This document shows positions 1-64,000 of a stretch of DNA of 64,000 nt, piece by piece. The stretch is from assembly GCA_002070475.1 (NCBI GenBank), contig MWDI01000063.1, positions 1 through 64,000 of the forward strand. Direction: 5' to 3'. The notes beneath the pieces were generated by a model, which saw nothing but the letters and a program-made list of their open reading frames with translations, was not told where the DNA came from and did no database searches. The translations under genes were made by a program, and so were the position numbers. This DNA comes from Firmicutes bacterium ADurb.Bin146. Its GTDB lineage: Bacteria; Bacillota; Clostridia; DUPQ01. Positions within the stretch are counted from its first letter, which is position 1; each line of letters opens with the position of its first letter.

Positions 1-75
1 TGGTGACCCTTAGGGGACTCGAACCCCTGTTACCGCCGTGAAAGGGCGATGTCTTAACCACTTGACCAAAGGGCC
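1..75 (-). tRNA. tRNA-Glu (anticodon TTC)
   Basis: The reverse strand folds into a complete 75-nt cloverleaf with an acceptor stem beginning GGCCCTT, a TTCGAGTC T-loop region and an encoded 3' CCA that forms the first bases of the window. The anticodon loop is CTTTCAC, giving UUC. Its own promoter lies just upstream on the reverse strand. It is almost identical to the second tRNA-Glu about 900 bases away. Confidence 0.96.
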
Positions 76-93
76 GTCAAAACAGCAATATGG

Positions 94-122
94 ATTTTAC
101 AATATAGGCATATCAATGTCAA
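94..122 (-). promoter_or_regulatory. Sigma-A promoter of tRNA-Glu(TTC)
   Basis: On the reverse strand a perfect TTGACA (117-122) is followed by a 17-nt spacer and TAAAAT (94-99). The -10 element ends about 19 bases before the tRNA 5' end, so the tRNA is transcribed separately from the protein gene upstream of it. Confidence 0.8.
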
Positions 123-133
123 GCATTTATTTT

Positions 134-796
134 CTATTTGTCGTCTGCTGACTGGATATATTCCTTTCTTCTATTCGGACAGTTTTTCCTTTTGCAGTCC
201 TGACAGTTCATATAATCTTCTTCTGTTACGAATACTACTCCTGATGCGGATTTGTTCGGAAGCATTAAAAATGATGGTGTCAGGATTATTCCTGTATCTT
301 TGATCTCGTCACTTAACAAGGCAAATAGCTGTGATTGTCCTGAAATAGGCCAATCTACTGTTGAACCAGGATTAACAGTGGCTGTTTTACCAAGATTATA
401 ACTGGCTTTCATGTGCTGTTTCATTTTCACCATAGTCAGATACAATAGCTGTTCCATAATGTGATCTATCCAGTAGCTGACGAAAGGATCTGATATGCTG
501 TGAGCAAATTCATATATCTCATGTCCGCACGTTACGACATACGGATATGCATATCCTGTATTTCTCATGTTCTTAGAAGCTATTCTGCTTTTTATTGTTA
601 TTCCTTCAATTTGGACAGAATCTTCATCTATTGCAGTGATTTCTTTTTTTGCAAAAAGGTATTTGGGACATGCGATATTAATACATTTTTCATATATTTC
701 ATTAAATTCATCTATATCATCTTCAGATATCCTTAACTTTTCAATAATAGCTTGTTTATTGATAGTAAGTTCCTCTTTTTTTAATTTGAAAACCAT
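134..796 (-). CDS. Corrinoid-activation (MetH activation domain-like) protein
   Basis: This 220-residue soluble protein resembles the free-standing form of the domain that reactivates B12-dependent methionine synthase. The C-terminal half carries the diagnostic pieces: an NPG..DWP..Q..LF.LL segment (about 140-160), then a G.ILTPS.LM.P.KS.SG segment (about 168-190), and a C..C...NC tail (about 198-206) like that in corrinoid-protein activators. The family binds S-adenosylmethionine or supports cob(II)alamin reduction for corrinoid methyltransferases. The start is fixed by a GGAGGT site five bases before the ATG. No corrinoid protein or MetH lies nearby, so its partner is unknown. A UroD-family methyltransferase sits 39 kb away. 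The family call is good; the specific role is inference. Confidence 0.62.
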   Translation of the reverse strand: MVFKLKKEELTINKQAIIEKLRISEDDIDEFNEIYEKCINIACPKYLFAKKEITAIDEDSVQIEGITIKSRIASKNMRNTGYAYPYVVTCGHEIYEFAHSISDPFVSYWIDHIMEQLLYLTMVKMKQHMKASYNLGKTATVNPGSTVDWPISGQSQLFALLSDEIKDTGIILTPSFLMLPNKSASGVVFVTEEDYMNCQDCKRKNCPNRRKEYIQSADDK

Positions 797-864
797 AATT
801 ACCTCCAGTATTTACAATCTATTATACATTGATTTGGAATAATATGTTGTGTTATAAATACAGG

Positions 865-891
865 CAATAAAAATAACAGGCATTACCTGTT
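865..891 (-). terminator. Terminator of the tRNA-Met/tRNA-Glu unit
   Basis: Read on the reverse strand, AACAGG and CCTGTT pair around a five-base loop and are followed by ATTTTTATT. The hairpin begins four bases after the CCA of tRNA-Glu(CTC). Confidence 0.65.
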
Positions 892-895
892 ATCC

Positions 896-970
896 TGGTG
901 ACCCATAGGGGACTCGAACCCCTGTTACCGCCGTGAGAGGGCGATGTCTTAACCGCTTGACCAATGGGCC
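896..970 (-). tRNA. tRNA-Glu (anticodon CTC)
   Basis: This is a complete 75-nt cloverleaf on the reverse strand with encoded CCA. The anticodon loop is CTCTCAC (CUC). It differs from the TTC copy at only a few positions in the acceptor stem, D-arm and anticodon, which suggests local duplication followed by anticodon divergence. It is cotranscribed with tRNA-Met, 15 bases upstream of it. Confidence 0.96.
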
Positions 971-985
971 GTATAAAAAAAGCGA

Positions 986-1062
986 TGGTAGCGAAGGTCA
1001 GATTCGAACCAACGACCTACCGGGTATGAACCGGTTGCTCTAGCCAGCTGAGCTACTTCGCC
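986..1062 (-). tRNA. tRNA-Met, elongator (anticodon CAT)
   Basis: This 77-nt cloverleaf lies on the reverse strand with encoded CCA. The anticodon stem ACCGG/CCGGT flanks the loop TTCATAC. The overall sequence closely resembles Bacillus elongator tRNA-Met, including the unusual G-U at the end of the acceptor stem. It lacks initiator features (no run of three G-C pairs in the anticodon stem) and lacks the CTCATAA loop typical of lysidine tRNA-Ile2. Confidence 0.92.
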
Positions 1063-1080
1063 ATGTGCATCGCACGGGTA

Positions 1081-1109
1081 ATTTTAACAAAGCGGATATT
1101 GTTTGTCAA
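1081..1109 (-). promoter_or_regulatory. Sigma-A promoter of the tRNA-Met/tRNA-Glu unit
   Basis: A reverse-strand TTGACA (1104-1109), 17-nt spacer and TAAAAT (1081-1086) lie 19 bases before tRNA-Met. On the plus strand the same interval leads into a TATAAT (1123-1128) that probably serves manA, so the two promoters are back to back. Confidence 0.8.
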
Positions 1110-1154
1110 CAAGAATTAATGATATAATTAAAATCTAAGTAAATGGAGGTGCGT

Positions 1155-2114
1155 ATGCTTTACCCTTTAAAATTCCACCCAGTATACAAAGACTATATTT
1201 GGGGCGGTAATAACCTTTTGAAACTAGATAAGAAACTTATATATCCTATTACAGCAGAAAGCTGGGAAATATCCGCTAACAAGGATGGCATGAGTGTGAT
1301 ATCTAATGGAGACTTTAAAGAAAAAACATTAGAGGACATATTCAAGTGGTATCCAAAGGAACTATGTGGTAATAATAACCAGCAACAGTTTCCTTTACTT
1401 ATAAAGCTTATAGATGCCTGTTCTGCATTGTCAGTACAGGTACATCCGAATGATACATACGCATTCGAAAATGAAAATGGCGCTTTGGGTAAGAATGAAA
1501 TGTGGTACATAATAGATGCCAAACCTGATGCAAAGCTAGTATATGGTCTTAAAAAAGGTGTTACAAAAAATGATTTTGTAAAAGCAGTGCATGAAAATGA
1601 TATTGAAAGCACTCTAAATTATGTGCATGTAAAAAAAGGAGACTGGCTCAATATACCTTCTGGTCTTGTTCATGCGATAGGCGAAGGAATAATCATTATG
1701 GAAGTACAGCAAAACTCTAATACTACTTATAGGGTATATGATTATAACAGGACAGGTTCAGACGGGAAGAAAAGACCATTGCATATTGAAAAAGCGCTTG
1801 ATGTGATTAATTTCGGTGAAACTGAAATGCAAATAAATAAATCAATAAATTTTGGCGGAACTGATTATCTTGTATATAATAAATATTTTGCTGTACAGTT
1901 AATAGAATCAGATGGGTTATTGAAATCAGACACAATGTATACTTCATTCCATACATATACTGTCATTGAAGGTGGTTTTTATGTTGAAGAGGTATATGTA
2001 GGATTAGGGGAATCAGTACTGATTCCTGCCTGCATGGAGGAGTATTCATTAAAAGGACAGTTTAAAGCCATAAAAAGTTTTGTTCCAGATATAACTAGAA
2101 GATTTGTCTGTTAA
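1155..2114 (+). CDS. manA: Mannose-6-phosphate isomerase, class I
   Basis: This 319-residue enzyme interconverts mannose 6-phosphate and fructose 6-phosphate in the cytoplasm. It has the type I cupin signature: an IWGG segment near the N-terminus, the zinc-binding QVHP motif (about 98), the KNEMWY glutamate (about 115) and a LVHAIG histidine (about 175) followed by EVQQNSN.TYR. An in-frame ATG at 1143 is rejected as the start because it overlaps the ribosome binding site GGAGGT (1145-1150), which is correctly spaced for the ATG at 1155. The length matches short Bacillus ManA proteins. The gene stands alone. A second, more divergent ManA-like protein is encoded in the glycyl radical cassette. 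Confidence 0.93.
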   Translation: MLYPLKFHPVYKDYIWGGNNLLKLDKKLIYPITAESWEISANKDGMSVISNGDFKEKTLEDIFKWYPKELCGNNNQQQFPLLIKLIDACSALSVQVHPNDTYAFENENGALGKNEMWYIIDAKPDAKLVYGLKKGVTKNDFVKAVHENDIESTLNYVHVKKGDWLNIPSGLVHAIGEGIIIMEVQQNSNTTYRVYDYNRTGSDGKKRPLHIEKALDVINFGETEMQINKSINFGGTDYLVYNKYFAVQLIESDGLLKSDTMYTSFHTYTVIEGGFYVEEVYVGLGESVLIPACMEEYSLKGQFKAIKSFVPDITRRFVC

Positions 2115-2181
2115 ATAATTCTAAAATACGTGATATTGTCTTTTTTCCTATCGGAAAGGAGGCGTTTATGTAAAATAGTTC

Positions 2182-2210
2182 TTGATTAACAATTTTTGGT
2201 GTAGTACAAT
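2182..2210 (+). promoter_or_regulatory. Promoter of rpsF-ssb-rpsR
   Basis: TTGATT, a 17-nt spacer and TACAAT precede the rpsF leader. The predicted transcript start is near 2217, giving a leader of about 60 nt. Confidence 0.6.
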
Positions 2211-2216
2211 ACTACC

Positions 2217-2268
2217 GCATTGATTCCTTGCCCCTGAAAAAATGGGGCCGATTAGACCAGAAGGAGGT
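2217..2268 (+). promoter_or_regulatory. rpsF leader, candidate S6:S18 binding element
   Basis: The leader holds a GC-rich hairpin (GCCCC at 2230-2234 with GGGGC at 2244-2248, nine-base loop) followed by CCG, then the ribosome binding site AAGGAGG. An RNA motif bound by the S6-S18 complex, with a hairpin and a critical CCG, is known in rpsF leaders of many bacteria. The match here is by position and gross shape only. Confidence 0.4.
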
Positions 2269-2275
2269 AAACCAG

Positions 2276-2557
2276 ATGAACCAATACGAAACAATATTCA
2301 TTGTTGACTGTACATTGGAAGAAGAAGCCCAAAAAAGCGTAGTAGAAAAGTTAGTGCAACAGATGACTGATGCAGGCTGTGTAATTGATAAAGTTGATGA
2401 GTGGGGAAGAAAGAAACTTGCTTATCCTATCGATTATAAAACAGACGGCTATTTTGCTTTAGTGACATTTAAAGCTCAACCGGACTTCATTTCCGAACTT
2501 GAAAGACTGTACAGGATTACAGAAGGCATCTTAAAAGGCCAAACAATCAAGTTATAG
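2276..2557 (+). CDS. rpsF: 30S ribosomal protein S6
   Basis: This 93-residue protein has the S6 ferredoxin-like fold signature: an N-terminal NQYETIFIVD strand, a DEWG.KKLAYPI segment in the middle and a LERLYRITEGILK helix. S6 binds 16S rRNA as a heterodimer with S18. The start is the ATG at 2276, six bases after the strong site AAGGAGG; an upstream GTG/ATG-like extension would translate the leader hairpin and is rejected. It is first in the conserved rpsF-ssb-rpsR operon, with ssb starting nine bases downstream. Confidence 0.95.
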   Translation: MNQYETIFIVDCTLEEEAQKSVVEKLVQQMTDAGCVIDKVDEWGRKKLAYPIDYKTDGYFALVTFKAQPDFISELERLYRITEGILKGQTIKL

Positions 2558-2566
2558 GAGGAAGAT

Positions 2567-2980
2567 ATGAATAAAGTCATATTAATGGGACGGCTTACAA
2601 AAGACCCAGAATTCAGAACGACTGGAACCGGAACACCGGTAGCGTCATTTTCTCTAGCAGTAAATAGAAGATTTGCTGCAAAAGATGCCCAGCAGCAGGC
2701 GGATTTTTTTAATGTAACCGCATGGTCAAAGCAGGCAGAATTCGTAAACAGCTATTTCAGAAAAGGTATGCAAGTTGTAGTTATAGGAAGACTGCAGAAT
2801 CGTACATGGGAAGATCAGGAAGGCAAAAAGAGATATGCCACTGATGTAATACTTGAAGAAACATATTTTGCAGACAGTAAGAAAGACTCAGGCGGGAGCA
2901 CCAACACCGGAAACAATGCAGGAGACGATATGGATTTCACTCATATAGATATCTCCGAAGATGATGCTTTACCGTTCTAG
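2567..2980 (+). CDS. ssb: Single-stranded DNA-binding protein
   Basis: This 137-residue protein has an OB-fold (about 1-105) beginning MNKVILMGRLTKDPE, with the conserved ADFFNVTAWSKQAEF strand, then a short disordered glycine-rich linker and the acidic tip DDALPF. The tip is the docking peptide for replication and repair partners such as PriA and RecO. It binds single-stranded DNA as a tetramer during replication. The position between rpsF and rpsR is the normal Firmicutes arrangement. The linker is shorter than in B. subtilis SsbA. Confidence 0.95.
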   Translation: MNKVILMGRLTKDPEFRTTGTGTPVASFSLAVNRRFAAKDAQQQADFFNVTAWSKQAEFVNSYFRKGMQVVVIGRLQNRTWEDQEGKKRYATDVILEETYFADSKKDSGGSTNTGNNAGDDMDFTHIDISEDDALPF

Positions 2981-3010
2981 CAAGATAAGAATGAAAGGAG
3001 CGGACTAATA

Positions 3011-3268
3011 ATGGATCGCATGGATAAAGAAGATAGGAAGGATTTCAAGTTCAGGAAACCAAAGAAAAAGGTTTGCCAGTTTTGTGCTGATAAAGATGAC
3101 TCAATAGATTACAAAGATATTAACAAGCTTAAGAGATATATTTCCGAAAGAGGAAAGATACTTCCAAGAAGAGTTACAGGCACATGTTCAGGGCATCAGA
3201 GAGATTTGACTATCGCTATCAAAAGAGCCAGACAAATCGCATTACTGCCATATGTAGCAGATAAGTAA
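3011..3268 (+). CDS. rpsR: 30S ribosomal protein S18
   Basis: This 85-residue protein has the S18 core ([26 protein letters not shown]). It pairs with S6 on the 30S platform. It retains paired cysteines (VCQFC near residue 22) and a C..H pair (about 57-60), the zinc-ribbon-like form found in many Clostridia. An AAAGGAG site lies about 11 bases before the chosen ATG; a second in-frame ATG three codons later is possible but too far from the site. It is last in its operon and followed by a terminator. Confidence 0.94.
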
Positions 3269-3272
3269 AATT

Positions 3273-3297
3273 AAAAGAGCGAAAGCTCTTTTTTTTA
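3273..3297 (+). terminator. Terminator of the rpsF operon
   Basis: An eight-base stem AAAAGAGC/GCTCTTTT closes a GAAA tetraloop and runs into a T tract. It lies four bases after the rpsR stop codon. Confidence 0.85.
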
Positions 3298-3349
3298 TAT
3301 AACTGCATTTTTACGTTATAATTAGAATAATTAATAATAAAAAGAGTAT

Positions 3350-3378
3350 TTGACATATGAGTCATATAATGGTAATAT
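3350..3378 (+). promoter_or_regulatory. Promoter of rpsO(-pnp)
   Basis: A perfect TTGACA is followed by a 17-nt spacer and TAATAT. The predicted start near 3385 leaves an 80-nt leader before rpsO, long enough for the S15 autoregulatory structure known in several phyla. I could not match it to a named S15 leader class. Confidence 0.65.
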
Positions 3379-3465
3379 ACCGAGAGAACCTTAGGCTATG
3401 TGTTTGGAAAACTCCGACCTTTTACATTGCTTATGGCGATAATTATTAATTAAAGGAGAATAGAA

Positions 3466-3729
3466 ATGGAAAAAGAAAAAAAACAAGGAATTATCCAAAA
3501 ATTCCAATTGCATGAAGGAGACACCGGATCACCTGAAGTGCAGATAGCAATTCTGACAGAGAGAATCAACCACTTAAACGAACATCTAAAATTCCACAAG
3601 AAGGACCATCATTCCAGAAGGGGATTATTGAAGATGGTAGGACAAAGAAGAGGATTGCTCAATTACCTGATGAAAGAGGATATTGAGAGATATCGTACTG
3701 TAGTTAAGGAATTAGGGCTCAGAAAGTAA
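3466..3729 (+). CDS. rpsO: 30S ribosomal protein S15
   Basis: This 87-residue all-helical protein binds the 16S three-way junction early in assembly. The signature includes [31 protein letters not shown] and GQRRGLL.YL. Length is normal for the family (about 89). The ribosome binding site AAAGGAG is well placed. It lies directly before pnp, as in most bacteria, with a hairpin between the two. Confidence 0.96.
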
Positions 3730-3736
3730 AACAAAT

Positions 3737-3757
3737 ACGGCGAATTATCGCCGTTTT
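3737..3757 (+). terminator. rpsO-pnp intergenic hairpin (weak terminator or attenuator)
   Basis: ACGGCGA and TCGCCGT form a perfect seven-base stem with an ATTA loop followed by only TTT. The short T run suggests partial termination or a processing site rather than full stop, so pnp may be read from the rpsO promoter. Confidence 0.55.
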
Positions 3758-3764
3758 GCATATA

Positions 3765-3850
3765 TCCGGCGGTATTTCCTTAAAAACCGAGATTAAAGTC
3801 CGAAATATGGCGGGTTTTAATATCTGTTTTTCAAGCGGAATATCTCCGGA
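3765..3850 (+). promoter_or_regulatory. Nested stem structure in the pnp leader
   Basis: The left arm 3765-3779 (TCCGGCGGTATTTCC) pairs with 3837-3850 with one bulge and one mismatch. Inside it, 3780-3789 pairs with 3811-3820 (nine of ten). The structure ends 13 bases before the pnp ribosome binding site. Long leader stems are known in pnp autoregulation of enteric bacteria, where RNase III and PNPase act on them; a similar role here is inference. Confidence 0.5.
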
Positions 3851-3873
3851 AAAAGAATAAAAGGAGATATATA

Positions 3874-5979
3874 ATGTACGAAAATCACAAAAAACATGTA
3901 ATTAACTATGCGGGCAAAGAAGTAGTCATAGAAACAGGCAAGTATGCCCAGCTTGCCAACGGATCATGCTTTGTAAGGTATGGCGACACAGTTGTACTTT
4001 CAACAATCACAGCATCAAAGGAAGCAAGACCTGGAATAGATTTCTTCCCCTTAAGTATAGACTATGAAGAAAAGATGTATTCAATCGGACGCATTCCAGG
4101 AAGCCGTAACAGAAGAGAAGGAAAACCTTCCGATGCAGCTATTTTAGTGTCAAGAGTAATAGACAGGCCAATGAGGCCACTGTTCCCTCATGATTTAAGA
4201 AATGATGTCGTTATAATCTGTACTGCTCTTTCAGTAGAGCAGGACAACCAGCCTCAGCTTGCAGCTATGCTTGGCGCATCTATAGCCACATGCATATCAG
4301 ACATTCCATTTAATGGTCCTGTTGCAGCGGTTGCAGTTGGTCTTATTGATGGAAAGATAGTCTTGAATCCTGATGCAGCTCAAAGAGCGATATCTGACAT
4401 GTATGTCACTCTTGCAGGGACAAAAGAAAAAATATGTATGATTGAAGCAGAAGCAAAACAGGTGCCTGATGATGTTATGTATAATGCTTTAATGATTGGA
4501 CACGAGGAGATTAAATCCGTCTGTGAACAAATTGAAAAAATCGCTGCTGAAATAGGAAAAGAAAAATTCACATATGAATCCGCTTCTGTTCCAGAGGAAG
4601 TTTACAAAGAAGTCGAAAACATAGCTCATGAACAGATGAAAGAAGCGGTACTTGCTGTTGACAAAACAGTGCGAGATTCTAAAATAGCAGAGCTTACAGC
4701 TAAAGTAAATGAACAGATAGGGGAAAAATACTCTGATAATCCTGCATATCTTGCTGATTCATTATATAAATTGGAAAAGAAGGTAGTAAGACATTATCTC
4801 CTAAATGAAAAGAAGAGAGTAGATGGTAGAGCCCTTGATGAAATAAGGCCATTATTCAGCGAAGTAGGAGTACTGCCAAGAACACACGGGTCAGCAATGT
4901 TCCAAAGAGGGCAAACACAGGTTCTTACAAGTGTTACGCTTGGAGGAATGAGGGAAGTACTGCCACTGGAAATACTTGATGAGGCAGAAACTGAAGATAG
5001 ATATATCCATCACTACAATTTCCCTTCATATTCAGTTGGAGAAGCCAAAACTTCAAGAGGTCCTGGCAGAAGAGAAATCGGACATGGAGCTCTTGCTCAG
5101 AAAGCTCTTGAAGGCGTGATACCTTCAGAAGAGGATTTTCCATATGCTATAAGGGTAGTATCTGATGTTTTGATGTCTAACGGTTCGACAAGCCAAGGTT
5201 CTGTCTGCGGAAGCACATTAGCATTAATGGACGCAGGTGTTCCGATTCTTGCGCCGGTAGCAGGAATATCCTGCGGATTAGTAACAGATGAAGAAGATCC
5301 ATCAAATTTTGAAATGATGATGGATATTCAGGGAATTGAAGACTTTTTCGGAGACATGGATTTCAAGGTAGCAGGAACCCATAATGGAATTACCGCTATA
5401 CAGGTTGATATTAAAATTGACGGGTTGACACCTCAGATTATTAAGAAGGCCTTTGAAATCACCAAAAAAGGAAGATTGTATATTTTGGATGAAGTAATGC
5501 TTAAAGTTATAGACAAGCCAAGACCTGAACTTTCGCCATATGCTCCAAAAATTATCACTATGACGATAAATCCTGAGAAGATTAAAGATGTAATCGGTAC
5601 CGGAGGAAAGGTCATAAACAAGATAATTGACATGACAGGAGTCAAGATTGATATTAATGATGATGGAACTGTATACATACTTACAGTCGATCAGGCATCA
5701 GGAGACAAGGCTGTGTCCATGATTAACGGTATAGTGAATGATCTTGAAGCAGGAATGATATTCAAAGATGCTACCGTTACAAGACTAATGGAATTTGGAG
5801 CTTTTGTAGAGCTCGTTCCTGGAAAAGAAGGCCTTGTGCATATTTCACAGCTTGCTAATGAACGCGTGAACAAAGTAAGCGATGTGTTATCTGTTGGAGA
5901 CAAGATTGATGTCAAGGTTGTTGAGATAGACAGGCAAGGAAGGGTAAACCTTTCGAGGAAAGCTTTGTTATCCAAGTAA
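3874..5979 (+). CDS. pnp: Polyribonucleotide nucleotidyltransferase (PNPase)
   Basis: This 701-residue enzyme degrades RNA 3' to 5' with phosphate, forming a trimeric ring in the cytoplasm. Two RNase PH-like domains (about 10-230 and 310-540) flank an all-alpha linker. The second core contains FQRGQTQVL, SVGEAKTSRGPGRREIGHG and MDIQG.EDF.GDMDFKVAGT. A KH domain with IGTGGKVI (about 565-610) and an S1 domain with GAFVE..PGKEGLVHIS (about 625-700) follow. Length is normal. The ribosome binding site AAAGGAG precedes the ATG at proper spacing. It is terminated by a strong hairpin. Confidence 0.97.
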   Translation: MYENHKKHVINYAGKEVVIETGKYAQLANGSCFVRYGDTVVLSTITASKEARPGIDFFPLSIDYEEKMYSIGRIPGSRNRREGKPSDAAILVSRVIDRPMRPLFPHDLRNDVVIICTALSVEQDNQPQLAAMLGASIATCISDIPFNGPVAAVAVGLIDGKIVLNPDAAQRAISDMYVTLAGTKEKICMIEAEAKQVPDDVMYNALMIGHEEIKSVCEQIEKIAAEIGKEKFTYESASVPEEVYKEVENIAHEQMKEAVLAVDKTVRDSKIAELTAKVNEQIGEKYSDNPAYLADSLYKLEKKVVRHYLLNEKKRVDGRALDEIRPLFSEVGVLPRTHGSAMFQRGQTQVLTSVTLGGMREVLPLEILDEAETEDRYIHHYNFPSYSVGEAKTSRGPGRREIGHGALAQKALEGVIPSEEDFPYAIRVVSDVLMSNGSTSQGSVCGSTLALMDAGVPILAPVAGISCGLVTDEEDPSNFEMMMDIQGIEDFFGDMDFKVAGTHNGITAIQVDIKIDGLTPQIIKKAFEITKKGRLYILDEVMLKVIDKPRPELSPYAPKIITMTINPEKIKDVIGTGGKVINKIIDMTGVKIDINDDGTVYILTVDQASGDKAVSMINGIVNDLEAGMIFKDATVTRLMEFGAFVELVPGKEGLVHISQLANERVNKVSDVLSVGDKIDVKVVEIDRQGRVNLSRKALLSK

Positions 5980-5986
5980 AGCATAC

Positions 5987-6010
5987 GCCCGGGTAACACC
6001 GGGCTTTTTT
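5987..6010 (+). terminator. Terminator of pnp, abutting the next start codon
   Basis: GCCCGG pairs with CCGGGC around a six-base loop and is followed by six T. Only eight bases separate the T tract from the ATG of the M16 peptidase gene. Confidence 0.88.
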
Positions 6011-6018
6011 ATAAAAAT

Positions 6019-7263
6019 ATGATTGAGATAAAAAAATTAATAAATGGCACAAGAGTAATTTTTGAACACATGCCTGCAAACGATATTATAAGCATAGGCA
6101 TTTTTGTTAAAGCGGGAAGCAATTATGAGAACGCGGAAAACAAAGGAATATCACATTTCATAGAGCATATGGCTTTTAAGGGCACATACAAAAAAAGTGC
6201 AAAAGATATAGCCATTATTTCTGATCAGATAGGAGGTATGCTTAACGCATACACAGGTAAGGACATGACCTGTTTTTACATAAAAACCACTTCTGACAAT
6301 GTAAATACTGCTTTGGAACTTATGGCAGACATGCTTTTAAACTCTAGTTTTGAATCAGCAATGATTGAGAATGAAAAAAAGATTATTATTGAGGAAATTG
6401 CCATGTATGAGGATTCGCCAGAGGATTTTGTGCATGATCGTTTGGAAGAGGCAATGTGGAAAGGAAATCCTTTATCCTATCCAATACTTGGGTCATATGA
6501 CACAGTAATGAGTTTTTCAGAAGAAGATATTAAAACATACATGAAAGAATTTTATGTTACATCAAATACTGTTATTTCTATATCCGGATCTTTTGACCAG
6601 CAGGCAATGATGCAAAAACTTAATGAATACTTTAAAGATTACATAAACGGAGAATGTGAAAAGGCAAATAACGGCCCATTAGCTGTTTTCAGACCTGTCG
6701 ATATTCAGAAAACTAAAAAGATAGAGCAAGCATATCTGTCTATGGCTTTTAAAGGAGCATTACATGATTCCGACGAAAGATATCCATTTGCAATACTTTC
6801 CGGAGCATTAGGTCAAAGCATGTCCTCAAGACTTTTTCAGATTGTTAGGGAAGAGAAAGCATTAGTATATAACATAGGGTCATCTAACGAGTTTTATCAG
6901 ACAGGCGGAATACTGAATATATATGCAGGGTGCAATCCTGCAAAATTCGAACAGATGATGGAAAGCATACAAGAAATCATTGAGGACATTACGAAAAACG
7001 GATTGGATGATGATGAGATCGCAAGAGCTCGTGATCAGATTAAATGTTCAATGATGTTGGGCATGGAAACAACCGATTCGAGGATGATGTCTAATGGACG
7101 CAATTTGCTTTTAAGGGGTAGGCCGATAACGAGGGAAGAAGCAATTACAAAGACAGATGAAGTCTCGAAAAAAGATATTCAGAACATTATAAACAAGTAT
7201 ATTGACTGGGAGCATAAGGCAGTATCAATTCTTCGTCCTGCAAAAGCAAGGAAGAAGAACTAG
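6019..7263 (+). CDS. M16-family zinc peptidase (processing peptidase-like)
   Basis: This 414-residue protein belongs to the M16 (insulinase/processing peptidase) family, like B. subtilis YmxG (MlpA). The inverted zinc motif HFIEH (about 46-50) is intact, and the downstream EEIAMYEDSPED segment supplies the third zinc ligand. The C-terminal half is the usual second, inactive M16 domain. Members cut peptides inside a closed chamber; the substrate is unknown. The gene is downstream of pnp, as in many Firmicutes. Its ATG has no visible ribosome binding site and sits directly after the pnp terminator, so how it is transcribed is unclear. Homologues begin at the same point, which supports the start. 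Confidence 0.88.
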   Translation: MIEIKKLINGTRVIFEHMPANDIISIGIFVKAGSNYENAENKGISHFIEHMAFKGTYKKSAKDIAIISDQIGGMLNAYTGKDMTCFYIKTTSDNVNTALELMADMLLNSSFESAMIENEKKIIIEEIAMYEDSPEDFVHDRLEEAMWKGNPLSYPILGSYDTVMSFSEEDIKTYMKEFYVTSNTVISISGSFDQQAMMQKLNEYFKDYINGECEKANNGPLAVFRPVDIQKTKKIEQAYLSMAFKGALHDSDERYPFAILSGALGQSMSSRLFQIVREEKALVYNIGSSNEFYQTGGILNIYAGCNPAKFEQMMESIQEIIEDITKNGLDDDEIARARDQIKCSMMLGMETTDSRMMSNGRNLLLRGRPITREEAITKTDEVSKKDIQNIINKYIDWEHKAVSILRPAKARKKN

Positions 7264-7541
7264 AATACCATATCTTCAATCACATCTTTTGCTGAGATGG
7301 CAGTAACTTCGTAATCTGCCATTTTTTCAAGTATATACAAAGCTTCTTCTTTTTTTTGGGTGATATCATTAACAGTGCACGTATCAGTAATCTGCCCGTT
7401 ATCTATCGTATCGACTTTTATGCCATATGTACCGCTAGGTTGTCTTATTGTAAATTCTTCAATAAGAAAATATTTAATATCTAGTGTATGTTTCCTTTCG
7501 TCGATAAGCTTGCTGCTGCGCTTAAGGGTATATGTTGACAT
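7260..7541 (-). CDS. Small conserved protein (DUF6514-like)
   Basis: This is a 93-residue soluble protein without membrane segment or signal peptide. It resembles the small clostridial family DUF6514; no function is known. It is rich in beta-type sequence in the middle (GTYGIKVDTID) with an amphipathic C-terminal helix. The chosen start is the ATG at 7541, because the upstream GTG (7550) lies inside the ribosome binding site AGGAGGTG. The stop codon overlaps that of the convergent M16 gene in a shared CTAG. Confidence 0.6.
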   Translation of the reverse strand: MSTYTLKRSSKLIDERKHTLDIKYFLIEEFTIRQPSGTYGIKVDTIDNGQITDTCTVNDITQKKEEALYILEKMADYEVTAISAKDVIEDMVF

Positions 7542-7653
7542 ATTTAGCACCTCCTGTATGATTAAAAGATATTACAAAATTCTGTATTATTGAACAGACA
7601 AAATAAAAAAAGGAAATAGCATATTAGCGTCGAATAATAAAGTAGGAGGAAAG

Positions 7654-9483
7654 ATGTCGGATCGATATATTTATCCAGAACCTTTGATAGAAGAAATCAT
7701 ATCCAAAAATGATATAGTGGATACAGTTTCCAGGTATGTAAAAATTGAAAGGAAAGGTAAGGATTATTTTGGTATATGCCCTTTTCATAAAGAAAAAACT
7801 CCTTCATTTTCAGTTGTACCTGTAAAACAGATATTTTACTGTTTCGGTTGTAACAAAGGCGGTAACGTAATAAACTTTATAAAAGATATAGAAAATCTGG
7901 ATTATTCAGAAGCAGTACGTCTTTTAGCAGAAAGAGCCAATATACAAATACCGGAAAAAAACAGCTACGTTGATGAAGCTTTATTGAAAAAAGAAAAAAG
8001 AACATATGAGATGAACAGTCTTTCTGCCAGATTCTACTTTGAGAATATGAAGTCACAGAAAAATCCGCAAGCCAGGTCATATCTTGCTCAAAGAAAAATT
8101 AAGAGTGAAACCATAACCTTATTCGGTATAGGATATGCTCCAAAAGAATGGTCTGTATTAACAGAATACTTAAGAGCAAAAGGTTTTGATGATGAGGAGA
8201 TAGTGGAAGCCGGACTAGGTTCTGTGTCAAAGCACGGAGTCATCGATAAATTCAGAAACCGGATAATGTTCCCTATTATTGATATACGCAACAGGGTAAT
8301 AGGTTTTGGTGGAAGAGCACTTGACGACAATGATGTAAAGTATATGAATTCCCCCGAGACCTGTGTTTACAAGAAGAACAAAAGCCTTTTTTCCATGAAT
8401 TTTGCAAAAAATAGCAAAGAAAATTTTGTTATAGTGGTAGAAGGATATATGGATTGTATAAGCCTTCATCAGGCAGGATTCACAAATACTATAGCTTCTT
8501 TAGGAACTGCTCTTACTGACAACCAGGCTAAAATGATAAAAAGAGTATTCGGACAGGCAGTTATAGCTTATGATAATGATGCTGCAGGTCAAAATGCTTC
8601 TTTGAGAGGACTGGATATACTTGCAAATATGGGATGTGTCGTAAAAGTCCTTTTATTGCCAGACCATGATAAATTCGGAAAACCAATTAAAGATCCTGAT
8701 GATTTTATTAAATCAATGGGGAAAGAAGAATTCAGACAAGCTTTGAAAAATTCTTTTATGCTTGTTGAGTATAAAGCGCATTTACTAAGACAGTCATGTG
8801 ATTTAAAGACTTCTGAAGGCCAGATAACATTTTTAAAAGGAGTCGCATCTGCAATCGGCCAGGTACAAAGTCCTGTTGAGCGGGATGTATATATTAAAAG
8901 TATTTCTTCAAAATTCAATACAAGTTATGATGCATTACTAAAGGAAGTTCAAAACAGGACTAAGGAAAGAAGCGATAACGAAGATGTTCAGATGCAGTTT
9001 CCAAAAAAAGAAAAAATCGCTCCTGTATTAAGAGATCGATTCACTGAAAGTAAGCTGGATAAATTGTTTTATGCTATATTAGTTCTTCTTTGCAATAATC
9101 CATCATTTAAAGATGACATAAAAAAAGAGCTGCTGGAATCAAATATGACGCACAATGACTTCAGTAAGGACCTTTTGCAGGAGGTTATATACAGGTATGA
9201 GTCACAGAAAAGTCCTGATGAAGCAAAGATAGCAGCAATGCTTGATGACGAGCAAAGAGCGCTATTTATTAAAGAAGCTGCTGAATATCATACAATATCC
9301 GATGCTTCAAAAGCATTGAATGATTATATAACCAAGTACAGGCATGACATAATAGCTAATAATAACATCATATTAAGCCAAGCGCTTCTGCTTGAAGGAT
9401 TAAGCGAGTCAGAAAAAGATGAAATTAAAGAAGAGCTTAGAAGAAATACCGCTCTTTTAGCAAAATACAAGATTAACACATAA
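7654..9483 (+). CDS. dnaG: DNA primase
   Basis: This 609-residue enzyme makes RNA primers at the replication fork. The N-terminal CHC2 zinc ribbon is clear (CPFHKEKTPSF, then CFGC..GG, about 40-65). The catalytic core follows, with the Toprim segment VVEGYMD (about 265) and a conserved D.D pair near AYDNDAAGQ (about 310). The C-terminal third should bind the DnaB helicase. The start has the site AGGAGG seven bases upstream. It forms the dnaG-rpoD macromolecular synthesis operon with the next gene, 14 bases downstream; rpsU is not present. Confidence 0.96.
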   Translation: MSDRYIYPEPLIEEIISKNDIVDTVSRYVKIERKGKDYFGICPFHKEKTPSFSVVPVKQIFYCFGCNKGGNVINFIKDIENLDYSEAVRLLAERANIQIPEKNSYVDEALLKKEKRTYEMNSLSARFYFENMKSQKNPQARSYLAQRKIKSETITLFGIGYAPKEWSVLTEYLRAKGFDDEEIVEAGLGSVSKHGVIDKFRNRIMFPIIDIRNRVIGFGGRALDDNDVKYMNSPETCVYKKNKSLFSMNFAKNSKENFVIVVEGYMDCISLHQAGFTNTIASLGTALTDNQAKMIKRVFGQAVIAYDNDAAGQNASLRGLDILANMGCVVKVLLLPDHDKFGKPIKDPDDFIKSMGKEEFRQALKNSFMLVEYKAHLLRQSCDLKTSEGQITFLKGVASAIGQVQSPVERDVYIKSISSKFNTSYDALLKEVQNRTKERSDNEDVQMQFPKKEKIAPVLRDRFTESKLDKLFYAILVLLCNNPSFKDDIKKELLESNMTHNDFSKDLLQEVIYRYESQKSPDEAKIAAMLDDEQRALFIKEAAEYHTISDASKALNDYITKYRHDIIANNNIILSQALLLEGLSESEKDEIKEELRRNTALLAKYKINT

Positions 9484-9497
9484 ATAGGAGGTAATAA

Positions 9498-10631
9498 ATG
9501 GACGAGAAAGGAAATATAATGAAAAAAGAAAAAGCAGTGCAACAGCCATTGGAAGAGGAAGGCGGAATTGTCAAATTTGATAAAGTAATGCAAGATCTTA
9601 TGGAAAAAGGCAAAGCCAAAGGATCGTTGATATCTCAGGAGATAACGGACAGTTTCGATGATATTGAAGTTAATGCTGATCAGATGGATAAGTTATTTGA
9701 AATGTTTGAAGAAGCAGGAATTGATGTTGTCGATGATGAAAAGGATATTTCTGAGGTTGATTACGAGACAGAGGATATTGAAATAACGGTTCCTGACGGA
9801 GTATCGGTAGACGACCCAGTCAGAATGTATCTAAAAGAAATAGGAAAGGTGCCGTTATTGACAGTGGATGAGGAAATAGAACTTGCAAAAGGTATGGAAC
9901 AAGGTGATGATGAATGCAAGAGAAAACTTGCTGAAGCAAATCTTAGGCTTGTAGTGAGTATTGCAAAAAGATATGTTGGTAGAGGTTTACAGTTTCTTGA
10001 CTTGATTCAGGAAGGTAACCTCGGTCTTATAAAAGCGGTTGACAAGTTTGACTATACCAAAGGATATAAGTTCAGCACATATGCTACATGGTGGATACGA
10101 CAGGCTATCACCAGGTCAATAGCTGATCAGGCAAGAACCATAAGGATACCTGTACATATGGTTGAAACAATAAACAAATATACCAGGGTATCTCGTCAGC
10201 TCGTTCATGAGCTTGGTAGAGATCCTACTGCTGAAGAAATTGCTAAAGAGATGAATATGACAGAGGATAAGGTTCGTGAGATTATGAAAATTAATCAAGA
10301 TCCGGTATCTTTGGAAACACCTATAGGAGAAGAAGAAGATAGCCATCTTGGTGATTTTATACCAGATGAAGATGCTCTTGCTCCAGCAGATGCAGCTGCA
10401 TTCACCTTGTTAAAAGAACAGCTTATGTCTGTTTTAGACACTCTTACCCCAAGAGAAAAAAAAGTTCTAAAACTCAGATTCGGGCTAGATGACGGAAGGG
10501 CAAGGACTCTTGAAGAAGTCGGAAAAGAGTTCAATGTAACGCGAGAACGTATTAGGCAGATAGAAGCCAAAGCTCTTAGAAAGTTAAGGCACCCAAGCCG
10601 AAGCAAGAAACTTAGAGACTATCTTGAATAA
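9498..10631 (+). CDS. rpoD: Principal sigma factor (sigma-A/RpoD)
   Basis: This 377-residue housekeeping sigma factor has an acidic region 1.1 at the N-terminus (about 20-90), region 1.2 ([16 protein letters not shown]), region 2 with [16 protein letters not shown] and [15 protein letters not shown] for -10 binding, region 3, and region 4 with the [20 protein letters not shown] helix-turn-helix for -35 binding. Size matches B. subtilis SigA (371). The sigma-A-type promoters found throughout this window (TTGACA, 17 bases, TATAAT) are what this protein should read. AGGAGGT precedes the ATG. The gene ends at a symmetric terminator. Confidence 0.97.
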
Positions 10632-10649
10632 TTATTAAAAGCCATAAAC

Positions 10650-10681
10650 AAAAACTGCCATATACCTAAAGGCAGTTTTTT
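10650..10681. terminator. Bidirectional terminator between rpoD and the VanZ-like gene
   Basis: AAAAACTGCC and GGCAGTTTTT form a ten-base stem flanked by A and T tracts, so it can stop both rpoD (plus) and the convergent VanZ-like gene (minus). Confidence 0.85.
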
Positions 10682-10735
10682 ATTGGAATTCTTTTTCGTA
10701 AATATTTATTATGTGTAACTAAGATCAAACTTTAT

Positions 10736-11254
10736 CTAGGGTTTTTCCATATGACGGCTTTTCTTTGCATCAATCAGATAGAAAATGAAAATAGTTATTG
10801 CTATAAATATAAATGCTCCTGAACTGTCTATTACTATATCCATTATTTCACAGGACCTTCCTGGAACGAATATCTGATGTACTTCATCGAGTACTGCATA
10901 AATTACACATGTGACAAAGGATAATAAAATGACATGTCCATTATTTTTCAGACGCAAGGACTTATATGCATTTACAGCAAGAGCGCCAAGTATCCCGAAT
11001 ATAAAGAAATGAGCAAATTTGCGTATTACATGCTGGTAAGCTTCTAATATGATGAACTGTTCAGCGTTATTCATCTGCTTATAACCTGGATAAGTTATTT
11101 TCAAAATGAATGAAAGCAAAGAACCGCTTGTGCCAGAAGATTCATCAGCATTTTGTGCAGATAGAATGAAAATTACTATCATCCATATTATCAAAAGGCT
11201 CCACGCAATTAATGACCGTGTATTATTCTTAAAATGTAAGTATATCTTTTTCAA
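10736..11254 (-). CDS. VanZ-like integral membrane protein
   Basis: This 172-residue protein has four to five membrane segments and the VanZ family marks: W...FILSAQ near the first helix, RKFAHFFIFG in the middle and DE.HQ.FVPGR...D...D..G in the third quarter. VanZ of the vancomycin cluster gives low-level teicoplanin resistance; most chromosomal relatives have no known role. Translation appears to start at TTG with a weak GGGG site. It is a single-gene unit with its own promoter, divergent from the galactosidase gene. Confidence 0.82.
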   Translation of the reverse strand: MKKIYLHFKNNTRSLIAWSLLIIWMIVIFILSAQNADESSGTSGSLLSFILKITYPGYKQMNNAEQFIILEAYQHVIRKFAHFFIFGILGALAVNAYKSLRLKNNGHVILLSFVTCVIYAVLDEVHQIFVPGRSCEIMDIVIDSSGAFIFIAITIFIFYLIDAKKSRHMEKP

Positions 11255-11283
11255 AATCTTTGCCCCGTTAAAACTTTGGTATA

Positions 11284-11312
11284 ATAATATATTAACAGTT
11301 TTTGAAAATCAA
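11284..11312 (-). promoter_or_regulatory. Promoter of the VanZ-like gene
   Basis: On the reverse strand TTGATT (11307-11312), a 17-nt spacer and TATTAT (11284-11289) lie about 30 bases before the TTG start. It is back to back with the galactosidase promoter. Confidence 0.55.
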
Positions 11313-11328
11313 TAATAATATAAAGTCA

Positions 11329-11357
11329 TTGGCATATTTATTAATGCATTATATAAT
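11329..11357 (+). promoter_or_regulatory. Promoter of the GH36 gene
   Basis: TTGGCA, a 17-nt spacer and a perfect TATAAT end 16 bases before the ATG of the galactosidase gene. Confidence 0.68.
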
Positions 11358-11373
11358 AAAATAGGGGCAGATA

Positions 11374-13071
11374 ATGGAGAATTTTAAATTAAAAGTAATT
11401 TATTCTCATGGATATAACAGTAAACGCATAGCGCATGAATTTCATAAACCTGGTTCGTGTGGTGATTGCCAATTGGAGATTGTTAAAAATGGTAATGAAT
11501 ATAATTTTATTATCGGTTTTGCAGAAGGAGTCAATCTGCATAATGTTTATATAAAAATAAAGCATGATTTCACTTCCGATTCCAGGATTTTCTGCAATGG
11601 ATATCAAAGCTGGTCTGTAAGCAGGGAATATTGCATTGATGAGAAGACCTCTGGTTTAACATTATTAGGCAAAATAATAAATAAAAGATATGCTCTTGAC
11701 AGATACAATGGGCAAGATCAGATTAAATCGAAAGGCCGGAAAAGCACATTTTTAAGTTACACATATACATATTTAAAGGAAAACAAGGATTCAAAAAACA
11801 TAAAGCTTTTCGGGTCATTATCTGAAAGATCCGGTTTCACAATATTTGACATTGACGGTATTAGCGGTGAAATCATAATACGTAAAGACTGTGAGGGACT
11901 GGAAAACATAAATAAGTACATGTTCAGCCTTTATGAGGATGAAGGGGAATATGATGAAGTGTTTGACAGATATTTTAACGCATATAGGCTCAAGAAAACA
12001 GGATCGTCAGTAAGATTGGCATATCTTGAGGATAAAAATAGGAAATATAGCGGTTTTACTACCTGGTACAATTTTTATCAGGACATATCCCAAAGAAAAA
12101 TACATAAGAACTTATATTACTATACTCAGAAGAATCCAACAGCAGATATTTTCCAGATAGATGATGGATATCAGTGTTTCGTAGGAGATTGGCTAGATGT
12201 TGATTTGGGAAAATTTCCTAATGGCATGAAAAAAATCGCTTCAAAAATTAAAAGCAAAAATATAATACCAGGTTTATGGCTTGCACCCTTTTCTGTTGAA
12301 AAAAAATCAAAATTATTTAAAGAGCATCCAGACTGGATTGTTAGAGATTCAAAAAACAGACCATATAAAGCAGGTTCTAATTGGAGCGGATTCTATGCTT
12401 TAGACATAGACAACAGAAATGTTAAGAATTACCTGGAGAAAGTATTTGATACAATTATTAATGACTGGGGTTTCACATTCTTAAAGCTGGATTTTCTTTA
12501 TAGTGCCTGCATTCTGCCGAGAAACAACAAGACTAGAGGTCAGCTTATGTGTGAGGCTATGGATTTTCTAAATGAAACATGTAATAAAGCAGTGCTTTTA
12601 GGTTGCGGTGTGCCTTTAGGTCCAGCTTTCTGGAATGTGGATTTTTGCAGGATAGGTGCTGACATATCTTTGGAATGGGATAACAAGCCTTATATGAGAT
12701 TTGCTGTAAAGGAACGTGTTTCCTCAAGAAATTCCGTTGTCAATACAGTCTTTAGAAAGCATTTGGATAAGAGAGTGTTCGCAAATGATCCTGATGTTTT
12801 TATGTTACGTACCTCAAACTGCTGTATGGATTACGTGGAAAAATACATACTTGGTAATATTAACAGTGCGTATGGAAGTCTTTTATTCACATCAGATGAG
12901 GTAGAAGAATATGATGACGCCCAGGATAAGTTGTTTTATGAAATTATTAAAGGAATGGATAAGGCAAAAAGAGAATACATTGATGATAAAACCCTTATGT
13001 TGGAATTCGAGGATAAGAAAATTATCATTCCTTTAAAGGATAATATAAAGCCAAGCATAGTTTATCTATAA
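11374..13071 (+). CDS. GH36-family alpha-galactosidase
   Basis: This 565-residue protein has the GH36/melibiase catalytic barrel (about 200-500). Recognisable pieces are FQIDDGYQ with GDWL and FPNGMK, GLWLAPF, the nucleophile aspartate in LKLDF (about 370) and the acid/base aspartate in RIGADISLEWDN (about 430). The N-terminal beta-supersandwich domain is present, but the total length is below the usual 700 or more, so it is a short member. There is no signal peptide, so it acts inside the cell on imported alpha-galactosides. No transporter or regulator lies next to it. The start has an AGGGGC site seven bases upstream. Confidence 0.85.
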   Translation: MENFKLKVIYSHGYNSKRIAHEFHKPGSCGDCQLEIVKNGNEYNFIIGFAEGVNLHNVYIKIKHDFTSDSRIFCNGYQSWSVSREYCIDEKTSGLTLLGKIINKRYALDRYNGQDQIKSKGRKSTFLSYTYTYLKENKDSKNIKLFGSLSERSGFTIFDIDGISGEIIIRKDCEGLENINKYMFSLYEDEGEYDEVFDRYFNAYRLKKTGSSVRLAYLEDKNRKYSGFTTWYNFYQDISQRKIHKNLYYYTQKNPTADIFQIDDGYQCFVGDWLDVDLGKFPNGMKKIASKIKSKNIIPGLWLAPFSVEKKSKLFKEHPDWIVRDSKNRPYKAGSNWSGFYALDIDNRNVKNYLEKVFDTIINDWGFTFLKLDFLYSACILPRNNKTRGQLMCEAMDFLNETCNKAVLLGCGVPLGPAFWNVDFCRIGADISLEWDNKPYMRFAVKERVSSRNSVVNTVFRKHLDKRVFANDPDVFMLRTSNCCMDYVEKYILGNINSAYGSLLFTSDEVEEYDDAQDKLFYEIIKGMDKAKREYIDDKTLMLEFEDKKIIIPLKDNIKPSIVYL

Positions 13072-13142
13072 CCTATATGAACTGCATATAGTATTTAGAA
13101 ATATAATATAATCGAATTTTAAATATAAAAAAATTACATAAT

Positions 13143-13166
13143 AAAAAACCTGCTACTAGCAGGTTT
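13143..13166 (-). terminator. Terminator of tRNA-Ile2
   Basis: On the reverse strand AAACCTGCT and AGCAGGTTT pair around a short loop and end in a T-rich tract, two bases after the tRNA CCA. It can also slow transcription leaving the GH36 gene in the opposite direction. Confidence 0.82.
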
Positions 13167-13168
13167 CT

Positions 13169-13245
13169 TGGTGGGCCTTCACGGACTCGAACCGCGGACC
13201 GACCGGTTATGAGCCGGTTGCTCTAACCAACTGAGCTAAAGGCCC
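13169..13245 (-). tRNA. tRNA-Ile2 (anticodon CAT, lysidine-modified)
   Basis: This 77-nt cloverleaf lies on the reverse strand with encoded CCA. The anticodon loop CTCATAA and acceptor/D-arm sequence closely match B. subtilis tRNA-Ile2, whose C34 becomes lysidine through TilS so that it reads AUA. The loop differs from the true tRNA-Met at 986-1062 (TTCATAC). A scanner that reads only the anticodon would call it Met. Confidence 0.85.
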
Positions 13246-13266
13246 GGAAATTTTAATTCCTGATAC

Positions 13267-13295
13267 ATTATACATACAAGCATAAATCAGGTCAA
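13267..13295 (-). promoter_or_regulatory. Promoter of tRNA-Ile2
   Basis: Reverse-strand TTGACC (13290-13295), 17-nt spacer and a perfect TATAAT (13267-13272) lie 21 bases before the tRNA. Confidence 0.8.
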
Positions 13296-13417
13296 CAGAT
13301 TTTTAAAAGAAATTTCATGCAAAAGATAAAAGGCTCATTCTTTCGTGAGCAGATATGCTGAAAGCATGATTTTTATTCATTATATCAAAAAACGTTCTAT
13401 TAATGTAAAATATATAT

Positions 13418-14104
13418 ATGAAAGATGTAGAAGATTTGCTAAGCAACAGATTGTTAATGGTAGCTCGACTAGTTAAGCCATGTGAAAGCATATATGATAT
13501 CGGTACTGACCATTGTTATCTGCCAATATATATGATACAAAAAGGTATCATTAAACGGGCAGTAGCTACAGATGTGAAGAAGGGACCAGTGCAAATCGCA
13601 CTACGCAATATTAATATATTTGGGTTAGATACATATATTGATGTATTTGTGTCAGATGGGATAAGCCATGTCGGACAAGATTCAAATATAATAATCAGCG
13701 GGATGGGAGCTGATGTCATAATTGAAATACTCACAGAGGGTATACATTATGCAAAAAACGCAAACCAGATAATAATACAGTGCCAGAGCAAGACCGAACG
13801 TCTAAGATCGTTTTTATGGGATAATGGGTTTTATATAGAAGAGGAAGCTCTTTGTAAAGAAAAAGATAAAGTATATAATGCTTTTAGGGTAAGTTATTGC
13901 GGTGTAAAGCAGATTTATACAGAAATAGAAACAATAGCATCAAAAAAATTAGTGAAAATGCATCATCCGCTATTAACCGATTATATATCATGCCACATAA
14001 GAAAGCTTGAGGATATTATATCTGGTTATAAGGCTAGTAATGTTGTATTTTCAAATGAAGAAGAATTAAAAAGAGCATTGGAGGAGATTAATGAAAATAA
14101 CTAG
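13418..14104 (+). CDS. trmK: tRNA (adenine22-N1)-methyltransferase
   Basis: This 228-residue Rossmann-fold enzyme methylates A22 in bacterial tRNAs using S-adenosylmethionine. The TrmK family marks are the N-terminal RL..VA.LV, the GTDHCYLPI motif I variant (about 28-36), VATDVKKGP, an ISGMGADVI motif IV-like segment (about 95) and QCQSKTERLR. The fourth glycine of the usual GMGG is alanine here. The adjacent NIF3-family gene, overlapped by 14 bases, is the classic partner. No ribosome binding site is seen before the ATG; a TAAAAT seven bases upstream could place the transcript start at the ATG itself. Confidence 0.88.
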   Translation: MKDVEDLLSNRLLMVARLVKPCESIYDIGTDHCYLPIYMIQKGIIKRAVATDVKKGPVQIALRNINIFGLDTYIDVFVSDGISHVGQDSNIIISGMGADVIIEILTEGIHYAKNANQIIIQCQSKTERLRSFLWDNGFYIEEEALCKEKDKVYNAFRVSYCGVKQIYTEIETIASKKLVKMHHPLLTDYISCHIRKLEDIISGYKASNVVFSNEEELKRALEEINENN

Positions 14105-14834
14105 TATATTAAACTATCTTGATACAATTGCCCCACTAGATAAATGTGTCCAACAGGACAATATAGGTTTAATTATTAAAGGCAAGGAAAATATTGCTAG
14201 AGTTGCAGTATGTCTGGATTTAACTAAGGAAGCTGCAGAATATTCTATCTTGTCAAAAGCTGATCTTTTGATAACCCACCATCCTGTTATTTATGAGCCT
14301 CTTTACAAAATAGAAAGTGATGAACTTATAGCTGTTATAAGTAATAGCATAGGTGTTATTTGTTTACATACGAATTATGATACGGCAAGATTGAATGATG
14401 TTTTAGCTCAGAAATGCTTTATTAGTAATACTCAAGAAATTTTTTACGAAAACGGAATATCTTTAGGCAGAACAGGCATAACTGAAAAAATGAGTTTTTA
14501 TGATTATATTAATAAAGTTAAAACAAATCTTGATATTGATAAAGTAAAAATAACAGGCAAGATACCTAATAAGGTCAGTAAAGTTGCAGTCTGTACAGGC
14601 TCATCCGGCAGTTTTGCTGATTCTATAAAAAGTCTGGATGCTGATGTATTTATAACCGGAGAATTAAAATACGATGTTATCAAATCAATTGCTTTTAAAG
14701 GACCTGTTATTGTGGAATTAGGGCATTATGAATCTGAGGAATGTTTTATTGATGATATTGCAAGCCTTCTAAATGAAGAATTCCCTTCTTTAGATGTACT
14801 TAAGTTTAAGAAAAGAATTTCTTCATATATTTGA
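14091..14834 (+). CDS. NIF3-like dinuclear metal-centre protein
   Basis: This 247-residue protein belongs to the NIF3/DUF34 family of di-metal proteins, for which GTP cyclohydrolase-like or metal-insertion roles have been proposed but not settled. Metal ligands are visible in LLITHHP (about 62-66), the HTNYD segment (about 100) and the C-terminal ELGHYESE (about 210). It is the short form, without the PII-like insert that lengthens B. subtilis YqfO. The ribosome binding site GGAGGAG lies inside the trmK 3' end and the reading frames overlap by 14 bases, so the two are translationally coupled. Confidence 0.87.
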   Translation: MKITSILNYLDTIAPLDKCVQQDNIGLIIKGKENIARVAVCLDLTKEAAEYSILSKADLLITHHPVIYEPLYKIESDELIAVISNSIGVICLHTNYDTARLNDVLAQKCFISNTQEIFYENGISLGRTGITEKMSFYDYINKVKTNLDIDKVKITGKIPNKVSKVAVCTGSSGSFADSIKSLDADVFITGELKYDVIKSIAFKGPVIVELGHYESEECFIDDIASLLNEEFPSLDVLKFKKRISSYI

Positions 14835-14859
14835 AGATTATTTTATAAAATGTTATAAT
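14831..14859 (+). promoter_or_regulatory. Promoter of rnpB
   Basis: TTGAAG, a 17-nt spacer and a perfect TATAAT. The -35 hexamer overlaps the stop codon of the NIF3-family gene. Confidence 0.72.
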
Positions 14860-14867
14860 AAATGTCC

Positions 14868-15210
14868 TGACTGGACCAGATGATCGCGGATGCAAAGCTG
14901 AAAAGCTGCAAATGAGGAAAGTCCGGGCTCCAAAGGGCAATGGTGCCGGCTAATTACCGGTGAAGGTGACTTTAAGGAAAGTGCAACAGAGATATACCGC
15001 CGTAGCGATACGGTAAGGGTGGAAAGGCGAGGTAAGAGCTCACCAGCGGTATGGTAACATACCTGGCTATGTAAACCCCACCTGGAGCAACACCGTATAA
15101 AGGGACAATGGGATGCCCGCCCGTCTCTAAAGGTGGCTTGAGTATGGTAGAGATATCGTGCCTAGATAGATGATCATCTAATACAGAACCCGGCTTATAG
15201 ATCCAGTAAG
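14868..15210 (+). ncRNA. rnpB: RNase P RNA, type A
   Basis: The RNA subunit of RNase P removes tRNA 5' leaders. The universal cores are present: GAGGAAAGTCCGGGCT (P4/J region 5' side), ACAGAGATATACCGCC, GGTGGAAAGGCGAGGTAAGAG, a TAAACCCCACC segment and the 3' ACAGAACCCGGCTTATAGA partner of P4. The 5' end ACTGGA pairs with TCCAGT near the 3' end to close P1. The layout fits the ancestral type A found in Clostridia. Ends are estimated from the P1 helix. Confidence 0.95.
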
Positions 15211-15211
15211 G

Positions 15212-15242
15212 AAAATGTGCTTTAAAAGCACATTTTTTATTT
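15212..15242 (+). terminator. Terminator of rnpB
   Basis: AAATGTGCT and AGCACATTT pair around a short loop and run into six or more T, directly after the P1 helix of RNase P RNA. Confidence 0.88.
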
Positions 15243-15291
15243 TGAACTTATGATGTTGTATTAGAATAAACGTAATTTGTAAATTTTAATT

Positions 15292-15687
15292 TTAACTCTT
15301 TCTATTTCTTTTCTTTTTTGATTCTGGAACTGAGCCATACTTCCAAAGCCGATTAAGCTGATGTTGTGTAAAGCACATTCCTATAAAGGTAATGATTGGG
15401 AATGAGAATATAGCAGCAGCTAGCGACATATCCTGAGGGGTCATCTTATGAGTACCTTGGGCTTCTGCCAGCAGTTTGTTATATTTATATGACCAGTAGA
15501 TTATATATAAACCTGCAGTTATAATTGCAAGGAATGTTTCTAATCCCGGTTTAATTTTATCAGAATCGCTTGATACCTGCTTAATTTCATATGTAGCAAT
15601 ATATAGCCAGTAAAAATTAAAGAAACCTACTGATATTATTGAAAACAATATAATTAATATTAAAGGCCTATGTTCACCATCGTACAT
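15292..15687 (-). CDS. DUF4234-family membrane protein
   Basis: This 131-residue protein has three hydrophobic segments (about 8-28, 48-66 and 85-105) and a lysine/arginine-rich cytoplasmic tail. The repeated pattern of a hydrophobic stretch ending in (I/L)YW (FYWLY near 25, IIYWSY near 64) is typical of DUF4234 proteins, whose function is unknown. The ATG follows GGAGGT by five bases. It stands alone between rnpB and the divergent ABC operon. Confidence 0.72.
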   Translation of the reverse strand: MYDGEHRPLILIILFSIISVGFFNFYWLYIATYEIKQVSSDSDKIKPGLETFLAIITAGLYIIYWSYKYNKLLAEAQGTHKMTPQDMSLAAAIFSFPIITFIGMCFTQHQLNRLWKYGSVPESKKKRNRKS

Positions 15688-15783
15688 GACAAACCTCCAT
15701 AGGAATATATAATAACAAAACTAAACAATATTAACAACAAATATGAAAAAACATGTTATAAACATATGGTATTTAAAATATTG

Positions 15784-15812
15784 TTGAAAACGGAATATTA
15801 TGAGGTTATAAT
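15784..15812 (+). promoter_or_regulatory. Promoter of the Gld-like ABC operon
   Basis: TTGAAA, 17-nt spacer and a perfect TATAAT, with the predicted start near 15819 and a leader of about 44 nt. Confidence 0.72.
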
Positions 15813-15862
15813 GAAAAGGCTGTAAAACTAATGTCAGATTAAAAAATAAGGAGGGCAGCCCA

Positions 15863-16822
15863 GTGATTGAAATCAAAAATCTTGTCAAGCATTACGGACA
15901 AGTTGTTGCTGTCAATGATATAAGTTTCAAAGTAAAAGAAGGAGAGATACTAGGTTTTCTTGGACCTAATGGAGCCGGAAAATCCACAACTATGAATATC
16001 ATAACAGGTTATCTTCCATCAACAAGCGGGACAGTAGCAGTGGACGGATATGATATTACTACACATCCTGAAGAAGTAAAAAAAAGAATAGGATATTTGC
16101 CTGAACAGCCACCTTTATATAAAGATATGACTGTTACAGAATATCTGAATTTTGTTTCCGATCTAAAAAAAGCTCCGAAAAATAAAAAGAAAAGTGAATT
16201 GTCAGATATTATGGAACTTGTCGGATTAACTGACCACAGAAAAAGACTTATAGATAATCTTTCAAAAGGATACCGTCAAAGAGTTGGGTTGGCACAAGCG
16301 TTAATTGCAAATCCAAAGGTTTTAATACTAGACGAACCGACTGTAGGATTGGATCCTAAACAGATTGTCGAGATAAGAAGAGTAATCAAGGGTCTTGCAT
16401 CGGACAGGACGATTATACTAAGTACTCACATATTACCAGAAGTAAGTATGATATGCGAAAGAGTAGTAATAATCAATAAAGGGCAGATTGCTGCTGAAGA
16501 CACACCAGACAGGCTTTCTAGCAATCTTTCGAAAATATCAAAACTAAACCTGACTGTAAAAGGCGATAAGGATAAGGTATTAAAGACCTTGGGTAACATA
16601 CCTAATGTGAAGTATGTTACTATGACTACAAAAGCAGAAGATTCAATATTTAAATATGTGCTTGAAACAAAAAACAACAATGATATTCGTGAAGAGATAT
16701 TCTTTAGGATGGCAGAAAATAAAATGCCTATATTGGAAATGAAACCTTCTGCTGCAACCCTTGAGGATATATTCATTTCAGTTGTAAACAATACAGGTAT
16801 AACGCAGACAGAGGAGGAGTAA
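15863..16822 (+). CDS. ABC transporter ATP-binding protein (GldA-like)
   Basis: This 319-residue ATPase has Walker A GPNGAGKST (about 35-43), the signature LSKGYRQRVGLAQAL (about 133), Walker B VLILDEPTVGLDP and the H-loop STHILPE. A long C-terminal region after residue 215 is typical of GldA/DrrA-type exporters. It begins with GTG eight bases after AAGGAGGG. It energises the permease encoded next, and the two are followed by GldG-like and DUF4340 proteins, a gene order seen in many Firmicutes and Bacteroidota. The substrate is unknown. Confidence 0.93.
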   Translation: MIEIKNLVKHYGQVVAVNDISFKVKEGEILGFLGPNGAGKSTTMNIITGYLPSTSGTVAVDGYDITTHPEEVKKRIGYLPEQPPLYKDMTVTEYLNFVSDLKKAPKNKKKSELSDIMELVGLTDHRKRLIDNLSKGYRQRVGLAQALIANPKVLILDEPTVGLDPKQIVEIRRVIKGLASDRTIILSTHILPEVSMICERVVIINKGQIAAEDTPDRLSSNLSKISKLNLTVKGDKDKVLKTLGNIPNVKYVTMTTKAEDSIFKYVLETKNNNDIREEIFFRMAENKMPILEMKPSAATLEDIFISVVNNTGITQTEEE

Positions 16823-16823
16823 G

Positions 16824-17528
16824 ATGTCAGCTGTAGCAAAAAAAGAAATAGCGGGATATTTCAAATCCCCCATAGCATATGTACTTATAGGAGTATACAT
16901 TCTTATAATGTCAATTTATTTCCATCCTGCATTAAAATCCGGATATGGAGATTTTGTTGATGTACTTGATGATGTCGGCATATTCCTTATATTTATAATA
17001 CCTATTCTCACTATGAGAATTTTGGCAGAAGATAAGAAGAATGGAACGGAAGTGCTTCTTCTTACATCACCAACCTCATTGCCTAAAATTGTTATTGGCA
17101 AATTTCTTGCAACATTTACTGTGTTTTTAGTCATAGTAGGCATTTCATTCATATACCCTATAGTTGTGGTTATATTTGAAGGAGTAATTACCACTCAGCT
17201 TGTTGGAGCATATATTGGATTTATACTGCTTGGTGCGGCATTCTGTTCAGTCGGAGTATTCTGTTCATCTTTAACTGAAAATCAGATTATTTCTGCAATA
17301 ATATCATTAGTTATAATGTTTTCGATGTGGATTGCAGACCAATATGCTGCTACTGTCGGAGGCCTGCTTGGAGGCATAATGGAATGGATATCTGTTCTAG
17401 CAAGATATAGCGTTTTCACACAAGGACTGCTATCTTTGGATAATATAGTATTCTTTCTGTCTTTTACAGCCTTGATGCTGTATTTGACAGTCAGAGTTAT
17501 TGAAAGACGCCGTTGGATACAGGGGTAA
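16824..17528 (+). CDS. ABC-2 type permease (GldF-like)
   Basis: This 234-residue protein has six predicted membrane segments and starts one base after the ATPase gene ends. The N-terminal KKEIAGYFKSPIAY segment and MR.LAEDKK.GTEVLLLTSP before the third helix are characteristic of ABC-2/GldF permeases. The ribosome binding site GGAGGAG lies in the 3' end of the ATPase gene. It should form the membrane channel of the exporter. Confidence 0.9.
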   Translation: MSAVAKKEIAGYFKSPIAYVLIGVYILIMSIYFHPALKSGYGDFVDVLDDVGIFLIFIIPILTMRILAEDKKNGTEVLLLTSPTSLPKIVIGKFLATFTVFLVIVGISFIYPIVVVIFEGVITTQLVGAYIGFILLGAAFCSVGVFCSSLTENQIISAIISLVIMFSMWIADQYAATVGGLLGGIMEWISVLARYSVFTQGLLSLDNIVFFLSFTALMLYLTVRVIERRRWIQG

Positions 17529-17532
17529 TGAT

Positions 17533-18987
17533 ATGAAAAAAGAAAGCAAATTAAGAAAAATATTAACCAGCAAGAGTTTCAAATACGGTACAAGTTCCTT
17601 TATCATTGTAGCAGTAGTACTTGCACTGTTTATTGTAATTAATATTACGATTCCGTTATTGGATTTGGAGTGGGACCTTACGCCAGAAGGACTATATACA
17701 TTGAGTGACACTTCAAAACAGATTTTGGAGGAACTGGATGATGAAGTGGAAATTATTGGTCTTATGGACCCGACAAAAATTAGTTCAGCTTCAAGTTATT
17801 ACGATGTAATAAGATTTTTGAATTATTATGATGATTACGATAAAGTAACGGTTACTTATGTGGATCCAGATACCAATATTGGTTATGTTTCACAAATCGA
17901 TCCTACTGGAGCATTGGATCTTACAAGGCAGAATTTTGTAGTTAGAAGAATTAAGGATGGGAATACCAAAGCTGTGAAATATTATGATCTATTCAGCACC
18001 TATGTTAGTTCAGATTCAACTTTCGAAATTACTGACACCGGATCAAAGGTCGAGAATGCGTTTACAAGCGCAATAAGTTATGTTACGAGAGACAGCTATT
18101 CAAAAGTTTACTTTGTACTTGGGCACAATGAATATTCCTATTTGGATGGATATATAACAGCAAGAGATGTAATGGAACTTAATGGATATGATGTTTCTAC
18201 ATTTGATTTAAGAAGCACTCTTGAAATTCCTTCTGATGCCGATATACTTTTAATAATTAATCCAACAATAGACCTTTTGGATGAGGAAACAAAACTTTTA
18301 GAAGATTTTATGAAAAATGGCGGACGTCTGATGATTTGTCTTGGTGCCTTAGAAACAAATGAAAAATTTCCTAACATACAGAAATTCTTGGATTACTACA
18401 ATATTCAGTATAATTATGACAGAATAAAAGAGTATGATGCGAACTCCTACATGGCAAGCAATCAGTATTATATATTTCCTCAGATTATCGGTACAGAAGC
18501 TACTTTGAATGTGTATGACAACATATCATATCTGTTAATACCGAATGCCAGAAGTATTCGTATACTTAATAAATCCAAATCATTCCTTGTAGTGAATCCA
18601 ATACTTAAGACTAGCGCAATGTCAAAACAGGAGGCATCTATAAGCGGATATGATTCAACTTCAGGAGCAGCTTATACAGGTGCTTCAGTGAAAAGCCTTG
18701 CGACAGAATCTAGGCTGATTGTTCTTGGATCTTCCGATTTTATGAGAGATTATATTCTTGTTAACAACAAAGCTTATGAAGCGGATTCCTCTAAATTTTT
18801 TATAGGGCTTGTGAACTGGCTTGAGGGAGATTATTCACAGGTTAATATAGAAGAGAAGAATTACTTTGTAAACATTATTTCAATTACTGCATCACAGGCT
18901 AATTTTGTAGCAGTGCTGCTATACATACTACCAGCTTTAATCTTATTATTCGGCGGTATAGTTTACCTTAAGAGGAGGCACTTATAA
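17533..18987 (+). CDS. GldG-like ABC auxiliary protein
   Basis: This 484-residue protein has one N-terminal and one C-terminal membrane helix (about 20-42 and 458-480) around a large extracytoplasmic domain. It matches the ABC_transp_aux/GldG type: WDLTPEGLYTLS near residue 48, a central ILLIINPT segment, and a LIVLGSSDF segment before the last helix, ending KRRHL. The start is the ATG at 17533 after AGGGGT; an upstream in-frame TTG inside the permease gene is rejected. It is thought to work with the ABC core outside the membrane; its precise function is unknown. Confidence 0.86.
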   Translation: MKKESKLRKILTSKSFKYGTSSFIIVAVVLALFIVINITIPLLDLEWDLTPEGLYTLSDTSKQILEELDDEVEIIGLMDPTKISSASSYYDVIRFLNYYDDYDKVTVTYVDPDTNIGYVSQIDPTGALDLTRQNFVVRRIKDGNTKAVKYYDLFSTYVSSDSTFEITDTGSKVENAFTSAISYVTRDSYSKVYFVLGHNEYSYLDGYITARDVMELNGYDVSTFDLRSTLEIPSDADILLIINPTIDLLDEETKLLEDFMKNGGRLMICLGALETNEKFPNIQKFLDYYNIQYNYDRIKEYDANSYMASNQYYIFPQIIGTEATLNVYDNISYLLIPNARSIRILNKSKSFLVVNPILKTSAMSKQEASISGYDSTSGAAYTGASVKSLATESRLIVLGSSDFMRDYILVNNKAYEADSSKFFIGLVNWLEGDYSQVNIEEKNYFVNIISITASQANFVAVLLYILPALILLFGGIVYLKRRHL

Positions 18988-20697
18988 ATGAAGAATCTAA
19001 AGACAATCATCATTATCGTTCTTGCGCTAGCTGTAGCTATTGCAGCTTATTTCATAATTGATGACATTATTTCCAAGACAAGAGTTACAAATCCAAATGT
19101 TACTGAACTCATTACTCCATCTAATGTGAAATCAACTGATATTCAGCGCTATACATTTTCTATAGCGAATGAACAAACCACAGTAGAGCTGATGGAAGTT
19201 AAAGTCAAAGACGAAAACGGTCAAGAGACTACTCAAATGCAGTATAGGTTAGTTAATGAACCGGATAAAGAGTTGAATGACAATATAAATACTGCTCTTG
19301 TACAAGCCGCATCATTAGTCTGCGTAAATATAATAGAAGAAAATCCAAAGGACATAGCCAAGTATGGTATAGATTACAACTCTTATTTTGAAGTTGTCCT
19401 CAAGGATGGTACAAGCTATAAAGTATATTTCGGTGATGTAATTGATGTAACATTCAATGTTTATGTAATGCGTGAAGGTGTTGATAAGGTCTACACGATT
19501 TCTGATACTTCATTCGGGATGCTGACAATTTACAGGGAATATCTTCTCTCTGAAGTTATATTCCCAGGGAACGCGAATAATCTTACATCCTTCTCTTTAT
19601 ACAAAAAAGGCGAACTGGAATTTACAATTGAACCTGATGAATATATAAAGTGGAAACTCGTGGATCCGTTAAATGCTAAAACTTATGCTCAGACAGCACA
19701 GGAAATGATTGACAAGACTTATGAGATGGTAATTGGCGAATATGTCAATGTTCTTCCTACAGAAGCAGATTACAAAAATTATGATCTTTTTAATCCGGCT
19801 TATTCAGTTAAGGTAATAGCTGATAATAAAACCGTATTCCTTCACATAGGAAGACAGTCCATTGAGGATAACAGTTATTACGCGAAGTTTGATAATTCAG
19901 ATGAAGTCTTCTTTATATCTGATGATTATTTAGGCTGGATTGATACTGAACTTTTGGAAATCCTTTATCCATTTCCTTATGAGCCGTCAATAAAGAATAT
20001 AAGTGCGATGCATTATGTTTTTGGAACAGGCGAGGTATATGATGTAATTATAGAAGAACAGGATTATCTGCTAGATGATAAACCTGTAAAAAATTATGAA
20101 TATACTATAAATGGTGATATTGTTCAATTACAGTATGGAGCTGACTTATATAACATTACATTCTATACTACGGTAATTGTCGATTATGACAAGCAGTGGC
20201 AAGGACCTTCAGAGAACCAGAAACCGTATTTTATGATTGAAGTGAATTATACCTCAGGAAACACTGAATATATCTCTTATTACAAACGTGATGATCAGAC
20301 AATGTATTACATAAGGTATAATCCAGAATTTGACATGATGTCACAGTATACAGGTACTGTTGTTGATTCTGGTCCTGTTATGAACAATATGAAAGAGTTC
20401 CTTTTATTATATACTGATTATCTGTATGTTCTTTGTACTGATGGCGAGGAGCATGAGTTTGGAGAATGGATAATTGTCAAGGAAGCCACAGAAGAAGAAG
20501 AGGGCTTAAAGCAGAAAGTATGTACTGTATGCGGACATAAGATTTCCGCACCTATATCTGTTATCAAACATACTGATCCAGGCTCATATAAAGGAGCTAA
20601 CTGGTGGATAATTCTTTTTGCAGTTTTAGTTGTAGGCGGGGTAGGAGCATTCTTTCTTATTAAGAATGCAAAGAAGAAGAAGCAAGAGGAGAAATAG
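18988..20697 (+). CDS. DUF4340 protein with a C-terminal cysteine ribbon
   Basis: This 569-residue protein has an N-terminal helix anchor (about 5-24), a repeated DUF4340 beta domain (about 80-330), then near residue 490 a short motif HEFGEW....AT....G...KVCTVCGHK, a C-terminal membrane helix (about 540-560) and a KKKKQEEK tail. DUF4340 proteins follow GldG-like genes in many exporter operons. The cysteine ribbon motif is common in surface proteins of gut Firmicutes, and this single copy sits just outside the membrane. AGGAGG is inside the end of the GldG-like gene, so translation is coupled. Confidence 0.83.
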   Translation: MKNLKTIIIIVLALAVAIAAYFIIDDIISKTRVTNPNVTELITPSNVKSTDIQRYTFSIANEQTTVELMEVKVKDENGQETTQMQYRLVNEPDKELNDNINTALVQAASLVCVNIIEENPKDIAKYGIDYNSYFEVVLKDGTSYKVYFGDVIDVTFNVYVMREGVDKVYTISDTSFGMLTIYREYLLSEVIFPGNANNLTSFSLYKKGELEFTIEPDEYIKWKLVDPLNAKTYAQTAQEMIDKTYEMVIGEYVNVLPTEADYKNYDLFNPAYSVKVIADNKTVFLHIGRQSIEDNSYYAKFDNSDEVFFISDDYLGWIDTELLEILYPFPYEPSIKNISAMHYVFGTGEVYDVIIEEQDYLLDDKPVKNYEYTINGDIVQLQYGADLYNITFYTTVIVDYDKQWQGPSENQKPYFMIEVNYTSGNTEYISYYKRDDQTMYYIRYNPEFDMMSQYTGTVVDSGPVMNNMKEFLLLYTDYLYVLCTDGEEHEFGEWIIVKEATEEEEGLKQKVCTVCGHKISAPISVIKHTDPGSYKGANWWIILFAVLVVGGVGAFFLIKNAKKKKQEEK

Positions 20698-20707
20698 ATA
20701 AGACAGG

Positions 20708-21238
20708 ATGAAGATATTTATAAAGCATGCCCTAAAGATAATGTTCGCATATACGACTGCGGCTGCTGTGTTTACATTCTTTGTAATAGCACCGCTATCA
20801 ATGGCGAATAATATGACCTTATGGCTTTTAATGTATTCCTTTGTAATGTTCTTATTCATGTTCTTTATGGTATCAAAAACCGCTTTTTCCATAGGGAAAG
20901 CTGAAAGATATGATAATAATTTGCATCCTAACATTGCAAAAGGTTTTCTATACGGGACAGCAGCTATGATACCTTACCTTATTCTTGGGCTTATACATTT
21001 GCTGATTTTTGATAACTCATTGGAAATAGGGTTAAGGATATTCCATTATATTTTTCGATGTGCTCTCGGACCGATGTATTTCATGATTAACACTCTTGAA
21101 TATACATGGTATGCCTTTTTAGCAGCTTATGCTACAGTACCAGTGATAAGCGGGTTATGGTATATTATGGGACTTAAGGGTATTGAAAAATTAAGCATAA
21201 CAAAAAAAATTAAAGATGATGAGGATTTCCTGAAATGA
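20708..21238 (+). CDS. Unknown integral membrane protein of the ABC operon
   Basis: This 176-residue protein has four or five membrane segments (about 10-30, 36-56, 77-100, 105-122 and 130-155) and a charged cytoplasmic tail. I do not recognise a family. It begins ten bases after the DUF4340 gene and its stop overlaps the next start (ATGA), so it belongs to the exporter operon. It may be an extra permease-associated subunit; this rests on context only. Confidence 0.65.
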   Translation: MKIFIKHALKIMFAYTTAAAVFTFFVIAPLSMANNMTLWLLMYSFVMFLFMFFMVSKTAFSIGKAERYDNNLHPNIAKGFLYGTAAMIPYLILGLIHLLIFDNSLEIGLRIFHYIFRCALGPMYFMINTLEYTWYAFLAAYATVPVISGLWYIMGLKGIEKLSITKKIKDDEDFLK

Positions 21239-22035
21239 ATGAAAAGATATTTAATAAATATAATAAAGTTATGCAAAAGGTTTTTGAAGAAAAAATGGAT
21301 GATGTCACTACAAGAAAAGATTACTTTTTTTTAATTTCAACTGCAAGAGAAAAATTCGAAACTGAGCTTATAGACGGTCTGAGTATTGAACAGGTTCTTA
21401 GGAAAGAAATCGAAAAGGAAGGTATAGATAATGTTCTTGATATTGCATTAATGATATGTGATATGTATCTTCCTTATACTCTTGTATCGATTATTCATGA
21501 GATTATAGGAGTTGAAGGCATTAAAGAAAGGATACTGGATGAAACTCGTCCTCAGTCTGACAGAGCTTCTTTAGTGAATGCTCTTGCAGGGTATGATACT
21601 GATGATGTCAGGTCTTTTCTTATTGATATTGTCACTTCAACAGATTCGGAATTAATAAGGGAAGAAGCATCTGATGTATTATCATATTTCGATATGGACT
21701 CAGTATATAATGATATTTCCAGATATTTTAATCTAAAGGAAATTAATGAAGATCTGCTTTCCGTACTTGTACAGATATACAAAGAATCTGACAAAAAAGA
21801 TCAGATATATAAAATACTAAGAGTGCATTTTCTTAATGCAGACAAAAAAGGTCTTGTTGCAAATCTGATGGCAGATTTGAACGACGGAAGAGCAGTAGCT
21901 TTTTTAAGAGGTTACCTTGCAAAGAGCATGTACGAAATCAAGAAGTCTGAAATTGTTGATATTTGCGGAGCAATTAGCAGGATGGGTGGATATGTGGAAG
22001 ATTTCATAAAATATAATCCTAATATGGAATCCTGA
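21235..22035 (+). CDS. Unknown helical-repeat (HEAT-like) protein of the ABC operon
   Basis: This 266-residue soluble, acidic, mostly helical protein overlaps the preceding gene by four bases. The stretch from about 105 to 200 reads like degenerate HEAT repeats (DRASLVNALAGYDTDDVR, then EEASDVLSYFDMDSVY), suggesting a protein-protein scaffold. No catalytic motif is seen. It is the last gene before the Rex promoter. Position implies a cytoplasmic accessory of the exporter, but no function can be assigned. Confidence 0.62.
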   Translation: MNEKIFNKYNKVMQKVFEEKMDDVTTRKDYFFLISTAREKFETELIDGLSIEQVLRKEIEKEGIDNVLDIALMICDMYLPYTLVSIIHEIIGVEGIKERILDETRPQSDRASLVNALAGYDTDDVRSFLIDIVTSTDSELIREEASDVLSYFDMDSVYNDISRYFNLKEINEDLLSVLVQIYKESDKKDQIYKILRVHFLNADKKGLVANLMADLNDGRAVAFLRGYLAKSMYEIKKSEIVDICGAISRMGGYVEDFIKYNPNMES

Positions 22036-22060
22036 GCACATAGTCTAAATCAATTGCTAA

Positions 22061-22089
22061 TTGACATGATATAATTATTTTTATATAAT
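22061..22089 (+). promoter_or_regulatory. Consensus promoter of rex and the EF-G-like gene
   Basis: Both hexamers are perfect: TTGACA (22061-22066) and TATAAT (22084-22089), with a 17-nt spacer. No clear Rex operator (TTGTTAA with its inverted copy) overlaps it. Confidence 0.85.
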
Positions 22090-22121
22090 TTGTCGAGTGA
22101 TTATTTATACTGGAGTAGGTG

Positions 22122-22763
22122 ATGGAGGCAAAAAAAAGAATATCTGAAGCGGTAATACGCAGATTGCCGAGATATCTTAGGTACATAGGGGAGTTGAAAG
22201 AAAGCGGTATCTTAAAAGTATCTTCATCCGAACTAGGCGAAAAAATGGGTATGACAGCATCACAGATTAGGCAGGACTTCAGTTATTTTGGTGGTTTTGG
22301 TCAACAAGGATATGGATATAATGTAGATGTTCTATATAAAAGCATGAAACAGATACTTCTTAAGGAACAAGGTTTTACAGTAATAATTATTGGAGCAGGT
22401 AATTTGGGTACTGCTCTAGCGAAATATAATAATTTTCATAATAGAGGATTCGACATAATTGGCATATTTGACATAAATCCAAAGCTTATTGGTAAAACAA
22501 TAAATGGAACCGTGATAATGTGTATAGACAAGCTTGAAGAATTCATTTCACAGCATGAGACTGATATTGCGATACTGTCATTACCTCGAAGTGAAACAAA
22601 AGATATCGCATCAAGGGTAGCAAATGCAGGAGTTAAAGGTTTATTTAATTTTTCTCCGATGGATTTGAAGCTTCCACATGAAATACCGATAGAGAATGTC
22701 CATCTCAGTGACAGTCTGATGGTGCTGGGATATAAAATAAAGAATTTTCAAGAGGAGAAATAG
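22122..22763 (+). CDS. rex: Redox-sensing transcriptional repressor Rex
   Basis: This 213-residue repressor senses the NADH/NAD+ ratio and controls fermentation genes. The N-terminal winged helix is clear (RLPRYLRYIGEL, then MTASQIRQDFSYFGGFGQQGYGY, about 12-65). The C-terminal Rossmann domain has IIGAGNLGTAL (about 90) and an FDINP acidic turn. The start chosen is ATG 22122, preceded by GGAG at six-base spacing; a GTG one codon earlier is in frame. It forms a two-gene unit with the EF-G-like GTPase, with no gap between the genes. Confidence 0.95.
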   Translation: MEAKKRISEAVIRRLPRYLRYIGELKESGILKVSSSELGEKMGMTASQIRQDFSYFGGFGQQGYGYNVDVLYKSMKQILLKEQGFTVIIIGAGNLGTALAKYNNFHNRGFDIIGIFDINPKLIGKTINGTVIMCIDKLEEFISQHETDIAILSLPRSETKDIASRVANAGVKGLFNFSPMDLKLPHEIPIENVHLSDSLMVLGYKIKNFQEEK

Positions 22764-24836
22764 ATGAAAACATACACCACGACTAATATCAGAAATGTAG
22801 TATTAATGGGACATGGAAGCTCTGGCAAGACAACTCTTGCAGAAGCCATGCTTTTCCTTTCAAAGGGAATCGACAGATTTGGCAATATCACAGATGGAAA
22901 CACCACATGTGACTTTGACCCTGAGGAAATAAGAAGGAAATTTTCAATTAATACCTCATTAGCACCAATTGAATGGAAAAATAATAAATTAAATATACTT
23001 GATACTCCAGGATATTTTGATTTTGCAGGTGAAGTGAAATGTGCGTCAAGAGCTGCTGAAATTGGGCTTATACTTCTTTCAGCAAAGAATGGAGTAGAAG
23101 TCGGAACAGAGAAATCATGGGATTATGCAGAGGAAGTCAATATAAGCAGAGCATTCTTCGTAAGCAAGCTTGAGGAAGAAAATGCAGATTTCTTTAAAGT
23201 ATGCCAAGAGTTGCAGGATAAGTTTGGTAGTAAAGTTATACCTTTCCAGTTTCCTATGATTGAAGATGGTCAATTTAAAGGAATTATTGATGTAGTATCA
23301 AAAAAAGCATATATAGTACAAAACAAGACTACTGAAGTATCTGAAATACCTGCACAGTATGTAGCAAAAGCTGAAGAGCTTAGAGAACCTATTATGGAAG
23401 CGGTAGCAGAAACTGATGAAGAGCTCATGGAGAAGTATTTTGAAGGAGAGCACTTTAGTGATGATGAAATTATAAAAGGCCTTATTCAGGGTATAGAAGA
23501 TGATGCGATATTCCCGATATACTGTGGGTCTTCTATGCAAATGACAGGTATTGATGTTCTGATGGACTCTTTAATATCTTTCTTCCCCTCACCTGCAGCA
23601 TACAAGGTGCACGCAGTTAAAGCAGGAACAGATGAGCAGGTTGAATTAAATCCTTCAAGTGATGAAAAATTCTGTGGGATTGTATTTAAGACAATGGTAG
23701 ATGCTTTTGTAGGTAAAATATCATTGATAAAAGTATATTCTGGAGAGTTGAAATCCGATATGGTCGTATTCAACAGTAGGACATCAGATACTGAAAAAAT
23801 TTCCAACCCATTTATACTCAAGGGCAAGAAACAGGAGTCATGTGAGAAAGCTGTAGCAGGCGACATAGTAGCTGTTGCAAAGCTTACGAATACACAAACG
23901 AATGATACATTATCTCTTCAGTCATTCCCTCTTGAACTCAAAAAAATTGATTTTCCAAACCCTTCAATATCCTTAGCAGTTGAACCACTTGCAAAAGGAG
24001 ATGAGGATAAAATAGGTGCAGGTTTAAACAAGCTTCGTGATGAAGATCCTACATTCAGGGTAGAAAATAATCCTGAGACCAAACAACTTCTTGTAAGTGG
24101 TCTTGGCGAACAGCACATTGATGTTATTACAAGCAAACTGAAAGCTAAGTATGGAGTCTCAGTCAAGCTTACAGATCCAAGAATTCCTTATAGAGAGACA
24201 ATAAAAAAGAAGCTTGAAGCAGAAGGAAAACATAAGAAGCAATCCGGCGGTCATGGCCAGTATGGGCATGTAAAGATAGTATTTGAACCTAATGATGTGG
24301 AAGATCTTGTTTTTGAGGAAAAAATATTTGGAGGTTCAGTACCAAAGAACTACATACCAGCCGTCGAAAAAGGATTGAGGGAATGTGTTGTAAAAGGAGT
24401 TTTAGCAGGTTATCCTATGGTAAGGCTTAAAGCCACTCTTATTGACGGCTCATACCATGATGTCGACTCTTCTGAAATGGCATTTAAGATTGCTTCTAGT
24501 TTAGCATACAAGAAGCTTATTGATGCTTCACCAGTGCTTCTTGAACCAATAATGTCTTGTGAAGTTATGATTCCCGATGCATACATGGGAGATATTATAG
24601 GTGATATGAACAAAAGAAGAGGTAGAATACTTGGGATGAATCCAGCAGAAAAAGGATATCAGAAAGTAATAGCTGAAGTACCTCATGCTGAAATGTTCAA
24701 ATATGCTACTGATCTTAGGAGCATGACACAGGGTAGAGGTTCATTCACAATGAAATTGGAAAGATATGAAGAAATGCCTGCTAACATGGCTGAGAAGGTT
24801 GTAGCAGCTGCAAAGAAAGATGCAGAAGAAGAATAA
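22764..24836 (+). CDS. EF-G-like translational GTPase, non-canonical
   Basis: This 690-residue protein has the five-domain layout of elongation factor G. The P-loop is GHGSSGKTT (about 17-25) rather than the canonical AHIDAGKTT, and G3 is DTPGYFD. The G4 box, normally NK.D, reads SKLE, so guanine recognition may differ. Domain IV shows GGHGQYGHVKI, and the end is acidic. These features match the EF-G2/EF-G-like branch, which coexists with true EF-G in many bacteria and whose role in translation is unclear. Its start codon directly follows the rex stop; the site GAGGAG lies inside rex. Confidence 0.86.
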   Translation: MKTYTTTNIRNVVLMGHGSSGKTTLAEAMLFLSKGIDRFGNITDGNTTCDFDPEEIRRKFSINTSLAPIEWKNNKLNILDTPGYFDFAGEVKCASRAAEIGLILLSAKNGVEVGTEKSWDYAEEVNISRAFFVSKLEEENADFFKVCQELQDKFGSKVIPFQFPMIEDGQFKGIIDVVSKKAYIVQNKTTEVSEIPAQYVAKAEELREPIMEAVAETDEELMEKYFEGEHFSDDEIIKGLIQGIEDDAIFPIYCGSSMQMTGIDVLMDSLISFFPSPAAYKVHAVKAGTDEQVELNPSSDEKFCGIVFKTMVDAFVGKISLIKVYSGELKSDMVVFNSRTSDTEKISNPFILKGKKQESCEKAVAGDIVAVAKLTNTQTNDTLSLQSFPLELKKIDFPNPSISLAVEPLAKGDEDKIGAGLNKLRDEDPTFRVENNPETKQLLVSGLGEQHIDVITSKLKAKYGVSVKLTDPRIPYRETIKKKLEAEGKHKKQSGGHGQYGHVKIVFEPNDVEDLVFEEKIFGGSVPKNYIPAVEKGLRECVVKGVLAGYPMVRLKATLIDGSYHDVDSSEMAFKIASSLAYKKLIDASPVLLEPIMSCEVMIPDAYMGDIIGDMNKRRGRILGMNPAEKGYQKVIAEVPHAEMFKYATDLRSMTQGRGSFTMKLERYEEMPANMAEKVVAAAKKDAEEE

Positions 24837-24863
24837 ATTTCGAAGTATAAACTAAAAATAACT

Positions 24864-24893
24864 AAAAGAATAGGGAAAAAAACCTGTTCTTTT
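24864..24893 (+). terminator. Probable terminator after the EF-G-like gene
   Basis: AAAAGAATAGG pairs with CCTGTTCTTTT over 11 positions (one G-U) with an eight-base A-rich loop. The T run is the right arm itself rather than a separate tract, so efficiency is uncertain. Confidence 0.55.
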
Positions 24894-24966
24894 TAATATA
24901 TAACAGGAAGGTATATGTTAAAATAAAAACGGACGCATCTTCGTTTGCAAATTAAGGAGGTGGATT

Positions 24967-27168
24967 ATGGATTCAATTTATCGTGCACGATGGATAACAA
25001 CAGATATGTCACCAGATGATTATTCTGCAAGAATGTTTCAAAGGACAGTGAAGTTTAATAAAAAAGTAATAAAAGCTGTTTTTCATGTCACTGCTCTTGG
25101 ATTATATGAAGCATATGTAAATGATAAACATGTGGGGAAAAATTTCAGGTTTCTGCCTGGATGGACTCATTATACTAGAAGAGTACAGTATCAGTCTTTT
25201 GATGTCACAAATTTGATTAAAAAGGATGAGGCAATCTTAGAAGTACATGTTGCAAGAGGCTGGTTTAGCGGACATATAAGCGGGGAATGCATAAGAATGC
25301 CATTAGCGCTAGTATGCGCATTGGATGTTGTTTTTCAAGATGGGACAAAAGATTTCTATATCAGCATGGCTAATGACAGTTGGAAGGCTGCAAAAACAAA
25401 AGTAGTATTTTCCGATATATATGATGGAGAGATATATGATGACAGGTTGGAACTGCATGACTTCCAACCTGTAAAAATAGCTCATGGTTATAATCCTAAT
25501 GATTTAGTAAAACATCAGGGAGAGTATGTCAAGGAACAGGAGATACTACCAGCTTTGAGACTAATAACCTCTCCTAAAAACGAAAGAATCATAGATTTTG
25601 GTCAAAATCTGACAGGTTATGTAAAATTCACGGTCAAAGGGAAAAAAGGTCAGAAATTCGCTTTATCGCATGCTGAGATACTTGACAATGAGGGTAATTT
25701 CTATACTGATAATCTTAGGAAGGCTAAACAGTATGTAGAGTATATATCAAATGGCCGAATGAGCACCTATTCCCCTCATTTTTCCTTCCAAGGATTCAGA
25801 TACATAAGATTAGATGAATGGCCTGATAATGTTAAATTGGAGGATGTAAAGGCTGTTGTAGTGCATTCAGACATGAAGCGTACTGGATACTTTGAAAGTT
25901 CAAACATTTTTCTTAATAAATTGTTTGCTAACACAATTTGGAGTCAGAAAGGAAATTTTCTAGATGTTCCTACTGACTGTCCCCAAAGAGATGAACGTTT
26001 GGGATGGACCGGTGATGCACAGGTTTTCGCCAAGGCAGCTTCATACAATTTCGATGTCAAGAAATTCTTCACCAAATGGCTCGCTGATCTTTCTTTAAGC
26101 CAAGGTGCAAATGGTGCGGTGCCGGTTGTAATTCCTATAAGGTATTCATATACCGGCGTGTCTTCAGCATGGGGTGATGCTGCAACTATAATACCATTCC
26201 AGATGTATCTTACATATGGAGATAAAAAAATACTTGAATCACAGTATGAAAGCATGGTTTCATGGGTGGATTATATTAAAAATTCCTCAGATAATCCATA
26301 TATATGGAATAATGGGAACCATTATGGAGACTGGCTTGCACTGGATGTGCCTTTCGGGACTTACAAGGGTAAAACAGATATCAATCTTATATCCACAGCT
26401 TATTATGCTAACAGTGTGAATATATTAAGAAAAACATCTAGAATTTTGAAAAAAAATCAAAAAGTAATCAGTTATTATGAAAAATTATACAGTAATATCA
26501 TAAAAGCTTTCAACGAAACATTCTGGCAGAACGATAAATTACTCACAGACACTCAAACGGCATATGTACTTGCTTTACATTTTCATCTTTTGTATGAAGA
26601 CAGAATAAATACAGCTGTATTAAATTTAGTCAGAAAACTACATGAATTCAATGATAAGATATCAACAGGTTTTCTGGGGACTCCATATATACTTCATGTT
26701 CTTGCAGATAATGGGTATGCTGCATTGGCATATCAATTGCTTCTTGAAAGAGAATATCCTTCATGGATATATCCTATAACAAAAGGAGCAACAACAATAT
26801 GGGAACACTGGGATAATATTAAACCTGACGGTACATTCTGGAGCAAAGACATGAACTCCTTTAATCATTATGCATATGGTGCAGTTGTAGATTTCATTTA
26901 TGAGAAAGTAGCAGGTATCAGGATTGATGAGACTGACCCGGGATTCAAAAATATCATATTTAAGCCGATAGTATTGAAAGAATGCGGTTTGACATATGCA
27001 AAAGCTACTATTAAGACAAAGAATGGTGACATATCTGCTTATTGGAAAATTGATGGAAACAAAATATTATATAATTTCGAGGTACCTAAAAAAAGCACTG
27101 CAAGTATTTATTTAAGTAATTCATATAATGTTGGACCTGGAACATATGAATACATAGAACAGTTATAA
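24967..27168 (+). CDS. GH78 alpha-L-rhamnosidase
   Basis: This 733-residue enzyme removes rhamnose from plant glycosides or rhamnan polysaccharides. It contains N-terminal beta domains (about 1-290), an (alpha/alpha)6 barrel (about 300-640) with the signature DCPQRDERLGWTGDAQ (about 337-352) and WEHWDN (about 618), and a C-terminal beta domain. There is no signal peptide, so it is intracellular. AAGGAGGT precedes the ATG. It is a single-gene unit ending at a bidirectional hairpin shared with tdk. The GH36 enzyme and the GHL6-like hydrolase elsewhere in the window support a plant-glycan diet. Confidence 0.9.
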   Translation: MDSIYRARWITTDMSPDDYSARMFQRTVKFNKKVIKAVFHVTALGLYEAYVNDKHVGKNFRFLPGWTHYTRRVQYQSFDVTNLIKKDEAILEVHVARGWFSGHISGECIRMPLALVCALDVVFQDGTKDFYISMANDSWKAAKTKVVFSDIYDGEIYDDRLELHDFQPVKIAHGYNPNDLVKHQGEYVKEQEILPALRLITSPKNERIIDFGQNLTGYVKFTVKGKKGQKFALSHAEILDNEGNFYTDNLRKAKQYVEYISNGRMSTYSPHFSFQGFRYIRLDEWPDNVKLEDVKAVVVHSDMKRTGYFESSNIFLNKLFANTIWSQKGNFLDVPTDCPQRDERLGWTGDAQVFAKAASYNFDVKKFFTKWLADLSLSQGANGAVPVVIPIRYSYTGVSSAWGDAATIIPFQMYLTYGDKKILESQYESMVSWVDYIKNSSDNPYIWNNGNHYGDWLALDVPFGTYKGKTDINLISTAYYANSVNILRKTSRILKKNQKVISYYEKLYSNIIKAFNETFWQNDKLLTDTQTAYVLALHFHLLYEDRINTAVLNLVRKLHEFNDKISTGFLGTPYILHVLADNGYAALAYQLLLEREYPSWIYPITKGATTIWEHWDNIKPDGTFWSKDMNSFNHYAYGAVVDFIYEKVAGIRIDETDPGFKNIIFKPIVLKECGLTYAKATIKTKNGDISAYWKIDGNKILYNFEVPKKSTASIYLSNSYNVGPGTYEYIEQL

Positions 27169-27171
27169 AAG

Positions 27172-27196
27172 AAAAGAGGATTATTCCTCTTTTTTT
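27172..27196. terminator. Bidirectional terminator overlapping the tdk 3' end
   Basis: AAAGAGGA and TCCTCTTT pair with a four-base loop; a T tract follows on the plus strand and a T-rich tract on the minus strand. The right half encodes the last codons of tdk. Confidence 0.8.
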
Positions 27197-27753
27197 GTCT
27201 GTCCGTATCTGAAATGTTTTCTGCATAAAGGTATATATGTATCATTTCCTCCAAGTAAAAACTGAGGACCTTCACGTACTATTTTACCATCACTGCCTAT
27301 TCTTGCATTGCATGTCGCTTTCTTGCCACACCAGCAAATTGTCTTAATTTCTTCAATAGTATCCGCCCATGCCAAAAGATAAAGGCTGCCCTCGAAAAGT
27401 TTGCCTTGAAAATCTGCTCTTAATCCGTAGCATATAACAGGGATGTCCAAATCATCTGCAATGTGCACAAGTATTTCTACCTGTTCTTTGGTAAGGAATT
27501 GAGCTTCATCAATAACTATGCAGTCATATTTTTTTAAAGCTTCATCAGGTAGTTTTAAGAATGTATCAGCATATTTGCAATTCATCTTAAGCCCGCACCT
27601 AGATACATTTATGTGTTCTCCGTCACGCATATCAGAAACGGGTTTCAGTAACACAGCTGTCTGATTTCTTTCCATATAGTTATAAACTACCATTATCGCA
27701 TTTGCGGATTTCGAGCTCCCCATCGCTCCGTATCTGAAATATAGTTTAGACAT
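27181..27753 (-). CDS. tdk: Thymidine kinase
   Basis: This 190-residue type II thymidine kinase phosphorylates salvaged thymidine. The P-loop reads GAMGSSKS (about 8-15). The Walker B-like segment VIDEAQFL (about 85) and the C-terminal zinc ribbon (CWCGKKATCNAR, later CRKHF) are intact. The start is the ATG at 27753, four bases after GGAGGG. The longer frame reaching 27849 has no ribosome binding site and would cross the divergent promoter. A reverse-strand TTTAAA and TATACT (27779-27807, 17-base spacer) may be its promoter. Confidence 0.93.
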   Translation of the reverse strand: MSKLYFRYGAMGSSKSANAIMVVYNYMERNQTAVLLKPVSDMRDGEHINVSRCGLKMNCKYADTFLKLPDEALKKYDCIVIDEAQFLTKEQVEILVHIADDLDIPVICYGLRADFQGKLFEGSLYLLAWADTIEEIKTICWCGKKATCNARIGSDGKIVREGPQFLLGGNDTYIPLCRKHFRYGQTKKEE

Positions 27754-27813
27754 AATTCCCTCCAGAAGATTTAAATAAAGTATATCATCCATGAGTGTTG
27801 ATTTAAATAGAGG

Positions 27814-27841
27814 TTGAAAAAAAACTGCAATTTGATATAAT
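27814..27841 (+). promoter_or_regulatory. Promoter of ctsR-radA
   Basis: TTGAAA, a 16-nt spacer and a perfect TATAAT. The CtsR operator begins three bases downstream of the -10 box, so bound repressor would cover the transcript start. Confidence 0.8.
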
Positions 27842-27843
27842 AA

Positions 27844-27860
27844 AGTCAAAGAAAGTCAAA
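27844..27860 (+). promoter_or_regulatory. CtsR operator
   Basis: A tandem heptad AGTCAAA-GAA-AGTCAAA matches the known CtsR box (direct repeat of RGTCAAA with a three-base spacer) exactly. It predicts autoregulation of ctsR. Confidence 0.93.
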
Positions 27861-27871
27861 GGTGATATATT

Positions 27872-28330
27872 ATGGCAAGATTGAGTGACATAATAGAAAA
27901 CTTCATAAAAGATATGATAGAGGAGACTGATGGTGAAATTGAGATTCAGAGAAATGAACTTGCAAATTACTTTAATTGTGTACCTTCTCAAATAAATTAT
28001 GTCATTGCAACCCGATTTAATTCAGAAAGAGGCTATTTTGTAGAAAGCAAAAGGGGTGGTGGAGGACATATAACGATAAGCCGTATGTCCACAGACAAAC
28101 CTTATGACTATTTTATGCACATCATACTGTCTATGGGTGATGAGATAAGCCAACATTCTGCAGATATATATATAGAGAATTTTATAGATCTGAATATTAT
28201 TTCTGAATCTGATAAAAAGCTATTGAAAGCAGCAGTTAATGATAATTCATTAAAAAGCGTTTCTGTTTATTTAAGAGACAGGGTTCGAGCTGATATTTTG
28301 AAGAATATGCTTATGAAAATTATAATCTAG
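27872..28330 (+). CDS. ctsR: Class III heat-shock repressor CtsR
   Basis: This 152-residue repressor controls clp protease genes in Gram-positive bacteria. The N-terminal winged helix (MARLSDIIENFIK, then PSQINYVIATRF) and the glycine-rich wing ESKRGGGGHI (about 60-68), which enters the minor groove and acts as the thermosensor, are all present. The exact operator lies upstream. In B. subtilis the gene is followed by mcsA, mcsB and clpC; here radA follows directly after ten bases, so the partners that normally inactivate CtsR lie elsewhere or are missing. Confidence 0.95.
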   Translation: MARLSDIIENFIKDMIEETDGEIEIQRNELANYFNCVPSQINYVIATRFNSERGYFVESKRGGGGHITISRMSTDKPYDYFMHIILSMGDEISQHSADIYIENFIDLNIISESDKKLLKAAVNDNSLKSVSVYLRDRVRADILKNMLMKIII

Positions 28331-28340
28331 AGGAGAGCTT

Positions 28341-29696
28341 ATGGCTAAGAGTAACAATTATTTTGTTTGTACATCCTGTGGTTATGAAACTGTCAAATGG
28401 ATGGGCAAATGTCCTTCATGCCTGGAATGGAATACTTTTGAAGAAGTAAATGAAATAAAGAATGCGAAAATTGATAAAATCCGAGAAATAAAGTTAGATA
28501 CGGTAGAGGATATAAATTACAGCGAATCATCTAGAATCAGTAGCGGTTTAGAAGAAATGGATAGAGTTCTAGGAGGAGGTATTGTATCTGGTTCAGTAAT
28601 ACTGGTAGGAGGAGATCCCGGAATAGGTAAATCTACAATTCTATTGCAATTATGTCAATACGCAAAGACAGATAACACCATAATGTATATTTCTGCTGAA
28701 GAAAGCATCAGCCAGCTTGGGCTTCGTGCAAAAAGAATTGGATTAGTAAGAGGAAATGTAAAATTATCGTCTGAAACAGATACTGATGTCATATGCCAAG
28801 CAATTACACAAAATAAACCGGCAATAGCTGTTGTTGATTCAATACAGACTGTCTATTCGGGTCAGATACCTTCAATTGCCGGAAGCGTAAATCAAATAAA
28901 GAATTCTACTTTAATGTTAGTTAATACTGCAAAGCAATCAGACACTTCCTTATTTATTGTAGGACATGTTACAAAAGAAGGAAATATTGCAGGACCGAAG
29001 CTTTTAGAGCATATGGTTGATACGGTTCTGTACTTTGAGGGTGAAAGCGGTTCTTCTTTTAGGATTCTGAGAAGTGTCAAGAATAGGTTCGGATCAACAA
29101 ATGAAATAGGTGTATTTGAAATGAGCAATACAGGTCTATCACAGGTAACAAATCCTTCAGCATTTATGCTTGAAGGAAGAAACATGAATGCGCCTGGTAC
29201 AGTGGTACTGCCTTTATTGGAAGGTTCAAGAACACTTATGGTTGAAATTCAGGCTCTTGTCTGTCCTACTAATTTCACAATGCCAAGGAGGATGGCTTCA
29301 GGAATAGATCAGAACAGAATTAATATGTTAATGGCTGTTATGGAGAAGAATACAGGTATGAAACTTTATAATCATGATGCATATATTAATGTTGCTGGCG
29401 GTATAAAAGTAAACGAGACTGCCTGTGATTTGGCTGTAGTTGTTGCAATTGCCTCGAGTTATACAGGACGAAAAGCTGATGGCGGATGTGTTGTTATCGG
29501 TGAAGTAGGTCTTACTGGAGAAATTCGCTCAGTGAATGGTATAGATAAACGTATAAATGAAGTTGTGAAAATGGGCTATACAAAAGCTGTAATACCAAAA
29601 GCTAATATTAAATCAGTAAGCAATTTCAAAGATCAGATAAGTATTATAGGCGTGTCTGATGTCGCTCACGCAATTGATGCATCTTTAACGAAATAG
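28341..29696 (+). CDS. radA: DNA repair protein RadA
   Basis: This 451-residue RecA-like helicase processes recombination intermediates. It has an N-terminal C4 zinc finger (CTSCGYET...GKCPSC, about 10-30), Walker A GGDPGIGKST (about 90-100), the RadA-specific KNRFGSTNEIGVFEM motif (about 235-250) and a C-terminal Lon-like domain with VNETACDLAVVVAIASS. Length is normal. The ribosome binding site GAGGAG is nine bases after the ctsR stop, so radA is predicted to be under CtsR heat-shock control. Confidence 0.95.
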   Translation: MAKSNNYFVCTSCGYETVKWMGKCPSCLEWNTFEEVNEIKNAKIDKIREIKLDTVEDINYSESSRISSGLEEMDRVLGGGIVSGSVILVGGDPGIGKSTILLQLCQYAKTDNTIMYISAEESISQLGLRAKRIGLVRGNVKLSSETDTDVICQAITQNKPAIAVVDSIQTVYSGQIPSIAGSVNQIKNSTLMLVNTAKQSDTSLFIVGHVTKEGNIAGPKLLEHMVDTVLYFEGESGSSFRILRSVKNRFGSTNEIGVFEMSNTGLSQVTNPSAFMLEGRNMNAPGTVVLPLLEGSRTLMVEIQALVCPTNFTMPRRMASGIDQNRINMLMAVMEKNTGMKLYNHDAYINVAGGIKVNETACDLAVVVAIASSYTGRKADGGCVVIGEVGLTGEIRSVNGIDKRINEVVKMGYTKAVIPKANIKSVSNFKDQISIIGVSDVAHAIDASLTK

Positions 29697-29727
29697 CTTT
29701 TTTTCATATATTTCGAAGAAACGGTTT

Positions 29728-29756
29728 TTGACACTTGATTCAAAAAAGTGTATAAT
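29728..29756 (+). promoter_or_regulatory. Consensus promoter of carD-ispD
   Basis: Perfect TTGACA and TATAAT with a 17-nt spacer. The predicted transcript start is near 29763, at the first in-frame ATG of carD. Confidence 0.85.
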
Positions 29757-29773
29757 TAAATATGAGGTATAAA

Positions 29774-30271
29774 TTGAGTTACAGTATTGGAGATAAAATT
29801 GTATATCCTATGCATGGAGCAGGCGTTATCGTAGATAAGGTCAATAAAAAGATAATGGATGAGATTCGGTGCTATTTTATAGTTAAAAGCCCCATTAGCG
29901 AAATGGTAGCTATGCTTCCTGTAGAAAATATGGATACTATAGGTGTAAGGGACGTCATGACAAATATTGAAGCAGATAATCTTCTTACTGAAATAAAGAC
30001 AATGAATACTGTTGAAAATACTAACTGGAATAAGAGATATCGTGAGAATATGGAAAAACTTAAAGATGGCACAATACATGAGATAGCTCAGATAGCTAAA
30101 TCCTTAATGACTCGAGACAAGAGCCTCTCTACAGGAGAGAGAAAATTAATGATTAATGCGAAAAATGCAGTCTTAAGTGAAATTATGCTTGCTAAAAATA
30201 TTACGCTAGATCAAGCGGAAGAAGCTTTAAAAGAAAGTATATATTGCGATAGTGTAAATGAGGTAGAATAA
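29774..30271 (+). CDS. CarD/CdnL-family RNA polymerase-binding regulator
   Basis: This 165-residue protein has the CarD N-terminal RNA polymerase-interacting Tudor-like domain (SIGDKIVYPMHGAGVI, then FIVKSP..EM.AMLPVEN) and a helical C-terminal DNA-binding domain. CarD stabilises open promoter complexes. I place the start at TTG 29774: family members begin just before GDK, and GAGGT lies five bases upstream. The ATG at 29762 coincides with the predicted transcript start, so it would need leaderless initiation. ispD follows after three bases; disA and the PIN-TRAM gene that occupy this place in Bacillus are absent. Confidence 0.87.
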   Translation: MSYSIGDKIVYPMHGAGVIVDKVNKKIMDEIRCYFIVKSPISEMVAMLPVENMDTIGVRDVMTNIEADNLLTEIKTMNTVENTNWNKRYRENMEKLKDGTIHEIAQIAKSLMTRDKSLSTGERKLMINAKNAVLSEIMLAKNITLDQAEEALKESIYCDSVNEVE

Positions 30272-30274
30272 CAC

Positions 30275-30961
30275 ATGGGGCCCATAAGAGCTATTATCGC
30301 TTCTGGAGGTACATCGAGCAGGATGGGCGGGATAAACAAACTAACTGCAATTCTTGATGGAATACCAGTAATAATAAGAACAGTAAAAGCATTTTATGAT
30401 TTAAAATATATCGAGCAAATAATACTTATTATACCAAAGGATGATGAATCTTTATATTTATCATTACTGGCAAAATACCGTATGGATTCAAAAGTTAAAT
30501 TCGCATATTCTGGAATTAATCGCAGAGAGTCAGTATATAATGGATTAATGATGCTTGATGATGAAGAAGGCATAGTATTGATTCATGATGGAGCAAGGCC
30601 TTTAGTTTCTAGACAAATTATTGACGAATGTATTGAAGGAGCGAAACGATATGGCGTATGTGTCGCTGCTTCAAAAAATACAGATACGATAAAAAAAGCA
30701 GACAGTATTATGTTCGTGGAAAAAACTCTTGAAAGGGAAAAAATATATAATGCTCAGACACCTCAGGCATTTAAAACAGAATTTGCTATTGCTTTCCATA
30801 AAAGAGCGAAAATAGATAATCTAGATGTTACGGATGACAGCATGATTGCGGAGCATTACGGGCATAATGTTAAAATTATCGAATCAGACCCCTCAAATAT
30901 TAAAATAACTACAAAAAGAGACCTTTTAGTAGCTCAAGCGCTTTTAGCTGACTGTGATTAA
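30275..30961 (+). CDS. ispD: 2-C-methyl-D-erythritol 4-phosphate cytidylyltransferase
   Basis: This 228-residue enzyme transfers CMP to methylerythritol phosphate in the MEP isoprenoid pathway. The nucleotide-binding loop is ASGGTSSRMGG...K (about 8-24), a variant of the usual AAG.G.RMG...K. IHDGARPLV (about 104), NAQTPQ.F (about 158) and the TDDSMIAE segment are typical. A GAGGT site lies in the end of carD. It converges with ispF and their 3' ends overlap by 18 bases, unlike the usual tandem ispD-ispF. Confidence 0.92.
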   Translation: MGPIRAIIASGGTSSRMGGINKLTAILDGIPVIIRTVKAFYDLKYIEQIILIIPKDDESLYLSLLAKYRMDSKVKFAYSGINRRESVYNGLMMLDDEEGIVLIHDGARPLVSRQIIDECIEGAKRYGVCVAASKNTDTIKKADSIMFVEKTLEREKIYNAQTPQAFKTEFAIAFHKRAKIDNLDVTDDSMIAEHYGHNVKIIESDPSNIKITTKRDLLVAQALLADCD

Positions 30962-31405
30962 GCAAAAACACATAATACCATAGCCTTTCCCAAATGATGT
31001 AAGGCCTTCTCCTGATGTTGCTGTCAGTCCTATATTCTTTTTATCGATTCCTAATAACGATGCAATATTTTCTTTCATAATGTCTATATATGGAAACAAG
31101 ACAGGAGACATGCATTCGATAGTAAAACTAACATGCTCTATTTTATACTCAAGGCTTTTCAAAGCTTCCTTGACATAAAAAGAACTGTCAGTAAGTCCTG
31201 CTTTACACATAAGGTCAGCAGTTTTTCCTAGTATGTTAACTGAAGTAATTCCGCTAATTGCATTTGTAAGAGCATGGTATATGACATCTCCGTCACTGTT
31301 TGCCAAAAGCCCTGCATGACCTTTTATATGAACACCAGCAAGAATTAATTTTCTGTCAGGTTCCTGTGAGAAACTGTGGCTGTCCTGCCCAATCGCGCAT
31401 TTCAT
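30944..31405 (-). CDS. ispF: 2-C-methyl-D-erythritol 2,4-cyclodiphosphate synthase, divergent
   Basis: This 153-residue enzyme is the next MEP-pathway step after IspD and IspE. The metal ligands D and H of the N-terminal GQDSHSF and the histidine of VIYHAL are present, as is SDGDV. Several usually fixed positions differ: AHSDGD is ANSDGD, HALTDALLG is HALTNAISG, the DIG..FPDTD segment is replaced by a shorter unrelated stretch, and the CMP-site TTTEKLGF reads TSGEGLTSFG. I recall the last form from some Firmicutes. The start ATG follows GGAGGT. Confidence 0.85.
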   Translation of the reverse strand: MKCAIGQDSHSFSQEPDRKLILAGVHIKGHAGLLANSDGDVIYHALTNAISGITSVNILGKTADLMCKAGLTDSSFYVKEALKSLEYKIEHVSFTIECMSPVLFPYIDIMKENIASLLGIDKKNIGLTATSGEGLTSFGKGYGIMCFCLITVS

Positions 31406-31582
31406 GGTGTCACCTCCATTGTGTTGTTTATCAGATTCTATAATATCATATTCTGAAATCATCAGACATCACAAGATAGATATTTTAATAAGAATCTACT
31501 TATAGTTATGTAAAGTTAACAAAAAATACACACATAACAAGCCTTTATATGGTATATTAATCATGTTGAAAGGAAGGTGCAT

Positions 31583-32080
31583 ATGGAAAGCTGGTATTAT
31601 GAAAAAACTGTATACAGAAAAAAAACAGGTAAAGATGATTTGATATCATTAGCTTCTGTTGTTGTAACATTAGCGATATGCATAATATCTTTTTACTTTT
31701 TAAAAACTTATTCATTCATCATATGGTTAGCAGCAGTATATGCCTGCTACAGGATTATCGCTTCAAGAAAATATGATTACGAATATATATTTGTTGAAGA
31801 TACAATGACTATTGACAAGATAATCAATAAAAGCAGAAGAAAAAACATATTCACTCATTCTCTAAAGGATTTCGAGATACTTGCATATAAGGATTCAGCA
31901 TATGCAAATGAATATGCAAATAATGTTCAGCAGATAATTGATGCATCAGTCCCAAATTCAGAGGATACTATTTTCGGCGTCGCATATTACAAATCTATGA
32001 GGACATTGGTATATTTCGAGCAAGATGACAGGGTGATGGAATTTATACGAAAATATGCGCAGTACAAATTCAAGGAGTAA
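31583..32080 (+). CDS. Small membrane protein (DUF6106-like)
   Basis: This 165-residue protein has two adjacent hydrophobic segments (about 22-45 and 48-62) followed by a soluble domain with YEYIFVEDTMTIDKIINKSRRK. It resembles the clostridial family DUF6106 of unknown function. The ATG at 31583 follows AGGAAGG by five bases; a GTG two codons upstream overlaps that site and is rejected. It is probably cotranscribed with the GH18 gene, three bases downstream. Confidence 0.68.
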   Translation: MESWYYEKTVYRKKTGKDDLISLASVVVTLAICIISFYFLKTYSFIIWLAAVYACYRIIASRKYDYEYIFVEDTMTIDKIINKSRRKNIFTHSLKDFEILAYKDSAYANEYANNVQQIIDASVPNSEDTIFGVAYYKSMRTLVYFEQDDRVMEFIRKYAQYKFKE

Positions 32081-32083
32081 TTA

Positions 32084-33796
32084 TTGAAGAAAATCTGGAA
32101 ATTCATTTTTTTATTCTTAATAATATCAGTTCTTTCAGCAACCGTACTTATAGCTTTTGATGCTACATTGGATTACATAAAAGACAAATATTTACCTAAC
32201 CAGAAGACAGCTAAGTATTTTTCTGATGAATATACTGATCTTGTAATAAATTTTTCCAAAGTGAATTACGAAAAACCAGTAAGGATAGTAAATGGAGAAA
32301 TACTATTAAGATATGAGGTTATAAAAGAATTTATCGATCCTTATATATATTATGATGAAACACGTGCGAAAGTCATTATCACTACAAAAGACAAGGTTAT
32401 TTATATTACTGAAAATAGCCTTATAGCCGAACTAAACAAAAAAGACCTTAAGCTGGATACTGCAAGCATCAGATACGAAGGCATCTTATATGTTCCGATA
32501 AGCCCATTTTTATATATGTGGAATATCAATGCGAAATATATCGAACAAACGGATGTTGTTATAATCGAATCCTATAGAAACTATGATTATACAGCTACAG
32601 TAAACATTTCAGATGCCCAGTTGAGGAAAGGCCCTTCCATTAAAGAACCTGTTTATATCTCAAATATTCCAATGGATCATTTACTATACATAAACAAGAT
32701 TTTCGGTGAATGGACTTATCTTATGACATATGATGGTTTTACTGGGTATGTAGAAACTAAGCATCTTGATATTCAAATTAAAGCTAATGAAGTAGAAATC
32801 GAGTATAAAGAAAAAGAACTTTTTCTTCCAGATTATGTAATTCTTTCATGGCATTATGTGCATTCAAGCTTGGTAACTTCGGTTCCCTATTATGCTGATG
32901 TTAATGTCATTTCTCCTACCTTTTTCACAGTTATAGATGAGAAGGGAACCATATCAAGCAGTGCTTCTTTAAAATATATGGAGAACGCGCACAAAAGAGG
33001 GTATACAGTATGGCCTTTAATTAATAATATTTTCGCAAATAGAGGACAGATTAGCACAGTTTTAGCAGACAGCGATGCGAGAAGACATGTGATAGACCAA
33101 ATACTGGCATATGCTTATATTTATAAGTTTGACGGTATAAATGTGGATTTTGAAAACTTGTATTTATCTGATAAGGAAAATCTCACACAGTTTATAAGGG
33201 AACTGGTGCCTTTAGCACATCAAATGAATCTCGCTGTATCCATTGATGTGGGTATTCCGGGAGGGTCTGAAGGTTATTCTTTATGTTATGACCATGAACA
33301 GCTTGGTAAAGCTGCAGATTATGTTATGGTTATGACATATGACCAGTTCTGGAGTACGCATGAACAAGGGGGATCACAGGCTCAGCTTTCATGGGTGGAA
33401 GCCAATCTAATAAATACTTTGAAGCTAATACCAAATAATAAGCTTGTTCTTGGTATACCAGCATATACTAGGTTATGGAAAACTGAAAATACTGGTAAAG
33501 TAACACTTGATAAAACTCTTACTGCTGATCAGGTTGTTAAGCTTATAGGTGAAAAGCAGCTGACTCCTGTTTGGGAAGAAGAACGTGATGGTTTTATTAG
33601 CGGACAATACTATATTGAGTTTAAAGAAGAAGGGAACCTTTACAGGGCATGGATAGAAGATGATGCATCAGCCCGATTAAAAGCCAAGCTTGCTGCAGAA
33701 TATGATTTAAGAGGTGTCTGCATCTGGATGATGAGTCAGACGAATAAGTCTGTTTGGGAAGCAATTCTGGAAGGGTTTAATATAGATACAAATTAG
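32084..33796 (+). CDS. Membrane-anchored GH18-family hydrolase with stalk and SH3b domains
   Basis: This 570-residue protein has an N-terminal signal anchor (about 5-25), a stalk region like copper amine oxidase N-terminal repeats (about 40-165), an SH3b domain with NISDAQLRKGPS (about 172-230) and a GH18 barrel (about 245-560). The catalytic motif FDGINVDFEN (about 348) contains the essential glutamate, and VMTYDQFW follows. This architecture is that of cell-wall or spore-cortex lytic hydrolases of Firmicutes such as YaaH/YdhD relatives. It begins at TTG, seven bases after AAGGAG. It should act outside the membrane on peptidoglycan or chitin-like glycans. Confidence 0.87.
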   Translation: MKKIWKFIFLFLIISVLSATVLIAFDATLDYIKDKYLPNQKTAKYFSDEYTDLVINFSKVNYEKPVRIVNGEILLRYEVIKEFIDPYIYYDETRAKVIITTKDKVIYITENSLIAELNKKDLKLDTASIRYEGILYVPISPFLYMWNINAKYIEQTDVVIIESYRNYDYTATVNISDAQLRKGPSIKEPVYISNIPMDHLLYINKIFGEWTYLMTYDGFTGYVETKHLDIQIKANEVEIEYKEKELFLPDYVILSWHYVHSSLVTSVPYYADVNVISPTFFTVIDEKGTISSSASLKYMENAHKRGYTVWPLINNIFANRGQISTVLADSDARRHVIDQILAYAYIYKFDGINVDFENLYLSDKENLTQFIRELVPLAHQMNLAVSIDVGIPGGSEGYSLCYDHEQLGKAADYVMVMTYDQFWSTHEQGGSQAQLSWVEANLINTLKLIPNNKLVLGIPAYTRLWKTENTGKVTLDKTLTADQVVKLIGEKQLTPVWEEERDGFISGQYYIEFKEEGNLYRAWIEDDASARLKAKLAAEYDLRGVCIWMMSQTNKSVWEAILEGFNIDTN

Positions 33797-33852
33797 TTAC
33801 TAAATAACAGCGCGGCATGATATAATTAGTTAAAACTTCAGTGAGGTATAAC

Positions 33853-34344
33853 ATGAAAATTCAAGTTAATTATGAAGATATCTTTAAAAGGTTCAATGGG
33901 CAGCTGCCAGAAGGTGTTTTTTTGAATACAAATTATGAAGGTGAGTATAACACAATGACTATCGGTTGGGGACTGATGGGAATATGTTGGGGAAAACCTA
34001 TTGTATGTGTTGCAGTGCGATTGTCCAGGCATACATTTAGTCTTATAGAAAAGTCAAATAAGTTTACAATAAGCATTCCCAAAAGCGCATTAATGAAAAA
34101 AGAGCTCGCAATTTGCGGGACCAAATCTGGAAAGGAAACAGACAAATTCGAATTATGCGGATTTGAAAAAAAAGAAATAATAGATAAATGTGATCTTCAT
34201 ATCGAATGTGAAGTAGTACAGAAAACACTAATGGATAAAAATAATATTGAGAAATCTATAAAAGACAGATATTACAAGATAGATGACTATCATATGTTTT
34301 ATTTTGGTGCAATAAAAGATTGTTATTATACTAAAGAGGATTAA
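33853..34344 (+). CDS. Flavin reductase-like FMN-binding protein
   Basis: This 163-residue protein has the flavin reductase-like split-barrel pattern: NTMTIGWG near the N-terminus, PIVCVAVR.SR.T..LI, KFTISIP and a C-terminal HMFYFGAI. Clostridial members bind FMN and are annotated as flavoredoxins; electron partner and substrate are unknown. The start is the ATG at 33853 with GTGAGGT five bases upstream; a GTG in the site gives a longer frame and is rejected. ddl starts two bases after it ends. Confidence 0.85.
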   Translation: MKIQVNYEDIFKRFNGQLPEGVFLNTNYEGEYNTMTIGWGLMGICWGKPIVCVAVRLSRHTFSLIEKSNKFTISIPKSALMKKELAICGTKSGKETDKFELCGFEKKEIIDKCDLHIECEVVQKTLMDKNNIEKSIKDRYYKIDDYHMFYFGAIKDCYYTKED

Positions 34345-34346
34345 AA

Positions 34347-35426
34347 ATGAAAAATGTTTGTGTAATTTTCGGAGGCACTTCTACAGAGCATGAAGTTTCC
34401 CGTATATCGGCTTCAAACCTTATTAAGAATCTGGATAAAAAGAAGTATTCATTGACAGTAATAGAGATATCAAAAAAGAATGAATATTTTCTGTATGAAT
34501 ACCAGGACGATGATTCATTTTTTAACAAAATTATCGCTAATGATAATGACCTTGTTAAAAAACAGATTACACCAGATATTAAAATGTTTGTAAGAATGGG
34601 TATTGATGTAGTATTCCCAATTATTCACGGCACTATAGGAGAGGATGGCAAACTTCAAGGATTTTTGGAATTATGCGACATTCCATATGTAGGTTGTGAT
34701 GTGCTTTCATCGGCAGTTTGTATGGATAAAGTGCTATGTAAGGATATACTATCTAAAAACGGTATAGCAGTTGCGGATTATTTGTGGTTTACTTGTGATG
34801 AGATTACTAAATCATTAAATAATGTTATAAAATCCATAGAAAACAGATTTGCATACCCTGTTTTTGTTAAACCTTCCGAATGCGGATCTTCTGTTGGGAT
34901 AAATAAAGCAAAAAATGTAGAAAGTTTGAAAAAAGCTCTTGTTTTCGCCTCACGGTTTTCCAGGAAAGTCTTGGTTGAGGAGTTTATAGAAGGGGAGGAA
35001 CTGGAAGTAGCAGTATTAGGATCATATGAGAAAGTATCTTCTTCAGGAGTAGGCCAGATACTATCATCCAATGAATTCTATGATTACAGCGCTAAGTATC
35101 TTGATGGAAAAAGCTTGACAGTAATGCACCCTGACATACCAGATTCATCAGCACGTGAAATAAAAAAGATAGCAGAGAAAGCATTTTTAATTATAGGCTG
35201 TTATGGCATGGCAAGAGTAGACTTTTTTCTTACAAAAGGCAGGAAAGCAATTGTCAATGAAATTAATACAATTCCTGGATTTACAGGTATAAGCATGTAT
35301 CCTAAATTATGGGAACAAGCAGGTATGACATATAGCAGTCTACTCACAAAACTCATAATGCTTGCAGAAGAGAGAAAAAAAAGATATAGATTTAAACTTG
35401 ATTATGAGGGTATAAATAATGACTGA
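34347..35426 (+). CDS. ddl: D-alanine--D-alanine ligase
   Basis: This 359-residue ATP-grasp enzyme makes the D-Ala-D-Ala dipeptide of peptidoglycan. Motifs are FGGTSTEHEVS at the N-terminus, HGTIGEDGKLQG (about 92-103), SSVGI (about 187), EEFIEGEELEVAVLG, the omega-loop tyrosine in YDYSAKY (about 245) that indicates D-Ala rather than D-lactate specificity, and NEINTIPGFT near the C-terminus. It overlaps murI by eight bases, making a wall-precursor unit. Confidence 0.95.
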   Translation: MKNVCVIFGGTSTEHEVSRISASNLIKNLDKKKYSLTVIEISKKNEYFLYEYQDDDSFFNKIIANDNDLVKKQITPDIKMFVRMGIDVVFPIIHGTIGEDGKLQGFLELCDIPYVGCDVLSSAVCMDKVLCKDILSKNGIAVADYLWFTCDEITKSLNNVIKSIENRFAYPVFVKPSECGSSVGINKAKNVESLKKALVFASRFSRKVLVEEFIEGEELEVAVLGSYEKVSSSGVGQILSSNEFYDYSAKYLDGKSLTVMHPDIPDSSAREIKKIAEKAFLIIGCYGMARVDFFLTKGRKAIVNEINTIPGFTGISMYPKLWEQAGMTYSSLLTKLIMLAEERKKRYRFKLDYEGINND

Positions 35427-36228
35427 TGGTAAAATAGGAGTATTTGATTCTGGCATAGGCGGGCTTACAGTGTTGAAAGAAATAATTAATTATCTACCCA
35501 ATGAAGATATAATATATTTCGGAGACGGTAAGAGGACTCCGTATGGTGGAAAATCCAAGGAAACAATTGAACTTTTCGCTTTACAGAGCATGAAATTCCT
35601 TGTTTCAAAGGGTACAAAAGCCGTTGTTATAGCTTGCAATACAGTTAGCTCTAATGCAATGGATGCAATCAGGGCAAACTACAGCATACCGGTTATCGGT
35701 GTAGTATCCACCACTGCTCAGCTTGCATTTTCAGAATCTAGAAATAAAAAAATCGGAGTAATAGGTACAAAAGCTACAATAGAAAGCTGTGCTTATGAAA
35801 AAGCTTTAAAATCTATCGATAAATCTGTATATGTCTATCAGAAAAGCTGTCCTTTATTTGTCCCGCTTGCTGAAGAAGGAATTGAATGGTGGGATGATGA
35901 AATAACTGAGATGGTTGCTAAAAGATATTTCAAATTTTTCAATAACACGGATATAGATACACTTATACTCGGGTGCACGCATTATCCTCTTTTAAAAAAA
36001 ATTATCAAACGTACTATAGGGGACAATGTTAACTTAGTGGATTCTGCATTGATAACAGCCAGAAAGACAAAAGTAATGTTGGAACAAGCAAAATTACTTA
36101 CGACAGACAAAAAAAAAGGTAGTCTTGAAATATATACTTCGGACAGTATTGAAAGATTTCTACCTTTATGTTCTGCAATTTTAGGTATGAATAATATTAA
36201 TATACAAAAATGTGATGTAGGAGAATAA
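35419..36228 (+). CDS. murI: Glutamate racemase
   Basis: This 269-residue enzyme makes D-glutamate for peptidoglycan. Both catalytic cysteines are visible: ACNTVS (about 73) and LGCTHYPL (about 184). The N-terminal GVFDSGIGGLTVLKE is diagnostic. It overlaps the end of ddl by eight bases, so the two are translationally coupled. Confidence 0.95.
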   Translation: MTDGKIGVFDSGIGGLTVLKEIINYLPNEDIIYFGDGKRTPYGGKSKETIELFALQSMKFLVSKGTKAVVIACNTVSSNAMDAIRANYSIPVIGVVSTTAQLAFSESRNKKIGVIGTKATIESCAYEKALKSIDKSVYVYQKSCPLFVPLAEEGIEWWDDEITEMVAKRYFKFFNNTDIDTLILGCTHYPLLKKIIKRTIGDNVNLVDSALITARKTKVMLEQAKLLTTDKKKGSLEIYTSDSIERFLPLCSAILGMNNINIQKCDVGE

Positions 36229-36232
36229 ATTT

Positions 36233-38239
36233 ATGAAAGACAGATTACGTTTCAGACAGATTCATTTAGATTTTCACACAAGCGAGCTCATTAAAGGCAT
36301 AGGTGCTGAATTCGATGCAGATGATTTTGCCAAAACTCTAAAAGATGCGCATGTAAATTCCATTACATGCTTTGCAAGATGTCATCATGGAATGATTTAT
36401 TATGATTCAAAAATTAACAAAGAGAGAATACATCCTTATCTTGTTGAAAAAGATCTTTTAAAGAAGCAGATTGAGGTTTGCCATAAAAATGATATTAAGG
36501 TACCTGTATACACAACAGTTCAATGGGATATGTATACTGCAGTAAGACACCCTGAATGGCTTGTAAGAAAGACAGATGGGTCTTGTGAAGGAGATTACTT
36601 TAATAAAGATGGATTTTACGAAAGATTATGTGTTAACACACCATATATTGATTTTTTAAAGAAGCATGTGACTGAATTTGTGACAGAATTAAACTGTGAT
36701 GGAGTATTTTTTGATATCGTAAGCGAAATGGATTGTTCTTGTACATACTGTATGGAAAGCATGAAAAATAAAGGGATGAATCCCCTTGACGAACAGGACA
36801 GGAAATTACACTACAGACAGGTAATGAACCAGTTTAAAAAAGAAATGTCCTCTTTAGTCTGGTCTATAAGACCTGGAATTTTAGTGTTTTTCAACAGCGG
36901 ACATGTCTCATTTAAGGATAAGCTTCCATCTAAAGATACATATTCACATTATGAGATAGAAAGTCTTCCTAGTGGTGGTTGGGGTTACATGCATTTTCCT
37001 GTAACATGCAGATATACAAGAAATCTTGGCAAAGATTATTTAGCTCACACAGGTAAATTCCATACCAGCTGGGGTGACTTTCATTCATTTAAAAATGTGG
37101 AAGCTCTTGAATATGAAATATTCAGAATGCTTGCACTTAATTCCAAATGTCTTATAGGCGATCAATTGGAACCATCATGTGCTTTATCAAAACCGGTATA
37201 TGACCTTATTGGAAAGGTATATGCAAAAGTTGAAGAAAAAGAGCCCTGGTGCACTAATGCTGATCACATTGCCGAGATAGGCGTGTTCGTGCCTACAGAT
37301 GAAAAAAGCAGAGTTTCATCCTCTCAAGCAGCTATTGAAAGCCTGCTAAGCCAGCTGTCATATCAATTTGATTTTATTGATCAGGATATGGATTTTTATA
37401 AATATAAACTGTTGATTATACCTGAGAGAATTACTATTGATGATAATATGGATAAGAAGCTTTGTGAGTATCTAAAGAACAATGGGAAAGTAATATCTGT
37501 ATTTGATTCCATATTTTCGCAATCTTCAGTAAAAATCATAAAAGAAACAGTTGATGATTATAATCAACCTGTTAAGGGAAGATTTATTGCAAGAAACGGA
37601 TATGCGGATTATGTCATACCCACTGACGTCATAGGCAGAGATTTGTATAAAACCGAGTATGTTATGTATGTAAAAGGTATGGAAACAAAAACTGATAAAG
37701 GCCAATGTCTTGTTAAAGCATATGAGCCGGTATTTAATAGATCATATAAACATTTTTCATCTCATCTTCAGGGACCTTCATCACATATTGATGCATATGA
37801 TGCGGTTGTTATTAATAAAGATAGAAATGCCATCTATTTCAGCCATCCGATTTTTGAGATATATAATAAAAAAGGCCCTAAATGGATAAAAAGTATGCTC
37901 AATGATGCTATCAAGCTTCTAATGAAAGATAAACTTGTCAGTCATGATGGCCCTTCAACAATATTTACTTCTATGAATGTGCAAAAAGAGGAAAAGAGAT
38001 ATATCCTTCATATGCTCCATTACATACCCGAAAGAAGGTGTACTGATTTTGATGTTATAGAAGATGTCATACCTTTATATAAAATTAAAATTAAGATGAA
38101 CTTGCCAAAGAGAATAAAAAGTATCAATATAGTACCTCAAAACAAGCCTATCAGATTTTCAACTAAAGGAAAAATAGTATCATTTACTTTGGATAAACTG
38201 GAAGGACATTGTATGTTAAGTATTGAATATGAAGAGTAA
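36233..38239 (+). CDS. GHL6/GH42-like glycoside hydrolase of unknown specificity
   Basis: This 668-residue cytosolic protein resembles the hypothetical glycosyl hydrolase 6 group followed by a GH42-type trimerisation domain. The barrel (about 1-340) begins with RQIHLDFHTSE and includes SITCFARCHHG (about 42), KVPVYTTVQWD (about 90), CDGVFFDIVSEMDC (about 152), which probably carries catalytic acids, and HYEIESLPSGGWGY (about 240). Residues about 350-460 fit a beta-galactosidase trimerisation-like fold (LLIIPERITIDD). Gene order puts it after murI, four bases away. Specificity is unknown; an alpha-L-fucosidase- or beta-galactosidase-like role is possible. Confidence 0.72.
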   Translation: MKDRLRFRQIHLDFHTSELIKGIGAEFDADDFAKTLKDAHVNSITCFARCHHGMIYYDSKINKERIHPYLVEKDLLKKQIEVCHKNDIKVPVYTTVQWDMYTAVRHPEWLVRKTDGSCEGDYFNKDGFYERLCVNTPYIDFLKKHVTEFVTELNCDGVFFDIVSEMDCSCTYCMESMKNKGMNPLDEQDRKLHYRQVMNQFKKEMSSLVWSIRPGILVFFNSGHVSFKDKLPSKDTYSHYEIESLPSGGWGYMHFPVTCRYTRNLGKDYLAHTGKFHTSWGDFHSFKNVEALEYEIFRMLALNSKCLIGDQLEPSCALSKPVYDLIGKVYAKVEEKEPWCTNADHIAEIGVFVPTDEKSRVSSSQAAIESLLSQLSYQFDFIDQDMDFYKYKLLIIPERITIDDNMDKKLCEYLKNNGKVISVFDSIFSQSSVKIIKETVDDYNQPVKGRFIARNGYADYVIPTDVIGRDLYKTEYVMYVKGMETKTDKGQCLVKAYEPVFNRSYKHFSSHLQGPSSHIDAYDAVVINKDRNAIYFSHPIFEIYNKKGPKWIKSMLNDAIKLLMKDKLVSHDGPSTIFTSMNVQKEEKRYILHMLHYIPERRCTDFDVIEDVIPLYKIKIKMNLPKRIKSINIVPQNKPIRFSTKGKIVSFTLDKLEGHCMLSIEYEE

Positions 38240-39107
38240 ACCGTTATTTTACAAGGATCATATGCTTCTTTCAGATGTAAATCCCTATGATATAAATCTA
38301 AAGGATACCTTTGAATGTGGACAGTGTTTCAGGTGGGAAAGAATAGACGATGAAAATACATATTTAGGAATTGCGCATGGCAAGATACTTCGTGTTGAAC
38401 AGGATGATAATTCTATTAAACTGTTCTGTAACAAACAGGATTTTTTAGATATCTGGTATGATTATTTTGATTTGGGAACAGATTATAATGAAATCAAGGA
38501 AATATTAAGAAAAGATGACATCATGAATAAAGCAATATCATCAGCTCCTGGTATCAGAATACTCAACCAAGAACTTTTTGAAACAACAATCAGTTTTATA
38601 ACTTCATCCAATAGCAATATAAAAAGGATTACGAAAAATATAAAAGACTTAAGCATGTTACTGGGAGAACCTATTAAAGAAGGGTATTATGCTTTTCCTA
38701 CCATTGAAGCAATCAGTACAGCAAGCATTTGCACAATAAATAATTGTAGAGCAGGATTCAGATGTGAATACATTCATAAATCAGCTGGAATTATTAAAAA
38801 TATGTCAACTGACTTTAATAAGTCTAGATTTCGGGATATCGGATATCAAAATGCAAAAAAGGAGCTTATGCAGCTTAAAGGGGTAGGCCAGAAGGTTGCT
38901 GATTGCATAATCCTGTTTGCTGGTATTTCATCATATGCTTTTCCGACAGATGTTTGGATTAAAAGAATAATGGAGAATTTGTATATAAAAAGAACAGTCA
39001 ATCTTGATTATGTTTTGAAATACGGACAAGAAAAATTCGGTAATCTGGCAGGTTATGCACAACAGTATCTTTTTCATTATGCAAGAAGCTTTAGTCTCAA
39101 AACATAA
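38229..39107 (+). CDS. OGG1-type 8-oxoguanine DNA glycosylase/AP lyase
   Basis: This 292-residue protein has the N-terminal OGG domain (FECGQCFRW near residue 28, as in the FxCGQxFRW motif) and the HhH-GPD core LKGVGQKVADCI (about 220) with the catalytic lysine, then the FPTDVW aspartate. It excises 8-oxoguanine. It overlaps the GHL6-like gene by 11 bases with no clear ribosome binding site, so translation is likely coupled. The ATG at 38229 is preferred to a TTG two codons earlier. Confidence 0.9.
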   Translation: MKSKPLFYKDHMLLSDVNPYDINLKDTFECGQCFRWERIDDENTYLGIAHGKILRVEQDDNSIKLFCNKQDFLDIWYDYFDLGTDYNEIKEILRKDDIMNKAISSAPGIRILNQELFETTISFITSSNSNIKRITKNIKDLSMLLGEPIKEGYYAFPTIEAISTASICTINNCRAGFRCEYIHKSAGIIKNMSTDFNKSRFRDIGYQNAKKELMQLKGVGQKVADCIILFAGISSYAFPTDVWIKRIMENLYIKRTVNLDYVLKYGQEKFGNLAGYAQQYLFHYARSFSLKT

Positions 39108-39137
39108 GTATATCACAACACTTGGTAATATAAAATA

Positions 39138-39166
39138 TTGATATCAAAGATATATTATAGTATAAT
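39138..39166 (+). promoter_or_regulatory. Promoter of 6S RNA
   Basis: TTGATA, a 17-nt spacer and a perfect TATAAT. The predicted start is near 39173, a few bases before the closing helix of the RNA. Confidence 0.78.
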
Positions 39167-39172
39167 TCAGAT

Positions 39173-39354
39173 AGATGAATTCCTGAGGTACACGACAACC
39201 CTTGTATTTGAACCTACAGTAATTTGACGGGATCTAGAAGTATGAATGCGGATGTCAGGCCGTAATCTGACGGAAGACAGAAACAGGCATCATAGAACCC
39301 ACCTGGCGTACGCTAGGCGTCAAACAAAAGGGCCGGTATTTTGGGAATTTTTAT
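39173..39354 (+). ncRNA. ssrS: 6S RNA
   Basis: About 180 nt. 39178-39191 and 39336-39349 form an uninterrupted 14-bp closing helix (with G-U pairs). Inside are the segments TTTGAACCTACAG and GACGGGATCT on the 5' side and GAACCCACCTGGCGT and GGGCCGGTATT on the 3' side, which recall Firmicutes 6S sequences flanking the large central bubble. 6S RNA mimics an open promoter and sequesters sigma-A RNA polymerase. It has its own sigma-A promoter. The 3' end is judged from the T tract after the helix. No coding sequence is convincing in this interval. Confidence 0.85.
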
Positions 39355-39378
39355 GTATCTTTCATTCATCTGATTGTT

Positions 39379-40308
39379 TTAATACTTCCTATACTGTTTC
39401 CATATATCCAAAACTAGCTGGTATCTTTTTAGTTCCAGTCCTTTAAAAGGCACATTGCTTGTTGAATAAATATATCCGCCATTAGGTTTTCCATGAGTAA
39501 GACAGTATTTTGCACTCTCTATCACTTGCTCATCAGTACCTGTTTGAAGAAGAGCACAATTTACGTTTCCGATAAGGCATACTTTATCGCCAACTAACTT
39601 TTTGACTTTCGCAATATCTACTCCCGCCATTGGGTCAAGAGAATGAATTGCATGCGGATTAGCTTCAACAAGCTGATCCAGTATTGGCATTATATTACCA
39701 TCTGTATGTTTTATAGCATATCCTCCTGCATCTCTAATACCCTTAATTATTTTTGAAAGAAACGGGGTTATAAAAATAGAAAACTGCTCAGGGGATATAA
39801 AAGGCCCGTTATTGTAACAGTAATCAGAACATAAAATAAGGCTTTCTATTCCTCCATCTATTGCCCTTTTATTCCGTTCTATTGCAGAAGATGCCATCTT
39901 TTCAGCTTGCTCAAGAAGCCCTTTTGGATCATCTGCAATCCTGTATGCGAATTCATACATTTCATTTCCGTCTGGTATGCTGAAAGTCCCATCTCCATGT
40001 CTTGTTAAAAGGTATTTGTAATTAGTCATTTTATTTATAATCTGAGCTGTTTTAATAGACTCTTCAAGCCATAGATAGTGTATAGGTATTATCGAATATT
40101 CAAGTTTTTCAAATGCCTCAATCATTAATTCTGCATTTTCATGAATAGCTATGTCTTTTTCTTTATTTGTCATCTTTTCTAGACTGTCCTGCCTTAAGAA
40201 ATCTTTTCCAAGTAACTCATCAGTCAATTGAAATTCAAGCTCAAAGGTAGGTATTTCATCAGGAATACCACCTGTTAATGATGTTATCGCTCTTTGTTTT
40301 GGTGTCAT
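39379..40308 (-). CDS. UroD-family methyltransferase-like protein
   Basis: This 309-residue protein has the uroporphyrinogen decarboxylase fold. It resembles the MtaA/CmuA-type methylcobamide methyltransferase branch: CSDYCYNNGPFISPEQF (about 160-177), IKHTDGNIMPILD (about 200), SLDPMAGVDI, GNVNCALLQTG and a THGKPNGGYI segment. In MtaA the zinc ligands are H, C and C; here H of HTDG and C of NVNC remain. The porphyrin-site arginines of true HemE are not evident. The ATG overlaps the end of the upstream regulator gene (ATGA), with GGAGG inside it. Its substrate and corrinoid partner are unknown. Confidence 0.78.
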   Translation of the reverse strand: MTPKQRAITSLTGGIPDEIPTFELEFQLTDELLGKDFLRQDSLEKMTNKEKDIAIHENAELMIEAFEKLEYSIIPIHYLWLEESIKTAQIINKMTNYKYLLTRHGDGTFSIPDGNEMYEFAYRIADDPKGLLEQAEKMASSAIERNKRAIDGGIESLILCSDYCYNNGPFISPEQFSIFITPFLSKIIKGIRDAGGYAIKHTDGNIMPILDQLVEANPHAIHSLDPMAGVDIAKVKKLVGDKVCLIGNVNCALLQTGTDEQVIESAKYCLTHGKPNGGYIYSTSNVPFKGLELKRYQLVLDIWKQYRKY

Positions 40309-40685
40309 ATATCCTCCGGATTTAATTTTAAAAAAGCTTCTTTAATTTTATTGAAAGTCTCATCACTGATTACATGTTCAATCTTACAAGCATCTTGTTT
40401 CGCTGTCTGCTCATTTATGCCGAGTGTTACAAGGACATCTGTCAGTATACAGTGTCGTTCATAAATATCTCTAGCAATTTTCTCGCCAGAAAAAGTTAAA
40501 GTAATATATCCTTTTTCATCTATATGCAGATATCCGTTTTTCTTTAAAAGATTAACAGCTCTGCTTATGCTTGGTTTTGTATATCCGGTATAATTTACTA
40601 TATCTATCGAACGAATAACTTCGGATTTCTTCAACAAGATTAGGATTGTCTCAAGATACATTTCTGCAGATTCTTGTATGGTCAT
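40305..40685 (-). CDS. DtxR/MntR-family metal-dependent regulator
   Basis: This 126-residue protein has a winged helix (YLETILILLKKSEVIRSIDIVNYTGYTKPSISRAVNLLKKNGYL, cited here as residues about 10-53) and a dimerisation helix with the metal ligands expected of DtxR/MntR: the RHCIL histidine (about 78) and KIEHVISDE (about 101). There is no SH3-like domain, as in MntR. It is expected to respond to iron or manganese. The UroD-family gene is translationally coupled to it. A perfect 10-bp inverted repeat lies just upstream and may be its operator. Confidence 0.85.
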   Translation of the reverse strand: MTIQESAEMYLETILILLKKSEVIRSIDIVNYTGYTKPSISRAVNLLKKNGYLHIDEKGYITLTFSGEKIARDIYERHCILTDVLVTLGINEQTAKQDACKIEHVISDETFNKIKEAFLKLNPEDI

Positions 40686-40704
40686 GGTTATGCCTTTCTA
40701 TAAA

Positions 40705-40739
40705 TTTATTTAATTGTATCACAACATATATTAAATAAA
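40705..40739 (-). promoter_or_regulatory. Inverted repeat upstream of the DtxR-type gene, candidate operator
   Basis: TTTATTTAAT (40705-40714) and ATTAAATAAA (40730-40739) are perfect inverted copies around a 15-base spacer that holds a reverse-strand TACAAT-like -10 box. It is AT-only, so chance is possible. Confidence 0.4.
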
Positions 40740-40746
40740 TAGATTA

Positions 40747-41679
40747 TTACTTACCAGTATTAACCTTTCTTTTAAAAGGTATTTGCACTAGAATTATTCC
40801 TAAAAAGATAAGTAAACACCCTGCAATCTCTCTATATAAAAGACTTTCTTGCAATATTAACCATCCTGCCAAAACAGCAAAAACAGATTCCATGCTCATT
40901 ATTATGGATGCTACAGGGGCAGACAGGTTTTTCTGCGCAATAAATTGAAAAGTATATCCTACTCCTGATGACAGTATACCTGCATATGCTATAGGCAGCC
41001 ATGCTTTTAGTATTATTTCCCAATTAGGGTTTTCAAAGATGAACATTGCAATAAAAGATATTATGCCACATACTGAAAATTGTATGAACGCCATCCTGAT
41101 GCTGTCAGTTATTTTTGTATAATGGTCTATAACCATAATATGCAACGCAAACAAAAAGGCGCTTATTAAGACAAGCAAATCACCTTTGTTTACATTAAAT
41201 CCTTCCTGTATGAAAAGAAGATATGAACCTGCTAATGCTAACAATACGCTTATCCAAACTGAGAAATGTATCTTCTTTTTGTATAATAACCCCAAAATTG
41301 GAACTATTATAATGTATAAGATTGTAATGAAACCAGCTTTGCCTACAGTGGTATATTTCAATCCTGCCATCTGAAAGAAATTTGCAACTGTAACTATTAA
41401 TCCGCATGCGATTCCAGATATCAGAAGATTATGTTTTTCTAACTTATTGCCATTTCCAAGAAAGCTAAATTTTTTTTTATCTTTAACATCAGTTAGAAAT
41501 ATGAAAATACCTAAAACGGTTGCTGCTAGAATAAATCGTACCGCTGTAAAAGTATGAACGCCCATTGTTTCAAGACCTATTCGTTGAGATACAAAAGCAA
41601 AACCCCAAATAAAGGATGTAAAAAGCAGCATAAGTGAACTTTTAATATTTATTTTTGATGATAGGCCTTTATGGTTCAT
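40747..41679 (-). CDS. EamA/DMT-family transporter
   Basis: This 310-residue protein has ten predicted membrane helices and two EamA halves. The N-terminal SFIWGFAFVSQRIG and SGVGYTFQFIAQKNL....SIIMSMESVFA in the second half are the family marks. DMT transporters usually export amino acids or metabolites; the substrate here is unknown. The ribosome binding site is weak (GGAAGC). It lies between the DtxR-type gene and the kinase/isomerase cassette on the same strand, with 61- and 86-base gaps, so cotranscription is possible but unproven. Confidence 0.86.
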   Translation of the reverse strand: MNHKGLSSKINIKSSLMLLFTSFIWGFAFVSQRIGLETMGVHTFTAVRFILAATVLGIFIFLTDVKDKKKFSFLGNGNKLEKHNLLISGIACGLIVTVANFFQMAGLKYTTVGKAGFITILYIIIVPILGLLYKKKIHFSVWISVLLALAGSYLLFIQEGFNVNKGDLLVLISAFLFALHIMVIDHYTKITDSIRMAFIQFSVCGIISFIAMFIFENPNWEIILKAWLPIAYAGILSSGVGYTFQFIAQKNLSAPVASIIMSMESVFAVLAGWLILQESLLYREIAGCLLIFLGIILVQIPFKRKVNTGK

Positions 41680-41765
41680 ATATTATCTTGCTTCCTTTAT
41701 ATATATTATAAAGCAAGTTTTTTGTGTAGCTGCTATATACCATATTTTGGATTCAGAAATTGAAG

Positions 41766-42833
41766 TCAATCTTTTACTCCTCTATAACATTCGATAGCGA
41801 CCATATATTCTTTTGAAGATAATATGCATTTTTCCTTCATGCAGTATGGGAGCAGGAAATAATCGCCTTTTTTAATTAAAGTGAATTTTTTACCACATGT
41901 TACAATACCGCTGCCTTCTGTAATGAAATATATGGAAGGACTCTGTTTTAACAGAGTACTGTCAGCATTTATATTAATCCTATTTACTCTGAAACAGTCT
42001 GTTTGACGATTGTCTATGAGGGATTCGATTTTAACGCTAGGTTTATCCGATATTAGTTCTGGCTGTATCTTAGATAAATTTATAGCATTATTACCGCATA
42101 TTGACATATCAAAACAGCTAAGAGCAGTATGTTTATCCAGACCCATATACATTTCATAATCGTTAAGTCTGTAATCATCACACCATGCTTCGGGTTGTAT
42201 TGTAAAGTCTGTGGGTTCCTGTATCTCTAGAATAAGGCATCCGTAACCTATAGCATGAACTGCTTTTGCAGGTATGAAATACACATCGCCTTTTTTAACA
42301 TTATGCTTTACTATTAGACGCTCCATTGCTGTTTTGTCCTTAATGCTATTATCCACTGCACAGATCAGATCATCTTTTGTTACTCCTTCTTTAAAACCAA
42401 AGTATATGCAGGAACCTGGTCTTGTATCAAGTATAATCCATGCTTCTGCTTTCCCATATTCACTGTTAAAGTGCGTTTTTGAAAAAGTTTTGTCCGGATG
42501 TACTTGAACAGGAAGCCTTACAGCGCTGTCAAGCGCTTTTACTAGTATGCCCATATCATCATTAGGTCCAAGTATTTCTTCTTTATATTCGCTTATTAGG
42601 TCATCAAGATAAATATCAGTATCTCTAACTTTAGATATCCCTTCCTTGGGACCTTTACTTATTTTATTAAGAGCCTTAACTGTAGAAGCCACCCACTCTT
42701 CTGGGTAATTCCCATCTTCTGCGGCATCATTAAATAGTCTGTTAAAAAGAGTACCGCCCTTATATACACGAAAAACTCTGTTTCTATCGAAAAATATTGG
42801 GCTTTTTATTAATGTGCCGGTTTTTTTATTCAT
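41766..42833 (-). CDS. ManA-like class I phosphomannose isomerase homologue
   Basis: This 355-residue cupin metalloenzyme is clearly related to mannose-6-phosphate isomerase. RVYKGGTLFNRLF near the N-terminus, LPVQVHPDK (about 112), KAEAWIILDTRPGS (about 130), KGDVYFIPAKAVHAIG (about 180) and EIQEPTDFT give the zinc ligands Q, H, E and H. It differs from the solitary manA gene product by a longer N-terminus and insertions. The ATG overlaps the kinase stop codon (ATGA), so the two are cotranslated. It may isomerise the phosphosugar made by that kinase; the substrate need not be mannose. Confidence 0.84.
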   Translation of the reverse strand: MNKKTGTLIKSPIFFDRNRVFRVYKGGTLFNRLFNDAAEDGNYPEEWVASTVKALNKISKGPKEGISKVRDTDIYLDDLISEYKEEILGPNDDMGILVKALDSAVRLPVQVHPDKTFSKTHFNSEYGKAEAWIILDTRPGSCIYFGFKEGVTKDDLICAVDNSIKDKTAMERLIVKHNVKKGDVYFIPAKAVHAIGYGCLILEIQEPTDFTIQPEAWCDDYRLNDYEMYMGLDKHTALSCFDMSICGNNAINLSKIQPELISDKPSVKIESLIDNRQTDCFRVNRININADSTLLKQSPSIYFITEGSGIVTCGKKFTLIKKGDYFLLPYCMKEKCILSSKEYMVAIECYRGVKD

Positions 42834-44194
42834 GATAATTCCTCAAATCTGACAATTTTCTGTGCTTGTTCAACTGAATTAAAACAGTCTATTGCAGTTA
42901 ATGCATATAAAGCTGCACCATATGCTGCTTCCTCGTTATTTATAGGTACAGAAAGAGTAAGAGAAAAAGTTTTTTCCAATATTTCCTTAAGTAATGGATT
43001 TTTCCTTATACCATTTCCGGAACCGATAAGCCGAGCTCTTTTTGATGAATCAAATTTTTTTATTTCATTATACATAAAGTAAAGTTCATCGGATATACCT
43101 TTCAGCGCTGAATATGTTATATGCTTTGCAGTAAAATTATCCTCTGTCAGCCCTGAAATTTCTGCTTTTATATGAGGGTTTTTTCTGGTACCACAAAAAA
43201 GTGTCGAAAAAACTGGATTATTTTTTACGGTATTATTTTTAATATCATGAATCATTAAATCGTACATATTTTCAGGTGATTGAAAGCCTGCCATTCTTAT
43301 AACATCATCATAAAAACTTTTAAGTATAGCAAAAGCTCTGCCTCCGCATAATGATGCTCCCACAAATATATGCTTATTTTCCGAAAATGGCCGTATCTCA
43401 ATATCAGGACTATCTGTTTGAGTAAGACTTGTTTTTAAGGAAATCTGGCTTCCTGTTCCGATATTTAAAAGAATATCATCATCGCACCCTGATCCAATAA
43501 ACCCTGCCTGATTATCCCCGATTGCAATGCAAACTGGTATACGGTCTTTATATTTACCCAATATCAAAGGAGTATCTACTACGTCGGGAAGTAATTTTTT
43601 ATCAATACCTGCTTTTTCTAAAGCAGAACAATCAAACTTGTTATCTTTTAAGTTAAAAAGACCTAATGAGTGAGCGTCAGAAGAGTGAAGTATGATTGTT
43701 TTTATATTTGCCAGGTTACATGCGATATAACCATGAATTGTTGATATGTAACGAGCATTATAACTCATTTTTTGATGTGTGTGGTAATACAAGGTGGTAA
43801 GTCCGAATCCCGTCGCCATCTTGTAACCGGTAATATTAGATAGTTTTTCAGCATATGACATTTTGCTATTTTCATATTGCATTTCGCCTGACTCATCCTG
43901 CCAAGTAAATAGAGGACTGCTTATAGAAAAATCATCCCTAAGATATACTATTCCATGCATCTGTCCGGTTACTCCTATGCATTCTATGTCGGTATACTTG
44001 GACAGTGCTAGGTTTACTAGGCTTATAGCCTTATCCTTTATTAATAAGGCATCCTGCATTCTTGTAAGTTCATTATTAATGCTTAAGAAAGTATTGTTTG
44101 GTAAATTAAAACTTTCAATACTTTTTCCAGTATTACTTTCAATTACTGTGACACAAATTTTGCTTGTCCCTATGTCTAGACCCAATGCTTTCAT
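42830..44194 (-). CDS. FGGY-family carbohydrate kinase (sedoheptulokinase-like)
   Basis: This 454-residue ATP-dependent sugar kinase has the ATP-site GLDIGTSK at the N-terminus, GVTGQMHGI (about 75), SPLFTWQDESG (about 92), IGDNQAGFIG (about 220), NIGTGSQIS and a C-terminal GSGNGIRKNPLL. The TGQMHG and TWQD features recall sedoheptulokinases and xylulokinases, which phosphorylate ketoses or polyols. The start is the ATG at 44194; its AGGTGAT site overlaps the stop codon of the glycyl radical enzyme gene, so the two are tightly coupled. The substrate is unknown. Confidence 0.86.
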   Translation of the reverse strand: MKALGLDIGTSKICVTVIESNTGKSIESFNLPNNTFLSINNELTRMQDALLIKDKAISLVNLALSKYTDIECIGVTGQMHGIVYLRDDFSISSPLFTWQDESGEMQYENSKMSYAEKLSNITGYKMATGFGLTTLYYHTHQKMSYNARYISTIHGYIACNLANIKTIILHSSDAHSLGLFNLKDNKFDCSALEKAGIDKKLLPDVVDTPLILGKYKDRIPVCIAIGDNQAGFIGSGCDDDILLNIGTGSQISLKTSLTQTDSPDIEIRPFSENKHIFVGASLCGGRAFAILKSFYDDVIRMAGFQSPENMYDLMIHDIKNNTVKNNPVFSTLFCGTRKNPHIKAEISGLTEDNFTAKHITYSALKGISDELYFMYNEIKKFDSSKRARLIGSGNGIRKNPLLKEILEKTFSLTLSVPINNEEAAYGAALYALTAIDCFNSVEQAQKIVRFEELS

Positions 44195-44203
44195 CAAAAT
44201 CAC

Positions 44204-46567
44204 CTATATGGAAGTAGATAATGGATCTAGCCTGGTGATTATATCATTTTGAATAGCAGGTGAAAGATCTAAAAAATTTACGAATGTTCCATGAATTCTC
44301 ATTATATACACACCGTTTGGTGCATATTTTTTAGGATCGGCAAGAACTTTTCTTAATGTATCTGCAGTTGTAACATTTACATATAGATAATATGGGCATA
44401 AATTGTTATTCATTTCATTAAAGAATAATGGCATTATTATTCTGTCTCTAAATTGTAAACCTTTTTCCTCATAAGAATCAGCTGTAAAATATTTAGGGTC
44501 TATACCAAAGTGTGATGCATATCCGCCATCCATTTCATCAAATGGAAGGTTCATGCATGATAATATTCTAAAACCAAGACCCATTGTGGCTTCACCATAT
44601 AATGGATCAATTCCATAACCTAACATCTCGCGTGCCAATCTTCCATCAGCAGTTGCGCCTACCCAGTATCCATAAAGCAAATGCGTAGAGGGTGTTGACC
44701 AGTCAGCACGAAACCCGTTATTAAGATAGTTTTTCATTGATTTGACATAATCAGATATTTTTAAGGAAATCTCTTGAGCAAGAGTATCCGGTGTAGGCAT
44801 ATTATTACCATATTTAGGCGCCTTTTTTAGAAAAGCTCTTATATCAGAGTCGTTTTCAAAATTGCTTCTTATAGCATTAAGGAGCCGTTCAGGATCATTA
44901 GGATAAACTTTAAGGTATTCTTCTATTGCAATTATTGAATCTGTAGCAACGGATAATCCGTGAATCAGACAGCCACTTGCATTGTATTTAGTACCTTGAT
45001 TATTTACATCCCTCATATCATACCCTGTTACAAGTCCTCCCATGAAGCTGGATAAGAAGGGGACAGGAAGTTCGGATAAAGCTATAGATGCTGCATTTGC
45101 TGCATCTGTCATATGCTTTATATAATATTTCGCATCATCAAAAAAGTATTCCTTAATATTCTTAAGAAGCGTTAGATTATCAGTATTTCTTGTCCTTCCT
45201 ATTACTTCACCAGATATAAGTGAACGTCCGTTATTAATTGTCATTTCCAGTATTTTTCCAAGATTCAGCCAGCTGTTTGTAGTATTTCCGTTATCTTTAC
45301 CCATTATAAGCGGTTCTTGGCATCCTGCAACAGAATAATCCTCAAGATCGTCTTTATCAACTCCGGCTTTCGAAAGAACCTTAAAAACAGATTCGTCATT
45401 GAATAGTGACGGGGTAAGGCACCCCGGAGTGAAGAAAAATCTTCCCAACTCCTCATATAGCCTTGCAGGAGTGTTATTGTGCAATTTTACTGATAATATC
45501 GGTTGAGGGAAGTTCATTGCATAATAAGCATCAAGAAACGCATATGTGCATATATTAGTTAAATCCTCACCTGTATTGGATTTGCCTGCTAAAAGGACAT
45601 TCTGAGATATAGCCCATGATCTATCACCTACATTGTAGAAAACAAGGAAATGTTTGAATAAACTTGCAGCTTGTTCTCTTGTGAGGTCTTTTCTATATGG
45701 TTCGAATATCCTGTCTGCGTTACCAACAGAAAAAGCAAATGGATTAGGCGCTTGTTCAAGGCACATGACCTGCCATAATAATAGGAAGGATTGTATTGCT
45801 TCATAAAGATTTTCTGAAGGAAGATAAGGTACTTTTTTTAATGTGGTTTCAATCAGCAAAAGTTGCTGTTTTCTTTCATTAGAAGCTGTTTTTGATTGTG
45901 AATTTGCAATATCTGCATATCTATGAGCTAAAAGAACGACACATTCAAGAGAAAGTTTCATTGCAATGAGATTGTTACGTTTTTCCTCATTTTTTTCACT
46001 TCTTATGGATTCTTCTGTTTTTTCAATTATGCCTTTTATTCCATATTTCAGCGCGGGACGGAAATCCGGTATGACATGGCCTGTAACTTGTTCTATAAAG
46101 AATATGACTTCTTTTGTGTATTGCTCGTAATCATCATAGACTTTTGTAAGCTTTCTTACGAATTCAGTATTTTTAGTGAATTCCTTAACTTTTGCGATTC
46201 TCTCTTTGGTGAATTCCGTGTTTGGTTCTATATCGTCATATATCGCTGTAGGATCACAATAACCCGAAAATGTCTCAACCTCAAATGACGGATTGATTAA
46301 AGCGTATGATCTGGCAAATGCATCTCTTTGTGTGCCTGCGAATATGTTATGCTCACTGATGTATAACGGTATATTTGCAACTATATGTTTAAGCTCATGA
46401 GCAGCACGGATTTCTTTTGGAAGACCTTTTAACTCATTTTGTATATCACAGACTATTTCACGGGCTAAAAACCAACCATCAAGTCTTTTTAACTCTCGTT
46501 CTTCTTTAAAAAGCAGGGATGCTTTCTCATCAATAAGTTCTTTTGAATATACCTCATATGCTTTCAT
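44204..46567 (-). CDS. Glycyl radical enzyme of unknown substrate (dehydratase type)
   Basis: This 787-residue PFL-like enzyme is expected to form a ten-strand barrel with an active-site cysteine and a C-terminal glycyl radical. The cysteine loop reads VAGCQEP (C416, E418); cysteine-x-glutamate is the layout of eliminases such as glycerol, choline and hydroxyproline GREs (usually GCVEP), not the CC pair of pyruvate formate-lyase. The radical loop reads RIHGTFVNFLDL with glycine 760, where most families have RV.GY or RV.GF. The start is ATG 46567 after GGAGGT. It follows its activase gene and precedes the kinase. The substrate may be a phosphorylated sugar or polyol; this is inference. Confidence 0.88.
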   Translation of the reverse strand: MKAYEVYSKELIDEKASLLFKEERELKRLDGWFLAREIVCDIQNELKGLPKEIRAAHELKHIVANIPLYISEHNIFAGTQRDAFARSYALINPSFEVETFSGYCDPTAIYDDIEPNTEFTKERIAKVKEFTKNTEFVRKLTKVYDDYEQYTKEVIFFIEQVTGHVIPDFRPALKYGIKGIIEKTEESIRSEKNEEKRNNLIAMKLSLECVVLLAHRYADIANSQSKTASNERKQQLLLIETTLKKVPYLPSENLYEAIQSFLLLWQVMCLEQAPNPFAFSVGNADRIFEPYRKDLTREQAASLFKHFLVFYNVGDRSWAISQNVLLAGKSNTGEDLTNICTYAFLDAYYAMNFPQPILSVKLHNNTPARLYEELGRFFFTPGCLTPSLFNDESVFKVLSKAGVDKDDLEDYSVAGCQEPLIMGKDNGNTTNSWLNLGKILEMTINNGRSLISGEVIGRTRNTDNLTLLKNIKEYFFDDAKYYIKHMTDAANAASIALSELPVPFLSSFMGGLVTGYDMRDVNNQGTKYNASGCLIHGLSVATDSIIAIEEYLKVYPNDPERLLNAIRSNFENDSDIRAFLKKAPKYGNNMPTPDTLAQEISLKISDYVKSMKNYLNNGFRADWSTPSTHLLYGYWVGATADGRLAREMLGYGIDPLYGEATMGLGFRILSCMNLPFDEMDGGYASHFGIDPKYFTADSYEEKGLQFRDRIIMPLFFNEMNNNLCPYYLYVNVTTADTLRKVLADPKKYAPNGVYIMRIHGTFVNFLDLSPAIQNDIITRLDPLSTSI

Positions 46568-46582
46568 GTAAACCTCCATTAG

Positions 46583-47443
46583 TTATGTAGTTATACAATT
46601 AAAACCGTTTTCATTAAATATACGGGTAAACATTTCAATTGTACTTTTGGAAACATATTCATTTCCACTCATATTATATTCCATACCGCATTGAATCCAT
46701 TTTGATTTGCCATATTCATGAAACTTAATCAGTTCAATAGATATGTTATTTTTATTACACTCAGATAAAGCCTGCACGAATCCATGTGCATTTTCTTCTT
46801 CTGCATTAAAACCTTTTACTAAAGGTATCCTTATAATCATATTTGTAAGAAAAGACAGTTTTTTTAAGTTCCTTTTGATAATCGCATTAGATATTCCTAC
46901 TGTCTTTCTATGCTTTTCATCGTCGTAGTGTTTAAAATCCACAATAAGATTATCCACATATTCTATCAATGAAGCAAGCTGAGGATGTGAGCCATTAGTT
47001 TCTATTGCTGTATTAATGTTATTTTGTTTGAGTTTTTTTAGCATATCGGTCAGGACCGGCATATTTAATGTGGGTTCACCACCAGTAAAAGTAACTCCTC
47101 CATTTGAAAAAAACATTGCTTTGCTTCTTATTGCTTCATCTACCACATCATCAGTTTCATATGTTATACATGACAATTTTATTCCCATATGAGGTGTTTG
47201 AATACATATTCTTGGGCACCCTTTGCAAATACTGCTGTCAAGATTTTTGGAAGATATAGCTCCTTTAGGGCATATGTTGTCATCTATTTCATTAGTAATC
47301 ATTATGCTGCCCTTTTCATTTATACCTTCAGGATTAGCGCACCATGGACAGCGCATATTACATCCTTGAAGATGATAAACAAGCCTGTTACCCGGTCCAT
47401 CCTGTAAAAAATTAAAACCTTTTTGAAATATATTAACTAACAT
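46583..47443 (-). CDS. Glycyl radical enzyme activase (radical SAM)
   Basis: This 286-residue protein installs the glycyl radical on the enzyme encoded next. The radical SAM motif CNMRCPWC (C28, C32, C35) binds the catalytic 4Fe-4S cluster, and GGVTFTGGEPTLN (about 115) is typical of PFL-activase proteins. The inserted ferredoxin-like segment has only four cysteines (C58, C73, C76, C80), enough for a single auxiliary cluster rather than the two in many eliminase activases. The site AAAGG precedes the ATG. The cysS stop codon lies past its stop on the same strand; the gene begins one base after cysS ends. Confidence 0.9.
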   Translation of the reverse strand: MLVNIFQKGFNFLQDGPGNRLVYHLQGCNMRCPWCANPEGINEKGSIMITNEIDDNICPKGAISSKNLDSSICKGCPRICIQTPHMGIKLSCITYETDDVVDEAIRSKAMFFSNGGVTFTGGEPTLNMPVLTDMLKKLKQNNINTAIETNGSHPQLASLIEYVDNLIVDFKHYDDEKHRKTVGISNAIIKRNLKKLSFLTNMIIRIPLVKGFNAEEENAHGFVQALSECNKNNISIELIKFHEYGKSKWIQCGMEYNMSGNEYVSKSTIEMFTRIFNENGFNCITT

Positions 47444-47444
47444 A

Positions 47445-48827
47445 TTATCCTTTCCTAATTACCTGTCCTGTTGGTGTATCACTAATTGAATAACCAAGCA
47501 TTTTAATTCTATCTCTTAATTCGTCAGATTTTTTCCAATCTTTATTTTTCCTGGCTTCTAGCCGCTGTTGAGCAAGCATATTGATTTCTTCAGGAATTTC
47601 CTCCACTGCTTCTAATCGTTTCTTATCGAGATTTAATGCAAGCACTTTATCGAAATCCATTAAAAGTTCATATAACTTGTATGATTTTGTGCTGTTTCTT
47701 GCAGCATTCCAGACTGTACCCATTGCAAGAGGAAGATTTAAATCATCTTCCAATGCGTTTTGGAACTCTTTTTTATAAGTTTCAACCAATTCAGAATCAA
47801 TTTCATCTTTTGATTCCTTATGCGCTAATGTGAGATTTGACAATCGGTTTAAACTTGTCTGCGCAGCTTCTATGCCTTCCCATGTAAAATTAAGTTTTTT
47901 ACTATAATGAGCATTTAAGCACATATAGCGGAATGCAAGTGGTTCAAAACCTCTTTCTTCCAAGTCTGATATAAGATAAGCTGTGCCGATGCTTTTAGAC
48001 ATCTTACCGTTGTCAACTTGCAAAAATTCACAATGCATCCAGCATTTAACAGCCTGTTTTTTAACAAAAGAATTAGATTGGGCAATTTCATTCTCATGAT
48101 GTATGGGTATATGGTCTACTCCTCCGGTATGAAGGTCAAATTGGTCTCCCAAATATTTTCTGGACATAGCTGAGCATTCTATATGCCAGCCAGGATAACC
48201 CATGCCCCATCTGCTTTCCCATTGCATAATATGTTCTTTCGGAGCTTTTTTCCATAAAGCAAAATCTGCAGGATGCTTTTTCTCCATATTAACTGCAACT
48301 CTTGCTCCCGCAATCTGTCCATCAAGGTCAATATTGGATAGTTTACCATAATCAGGAAATTTTGATATATCGAAATATATGCCATCACTTGTTTCATATG
48401 CGTAACCATCATCATATAGTTTGTACACAATTTCCAGCATTTCCTTAATATGTTCTGATGCCTTGCATATAACATTTGGTTTTTGTATATTGAGTTTACT
48501 GATGTCTTTAAGAAATGCATCAGTGTACATGGAAGCTATTTCCCATGGAGTCATATTTGTGCTTCTGGCAGTCTTAAGCATCTTATCCTCTCCTTCGTCA
48601 GAATCTGAGACAAGATGCCCGACATCAGTAATATTCATAACATTCTTTACTTTATATCCAAGATAATTGAGAGACCTTTTTAAAAAATCCATAAAAAGAA
48701 ATGCTTTCATATTTCCAATATGAGCATAACTATACACTGTAGGCCCGCATGAGTACATCCTGATTGTCTTATTATCAAGCGGAATGAGTTCCTCTTTATT
48801 CTTTGTAAGCGTATTATATACTTTCAT
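47445..48827 (-). CDS. cysS: Cysteinyl-tRNA synthetase
   Basis: This 460-residue class I synthetase has the HIGH-type motif PTVYSYAHIGN (about 28-38), the zinc site built from C and HH residues (the CSAMS and HHENE segments), LHTGGVDHIPIHH and KMSKS (about 265). Length is normal. The start is ATG 48827 with AAGGATT upstream; a longer TTG-initiated frame overlaps that site. It is the first gene of a reverse-strand run that continues directly into the activase and glycyl radical enzyme genes, an odd pairing of a housekeeping gene with a catabolic cassette. No T-box leader is seen in the 100 bases upstream. Confidence 0.95.
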   Translation of the reverse strand: MKVYNTLTKNKEELIPLDNKTIRMYSCGPTVYSYAHIGNMKAFLFMDFLKRSLNYLGYKVKNVMNITDVGHLVSDSDEGEDKMLKTARSTNMTPWEIASMYTDAFLKDISKLNIQKPNVICKASEHIKEMLEIVYKLYDDGYAYETSDGIYFDISKFPDYGKLSNIDLDGQIAGARVAVNMEKKHPADFALWKKAPKEHIMQWESRWGMGYPGWHIECSAMSRKYLGDQFDLHTGGVDHIPIHHENEIAQSNSFVKKQAVKCWMHCEFLQVDNGKMSKSIGTAYLISDLEERGFEPLAFRYMCLNAHYSKKLNFTWEGIEAAQTSLNRLSNLTLAHKESKDEIDSELVETYKKEFQNALEDDLNLPLAMGTVWNAARNSTKSYKLYELLMDFDKVLALNLDKKRLEAVEEIPEEINMLAQQRLEARKNKDWKKSDELRDRIKMLGYSISDTPTGQVIRKG

Positions 48828-48925
48828 AATCAATCCTTGCAATAAAATACTTCATTGCTTATTATATATTAATACATTAGAATAATCTATCAGATAATAA
48901 ACAGTTATATGAAGATAAGGATTCT

Positions 48926-50359
48926 TCAGATTAGTTTAATAACTCTGATATAAAATTTTACTATGTCACAAACAGCATCACATGATATTCTTTCATTATT
49001 TCCGTGAATATATCCTCTTTGCTCTTTAGTTAGGTGCATTGCTGAAAACTTATATACCTTATCAGAAATTTTGTTAAAATGTCTTGAATCTGAAGCAGCA
49101 AACATCAGGTAAGGGGATACAATGGCATCTGGCCAGGTCTGCATTATTGAATTGCATAAAACATCCCAGCCTTTACAATCTGTACATGAATATATAGAAG
49201 GATTGGTACCATGTATTATCTCAAATTCGATTTTATCATTATTTGCGACTTTCTTAAGATATTTACAAGCCGAATCATATGTATCACATCCAAGCAATCT
49301 TAAATTGGCTGTAAAAGATGCTTTTGGTGGAAGAACATTAGCAGCCTGGCTGCCGCTCGCCATAGTAAATGCAACTGTTGACCTCATAAGAGCATTGAGC
49401 TCCCCTCCACTTTTTTTGCATATAATATTCAAAACAGGACTGAAGCACCACAGGTTCGCAAAGATAAGTCTGAATATAAAAGACGAATGTCTTCCAAGTA
49501 CATCAAACATTTTTATAACCGGAGGAGTAAGCTGAAATTTGAATGGTTTGTTTTCTATATTTACCACAGCTTTAGCAAGCTGTCCTATTATTGTGTGAGG
49601 CATAGGCGCAGATGCATGACCGCCTCCGCTTTTCATATTCATACGGATATCAGTTATACCTTTTTCCGCAATTCCTACAAGGGCACATTGACCTTTTAAT
49701 CCTGGGAAAACTCCTTCTACTACCGCACCGCCTTCATCAATGACCATTGCTGGTTTAATATTCCTCTTTTTGAATAATTCAACTATGGCCGGGCAGGTAG
49801 GGCCTGCTACTTCCTCATCACCTGAGAATGAAAGATAAATATCATTTTTTGGTGTATAATTCTGCTTTATAAGAAATTCTGCAGCTTCAAGAATCCCTAA
49901 AAAAGTACCTTTCGTATCTAGAGCACCACGTCCCCATAATTCATTATTTTCTAAAACCCCTTCAAATGGAGGCTTATCCCATTGGTCTTCGTTTGCAGGT
50001 ACTACATCATAATGTGACATGAGGACAATAGGTTCATCACTTTTTTCACCTGGCCATCTGAATAGAAGACCCGTATTCATAACCTTCTCAAACTCACATT
50101 TATCAAATACATTCGGATAAAAGCATCTAATCAGGTTGTGAAGTTTTTCAAATTCTATAAAATCAATTTTTTCAAAATCCCTATCTGAAATTGTTTTACA
50201 TTTGATGAGTTCAGCAAATCTTTTAATAATTTCTTCTTTGTCCAGGTCAATGTGATTTGTTTCAGGTTTTAATACTTTATAGGGTTTGAAAAGAAATGCT
50301 CGGACAATGAGAATGAGTATAAATAAAAGGACTAATACAGGAAAAATTAGCCACCACAT
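48926..50359 (-). CDS. M20-family metallopeptidase, membrane-anchored
   Basis: This 477-residue di-zinc peptidase or amidohydrolase has one N-terminal membrane helix (about 2-24). Metal motifs are VLMSHYDVVPA (about 112), GRGALDTKG (about 142), SGDEEVAGP (about 177) and a C-terminal H of IHGNNERIS. The overall plan is that of the PM20D1/carboxypeptidase S group, which act on N-acyl amino acids or dipeptides. It starts with ATG after GGAGGT. It is last in an operon with two membrane proteins, which probably handle its substrate or product. Confidence 0.87.
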   Translation of the reverse strand: MWWLIFPVLVLLFILILIVRAFLFKPYKVLKPETNHIDLDKEEIIKRFAELIKCKTISDRDFEKIDFIEFEKLHNLIRCFYPNVFDKCEFEKVMNTGLLFRWPGEKSDEPIVLMSHYDVVPANEDQWDKPPFEGVLENNELWGRGALDTKGTFLGILEAAEFLIKQNYTPKNDIYLSFSGDEEVAGPTCPAIVELFKKRNIKPAMVIDEGGAVVEGVFPGLKGQCALVGIAEKGITDIRMNMKSGGGHASAPMPHTIIGQLAKAVVNIENKPFKFQLTPPVIKMFDVLGRHSSFIFRLIFANLWCFSPVLNIICKKSGGELNALMRSTVAFTMASGSQAANVLPPKASFTANLRLLGCDTYDSACKYLKKVANNDKIEFEIIHGTNPSIYSCTDCKGWDVLCNSIMQTWPDAIVSPYLMFAASDSRHFNKISDKVYKFSAMHLTKEQRGYIHGNNERISCDAVCDIVKFYIRVIKLI

Positions 50360-50370
50360 ACGAATACCTC

Positions 50371-51042
50371 CTAAATTTTATTTTTCTTATACAATATTCT
50401 AGCACACACTATAGCAATAATTGAACCAACCGGAACCAGTACTCCAACATAACTTGACAGATTTATTGGAGATACTATAAATAGAATAAGCATGAATAAG
50501 AGAGGAGATAGCGCTATTTTCCAGTTCTTAGATACATAAACTACACCAAGACCTCCAAAAAGTGAAGGTAGAATGTTTGCGAAAGCAGGTTTTAAGAATT
50601 CTGACTCCAGAAAAGGTCTGATAACTGTCAATCCTAGCACACCAACAGAAATTATTATTATGGTAGTAATACTGGATACTGCTATAGAAATTGTAGAAAT
50701 GACTTCTCCTTCATCAGTGCCAGGCTTTACATTAGCAGAATTCATAGCATTCAATGCACAAGGAGCCTTGAGATTGGAAATATTCCCTGTTACGAAGGAA
50801 AGGTAAGAACCGCCTGATCCAAGCATGGGGGTATATGTGAGAATTTCAATAGCTCCGACGGTCCAAAAGATTGGAGCTACTCCAGCAAGTGCTTTAAAAA
50901 ATGGTCCTGCGGAAGGCCATGCATCATACAAAACAGACAGGATAACCGGAAATAAAGTAAATAATCCTAATGCCCCAAGTATCCATATCCTCCCATAAAA
51001 ATGTATTTTATCATCATATGTTTTTTTTATTTTTTTATTCAT
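50371..51042 (-). CDS. Integral membrane protein paired with a DUF5058 protein
   Basis: This 223-residue protein has about six membrane helices. I do not recognise a named family. A loop with APCALNAMNSANVKPGTDEGE (about 95-115) is polar and contains a conserved-looking TDEGE, unlike typical structural loops. It lies between the DUF5058 gene and the M20 peptidase, with gaps under 12 bases and strong ribosome binding sites. Together with the DUF5058 protein it could form a two-subunit carrier for peptide-like substrates; that role is inference from context. Confidence 0.68.
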   Translation of the reverse strand: MNKKIKKTYDDKIHFYGRIWILGALGLFTLFPVILSVLYDAWPSAGPFFKALAGVAPIFWTVGAIEILTYTPMLGSGGSYLSFVTGNISNLKAPCALNAMNSANVKPGTDEGEVISTISIAVSSITTIIIISVGVLGLTVIRPFLESEFLKPAFANILPSLFGGLGVVYVSKNWKIALSPLLFMLILFIVSPINLSSYVGVLVPVGSIIAIVCARILYKKNKI

Positions 51043-51051
51043 GTTTTCCTC

Positions 51052-51783
51052 CTATAAAAATCTTTCTACAAGATTAGTTATGGGTATTGAAAGCGCCATT
51101 GAAGAAAGCATTGTTATCGGAAGTGCGAAATCTTCCAGCCACTTAATTTTTAACTTTTTGACTAATATACCTATAACTGACATTATTACTGCAGAAACAA
51201 GCATTACGAACACTGGAATCCATCCGGTAAGGCCAGTCTTTATGTCAGCAAAAATTAGTCCTAAAAATGCAGATATCATGCCAAGAAATAAAGCTGTAAG
51301 AAAAGCATCGCTCCACTTTTCATCCTTTGTCTTAATGGAAATCAGTCCTTTTTGGATCTTCTTTAAGAATAGGGGAATTAATACAAGTCCTGTAAATATG
51401 CCAAGATGCATTACCCAGGCCATAGTAGAAAATACTTTTGGGTCAGTCACCAAAGTTGATAAGTCTGTTATTCCCAATGAATTTGCAGCTGAAGATGCCG
51501 CAGTAAGCTCGTATGTCAATGCGCCTAAAATGGATAAACGTAGCCATGGCAATGGCAAACCAAGAAATCCCGACAATGTCAAAACACCCATCAGTATGGA
51601 TATTGCAGGCGCGATTGTGAATACGGAACTGGATAAAATGGTCTTTTTAACGGTTGATGAACTGATATTCAACTCTTTTGCTCTTTTTATGGCTTTAGTA
51701 AGGAAGAAGACAGCCTGAGCGAGCACATAAAGTAAAATAACCGCTACCATTATGTACATTAATTTGGAATTAGGATCAAACAA
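51052..51783 (-). CDS. DUF5058-family membrane protein
   Basis: This 243-residue protein has about six helices. The pattern FFLTKAIKRAKELNISSSTVKK followed by TIAPAISILMGVL and PWLRLSILGALTYEL (about 30-100) matches DUF5058 proteins as I know them. Function is unknown. The start is TTG at 51783, seven bases after AGGAGGTG. It is first in the three-gene unit with a second membrane protein and the M20 peptidase. Confidence 0.75.
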   Translation of the reverse strand: MFDPNSKLMYIMVAVILLYVLAQAVFFLTKAIKRAKELNISSSTVKKTILSSSVFTIAPAISILMGVLTLSGFLGLPLPWLRLSILGALTYELTAASSAANSLGITDLSTLVTDPKVFSTMAWVMHLGIFTGLVLIPLFLKKIQKGLISIKTKDEKWSDAFLTALFLGMISAFLGLIFADIKTGLTGWIPVFVMLVSAVIMSVIGILVKKLKIKWLEDFALPITMLSSMALSIPITNLVERFL

Positions 51784-51943
51784 AATCTTGCACCTCCTGT
51801 TTTTTATTGTTTATTCAAGTTAAGCTAATTATATATCGAAATACCTTTTTAAAGTAGATTAAAAGTTAAATTCAATTTTATTTTAGTTAATAAATTATTA
51901 TTTGTCTATGTATTAACACTGATTGAACCAATATCATAATTAT

Positions 51944-52168
51944 ATGAGAAATTTACGTACTAGAAATTGGAAAAAAGGTAGTGCGGCAGCGGAAGCATCA
52001 ATTGTTCTTCCCCTAATACTGATGCTTGTAATATCTGTTATCTTTTGTGCAGTAAAAATTAGTTTTGTAGAAATTGAAGTGGATATATACGACCTTACAT
52101 CTAGAATTAAAACTTTTGATAGTATGGGAAGAAAGGCAGATGTAATATACGATGCGTTTTTTGAGTAG
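51944..52168 (+). CDS. TadE-like pseudopilin-type protein
   Basis: This 74-residue protein has a short basic N-terminus followed by GSAAAEASIVLPLILMLV, the class of prepilin/TadE segment in which a glycine precedes the cleavage site and a glutamate occupies position +5 or +6. A single hydrophobic helix follows (about 15-35). Such proteins are minor pilins of Tad/Flp systems. No ribosome binding site is visible for the ATG; an upstream TTG gives a longer frame, also without one. It overlaps the next gene by 17 bases. Confidence 0.72.
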   Translation: MRNLRTRNWKKGSAAAEASIVLPLILMLVISVIFCAVKISFVEIEVDIYDLTSRIKTFDSMGRKADVIYDAFFE

Positions 52169-54131
52169 AAAAAAGGGGGTAATAACAACTTTTGTTGCAG
52201 TGATAACTCCTGTAATCATACTGCTTGTATTAGTGCTATCAGACATTTACCTTGCAAGGAATGCCCTTGCTGCAGCAAAAAATGCGCTAAAAGCATCATG
52301 CGGATGTGTTTTAAGCCAATTCAGCACATACATGAAAGATGAATATTCGCTATACGGTTATGAAATGAGCGATGCAGAAGCTTTTTATATTATTAATGAG
52401 TCGCTAAAAGAATCCTGCATCGGTAATGGTTTATATAAAATGGCTATTGAAGATATGCAGATAATAAGAACAAAACCTTTATCTGATTATCCTGTTGCTA
52501 TGGAGCAAATCAATACTTTGATGGAGGATGAAATATTTAAGCAGATTATTGAGCAAACAAATGAAAGAATCAAGGTTTTTTCTAAAATAAAAGATGCTAC
52601 AAGAATCCTTAATATAAAGATGCAGATAGATGAACTGATAGGAGGCTTAAAAAATGCTCATACTTCACTTAAACAGACGGTTGAGGAAATAAATTCCAGT
52701 CAGTATTACTATGATTTGATGGAAATAGTACGTGTGGTTGATGCATTATATAATGATATGCTTATATGTTTGAACAGCGATAATCAGAATGAAATTGATT
52801 CATCATCAATAATTAAAAAGCAAATTATGGATATAATTAAAATAAATATTGATAATATTGTATATGTATTAAAAGAATATAATTATAAAGCAGTAAATCT
52901 GCTGCAGGAGATGATTAATACATATGCTGATATTCACATACTTTCAAAAAGCTTAATGAGGGCAGCTGATGGTATTAAGGATTGTCCTGTTTATTTGTCT
53001 GAAGTTGTGAAACTTTGTACAGATGCTGTTTATGAGATGGAAGATTCTTTTTCATTATCGGTTTTAGAACAACTGAAAAATGTTCTTGATAGAAATGCTG
53101 ATTGTCTTGATACAGCTGTAAAATATATGATTGATGCAGTAAATGAATCTCAAGAAGTTTCGCTATATGAGGTTTTCAGTAATGGTTTTAGTGTATACTG
53201 TGATGCAATTTATGATCCTGATTTCCTTGATTCGTTTTTAATTTCAGTAATCGATGATACTTTTAACGATGAAAGGTTTACGCTAAAAAAAATAGCGGAG
53301 GAATTGCTGAATTCCATAATTATAAATGATATGGAAATAGACTCCTTTATAACTTTGCTCTCAGAAAGTTATGATGATACATATTTATTTAATGTTGATA
53401 CTACAAAGAATACCTCCAGAAGCATATTTTCATCATTTAACGATTTATCGGATATACTGTCACACCTAAAAGAAGATATTTTCCTTAATGAATACATAAT
53501 GCTGTATATGAATAGTTTTAATGACTCAAAAACAATAACAGGTAAAAACAGATATCTAGATTCAGAAGTTGAATACATAATTTTCGGGAACAGGGATAAT
53601 GAAAAGAATATAAAATCATGCAAAGCTTTTATTATGGCAGTACGTTTTGCGTGTAATGCTATTCATGTGTATACTGACCTGCCCAAAAGAAGTAAGGCAG
53701 AAGCAATTGGAGCTTGTCTCGCTGGAAGCTGGTCATTCGGGGTAGCAACGCCTATAGCAAAAAATCTGGTATTATGCTCATGGGCTTTATCAGAATCAGC
53801 ATATGATACAGATATTTTATTAAAAGGAGGGAATTGTCCAATCATTAAAATGAGCGGGGATTGGCAACTTAAAATAGATATAGGTAAAGGCGTCAGCAAG
53901 ACTCCTGAGTGGCTAAAAATTGATTATGAAGATTATTTAAGGATTCTTTTATGTACCAAAAATAACAAGGATAAAGTATTAAGGATTTTGGATTTGATAT
54001 CTCTTAATTCTCCAAATAGTATTGATATGTCTGCAGTTAGCTGTGGTATCAAGATATGTGCAAATTTAAAGTATAAGGGCTTTTTGGGAGTAGAAAGGAA
54101 TTTTTATGTGGAAGCAGAAGATTCATACTAA
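52152..54131 (+). CDS. Large exported protein of the Tad-like cluster (DUF5702-like)
   Basis: This 659-residue protein begins RKKGVITTFVAVITPVIILLVLVLSDIY, a TadG-like N-terminal helix (cited as residues about 6-30). The long remainder is helical and rich in charged residues, with a cysteine-bearing segment near the C-terminus (about 515-545). It resembles DUF5702-type proteins that accompany pseudopilin genes in Clostridia. It overlaps the TadE-like gene upstream by 17 bases and the following gene by 26. No catalytic motif is seen; it probably sits in the outer face of the membrane. Confidence 0.7.
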   Translation: MRFLSRKKGVITTFVAVITPVIILLVLVLSDIYLARNALAAAKNALKASCGCVLSQFSTYMKDEYSLYGYEMSDAEAFYIINESLKESCIGNGLYKMAIEDMQIIRTKPLSDYPVAMEQINTLMEDEIFKQIIEQTNERIKVFSKIKDATRILNIKMQIDELIGGLKNAHTSLKQTVEEINSSQYYYDLMEIVRVVDALYNDMLICLNSDNQNEIDSSSIIKKQIMDIIKINIDNIVYVLKEYNYKAVNLLQEMINTYADIHILSKSLMRAADGIKDCPVYLSEVVKLCTDAVYEMEDSFSLSVLEQLKNVLDRNADCLDTAVKYMIDAVNESQEVSLYEVFSNGFSVYCDAIYDPDFLDSFLISVIDDTFNDERFTLKKIAEELLNSIIINDMEIDSFITLLSESYDDTYLFNVDTTKNTSRSIFSSFNDLSDILSHLKEDIFLNEYIMLYMNSFNDSKTITGKNRYLDSEVEYIIFGNRDNEKNIKSCKAFIMAVRFACNAIHVYTDLPKRSKAEAIGACLAGSWSFGVATPIAKNLVLCSWALSESAYDTDILLKGGNCPIIKMSGDWQLKIDIGKGVSKTPEWLKIDYEDYLRILLCTKNNKDKVLRILDLISLNSPNSIDMSAVSCGIKICANLKYKGFLGVERNFYVEAEDSY

Positions 54132-54876
54132 AGGCAGAATAGCCGCAGAAACCTGTATTTGTTCACTTGTACTTCTATTAGTGCTCATGCTTTGTATACA
54201 GATTAACAATTATATCAAGACATACTCAAAAGTGTTGTCAGAACTAGACAAAAGACTTTATGATACAGCAGTCATTTATCATGCTACTGAAACATACTTA
54301 ATTGATGTAATTACAAGAATTGATACTGATAATGTTGATAATATAAGATATGTCGCAATTCCATGTGATTATTATTTTACGCTAGGAATATATGCCGACT
54401 ATAATGGAATTCTTGGAAAGAATAAAATATCTGTTAAAACAGTTTCTGCAAAATGGTCTGGAGATGGTATAAGAGCAGCTGATGAGAATATATGGAATCT
54501 GAATCCTTTTGAACGTGGTGAAGCTATACATAAGATGATGGGTGCAAATCTTGACCTTAATTTTCCTACTTTTGATATATATGACCCTTATTCACAAGAA
54601 GCAATATCAATAATAAGCATTAATATTAAGGACGAAAGTTATCAGTCAGGATCAGGCTTAAAGAAAAAAATCAAGCAGCAGATTGATTCAGTTAATGAGT
54701 TTTCATATGGGAAATATGGCTCTATGTCTATTTCTGATAAAGATATATATTCTAAAACCGTTATAGTAGTCATACCTATAGAGAAGCTTAATTCACATCA
54801 GTCAAAACAAATTAATGATATGTTTAGGTATGCTGAAGATATGGGTATTAATCTTGAGATAAAGAAATTTCAGTAG
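54106..54876 (+). CDS. Third pseudopilin-like protein of the Tad-like cluster
   Basis: This 256-residue protein has a basic start (MWKQKIHTKGRIAAE) and a hydrophobic helix (about 17-38) with a glycine and glutamate at the prepilin-like position, so it is a third TadE/F-type membrane-anchored protein. The extracytoplasmic part is alpha/beta and unassigned. AAGGAAT is well placed before the ATG. It is followed 57 bases later by a patatin-like gene on the same strand. Confidence 0.66.
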   Translation: MWKQKIHTKGRIAAETCICSLVLLLVLMLCIQINNYIKTYSKVLSELDKRLYDTAVIYHATETYLIDVITRIDTDNVDNIRYVAIPCDYYFTLGIYADYNGILGKNKISVKTVSAKWSGDGIRAADENIWNLNPFERGEAIHKMMGANLDLNFPTFDIYDPYSQEAISIISINIKDESYQSGSGLKKKIKQQIDSVNEFSYGKYGSMSISDKDIYSKTVIVVIPIEKLNSHQSKQINDMFRYAEDMGINLEIKKFQ

Positions 54877-54932
54877 TTACAATTGTAAAATACTCTGTAA
54901 TTATATATAATCATTCCAGGTAGGTAAAGAAC

Positions 54933-56252
54933 TTGAAATATCAGCTTGTGCTTGCTGGCGGAGGAGCTAGGGGCTCATATCAGATAGGCGTATGGAAAGC
55001 TCTAAGAGAGCTGAATATCGAAATTGACATGGTTATAGGAACATCAGTCGGCTCCATAAACGGAGCGGCTGTTGTTTGTGATGCTTTTGAGCAGGCTGAG
55101 CATTTATGGAAAACGTTAGATATGCCTACTCTTTTCGATATCACTTACAGCAAAGAAGATGGAGAACCTAATACATCAGAGTATATCGAATCAATTTTAA
55201 AAAACAAAGGGTTGGATACTTCTACACTGAAATGCTATCTAGAACAGGTTATAGATGAGGATGTACTTAGAAAATCACCAATAGATTATGCTTTAGTGAC
55301 CTTTTCTTTAACACAGATGAAACCTGTAATTTTATTTAAGAAGGATATTCCAAATGGGAAGGTTGTAGACTTTATTCTAGCCAGCTCTGCTGTTCCCGGA
55401 TTTAAAAAACAGGAAATTGATGGTGAGCATTACATAGATGGTGGAATATATGATAATTTGCCTGTAAATATATTAATTGACCATGGTTATAAAAATATTA
55501 TTGCTGTAAGCAATGCTGCAATAGGGGTATATAGGAAAGTCAAAGAATCGGATGCGAAAATCATATACATTGAAAACCAGCAGATACAGGGTGGAATACT
55601 GGAATTTGATCCGGCAATTGCTAAGAAGAATATAATGCTAGGCTATCTTGATGGCATGAAAGCTTTTGGTAAATATATCGGACAATGTTATTATATTTCA
55701 GATACAGCTAATCATGATTATGCAAAACCCTTGACAGAAAAAGAGATTGAAATGCTTTATCTTAATGTAAAGAAAAATAAAAGCAATGTTATGGGAACTG
55801 TAGTACAATTTTCACTGTTAAGGACATTAAGAAACCATACAAACGGCTTGCTAAGTGCAAAAAATGCTTTCTTTGCAGCAATGGAAATCACTGCAGAAAT
55901 ATTTGGAATAGAAAAAGTAAGACCATATACACCTGAACAGCTGATAACAAAAATTATGGCGGCTTACCGGTCAGTAAAATCTGAGCATGTTCAGATAATG
56001 AAAGAAAAAAAAGGTTTATTAAGAAATATGCTGAAAAAGATATGGGATAAGGATAAAGTCAGAATTAATAAGAAAGCTGCTAAAAAGCTTTTCCTCGGGC
56101 AGGTTCTTATTGACAAAAATAATCCTTCCATTAGCTCAAATACTTCGACAGAGCATCTTATAGCTAATCTTTTCATATATCTTATGTTGTGGAGACGTAA
56201 AAAAATTAAAAAAAAGACTGGAGATAATAATGGAAGAGATAATAAGGAATAA
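54933..56252 (+). CDS. Patatin-like phospholipase
   Basis: This 439-residue protein has the patatin catalytic set: the oxyanion loop GGGARGSYQIG (about 9-19), nucleophile serine in GTSVG (about 37-41) and the DGG dyad in YIDGGIYDN (about 168). It should hydrolyse acyl lipids. Residues after 280 form an extra helical, basic region with no recognised domain. Translation begins at TTG after a GGTAGGT site. The HAD gene overlaps its 3' end by 23 bases. Confidence 0.86.
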   Translation: MKYQLVLAGGGARGSYQIGVWKALRELNIEIDMVIGTSVGSINGAAVVCDAFEQAEHLWKTLDMPTLFDITYSKEDGEPNTSEYIESILKNKGLDTSTLKCYLEQVIDEDVLRKSPIDYALVTFSLTQMKPVILFKKDIPNGKVVDFILASSAVPGFKKQEIDGEHYIDGGIYDNLPVNILIDHGYKNIIAVSNAAIGVYRKVKESDAKIIYIENQQIQGGILEFDPAIAKKNIMLGYLDGMKAFGKYIGQCYYISDTANHDYAKPLTEKEIEMLYLNVKKNKSNVMGTVVQFSLLRTLRNHTNGLLSAKNAFFAAMEITAEIFGIEKVRPYTPEQLITKIMAAYRSVKSEHVQIMKEKKGLLRNMLKKIWDKDKVRINKKAAKKLFLGQVLIDKNNPSISSNTSTEHLIANLFIYLMLWRRKKIKKKTGDNNGRDNKE

Positions 56253-57006
56253 AGACGGTTTTATAATAGATATGGATGGAGTGCTATATCACGGTAACAA
56301 TATTCTGCAAGGCGCTTTAGAATTTGTAGACTGGCTTAAAGATAATGACAAGAAATACTTGTTTTTAACAAACAGTTCTGAACGTTCTCCAAGAGAACTT
56401 TCACAAAAACTTGGTAGACTTGGCATAAATGTTGAAGAAGAACATTTTTATACTTCTGCGATTGCAACTGCTATTTTTTTAGCATCACAATCACCCAAGT
56501 GTTCTGCATACATAATTGGAGAACCTGGTCTTATAAATGCATTGTATGATGTGGGAATAACTATGAATGATGTGAGTCCAGAATATGTTATAATTGGAGA
56601 AACAAGGTCGTATAGTTTTGAAAAAATTGAAAAGGCAGTACAGCTGGTTCAAAAAGGCGCAAAACTTATAGGTACTAATCCCGATAGGACCGGACCGACC
56701 GAAAAAGGAATAATGCCTGCGACAGGAGCATTAGCAGTACCTATTGAAATTGCTACAAATAAGAAAGCTTATTACATAGGAAAACCTAATCCGTTAATGA
56801 TGAGACATGCCTTGAAAAAGCTGGGAACAGATGTACGGAACACTATAATAATAGGGGATCGAATGGATACAGATATAGTAGCAGGTATAGAAAGCGAGAT
56901 AGATACAATATTGGTGTTAAGCGGAGTTACCAATCAAATAAATATTCATAACTTCTCTTATATGCCAAAATATATTTATTCAAATGTGGGTGAAGTAATA
57001 AAATAG
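56230..57006 (+). CDS. HAD-IIA family phosphatase (NagD-like)
   Basis: This 258-residue phosphatase has HAD motif I FIIDMDGVLY (about 11-20), motif II LFLTNSSERS (about 44), a C2 cap and motif IV IIGDRMDTDI (about 210). NagD relatives dephosphorylate sugar phosphates, nucleotides or nitrophenyl phosphates; the substrate here is unknown. A GGAG site seven bases before the ATG and the overlap with the patatin gene indicate coupled translation. Confidence 0.9.
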   Translation: MEEIIRNKDGFIIDMDGVLYHGNNILQGALEFVDWLKDNDKKYLFLTNSSERSPRELSQKLGRLGINVEEEHFYTSAIATAIFLASQSPKCSAYIIGEPGLINALYDVGITMNDVSPEYVIIGETRSYSFEKIEKAVQLVQKGAKLIGTNPDRTGPTEKGIMPATGALAVPIEIATNKKAYYIGKPNPLMMRHALKKLGTDVRNTIIIGDRMDTDIVAGIESEIDTILVLSGVTNQINIHNFSYMPKYIYSNVGEVIK

Positions 57007-57024
57007 AATTATTAAAAAAAGAGT

Positions 57025-57053
57025 TTGACAATGCATGGTATATATGATATTGT
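57025..57053 (+). promoter_or_regulatory. Promoter of rho
   Basis: Perfect TTGACA, 17-nt spacer, TATTGT. The predicted leader is about 62 nt and AT-rich without an obvious structure. Confidence 0.62.
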
Positions 57054-57121
57054 AAATACTCGATAAATATTAATCTATTATTTATTATTAAATATCAGAA
57101 AATAAATTAGTGAGGATATTA

Positions 57122-58681
57122 ATGAACGAGGACGAGATTTTAAGGTCGAAATCCATTGCGGATTTGCGGATTATTGCTAAAACGCTAGGCGTTAAAAGCG
57201 TAACGATTATGAGGAAAGATGACATAATCAATAGGATTTTGGAAATAAGCAAACCAGAAGAGTTAAAAACTGAGAAAGAACAACTCAACGAAGAAGTTGA
57301 TGTTGCTGATGCAACAAAAATTCTTGAAACTGTAACACAGGATGCGCCAAAGAAACCAAGATATCTTTTGTCAAAGATGGCAAAAGAATCTGAAACTCCT
57401 AAACCTGTTAAGGAAGAAAAAAAGAATAGACACGTAATTAAAACGCATAATTCAACGGTTATTGCACCTACTGCACAGCAACAGGATACAAATATCCAGC
57501 AAACTGAAGATAAGTTTGCAGAAAATGAGATTCCTGAAGAGTATGCAGACGGTCAGTTTGATGAAGTATGCGGAGTGCTTGAAGTGCTTCCAGACGGTTA
57601 TGGATTCTTGCGTACAGACAATTACTCATACGGACCCAAGGACATCTATGTAGCACCAAACCAGATACGTAAATATGGCGTTAAAACGGGAGACATGATA
57701 TTCGGGATAGGAAAACCGAAAAAAGAGAACGAAAAATTCCAAGCTTTGCAACATGTTCTAAAAGTTAATGATGATGATCCATCAAAAGTATTTACCAGAA
57801 AACCTTTTGATACGCTTACTCCTATATTCCCTGAGGAAAGACTTACCTTAGAGAATAATCCTAAAGATTATTCAACTAGGATAATAGACCTTATTGCTCC
57901 TATTGGAAAAGGACAAAGAGGAATGATAGTATCACCTCCAAAAGCAGGAAAGACAGTGCTTTTAAAAAAAATTGCAAATAGCATTACCCTGAATCACCCC
58001 AATGTGGAACTAATAGTGCTTCTTATTGATGAAAGACCTGAAGAAGTAACAGATATGCAAAGATCAGTCAAGGGCGAGATAGTGTATTCAACTTTTGACA
58101 AGGTTCCCGAGAATCACGTTAAAGTATCTGAGATGGTTCTAGAAAGAGCACAAAGGCTTGTTGAACATGGCAAGGATGTGGTAATACTTCTTGACAGTAT
58201 AACAAGGCTTGCTAGAGCGCATAACCTTACGATGACTCCCACAGGAAGAACATTGTCAGGAGGCCTTGATCCTGGAGCTCTTCACGCTCCAAAGAAATTT
58301 TTCGGTTCTGCCAGAAATATTGAATTCGGTGGAAGCCTAACGGTTATTGCAACAGCTCTTGTTGAAACAGGCAGCAGAATGGATGATGTTATTTATGAGG
58401 AATTTAAAGGTACTGGAAATATGGAACTTCATCTTGACAGGAAACTTTCAGAAAAGAGGATATTCCCAGCTATTGATATAAATAAATCAGGGACTAGAAG
58501 AGAAGAGCTTCTGCTTAATAAGAAGGAACTTGAAAGCATATGGACTATAAGACGTGCTATGAGCAACATGGGAACTGCAGAAGTAACGGAATGGATGATA
58601 GATAAGCTTGTAAAGACTAAAAACAATGCTGAATTTGTAAGCAGTATCAATATTAAACAGTCTGCAGTAATGGAATATTGA
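57122..58681 (+). CDS. rho: Transcription termination factor Rho
   Basis: This 519-residue hexameric RNA helicase has an N-terminal SAP-like segment (about 1-45), a cold-shock-type RNA-binding domain ([15 protein letters not shown], about 145-160), Walker [12 protein letters not shown] (about 275) and the Q- and R-loops of RecA-like motors. Between SAP and cold-shock parts lies a charged, low-complexity insert (about 50-135), which makes it about 100 residues longer than E. coli Rho; such N-terminal inserts are known in several Clostridia. The start ATG follows GTGAGGA; a GTG in that site is rejected. Confidence 0.95.
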
Positions 58682-58721
58682 TTTAGAGTATAGTCTGTAT
58701 AGATTATTACAAAAAATATTA

Positions 58722-58750
58722 TTGAAATGACAAAAGTAGTGTGGTATAAT
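58722..58750 (+). promoter_or_regulatory. Promoter of rpmE
   Basis: TTGAAA, 17-nt spacer and a perfect TATAAT. The predicted leader is about 25 nt and ends at the ribosome binding site. Confidence 0.75.
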
Positions 58751-58781
58751 CACGCTTGCGTCAATTTAGGAGGTGATTAGG

Positions 58782-58982
58782 ATGAAAAAAGATACACATC
58801 CAAAGTACTATAAGACAACAGCGACCTGTGCATGCGGGAACGTGTTTGAAATAGGTTCAACGAAGAAAGACATCAAAGTAGAAATTTGTTCAAACTGCCA
58901 TCCATATTTTACAGGAAAACAGAAGCTTGTAGACTCTGGCGGAAGAGTAGACAAATTCAAGAAAAAATACGGTATTTCATAA
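58782..58982 (+). CDS. rpmE: 50S ribosomal protein L31
   Basis: This 66-residue protein is the zinc-binding (C+) form of L31: CACG near residue 14 and CSNCHP near 36 supply the ligands. It bridges the ribosomal subunits. The start is ATG 58782 behind AGGAGGTGATT; the upstream GTG lies within that site. It is followed by a strong terminator. Confidence 0.95.
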
Positions 58983-58994
58983 TTAAAGGAAAGG

Positions 58995-59025
58995 CGGGTT
59001 GTCAAAAAGCAACCCGATTTTTTTA
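58995..59025 (+). terminator. Terminator of rpmE, abutting the next start codon
   Basis: CGGGTTG and CAACCCG form a seven-base stem with an eight-base loop and run into eight T. Only a few bases separate it from the DUF1385 start at 59030. Confidence 0.9.
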
Positions 59026-59029
59026 TAAC

Positions 59030-59944
59030 ATGCGAAAGACATCAATTGGCGGTTCTGCATTATTAGAAGGCATAATGATGATAGGACCGTATAAAAAAGC
59101 TATAGCTGTCAGAAAACCAGATGGTGATATTGAGCTGAATGTTGAAAATCTGCCAAAAAAAAGAAAGATATCAAAAATCCCTGTGGTTAGAGGAGCTTAT
59201 TCGCTTATTTATCAGATGGTTTTAAGTATAAAAGCTTTAACATATGCTGCTTCTTTCTATGACTTAGAAGAAGATGATAAGTCTGAGATAGAAGGCAATG
59301 TAGCTTTAAAAAAGCCTGAAGATAAAGAAACTTTAAGTAAGACAGCAATATTCTTTGCTATACTTCTATCAATAGGAATAACAGTTGGATTGTTTATTTT
59401 ACTTCCTAATTTTATAATCGGTCTTCTTAAAATTCAGAGTAACATAGTAAATAATCTTTTAGAAGGTATTTTGAGAATAGCGATTTTTATCGGTTATTTA
59501 GTTGCAGTAACCTTAATGAAGGATATTAAAAGAGTGTGGATGTATCATGGAGCAGAACATAAGACTATAAACTGCTACGAGGCAGGGGAGGAGCTTTCAG
59601 TTGGAAATGTCATGAAGTATCCAACAAGCAATCGCAGATGTGGTACAAGTTTCCTTTTTCTTGTTATGGCAGTATCAATTATTGTATTTTCCTTTGTCGG
59701 ATGGCATTCAATGCTCTTAAATATTGTGATTAGGATACTGTTACTTCCTTTAGTTGCAGGTTTTGCGTTTGAACTTATAAAAGTAGCAGGAAGACATGAT
59801 AATTTTTTATCTAAGATTATATCTGCTCCTGGTATGCTGTTTCAAAAGCTTACTGCAAAAGAACCAGATGAAAAAATGGTTGAGTGTGCAATAATGGCAT
59901 TCAATGCTGTATTGCCACAAGATGAAGAAGAGGCGAAATGGTAA
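59030..59944 (+). CDS. DUF1385-family membrane protein
   Basis: This 304-residue protein begins MRKTSIGGSALLEGIMMIGP, the usual DUF1385 start, and has about four membrane helices. YHGAEHKTINCYEAGEELSV (about 170-190) and NRRCGTSFLF are the family core. It is a metal-dependent-looking membrane protein of unknown function, usually found beside prmC and prfA in Firmicutes, as here (prmC overlaps by seven bases). A longer frame from 58886 would translate through the rpmE stop and terminator and is rejected. There is no ribosome binding site before the ATG. Confidence 0.86.
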   Translation: MRKTSIGGSALLEGIMMIGPYKKAIAVRKPDGDIELNVENLPKKRKISKIPVVRGAYSLIYQMVLSIKALTYAASFYDLEEDDKSEIEGNVALKKPEDKETLSKTAIFFAILLSIGITVGLFILLPNFIIGLLKIQSNIVNNLLEGILRIAIFIGYLVAVTLMKDIKRVWMYHGAEHKTINCYEAGEELSVGNVMKYPTSNRRCGTSFLFLVMAVSIIVFSFVGWHSMLLNIVIRILLLPLVAGFAFELIKVAGRHDNFLSKIISAPGMLFQKLTAKEPDEKMVECAIMAFNAVLPQDEEEAKW

Positions 59945-60768
59945 TATCTCAGTTAATCAGTTCGTATTCCGGATTTTTTACGGACAAGAAAGAAATGTAC
60001 TATTTGCTTGAAGAAATCTTCAATAAAGATATTTCATATTTCTATGCGCATCAAGACGAACTGGTGGATGAAAGCAAATCTAAACTTTTGCTTGAATATG
60101 CAAAAAGGCGAATAAAAAAAGAACCTATCGAGTATATCTTAAAAAAAGCAAATTTCTACGGAAACGAATTTTATGTGGATTCGAATGTTCTTATACCACG
60201 AAATGATACTGAAGTTTTGGTAGAAAAAGCTATAACAGCAGGTAAAAGCTTTGAAAACCCTAAAGTGCTTGATTTAGCATGCGGAAGCGGTTGTATAGGT
60301 ATTTCAATCGCAAAAACACTTAAGCATTGCAATGTTGTATTAAGCGATATCTGTGATGAATGTATCGAAATAGCAAAAAAGAATATATTAATAAATGATG
60401 TAAAAAGCAATTGTTATACAATAAAAAGCGATCTCTTTTCAAAAATTGAAGGTAAATTTGACGTAATTGTCTCTAACCCTCCATACATACCTATGCATGA
60501 GTATATATCACTGGACAAACAAGTGTCGGATTATGAACCTAAGCTTGCATTACTTGCAGGTGATGAAGGTACAGAGTTTTATGAATCAATATCATTAACG
60601 GCAAAATACTATTTGAATAACAAAGGGTACATCTTGTTTGAAACAGGATACAATCAAGCTTTTAAGGTTGCGAAAATACTTAAAAAGCAAGGTTACAGTG
60701 AAATTCAAATTTTTAAAGATATGCAAGGTATAGACAGAATAGTAATAGCAAAACAAAGCATGATGTAG
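59938..60768 (+). CDS. prmC: Release factor glutamine methyltransferase
   Basis: This 276-residue enzyme methylates the GGQ glutamine of release factors. Motif I VLDLACGSGCIGI (about 105-117), the catalytic NPPYIP (about 179-184) and the N-terminal five-helix domain are clear. It is translationally coupled to DUF1385. Normally prfA is next; here mazG follows and prfA is not in the window. Confidence 0.92.
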   Translation: MVISQLISSYSGFFTDKKEMYYLLEEIFNKDISYFYAHQDELVDESKSKLLLEYAKRRIKKEPIEYILKKANFYGNEFYVDSNVLIPRNDTEVLVEKAITAGKSFENPKVLDLACGSGCIGISIAKTLKHCNVVLSDICDECIEIAKKNILINDVKSNCYTIKSDLFSKIEGKFDVIVSNPPYIPMHEYISLDKQVSDYEPKLALLAGDEGTEFYESISLTAKYYLNNKGYILFETGYNQAFKVAKILKKQGYSEIQIFKDMQGIDRIVIAKQSMM

Positions 60769-60780
60769 AAGGACTTTTAA

Positions 60781-61575
60781 ATGAGCGATAACAGTAGTAA
60801 ATATAATTTCAATGATCTTTTAGATATTATGGAAAAATTAAGAAGTGATAAAGGGTGCCCTTGGGACAAAGAACAGACTCATGAATCCTTAACCAACTGC
60901 ATGATTGAAGAAGCTTATGAAGCATGTGATGCAATTTCTGAAAAAGACAGTGAAAAAATGACTGAAGAACTTGGGGATGTTCTTCTGCAAGTTGTTTTTC
61001 ATGCGCAAATAGGCAGTGAGGACGGTACATTTAACATTTACGACATTACAGATGCCATATGCAGAAAACTCATATTCAGACATCCTCACATCTTTGGAGA
61101 TAAGAAATTTAGTACATCTGCGCAGGTTCTTGAGAGCTGGGAGAAGTTGAAAATAAAAGAAAAAGGGTATGAGAGCGAATCTGACAGCATGAACAGGATT
61201 CCAAAAAACTTCCCTGCATTAATGAGAGCTTCAAAAATTCAAACCAAAGCGCAAAGAGTAGGATTTGACTGGCCTGATGTCAGTGGTGCATTCGATAAGA
61301 TATATGAAGAAACAGCAGAATTTAAACAGGCGATTGCTCAGAATGATGTTAGCAAACAAAAGGAAGAAGCAGGAGATCTGCTCTTTGCTGTTGTTAATGT
61401 GTGTAGATTTTTGGGTATTGATTCAGAGCAAAGCTTGAATGCATCCTCTGAGAAATTTATAAGAAGATTTACTCATGTGGAAAATTCTTGCATAAATAAA
61501 GGATTAAACATGAAACAGATGACAATAGAAGAATTAGATAAGTACTGGGACGAAGCAAAAAATGAGAATAGATAA
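60781..61575 (+). CDS. mazG: Nucleoside triphosphate pyrophosphohydrolase MazG
   Basis: This 264-residue enzyme has two MazG repeats that hydrolyse NTPs to NMP and pyrophosphate, clearing damaged or excess nucleotides. The first repeat has CPWDKEQTHESL (about 23-35), EEAYEA, EELGDVLLQVVFHA and the second EETAEFKQAI and EEAGDLLFAVVNV. No fused tetrapyrrole methyltransferase domain is present, unlike B. subtilis YabN. It overlaps the next gene by 14 bases. Confidence 0.94.
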   Translation: MSDNSSKYNFNDLLDIMEKLRSDKGCPWDKEQTHESLTNCMIEEAYEACDAISEKDSEKMTEELGDVLLQVVFHAQIGSEDGTFNIYDITDAICRKLIFRHPHIFGDKKFSTSAQVLESWEKLKIKEKGYESESDSMNRIPKNFPALMRASKIQTKAQRVGFDWPDVSGAFDKIYEETAEFKQAIAQNDVSKQKEEAGDLLFAVVNVCRFLGIDSEQSLNASSEKFIRRFTHVENSCINKGLNMKQMTIEELDKYWDEAKNENR

Positions 61576-61804
61576 ATTTTTAAAAGTTAGCCGCCTTATA
61601 AAAAGAAGGACAGTAGCTAATCAAGCATGTGAAGGTCAGAAGATTTTTGTAAATGACAAAGCTGTCAAACCTTCATATCAGATAAAAGAAAATGATATAC
61701 TGGAGATCAGATTCGCAAACAGTTCAATAAAAGTAAGGATAGCTAACGTAGCAGAGAACGTGAAAAAACAAGATGCTGCATCGTTATATGAGATAATTGA
61801 CTAG
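61562..61804 (+). CDS. S4-domain RNA-binding protein (RqcP-like)
   Basis: This 80-residue protein has a single S4 domain (MRIDKFLKVSRLIKRRT..A...C). It matches RqcP/YabO, which acts with RqcH in C-terminal alanine tailing during ribosome rescue, and lies beside mazG as in B. subtilis. The related Hsp15 is the alternative. It overlaps mazG by 14 bases, so it is coupled. Confidence 0.86.
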   Translation: MRIDKFLKVSRLIKRRTVANQACEGQKIFVNDKAVKPSYQIKENDILEIRFANSSIKVRIANVAENVKKQDAASLYEIID

Positions 61805-61852
61805 ATTACAGGTTATTTCTGTGAAATTTACATTAAATTTCGAAAATAGTGT

Positions 61853-61881
61853 TTGACAAGTAAAATTTCATATGATAACAT
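61853..61881 (+). promoter_or_regulatory. Promoter of infC-rpmI-rplT
   Basis: Perfect TTGACA, 17-nt spacer and TAACAT. The start near 61888 gives a leader of about 127 nt. Confidence 0.68.
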
Positions 61882-61887
61882 ATCACA

Positions 61888-62014
61888 AGGAAAGCAGAAG
61901 TAATCCCTTCTCACCCCGAAGTAGTAACTGAACGGGTAAACATATTGCATTAATTGTTATGTGGTCTTGCGGATTAGTTTCTGTAAGACCATTATATTTA
62001 CGGAGGTAATTACA
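61888..62014 (+). promoter_or_regulatory. infC leader, L20-type regulatory candidate
   Basis: The leader contains GCAGAAGTAATCCCTTCTCACC and GGGTAAACA segments that recall infC leaders in Firmicutes controlled by L20, and a hairpin GGTCTTGC/GTAAGACC-type stem (about 61962-61991). GGAGGT (62002-62007) follows, seven bases before the ATA start. In B. subtilis excess L20 represses this operon. Confidence 0.6.
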
Positions 62015-62542
62015 ATAGCAGCTCAAAAAAGTACCAAAACCCAGTACAGGATTAACGAGGATATTAAAGTACCTGAGATCAGACTTATCGGGTCAGATGG
62101 AATAGTTGTAGGAATAATGCCAGTTGAGGAAGCTTTAAAACTCAGCCAGGCGGCAGGATTGGATTTAGTGGAAATTTCACCAAATGCCACACCGCCTGTG
62201 TGCAAAATAATCGACTATGGCAAGTTCATGTTTGAGATAACCAAAAGGGAAAAAGAAGCCAAGAAAAAGCAAAAGACAGTAGAACTAAAAGAAGTCTGGC
62301 TAAAGATGGGAATAGACGAGCATGATATTAATTTCAAAATCAAAAATGCCTGTAAGTTTTTAGAAGAAGGCGATAAAGTAAAGGTAAGCCTGTCATTCAG
62401 AGGACGTGAAATGACAAGAACTCAAATGGGAGCGGAGGTTCTGGATAAGTTCACGCAAGCATGTTCTGAATACGGCACAGCTGAAAAAGCGCCCAAGCTT
62501 GAAGGCAGACATATGATAGTTATATTGGCACCAAAGAAATAA
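62015..62542 (+). CDS. infC: Translation initiation factor IF-3, AUA start
   Basis: This 175-residue protein has the N-domain (YRINEDIKVPEIRLI, SQAAGLDLVEISP, CKIIDYGK) and C-domain of IF-3. The only codon correctly spaced (seven bases) after the strong GGAGGT is ATA at 62015; no in-frame ATG, GTG or TTG lies near it. An upstream GTG (61961) would lack a ribosome binding site and translate the leader hairpin. infC with AUU or similar rare starts is well known, and it lets IF-3 repress its own mRNA by rejecting non-standard starts. The operon infC-rpmI-rplT is complete. Confidence 0.93.
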   Translation: MAAQKSTKTQYRINEDIKVPEIRLIGSDGIVVGIMPVEEALKLSQAAGLDLVEISPNATPPVCKIIDYGKFMFEITKREKEAKKKQKTVELKEVWLKMGIDEHDINFKIKNACKFLEEGDKVKVSLSFRGREMTRTQMGAEVLDKFTQACSEYGTAEKAPKLEGRHMIVILAPKK

Positions 62543-62557
62543 TAGGAGGATTTGAAA

Positions 62558-62755
62558 ATGCCGAAACTAAAATCACACAGCGCTTCAAAAAAGAGGTTTT
62601 CAGTAACCGGAAGCGGAAAAATAAAGATGGGACACGCTTTTAGAAGACACAGGCTGATATCTAAAACTAAAAGAGCCAAAAGAGACAACAGAGATGCTGC
62701 TTTTGCATCACCTGCTGACGCACCAACAATTAAAAAGCTTATCCCATACAAATAA
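62558..62755 (+). CDS. rpmI: 50S ribosomal protein L35
   Basis: This 65-residue basic protein begins MPKLKSHSASKKRF, typical of L35. AGGAGG precedes the ATG at 62558; an upstream TTG is in the spacing region and rejected. It is the middle gene of infC-rpmI-rplT. Confidence 0.95.
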   Translation: MPKLKSHSASKKRFSVTGSGKIKMGHAFRRHRLISKTKRAKRDNRDAAFASPADAPTIKKLIPYK

Positions 62756-62769
62756 GGAGGAATTGACAA

Positions 62770-63114
62770 ATGGCAAGAATAAAAGGCGGTGTAACAACAC
62801 GCAGAAGACATAAAAGAGTATTAAAGCTCGCAAAGGGATATTTCGGACATAAGAGCAAGAATTTTAGAATTGCTAAGCAGCAGGTTATGAAATCCTTAAG
62901 TTATGCTTATGCAGCAAGAAAAGCTAATAAACGTAACTTCAGACAGCTTTGGATTGCTAGAATTAATGCTGCAGCAAGAAATAATGGAATGAGCTATTCT
63001 AAATTTATATCTGCTCTTAAGAGAAATGGTATTGAACTTAATAGAAAAGTACTTGCAGATATGGCTGTAAATGATCCTCAGAGCTTTGCATCTCTAGTCA
63101 GTTCAGTTAAGTAA
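62770..63114 (+). CDS. rplT: 50S ribosomal protein L20
   Basis: This 114-residue early-assembly protein is typical: [19 protein letters not shown], an N-terminal basic extension, and LW.ARINAA.R..G.SYS.F. It likely also represses the operon by binding the infC leader. AAGGAGG precedes the ATG. Confidence 0.96.
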
Positions 63115-63119
63115 AATTA

Positions 63120-63887
63120 ATGAATCGTATAGAGTCCAAAGACAATCAAAGAATCAAAAGACTGAAAAGCTTAGATAAGAAAAAGGTCCGCGAGCAAGAG
63201 GACCTTTTTTTCATCGAAGGCAGAAAACTGCTGGATGAAGCTTTAAAAAGCCATGTAAAGGTAACCGAAGTATATGTTAGTGATACATATTACCAGAACA
63301 ATATGTCTTATGTAGACAGGCTTGCAGTAAAAGATATTTTCCTTATAAAAGACGGAATACTTAATAGTTTATCCTATTTAGCAAATCCAGAGGGTATTCT
63401 CGCACTTGGGCATCCTCTTAAATGGGACATTTTAGAAGTAATCAAGAGAGGTAGTCCAGTTCTAGTTATGGACAGGATTAATGATCCGAAAAATGCAGGA
63501 GCTATGATAAGAAGCGCGGAAGCTTTTGGAATTGGATGCGTATTTGCTCTTGAAGGATGTGCTGATTTGTACAATGAAAAAGCTCTTAGAGCCAGTATGG
63601 GTTCTCTATTTAGAGTTCCATACATAAAAGTTACTCATGAAGTATTCGCTATACTTAATAAAGCTGAATATGTTATATACGGACTTGATTCACACGGGTT
63701 AGATATAGAGACAGCAAGACTGGATAAGCATTGCGCTATAGTAATTGGAAATGAAGCAAACGGGTTGGATAAAAATATAAAAAAACATCTTACAGAAATA
63801 TTATCAATACCCATGAAGGGTATGACAGAATCATTAAATGCTGCATGTGCAGCAGGTATTGTAATGTATAAGATATCTCGTTTGTAG
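63120..63887 (+). CDS. SpoU-type (TrmH-family) RNA methyltransferase
   Basis: This 255-residue 2'-O-methyltransferase has SpoU motif 1 (NDPKNAGAMIRSAEAFG, about 121-137), motif 2 (IVIGNEANGL, about 200) and motif 3 (IPMKGMTESLNAACAAGIV, about 223), the deep knot. The N-terminal domain (SKDNQRIKRLKSL) is a substrate-binding part. It belongs with rlmB-like enzymes found after rplT in many Clostridia. It begins five bases after rplT with no ribosome binding site, and a perfect terminator hairpin sits within codons about 22-31. Confidence 0.88.
   Translation: MNRIESKDNQRIKRLKSLDKKKVREQEDLFFIEGRKLLDEALKSHVKVTEVYVSDTYYQNNMSYVDRLAVKDIFLIKDGILNSLSYLANPEGILALGHPLKWDILEVIKRGSPVLVMDRINDPKNAGAMIRSAEAFGIGCVFALEGCADLYNEKALRASMGSLFRVPYIKVTHEVFAILNKAEYVIYGLDSHGLDIETARLDKHCAIVIGNEANGLDKNIKKHLTEILSIPMKGMTESLNAACAAGIVMYKISRL
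63181..63211 (+). terminator. Terminator hairpin inside the methyltransferase ORF
   Basis: AAAAGGTCC and GGACCTTTT pair around a 10-base loop and run into a seven-T tract. The sequence also encodes residues of the methyltransferase. It is a textbook terminator for the rplT operon but in a coding position. Confidence 0.8.
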
Positions 63888-63888
63888 T

Positions 63889-63917
63889 TTGTAATGATGC
63901 CATTTAAAGTATATAAT
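63889..63917 (+). promoter_or_regulatory. Promoter of the terminal partial gene
   Basis: TTGTAA, 17-nt spacer and a perfect TATAAT, 46 bases before the ATG. Confidence 0.6.
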
Positions 63918-63962
63918 AATCAAAAGGAAGCCATTAGTGCTAGAGACATAAGGGAGGATATT

Positions 63963-64000
63963 ATGCCAAGAGCAGCATTACAGCTATATTCTATTAAAGA
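63963..64000 (+). CDS. Partial gene, probable sugar-phosphate isomerase/epimerase
   Basis: Only the first 12 codons are in the window: MPRAALQLYSIK, with GGGAGGA at seven bases. The LQLYSI(R/K) opening is typical of the xylose isomerase-like (AP endonuclease 2) barrel family of sugar isomerases. The gene is cut by the window end. Confidence 0.5.
   Translation, partial: MPRAALQLYSIK

Follow-up and report, generated by a model that had tools for sequence, protein, structure and literature searches.

Which compound does a glycyl radical enzyme (GRE) act on when its gene lies beside those of a sugar kinase and a sugar isomerase? A four-gene cassette raises this question in the window, the whole stretch of 64,000 nucleotides. 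The features discussed here are as follows.

47445..48842, minus strand: cysS, directly upstream of the activase and outside the cassette function
46583..47443, minus strand: radical-SAM activase, 286 aa, matching TIGR02494
44204..46579, minus strand: GRE, 791 aa, matching PF02901, with Cys420, Glu422 and Gly764
42830..44203, minus strand: FGGY kinase, 457 aa, GTG start, matching PF00370 and PF02782
41766..42833, minus strand: ManA-like isomerase of the type I phosphomannose isomerase (PMI) fold, 355 aa, below the cut-off of TIGR00218
1143..2114, plus strand: separate canonical ManA of the genome, with an Arg-containing TTYRVYDY motif

The arrangement of four same-strand genes directly behind cysS agrees with the earlier note. 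The spacing is 1 nt between cysS and the activase, 3 nt between the activase and the GRE, and 0 nt between the GRE and the FGGY kinase, and the kinase and ManA-like genes overlap by 4 nt. Pfam and NCBIfam back all four assignments, and an internal ATG of the kinase at 44194 agrees with the starts of its orthologues. As the note had also stated, the window cassette contains no dehydrogenase, shell protein or transporter; ABC transporters lie close to the cassette in a few other loci. Beyond the window, cysS is a neighbor of the cassette in two loci only (L034 and L035), and the cassette may be co-transcribed with cysS in the window's genus.

A scan of genome contigs gave 231 related stretches, and the best 80 of these 231, mostly from gut, rumen or digester MAGs, were analysed as loci. 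The GRE clade occurs in about 3% of the sampled Clostridia genomes (13/391), and Muricomes intestini and Sporanaerobium hydrogeniformans are carriers that have been cultured. Phage and plasmid origins were rejected: the search of viral contigs gave no relative, and plasmid matches are at about 26% only. Paper searches, with most subscription journals outside their coverage, found no published work on the GRE-FGGY-ManA set.

The window GRE shares 57–88% identity with orthologues from gut and digester Clostridia, and at most about 28% with every characterised GRE compared, including YbiW and PflD. It matches the PFL-like model PF02901 (5.7e-107) and reaches the cut-off of no NCBIfam GRE model (for TIGR01774, 254.3 bits against 678.2). 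Its AF2 model (pLDDT 83.8) resembles many GREs at a Foldseek TM of about 0.8. In the tree, the cassette GREs form a separate clade on a long branch with a support of 100/100, and YbiW and PflD are located elsewhere. On sequence grounds, the GRE thus belongs to a sharply bounded clade without a characterised member. It does not cluster with the hydroxyproline, propanediol or any other assigned GREs, a grouping that would have spoken against the note's reading. Sister GREs join this clade weakly (87/66) under a tool warning of long-branch attraction, so we claim no kinship with them.

The eliminase-type Cys-x-Glu motif (GCQEP) is kept in all of the best 80 of 231 loci. The glycyl loop, together with several active-site segments, is unlike that of all GREs compared. 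The same 80 loci all carry RIHGTF, and none has the canonical RVxG[FWY], which is the published C-terminal GRE fingerprint (PMC11528403). Pfam Gly_radical (PF01228) gives no match in the window GRE, and the Gly of RIHGTF aligns with the radical Gly of other GREs. Meanwhile, the activase contains a CxxxCxxC motif (GCNMRCPWC) and scores 193.9 bits against TIGR02494, the glycyl-radical enzyme activating protein model, above the cut-off of 174.35.

The best match in both sequence and fold is the B12-independent glycerol dehydratase (GDH) of Clostridium butyricum (1r8w/1r9d; 24–28% identity, TM 0.82 to 1r8w). The two enzymes share the Cys-x-Glu loop and a conserved His in a GHV..D segment. In GDH, we take His281, Ser282 and Asp447 to be substrate-site residues. 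In contrast, the window GRE has Thr434 at the position of Asp447 and Phe/Tyr-Ala at that of His281-Ser282, lacks 11 residues around position 320, and carries RIHGTF in place of the GDH sequence RVAGYS. The 1,2-propanediol dehydratase (5i2g, 9rco) likewise shares the GRE fold and the Cys-x-Glu loop, with 22–23% identity in the structural match, but the window cassette is unlike it in having no aldehyde/alcohol dehydrogenase or shell genes.

We counted adjacency in the 63 related loci whose flanking DNA was long enough. The activase adjoins the GRE in 63/63, an FGGY kinase in 58/63 and the ManA-like gene in 34/63, which makes the kinase nearly fixed and the isomerase optional. The idea that both are fixed beside the GRE thus holds for the kinase, which is kept beside the closest relatives, and is only about half right for the isomerase, missing in about half of the loci. 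In a set of 291 Clostridia genomes, 13/13 GRE-positive and 13/278 GRE-negative ones contain the cassette FGGY family (Fisher 8e-16, uncorrected for relatedness). The corresponding numbers for the cassette ManA-like family are 8/13 and 1/278 (Fisher 1e-11, likewise uncorrected), and in the sole ManA-positive GRE-negative genome the contig stops within the FGGY gene.

The window kinase exceeds the cut-offs of PF00370 (FGGY_N) and PF02782 (FGGY_C). It resembles XylB in the FGGY fold and the GQMHG and GDNQ motifs, but scores 113.6 bits against a cut-off of 380.25 for XylB TIGR01312, and a 100/100 branch splits the cassette subfamily from XylB. Since it is far below the cut-off of all NCBIfam equivalogs, no subfamily of known substrate can be assigned. 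A XylB-type FGGY kinase (L072, L089, L090) or a ROK kinase (L106) substitutes in some loci, which argues for a conserved requirement for sugar kinase activity, even where the gene itself is not conserved. On the other hand, the cassette-type FGGY also occurs in 13 GRE-negative genomes, so that its substrate must also be used outside the GRE pathway.

The ManA-like protein keeps Q110, H112, K128, E130 and H193, with metal-ligand and catalytic roles assigned as in PMC4718643. Its AF2 model (pLDDT 94.1) shares the fold (Foldseek TM 0.74–0.84), the metal ligands Q/H/E/H and the catalytic Lys with the B. subtilis PMI 1qwr. It differs from 1qwr in its low identity (23–24%), in a longer loop after QEPTDFTIQPE, in its GRE-restricted distribution and in Gln213, where the compared PMIs have Arg. 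This Gln is found in 38/38 cassette ManA-like sequences, and canonical ManAs, like most sister ManAs, retain the Arg. The score against TIGR00218 manA is 78.1 bits, with a cut-off of 116.2. A housekeeping role was ruled out, because the same genome has a separate canonical ManA and the cassette form is nearly confined to GRE-positive genomes. A D-lyxose isomerase takes its place in L106 and in G276/L207, the latter also with a mutarotase and a PfkB kinase. It is no general substitute: in four GRE-positive genomes both the cassette ManA and a full-length D-lyxose isomerase are missing, and the isomerase role is therefore dispensable. Sister ManA-like enzymes lead to another GRE cluster (L150–L152), whose GRE has no Cys-x-Glu, and therefore no substrate is transferred from that cluster.

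The surroundings of the GRE agree with the proposed tie to sugar metabolism. Besides the near-fixed FGGY kinase, ROK-type proteins, mainly ROK regulators, flank about 18 of the best 80 of 231 loci; AraR-like and AraC regulators and GH38, GH32 and GH51 hydrolases occur at others, each hydrolase in a minority of loci. Some loci add a D-lyxose isomerase, a PfkB/ROK kinase or an FSA-type aldolase.

We give about an even chance to the reading that the cassette is a short anaerobic sugar-salvage route, in which a sugar-level C-O lyase makes a carbonyl product that the FGGY kinase phosphorylates. Its observed grounds are the gene content, the linkage, the clade separation, the retained catalytic residues and the sugar context. 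As in its family, the activase would place a glycyl radical on Gly764; Cys420 would relay the radical, and Glu422 would serve as general acid/base. The GRE may then act on a sugar-derived substrate that carries no phosphate, taking a hydrogen from one of its carbinol carbons and expelling the neighboring C-O group. The product would be a ketose-level carbonyl sugar, and the kinase would phosphorylate its terminal hydroxyl. The ManA-like enzyme, where present, or the D-lyxose isomerase may carry out aldose-ketose isomerisation of the product or of an accompanying sugar. Glycolysis would take up the ketose phosphate directly or, in a few genomes, by way of an FSA-type aldolase. Most loci have no dedicated dehydrogenase or aldolase, which suggests that the product becomes a central metabolite once phosphorylated. 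We infer the order of the steps, the unphosphorylated state of the GRE substrate and the bond cleaved; gene order is no proof of reaction order, and the kinase could act first. The main substrate candidates are a 1,5-anhydrohexitol without phosphate and a conjugate of a hexose.

It is possible, though we would not expect it, that the GRE opens free 1,5-anhydroglucitol or 1,5-anhydromannitol to 1-deoxy-D-fructose, which the FGGY kinase converts into 1-deoxyfructose-6-P for an FSA-type aldolase. This scheme fits the usual action of FGGY kinases on the terminal hydroxyls of ketoses, and also a cassette without a PTS gene. Within the cassette, the FSA gene separates GRE from FGGY in G275 and follows FGGY in L111, and in E. 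coli fsaA adjoins ybiW; it is missing, however, from 8/13 GRE-positive genomes including the window's own, and FSA was rejected as an obligate partner. GRE cleavage of the ether in 1,5-anhydroglucitol-6-P (AG6P) and 1,5-anhydromannitol-6-P (AM6P) is known from E. coli YbiW and PflD (PMC12441222; PDB 8id7, 8id0 and 8yjo, the first two by their titles), which are also eliminases on a sugar-derived compound. In the E. coli route, phosphorylation by the PTS comes first, whereas here the kinase would follow the GRE, and YbiW and PflD have no FGGY or ManA partner. The window GRE shares only 21–25% identity with them, falls in a different clade, and has neither their shared GR[FM]DQ segment nor the active-site features that they have in common with other eliminases; membership in the 1,5-anhydroglucitol-6-P family, a candidate in the earlier note, is thus not supported. 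The ManA-like isomerase is also left unexplained.

Somewhat less probable, and on balance unlikely, is a GRE that cuts the ether or glycosidic C-O bond of a hexose conjugate, such as a mannosyl- or fructosyl-polyol, and expels the hexose; the ManA-like or D-lyxose isomerase would turn mannose into fructose, which the FGGY kinase would then phosphorylate. Mannose-type isomerases from two unrelated families recur in the loci, and so do mutarotase, fructokinase-like PfkB/ROK kinases, GH38 alpha-mannosidase and GH32 fructosidase. The cassette-type FGGY adjoins GH32 even where the GRE is absent, and a sister ManA-like gene adjoins a GH2 with mannosidase domains, an aldolase and a PfkB kinase. The Arg-to-Gln change may indicate an unphosphorylated substrate, and a special aldolase would be unnecessary. 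However, no GRE known to us expels a sugar, and this reading is further weakened by the four genomes without a dedicated isomerase and by the scarcity of each hydrolase. That the RIHGTF-loop family as a whole radically splits hexose conjugates, freeing mannose or fructose for isomerisation and phosphorylation by the two partners, seems to us quite doubtful.

We consider it improbable that the FGGY kinase acts first, with the GRE taking a sugar or polyol phosphate like YbiW and PflD and the ManA-like enzyme isomerising the phosphorylated product. Enzymes of the PMI fold normally use 6-phosphates, in line with this order. Both characterised sugar GREs take phosphorylated substrates (PDB titles; PMC12441222). 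The cassette ManA, however, differs at the Arg of the canonical enzymes. The D-lyxose isomerase that twice substitutes for it is normally a free-sugar enzyme.

Least probable is a non-sugar substrate, with kinase and isomerase linked otherwise, for example by recycling a sugar by-product: the substrate is not readable from sequence, the divergent loop and active-site segments would allow it and URO-D-like proteins accompany some loci, but the near-universal kinase linkage and the sugar-type regulators and hydrolases argue against it.

Returning to the salvage route, the cassette of many gut and digester Clostridia probably breaks a C-O bond in a sugar-derived compound that feeds fermentation. 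Its GRE clade escapes both the published fingerprint and the Pfam Gly_radical model, and the uniform RIHGTF loop in the best 80 of 231 loci makes it a natural case for asking which residues of the loop the glycyl radical requires. Cleavage of hexose conjugates, if true, would give gut Clostridia a radical-based alternative to hydrolysing glycosides. Should its substrate be a free sugar derivative, the GRE would add a further GRE-dependent route of sugar fermentation, with an ATP kinase in place of the E. coli PTS, and an overlooked dietary or microbial sugar may emerge.

The cassette occupies a compact stretch of the minus strand directly behind cysS, as the earlier note had placed it. Two neighbouring features and the genome's canonical ManA are listed with it.

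1143–2114: canonical ManA
36233–38239, plus strand: GHL6-type hypothetical glycoside hydrolase with a GH42-like trimerisation domain, within the gene run just before the cassette region
39379–40685: URO-D-like gene overlapping a small MntR/DtxR-like regulator gene, downstream of the cassette and conserved in the genus (also in loci L034 and L035)
41766–47443, minus strand: activase, glycyl radical enzyme (GRE), FGGY kinase, ManA-like isomerase

The spacing is 1 nt between cysS and the activase gene, 3 nt between activase and GRE and 0 nt between GRE and FGGY, and the FGGY and ManA-like genes overlap by 4 nt. Pfam and NCBIfam assign the products as an activase, a PFL-like GRE, an FGGY kinase and a phosphomannose isomerase (PMI)-like protein. 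GC content is even throughout the region, and hence gives no hint that foreign DNA was inserted recently. In congeners, a 353-aa protein absent from the window immediately follows the ManA-like gene (L034 14809–15867, L035 14796–15854, L144 1618–2676); that of L034 has no match to Pfam. The window genome encodes two additional GREs (G000:C40 and G000:C66; loci L161 and L162); both are of pyruvate formate-lyase type, and each is accompanied by an activase.

The window GRE reaches no NCBIfam GRE cut-off, all scores lying far below. Its AlphaFold model, built on 50 members of the family, has a mean pLDDT of 83.8 and adopts the GRE fold, with TM of about 0.8 to many GREs and identity of at most 24% in structural alignments; B12-independent glycerol dehydratase is the best relative among solved structures. 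Orthologues in other Clostridia share 57–88% identity, and the next GREs about 30%. A scan of genome contigs gave 231 related stretches, of which the best-matching 80, hence biased to near relatives, were retained; these are mostly MAGs from the guts of ruminants and other animals or from digesters. Of 391 genomes sampled evenly across the class, 13 carry a cassette-type GRE; among 398 of the phylum, the window's own genome is the only match. In the GRE tree, the cassette sequences form one clade (100/100 support) with PflB, PflD, YbiW and glycerol dehydratase outside, although its deeper placement is unsure owing to a long branch. On its sequence, the GRE is thus a separate clade. The earlier note was right that GREs act on 1,5-anhydroglucitol-6-P; those for this substrate and 1,5-anhydromannitol-6-P are established (PDB titles; PMC12441222). 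The window GRE lies outside the YbiW/PflD clade, and its cassette lacks a PTS. No description of a GRE–FGGY–ManA-like cassette was found in the literature searched, whose coverage was partial.

In alignments, Cys420-Gln-Glu422 corresponds to the Cys-x-Glu of GRE eliminases, which indicates C–O cleavage, and Gly764 aligns to the radical glycine; the GRE is predicted to act like an eliminase. All 80 loci (best 80 of 231) carry RIHGTF at the site of the published fingerprint RVxG[FWY] (PMC11528403). A 3-residue insertion precedes this loop, 11 residues are deleted near residue 320, and the segment GR[FM]DQ, widely kept in GREs, is replaced by GNADR. Thr434 stands where glycerol dehydratase has Asp447. 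Its fold, the active-site Cys, the position of the Gly and the activase make the GRE a superfamily member, yet its sequence fails the published fingerprint.

Of the 63 loci with enough room in flanking DNA, all have an activase, 58 have an FGGY gene and 34 have a ManA-like gene. The FGGY neighbours of L072, L089 and L090 are XylB-like, with 22–25% identity to the window kinase, and so are not of cassette type. Ignoring relatedness, the cassette FGGY occurs in 13/13 Clostridia genomes with the GRE versus 13/278 without, and the cassette ManA-like in 8/13 versus 1/278, the sole exception being an assembly break.

Most loci hold no further enzymes in the operon. ROK-type proteins, mostly regulators, lie beside about 18 of the 80 loci, and AraR-like and AraC regulators near a few. 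Five loci have a co-directional GH38 gene no more than about 5 kb away, and in G087 GH38 lies between GRE and FGGY. GH32 adjoins the cassette in three loci, and also adjoins cassette-type FGGY genes without a GRE. Four loci show other arrangements:

G276: GRE, FGGY, D-lyxose isomerase, mutarotase, PfkB
L106: GRE, SIS, ROK kinase, URO-D, D-lyxose isomerase
G275: FSA/transaldolase-type aldolase (FSA) between GRE and FGGY
L111: FSA after FGGY, but also ahead of a second FGGY gene

Four URO-D-like (MtaA-type) proteins lie within the L106 locus (6241–15143).

The isomerase model has a PMI fold (pLDDT 94; TM 0.74–0.84 to B. subtilis ManA), and its alignment retains the PMI metal ligands and catalytic Lys (roles from PMC4718643). 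In 38/38 cassette isomerases, Gln takes the place of an Arg that is present in the window's canonical ManA, in that of B. subtilis and in most sister ManA-likes. A crystal structure of a Salmonella PMI R274A mutant exists (structure-match title), suggesting that its depositors regarded an Arg as an active-site residue; we infer that this is the Arg replaced here. Ordinary mannose-6-P metabolism is covered by the canonical ManA. Directly 3' of the ManA-like gene, nine loci (L053 9431–10105 and eight others) encode a conserved protein, about 225 aa long, with no match to Pfam.

Related isomerases occur elsewhere. A second GRE cluster (L150 9317–11530, L151 8617–10821, L152 2170–4377) combines an activase, a 736-aa GRE, a cupin, a ManA-like protein about 35% identical to the cassette isomerase, an AP_endonuc_2 epimerase and two Gfo/Idh/MocA oxidoreductases; in this GRE, GCHWM replaces Cys-x-Glu, and a Glu-less GRE is chemically puzzling. 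L149 (6122–12788) pairs a ManA-like protein with an FGGY kinase but has no GRE; its neighbours are an esterase, a beta-lactamase-fold protein, an amidohydrolase and an AraA-like protein. Here a hydrolytic release step may precede the same isomerase–kinase module. In L157 (109–5630), a sister ManA-like is flanked by a GH2 with mannosidase domains and by a class II aldolase and PfkB kinase.

We give about even chances that the GRE is a sugar-level C–O lyase upstream of the kinase: it would first cleave a C–O bond of its substrate, and the FGGY kinase would then phosphorylate. Elimination within the sugar backbone would yield a deoxy sugar, normally requiring a dedicated aldolase. There are two candidate substrates, each less likely than not. 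For an anhydrohexitol, slightly the likelier of the two, FSA would suit 1-deoxyfructose-6-P as aldolase, but is missing from most genomes. A hexose conjugate with the sugar as leaving group would release an ordinary hexose, making an aldolase unnecessary and fitting the isomerase and the fructose/mannose context, but we know of no precedent for such a GRE reaction. The need for a kinase hardly varies among loci, even where one kinase gene has been exchanged for another, and the pathway of the GRE therefore probably includes a phosphorylated sugar.
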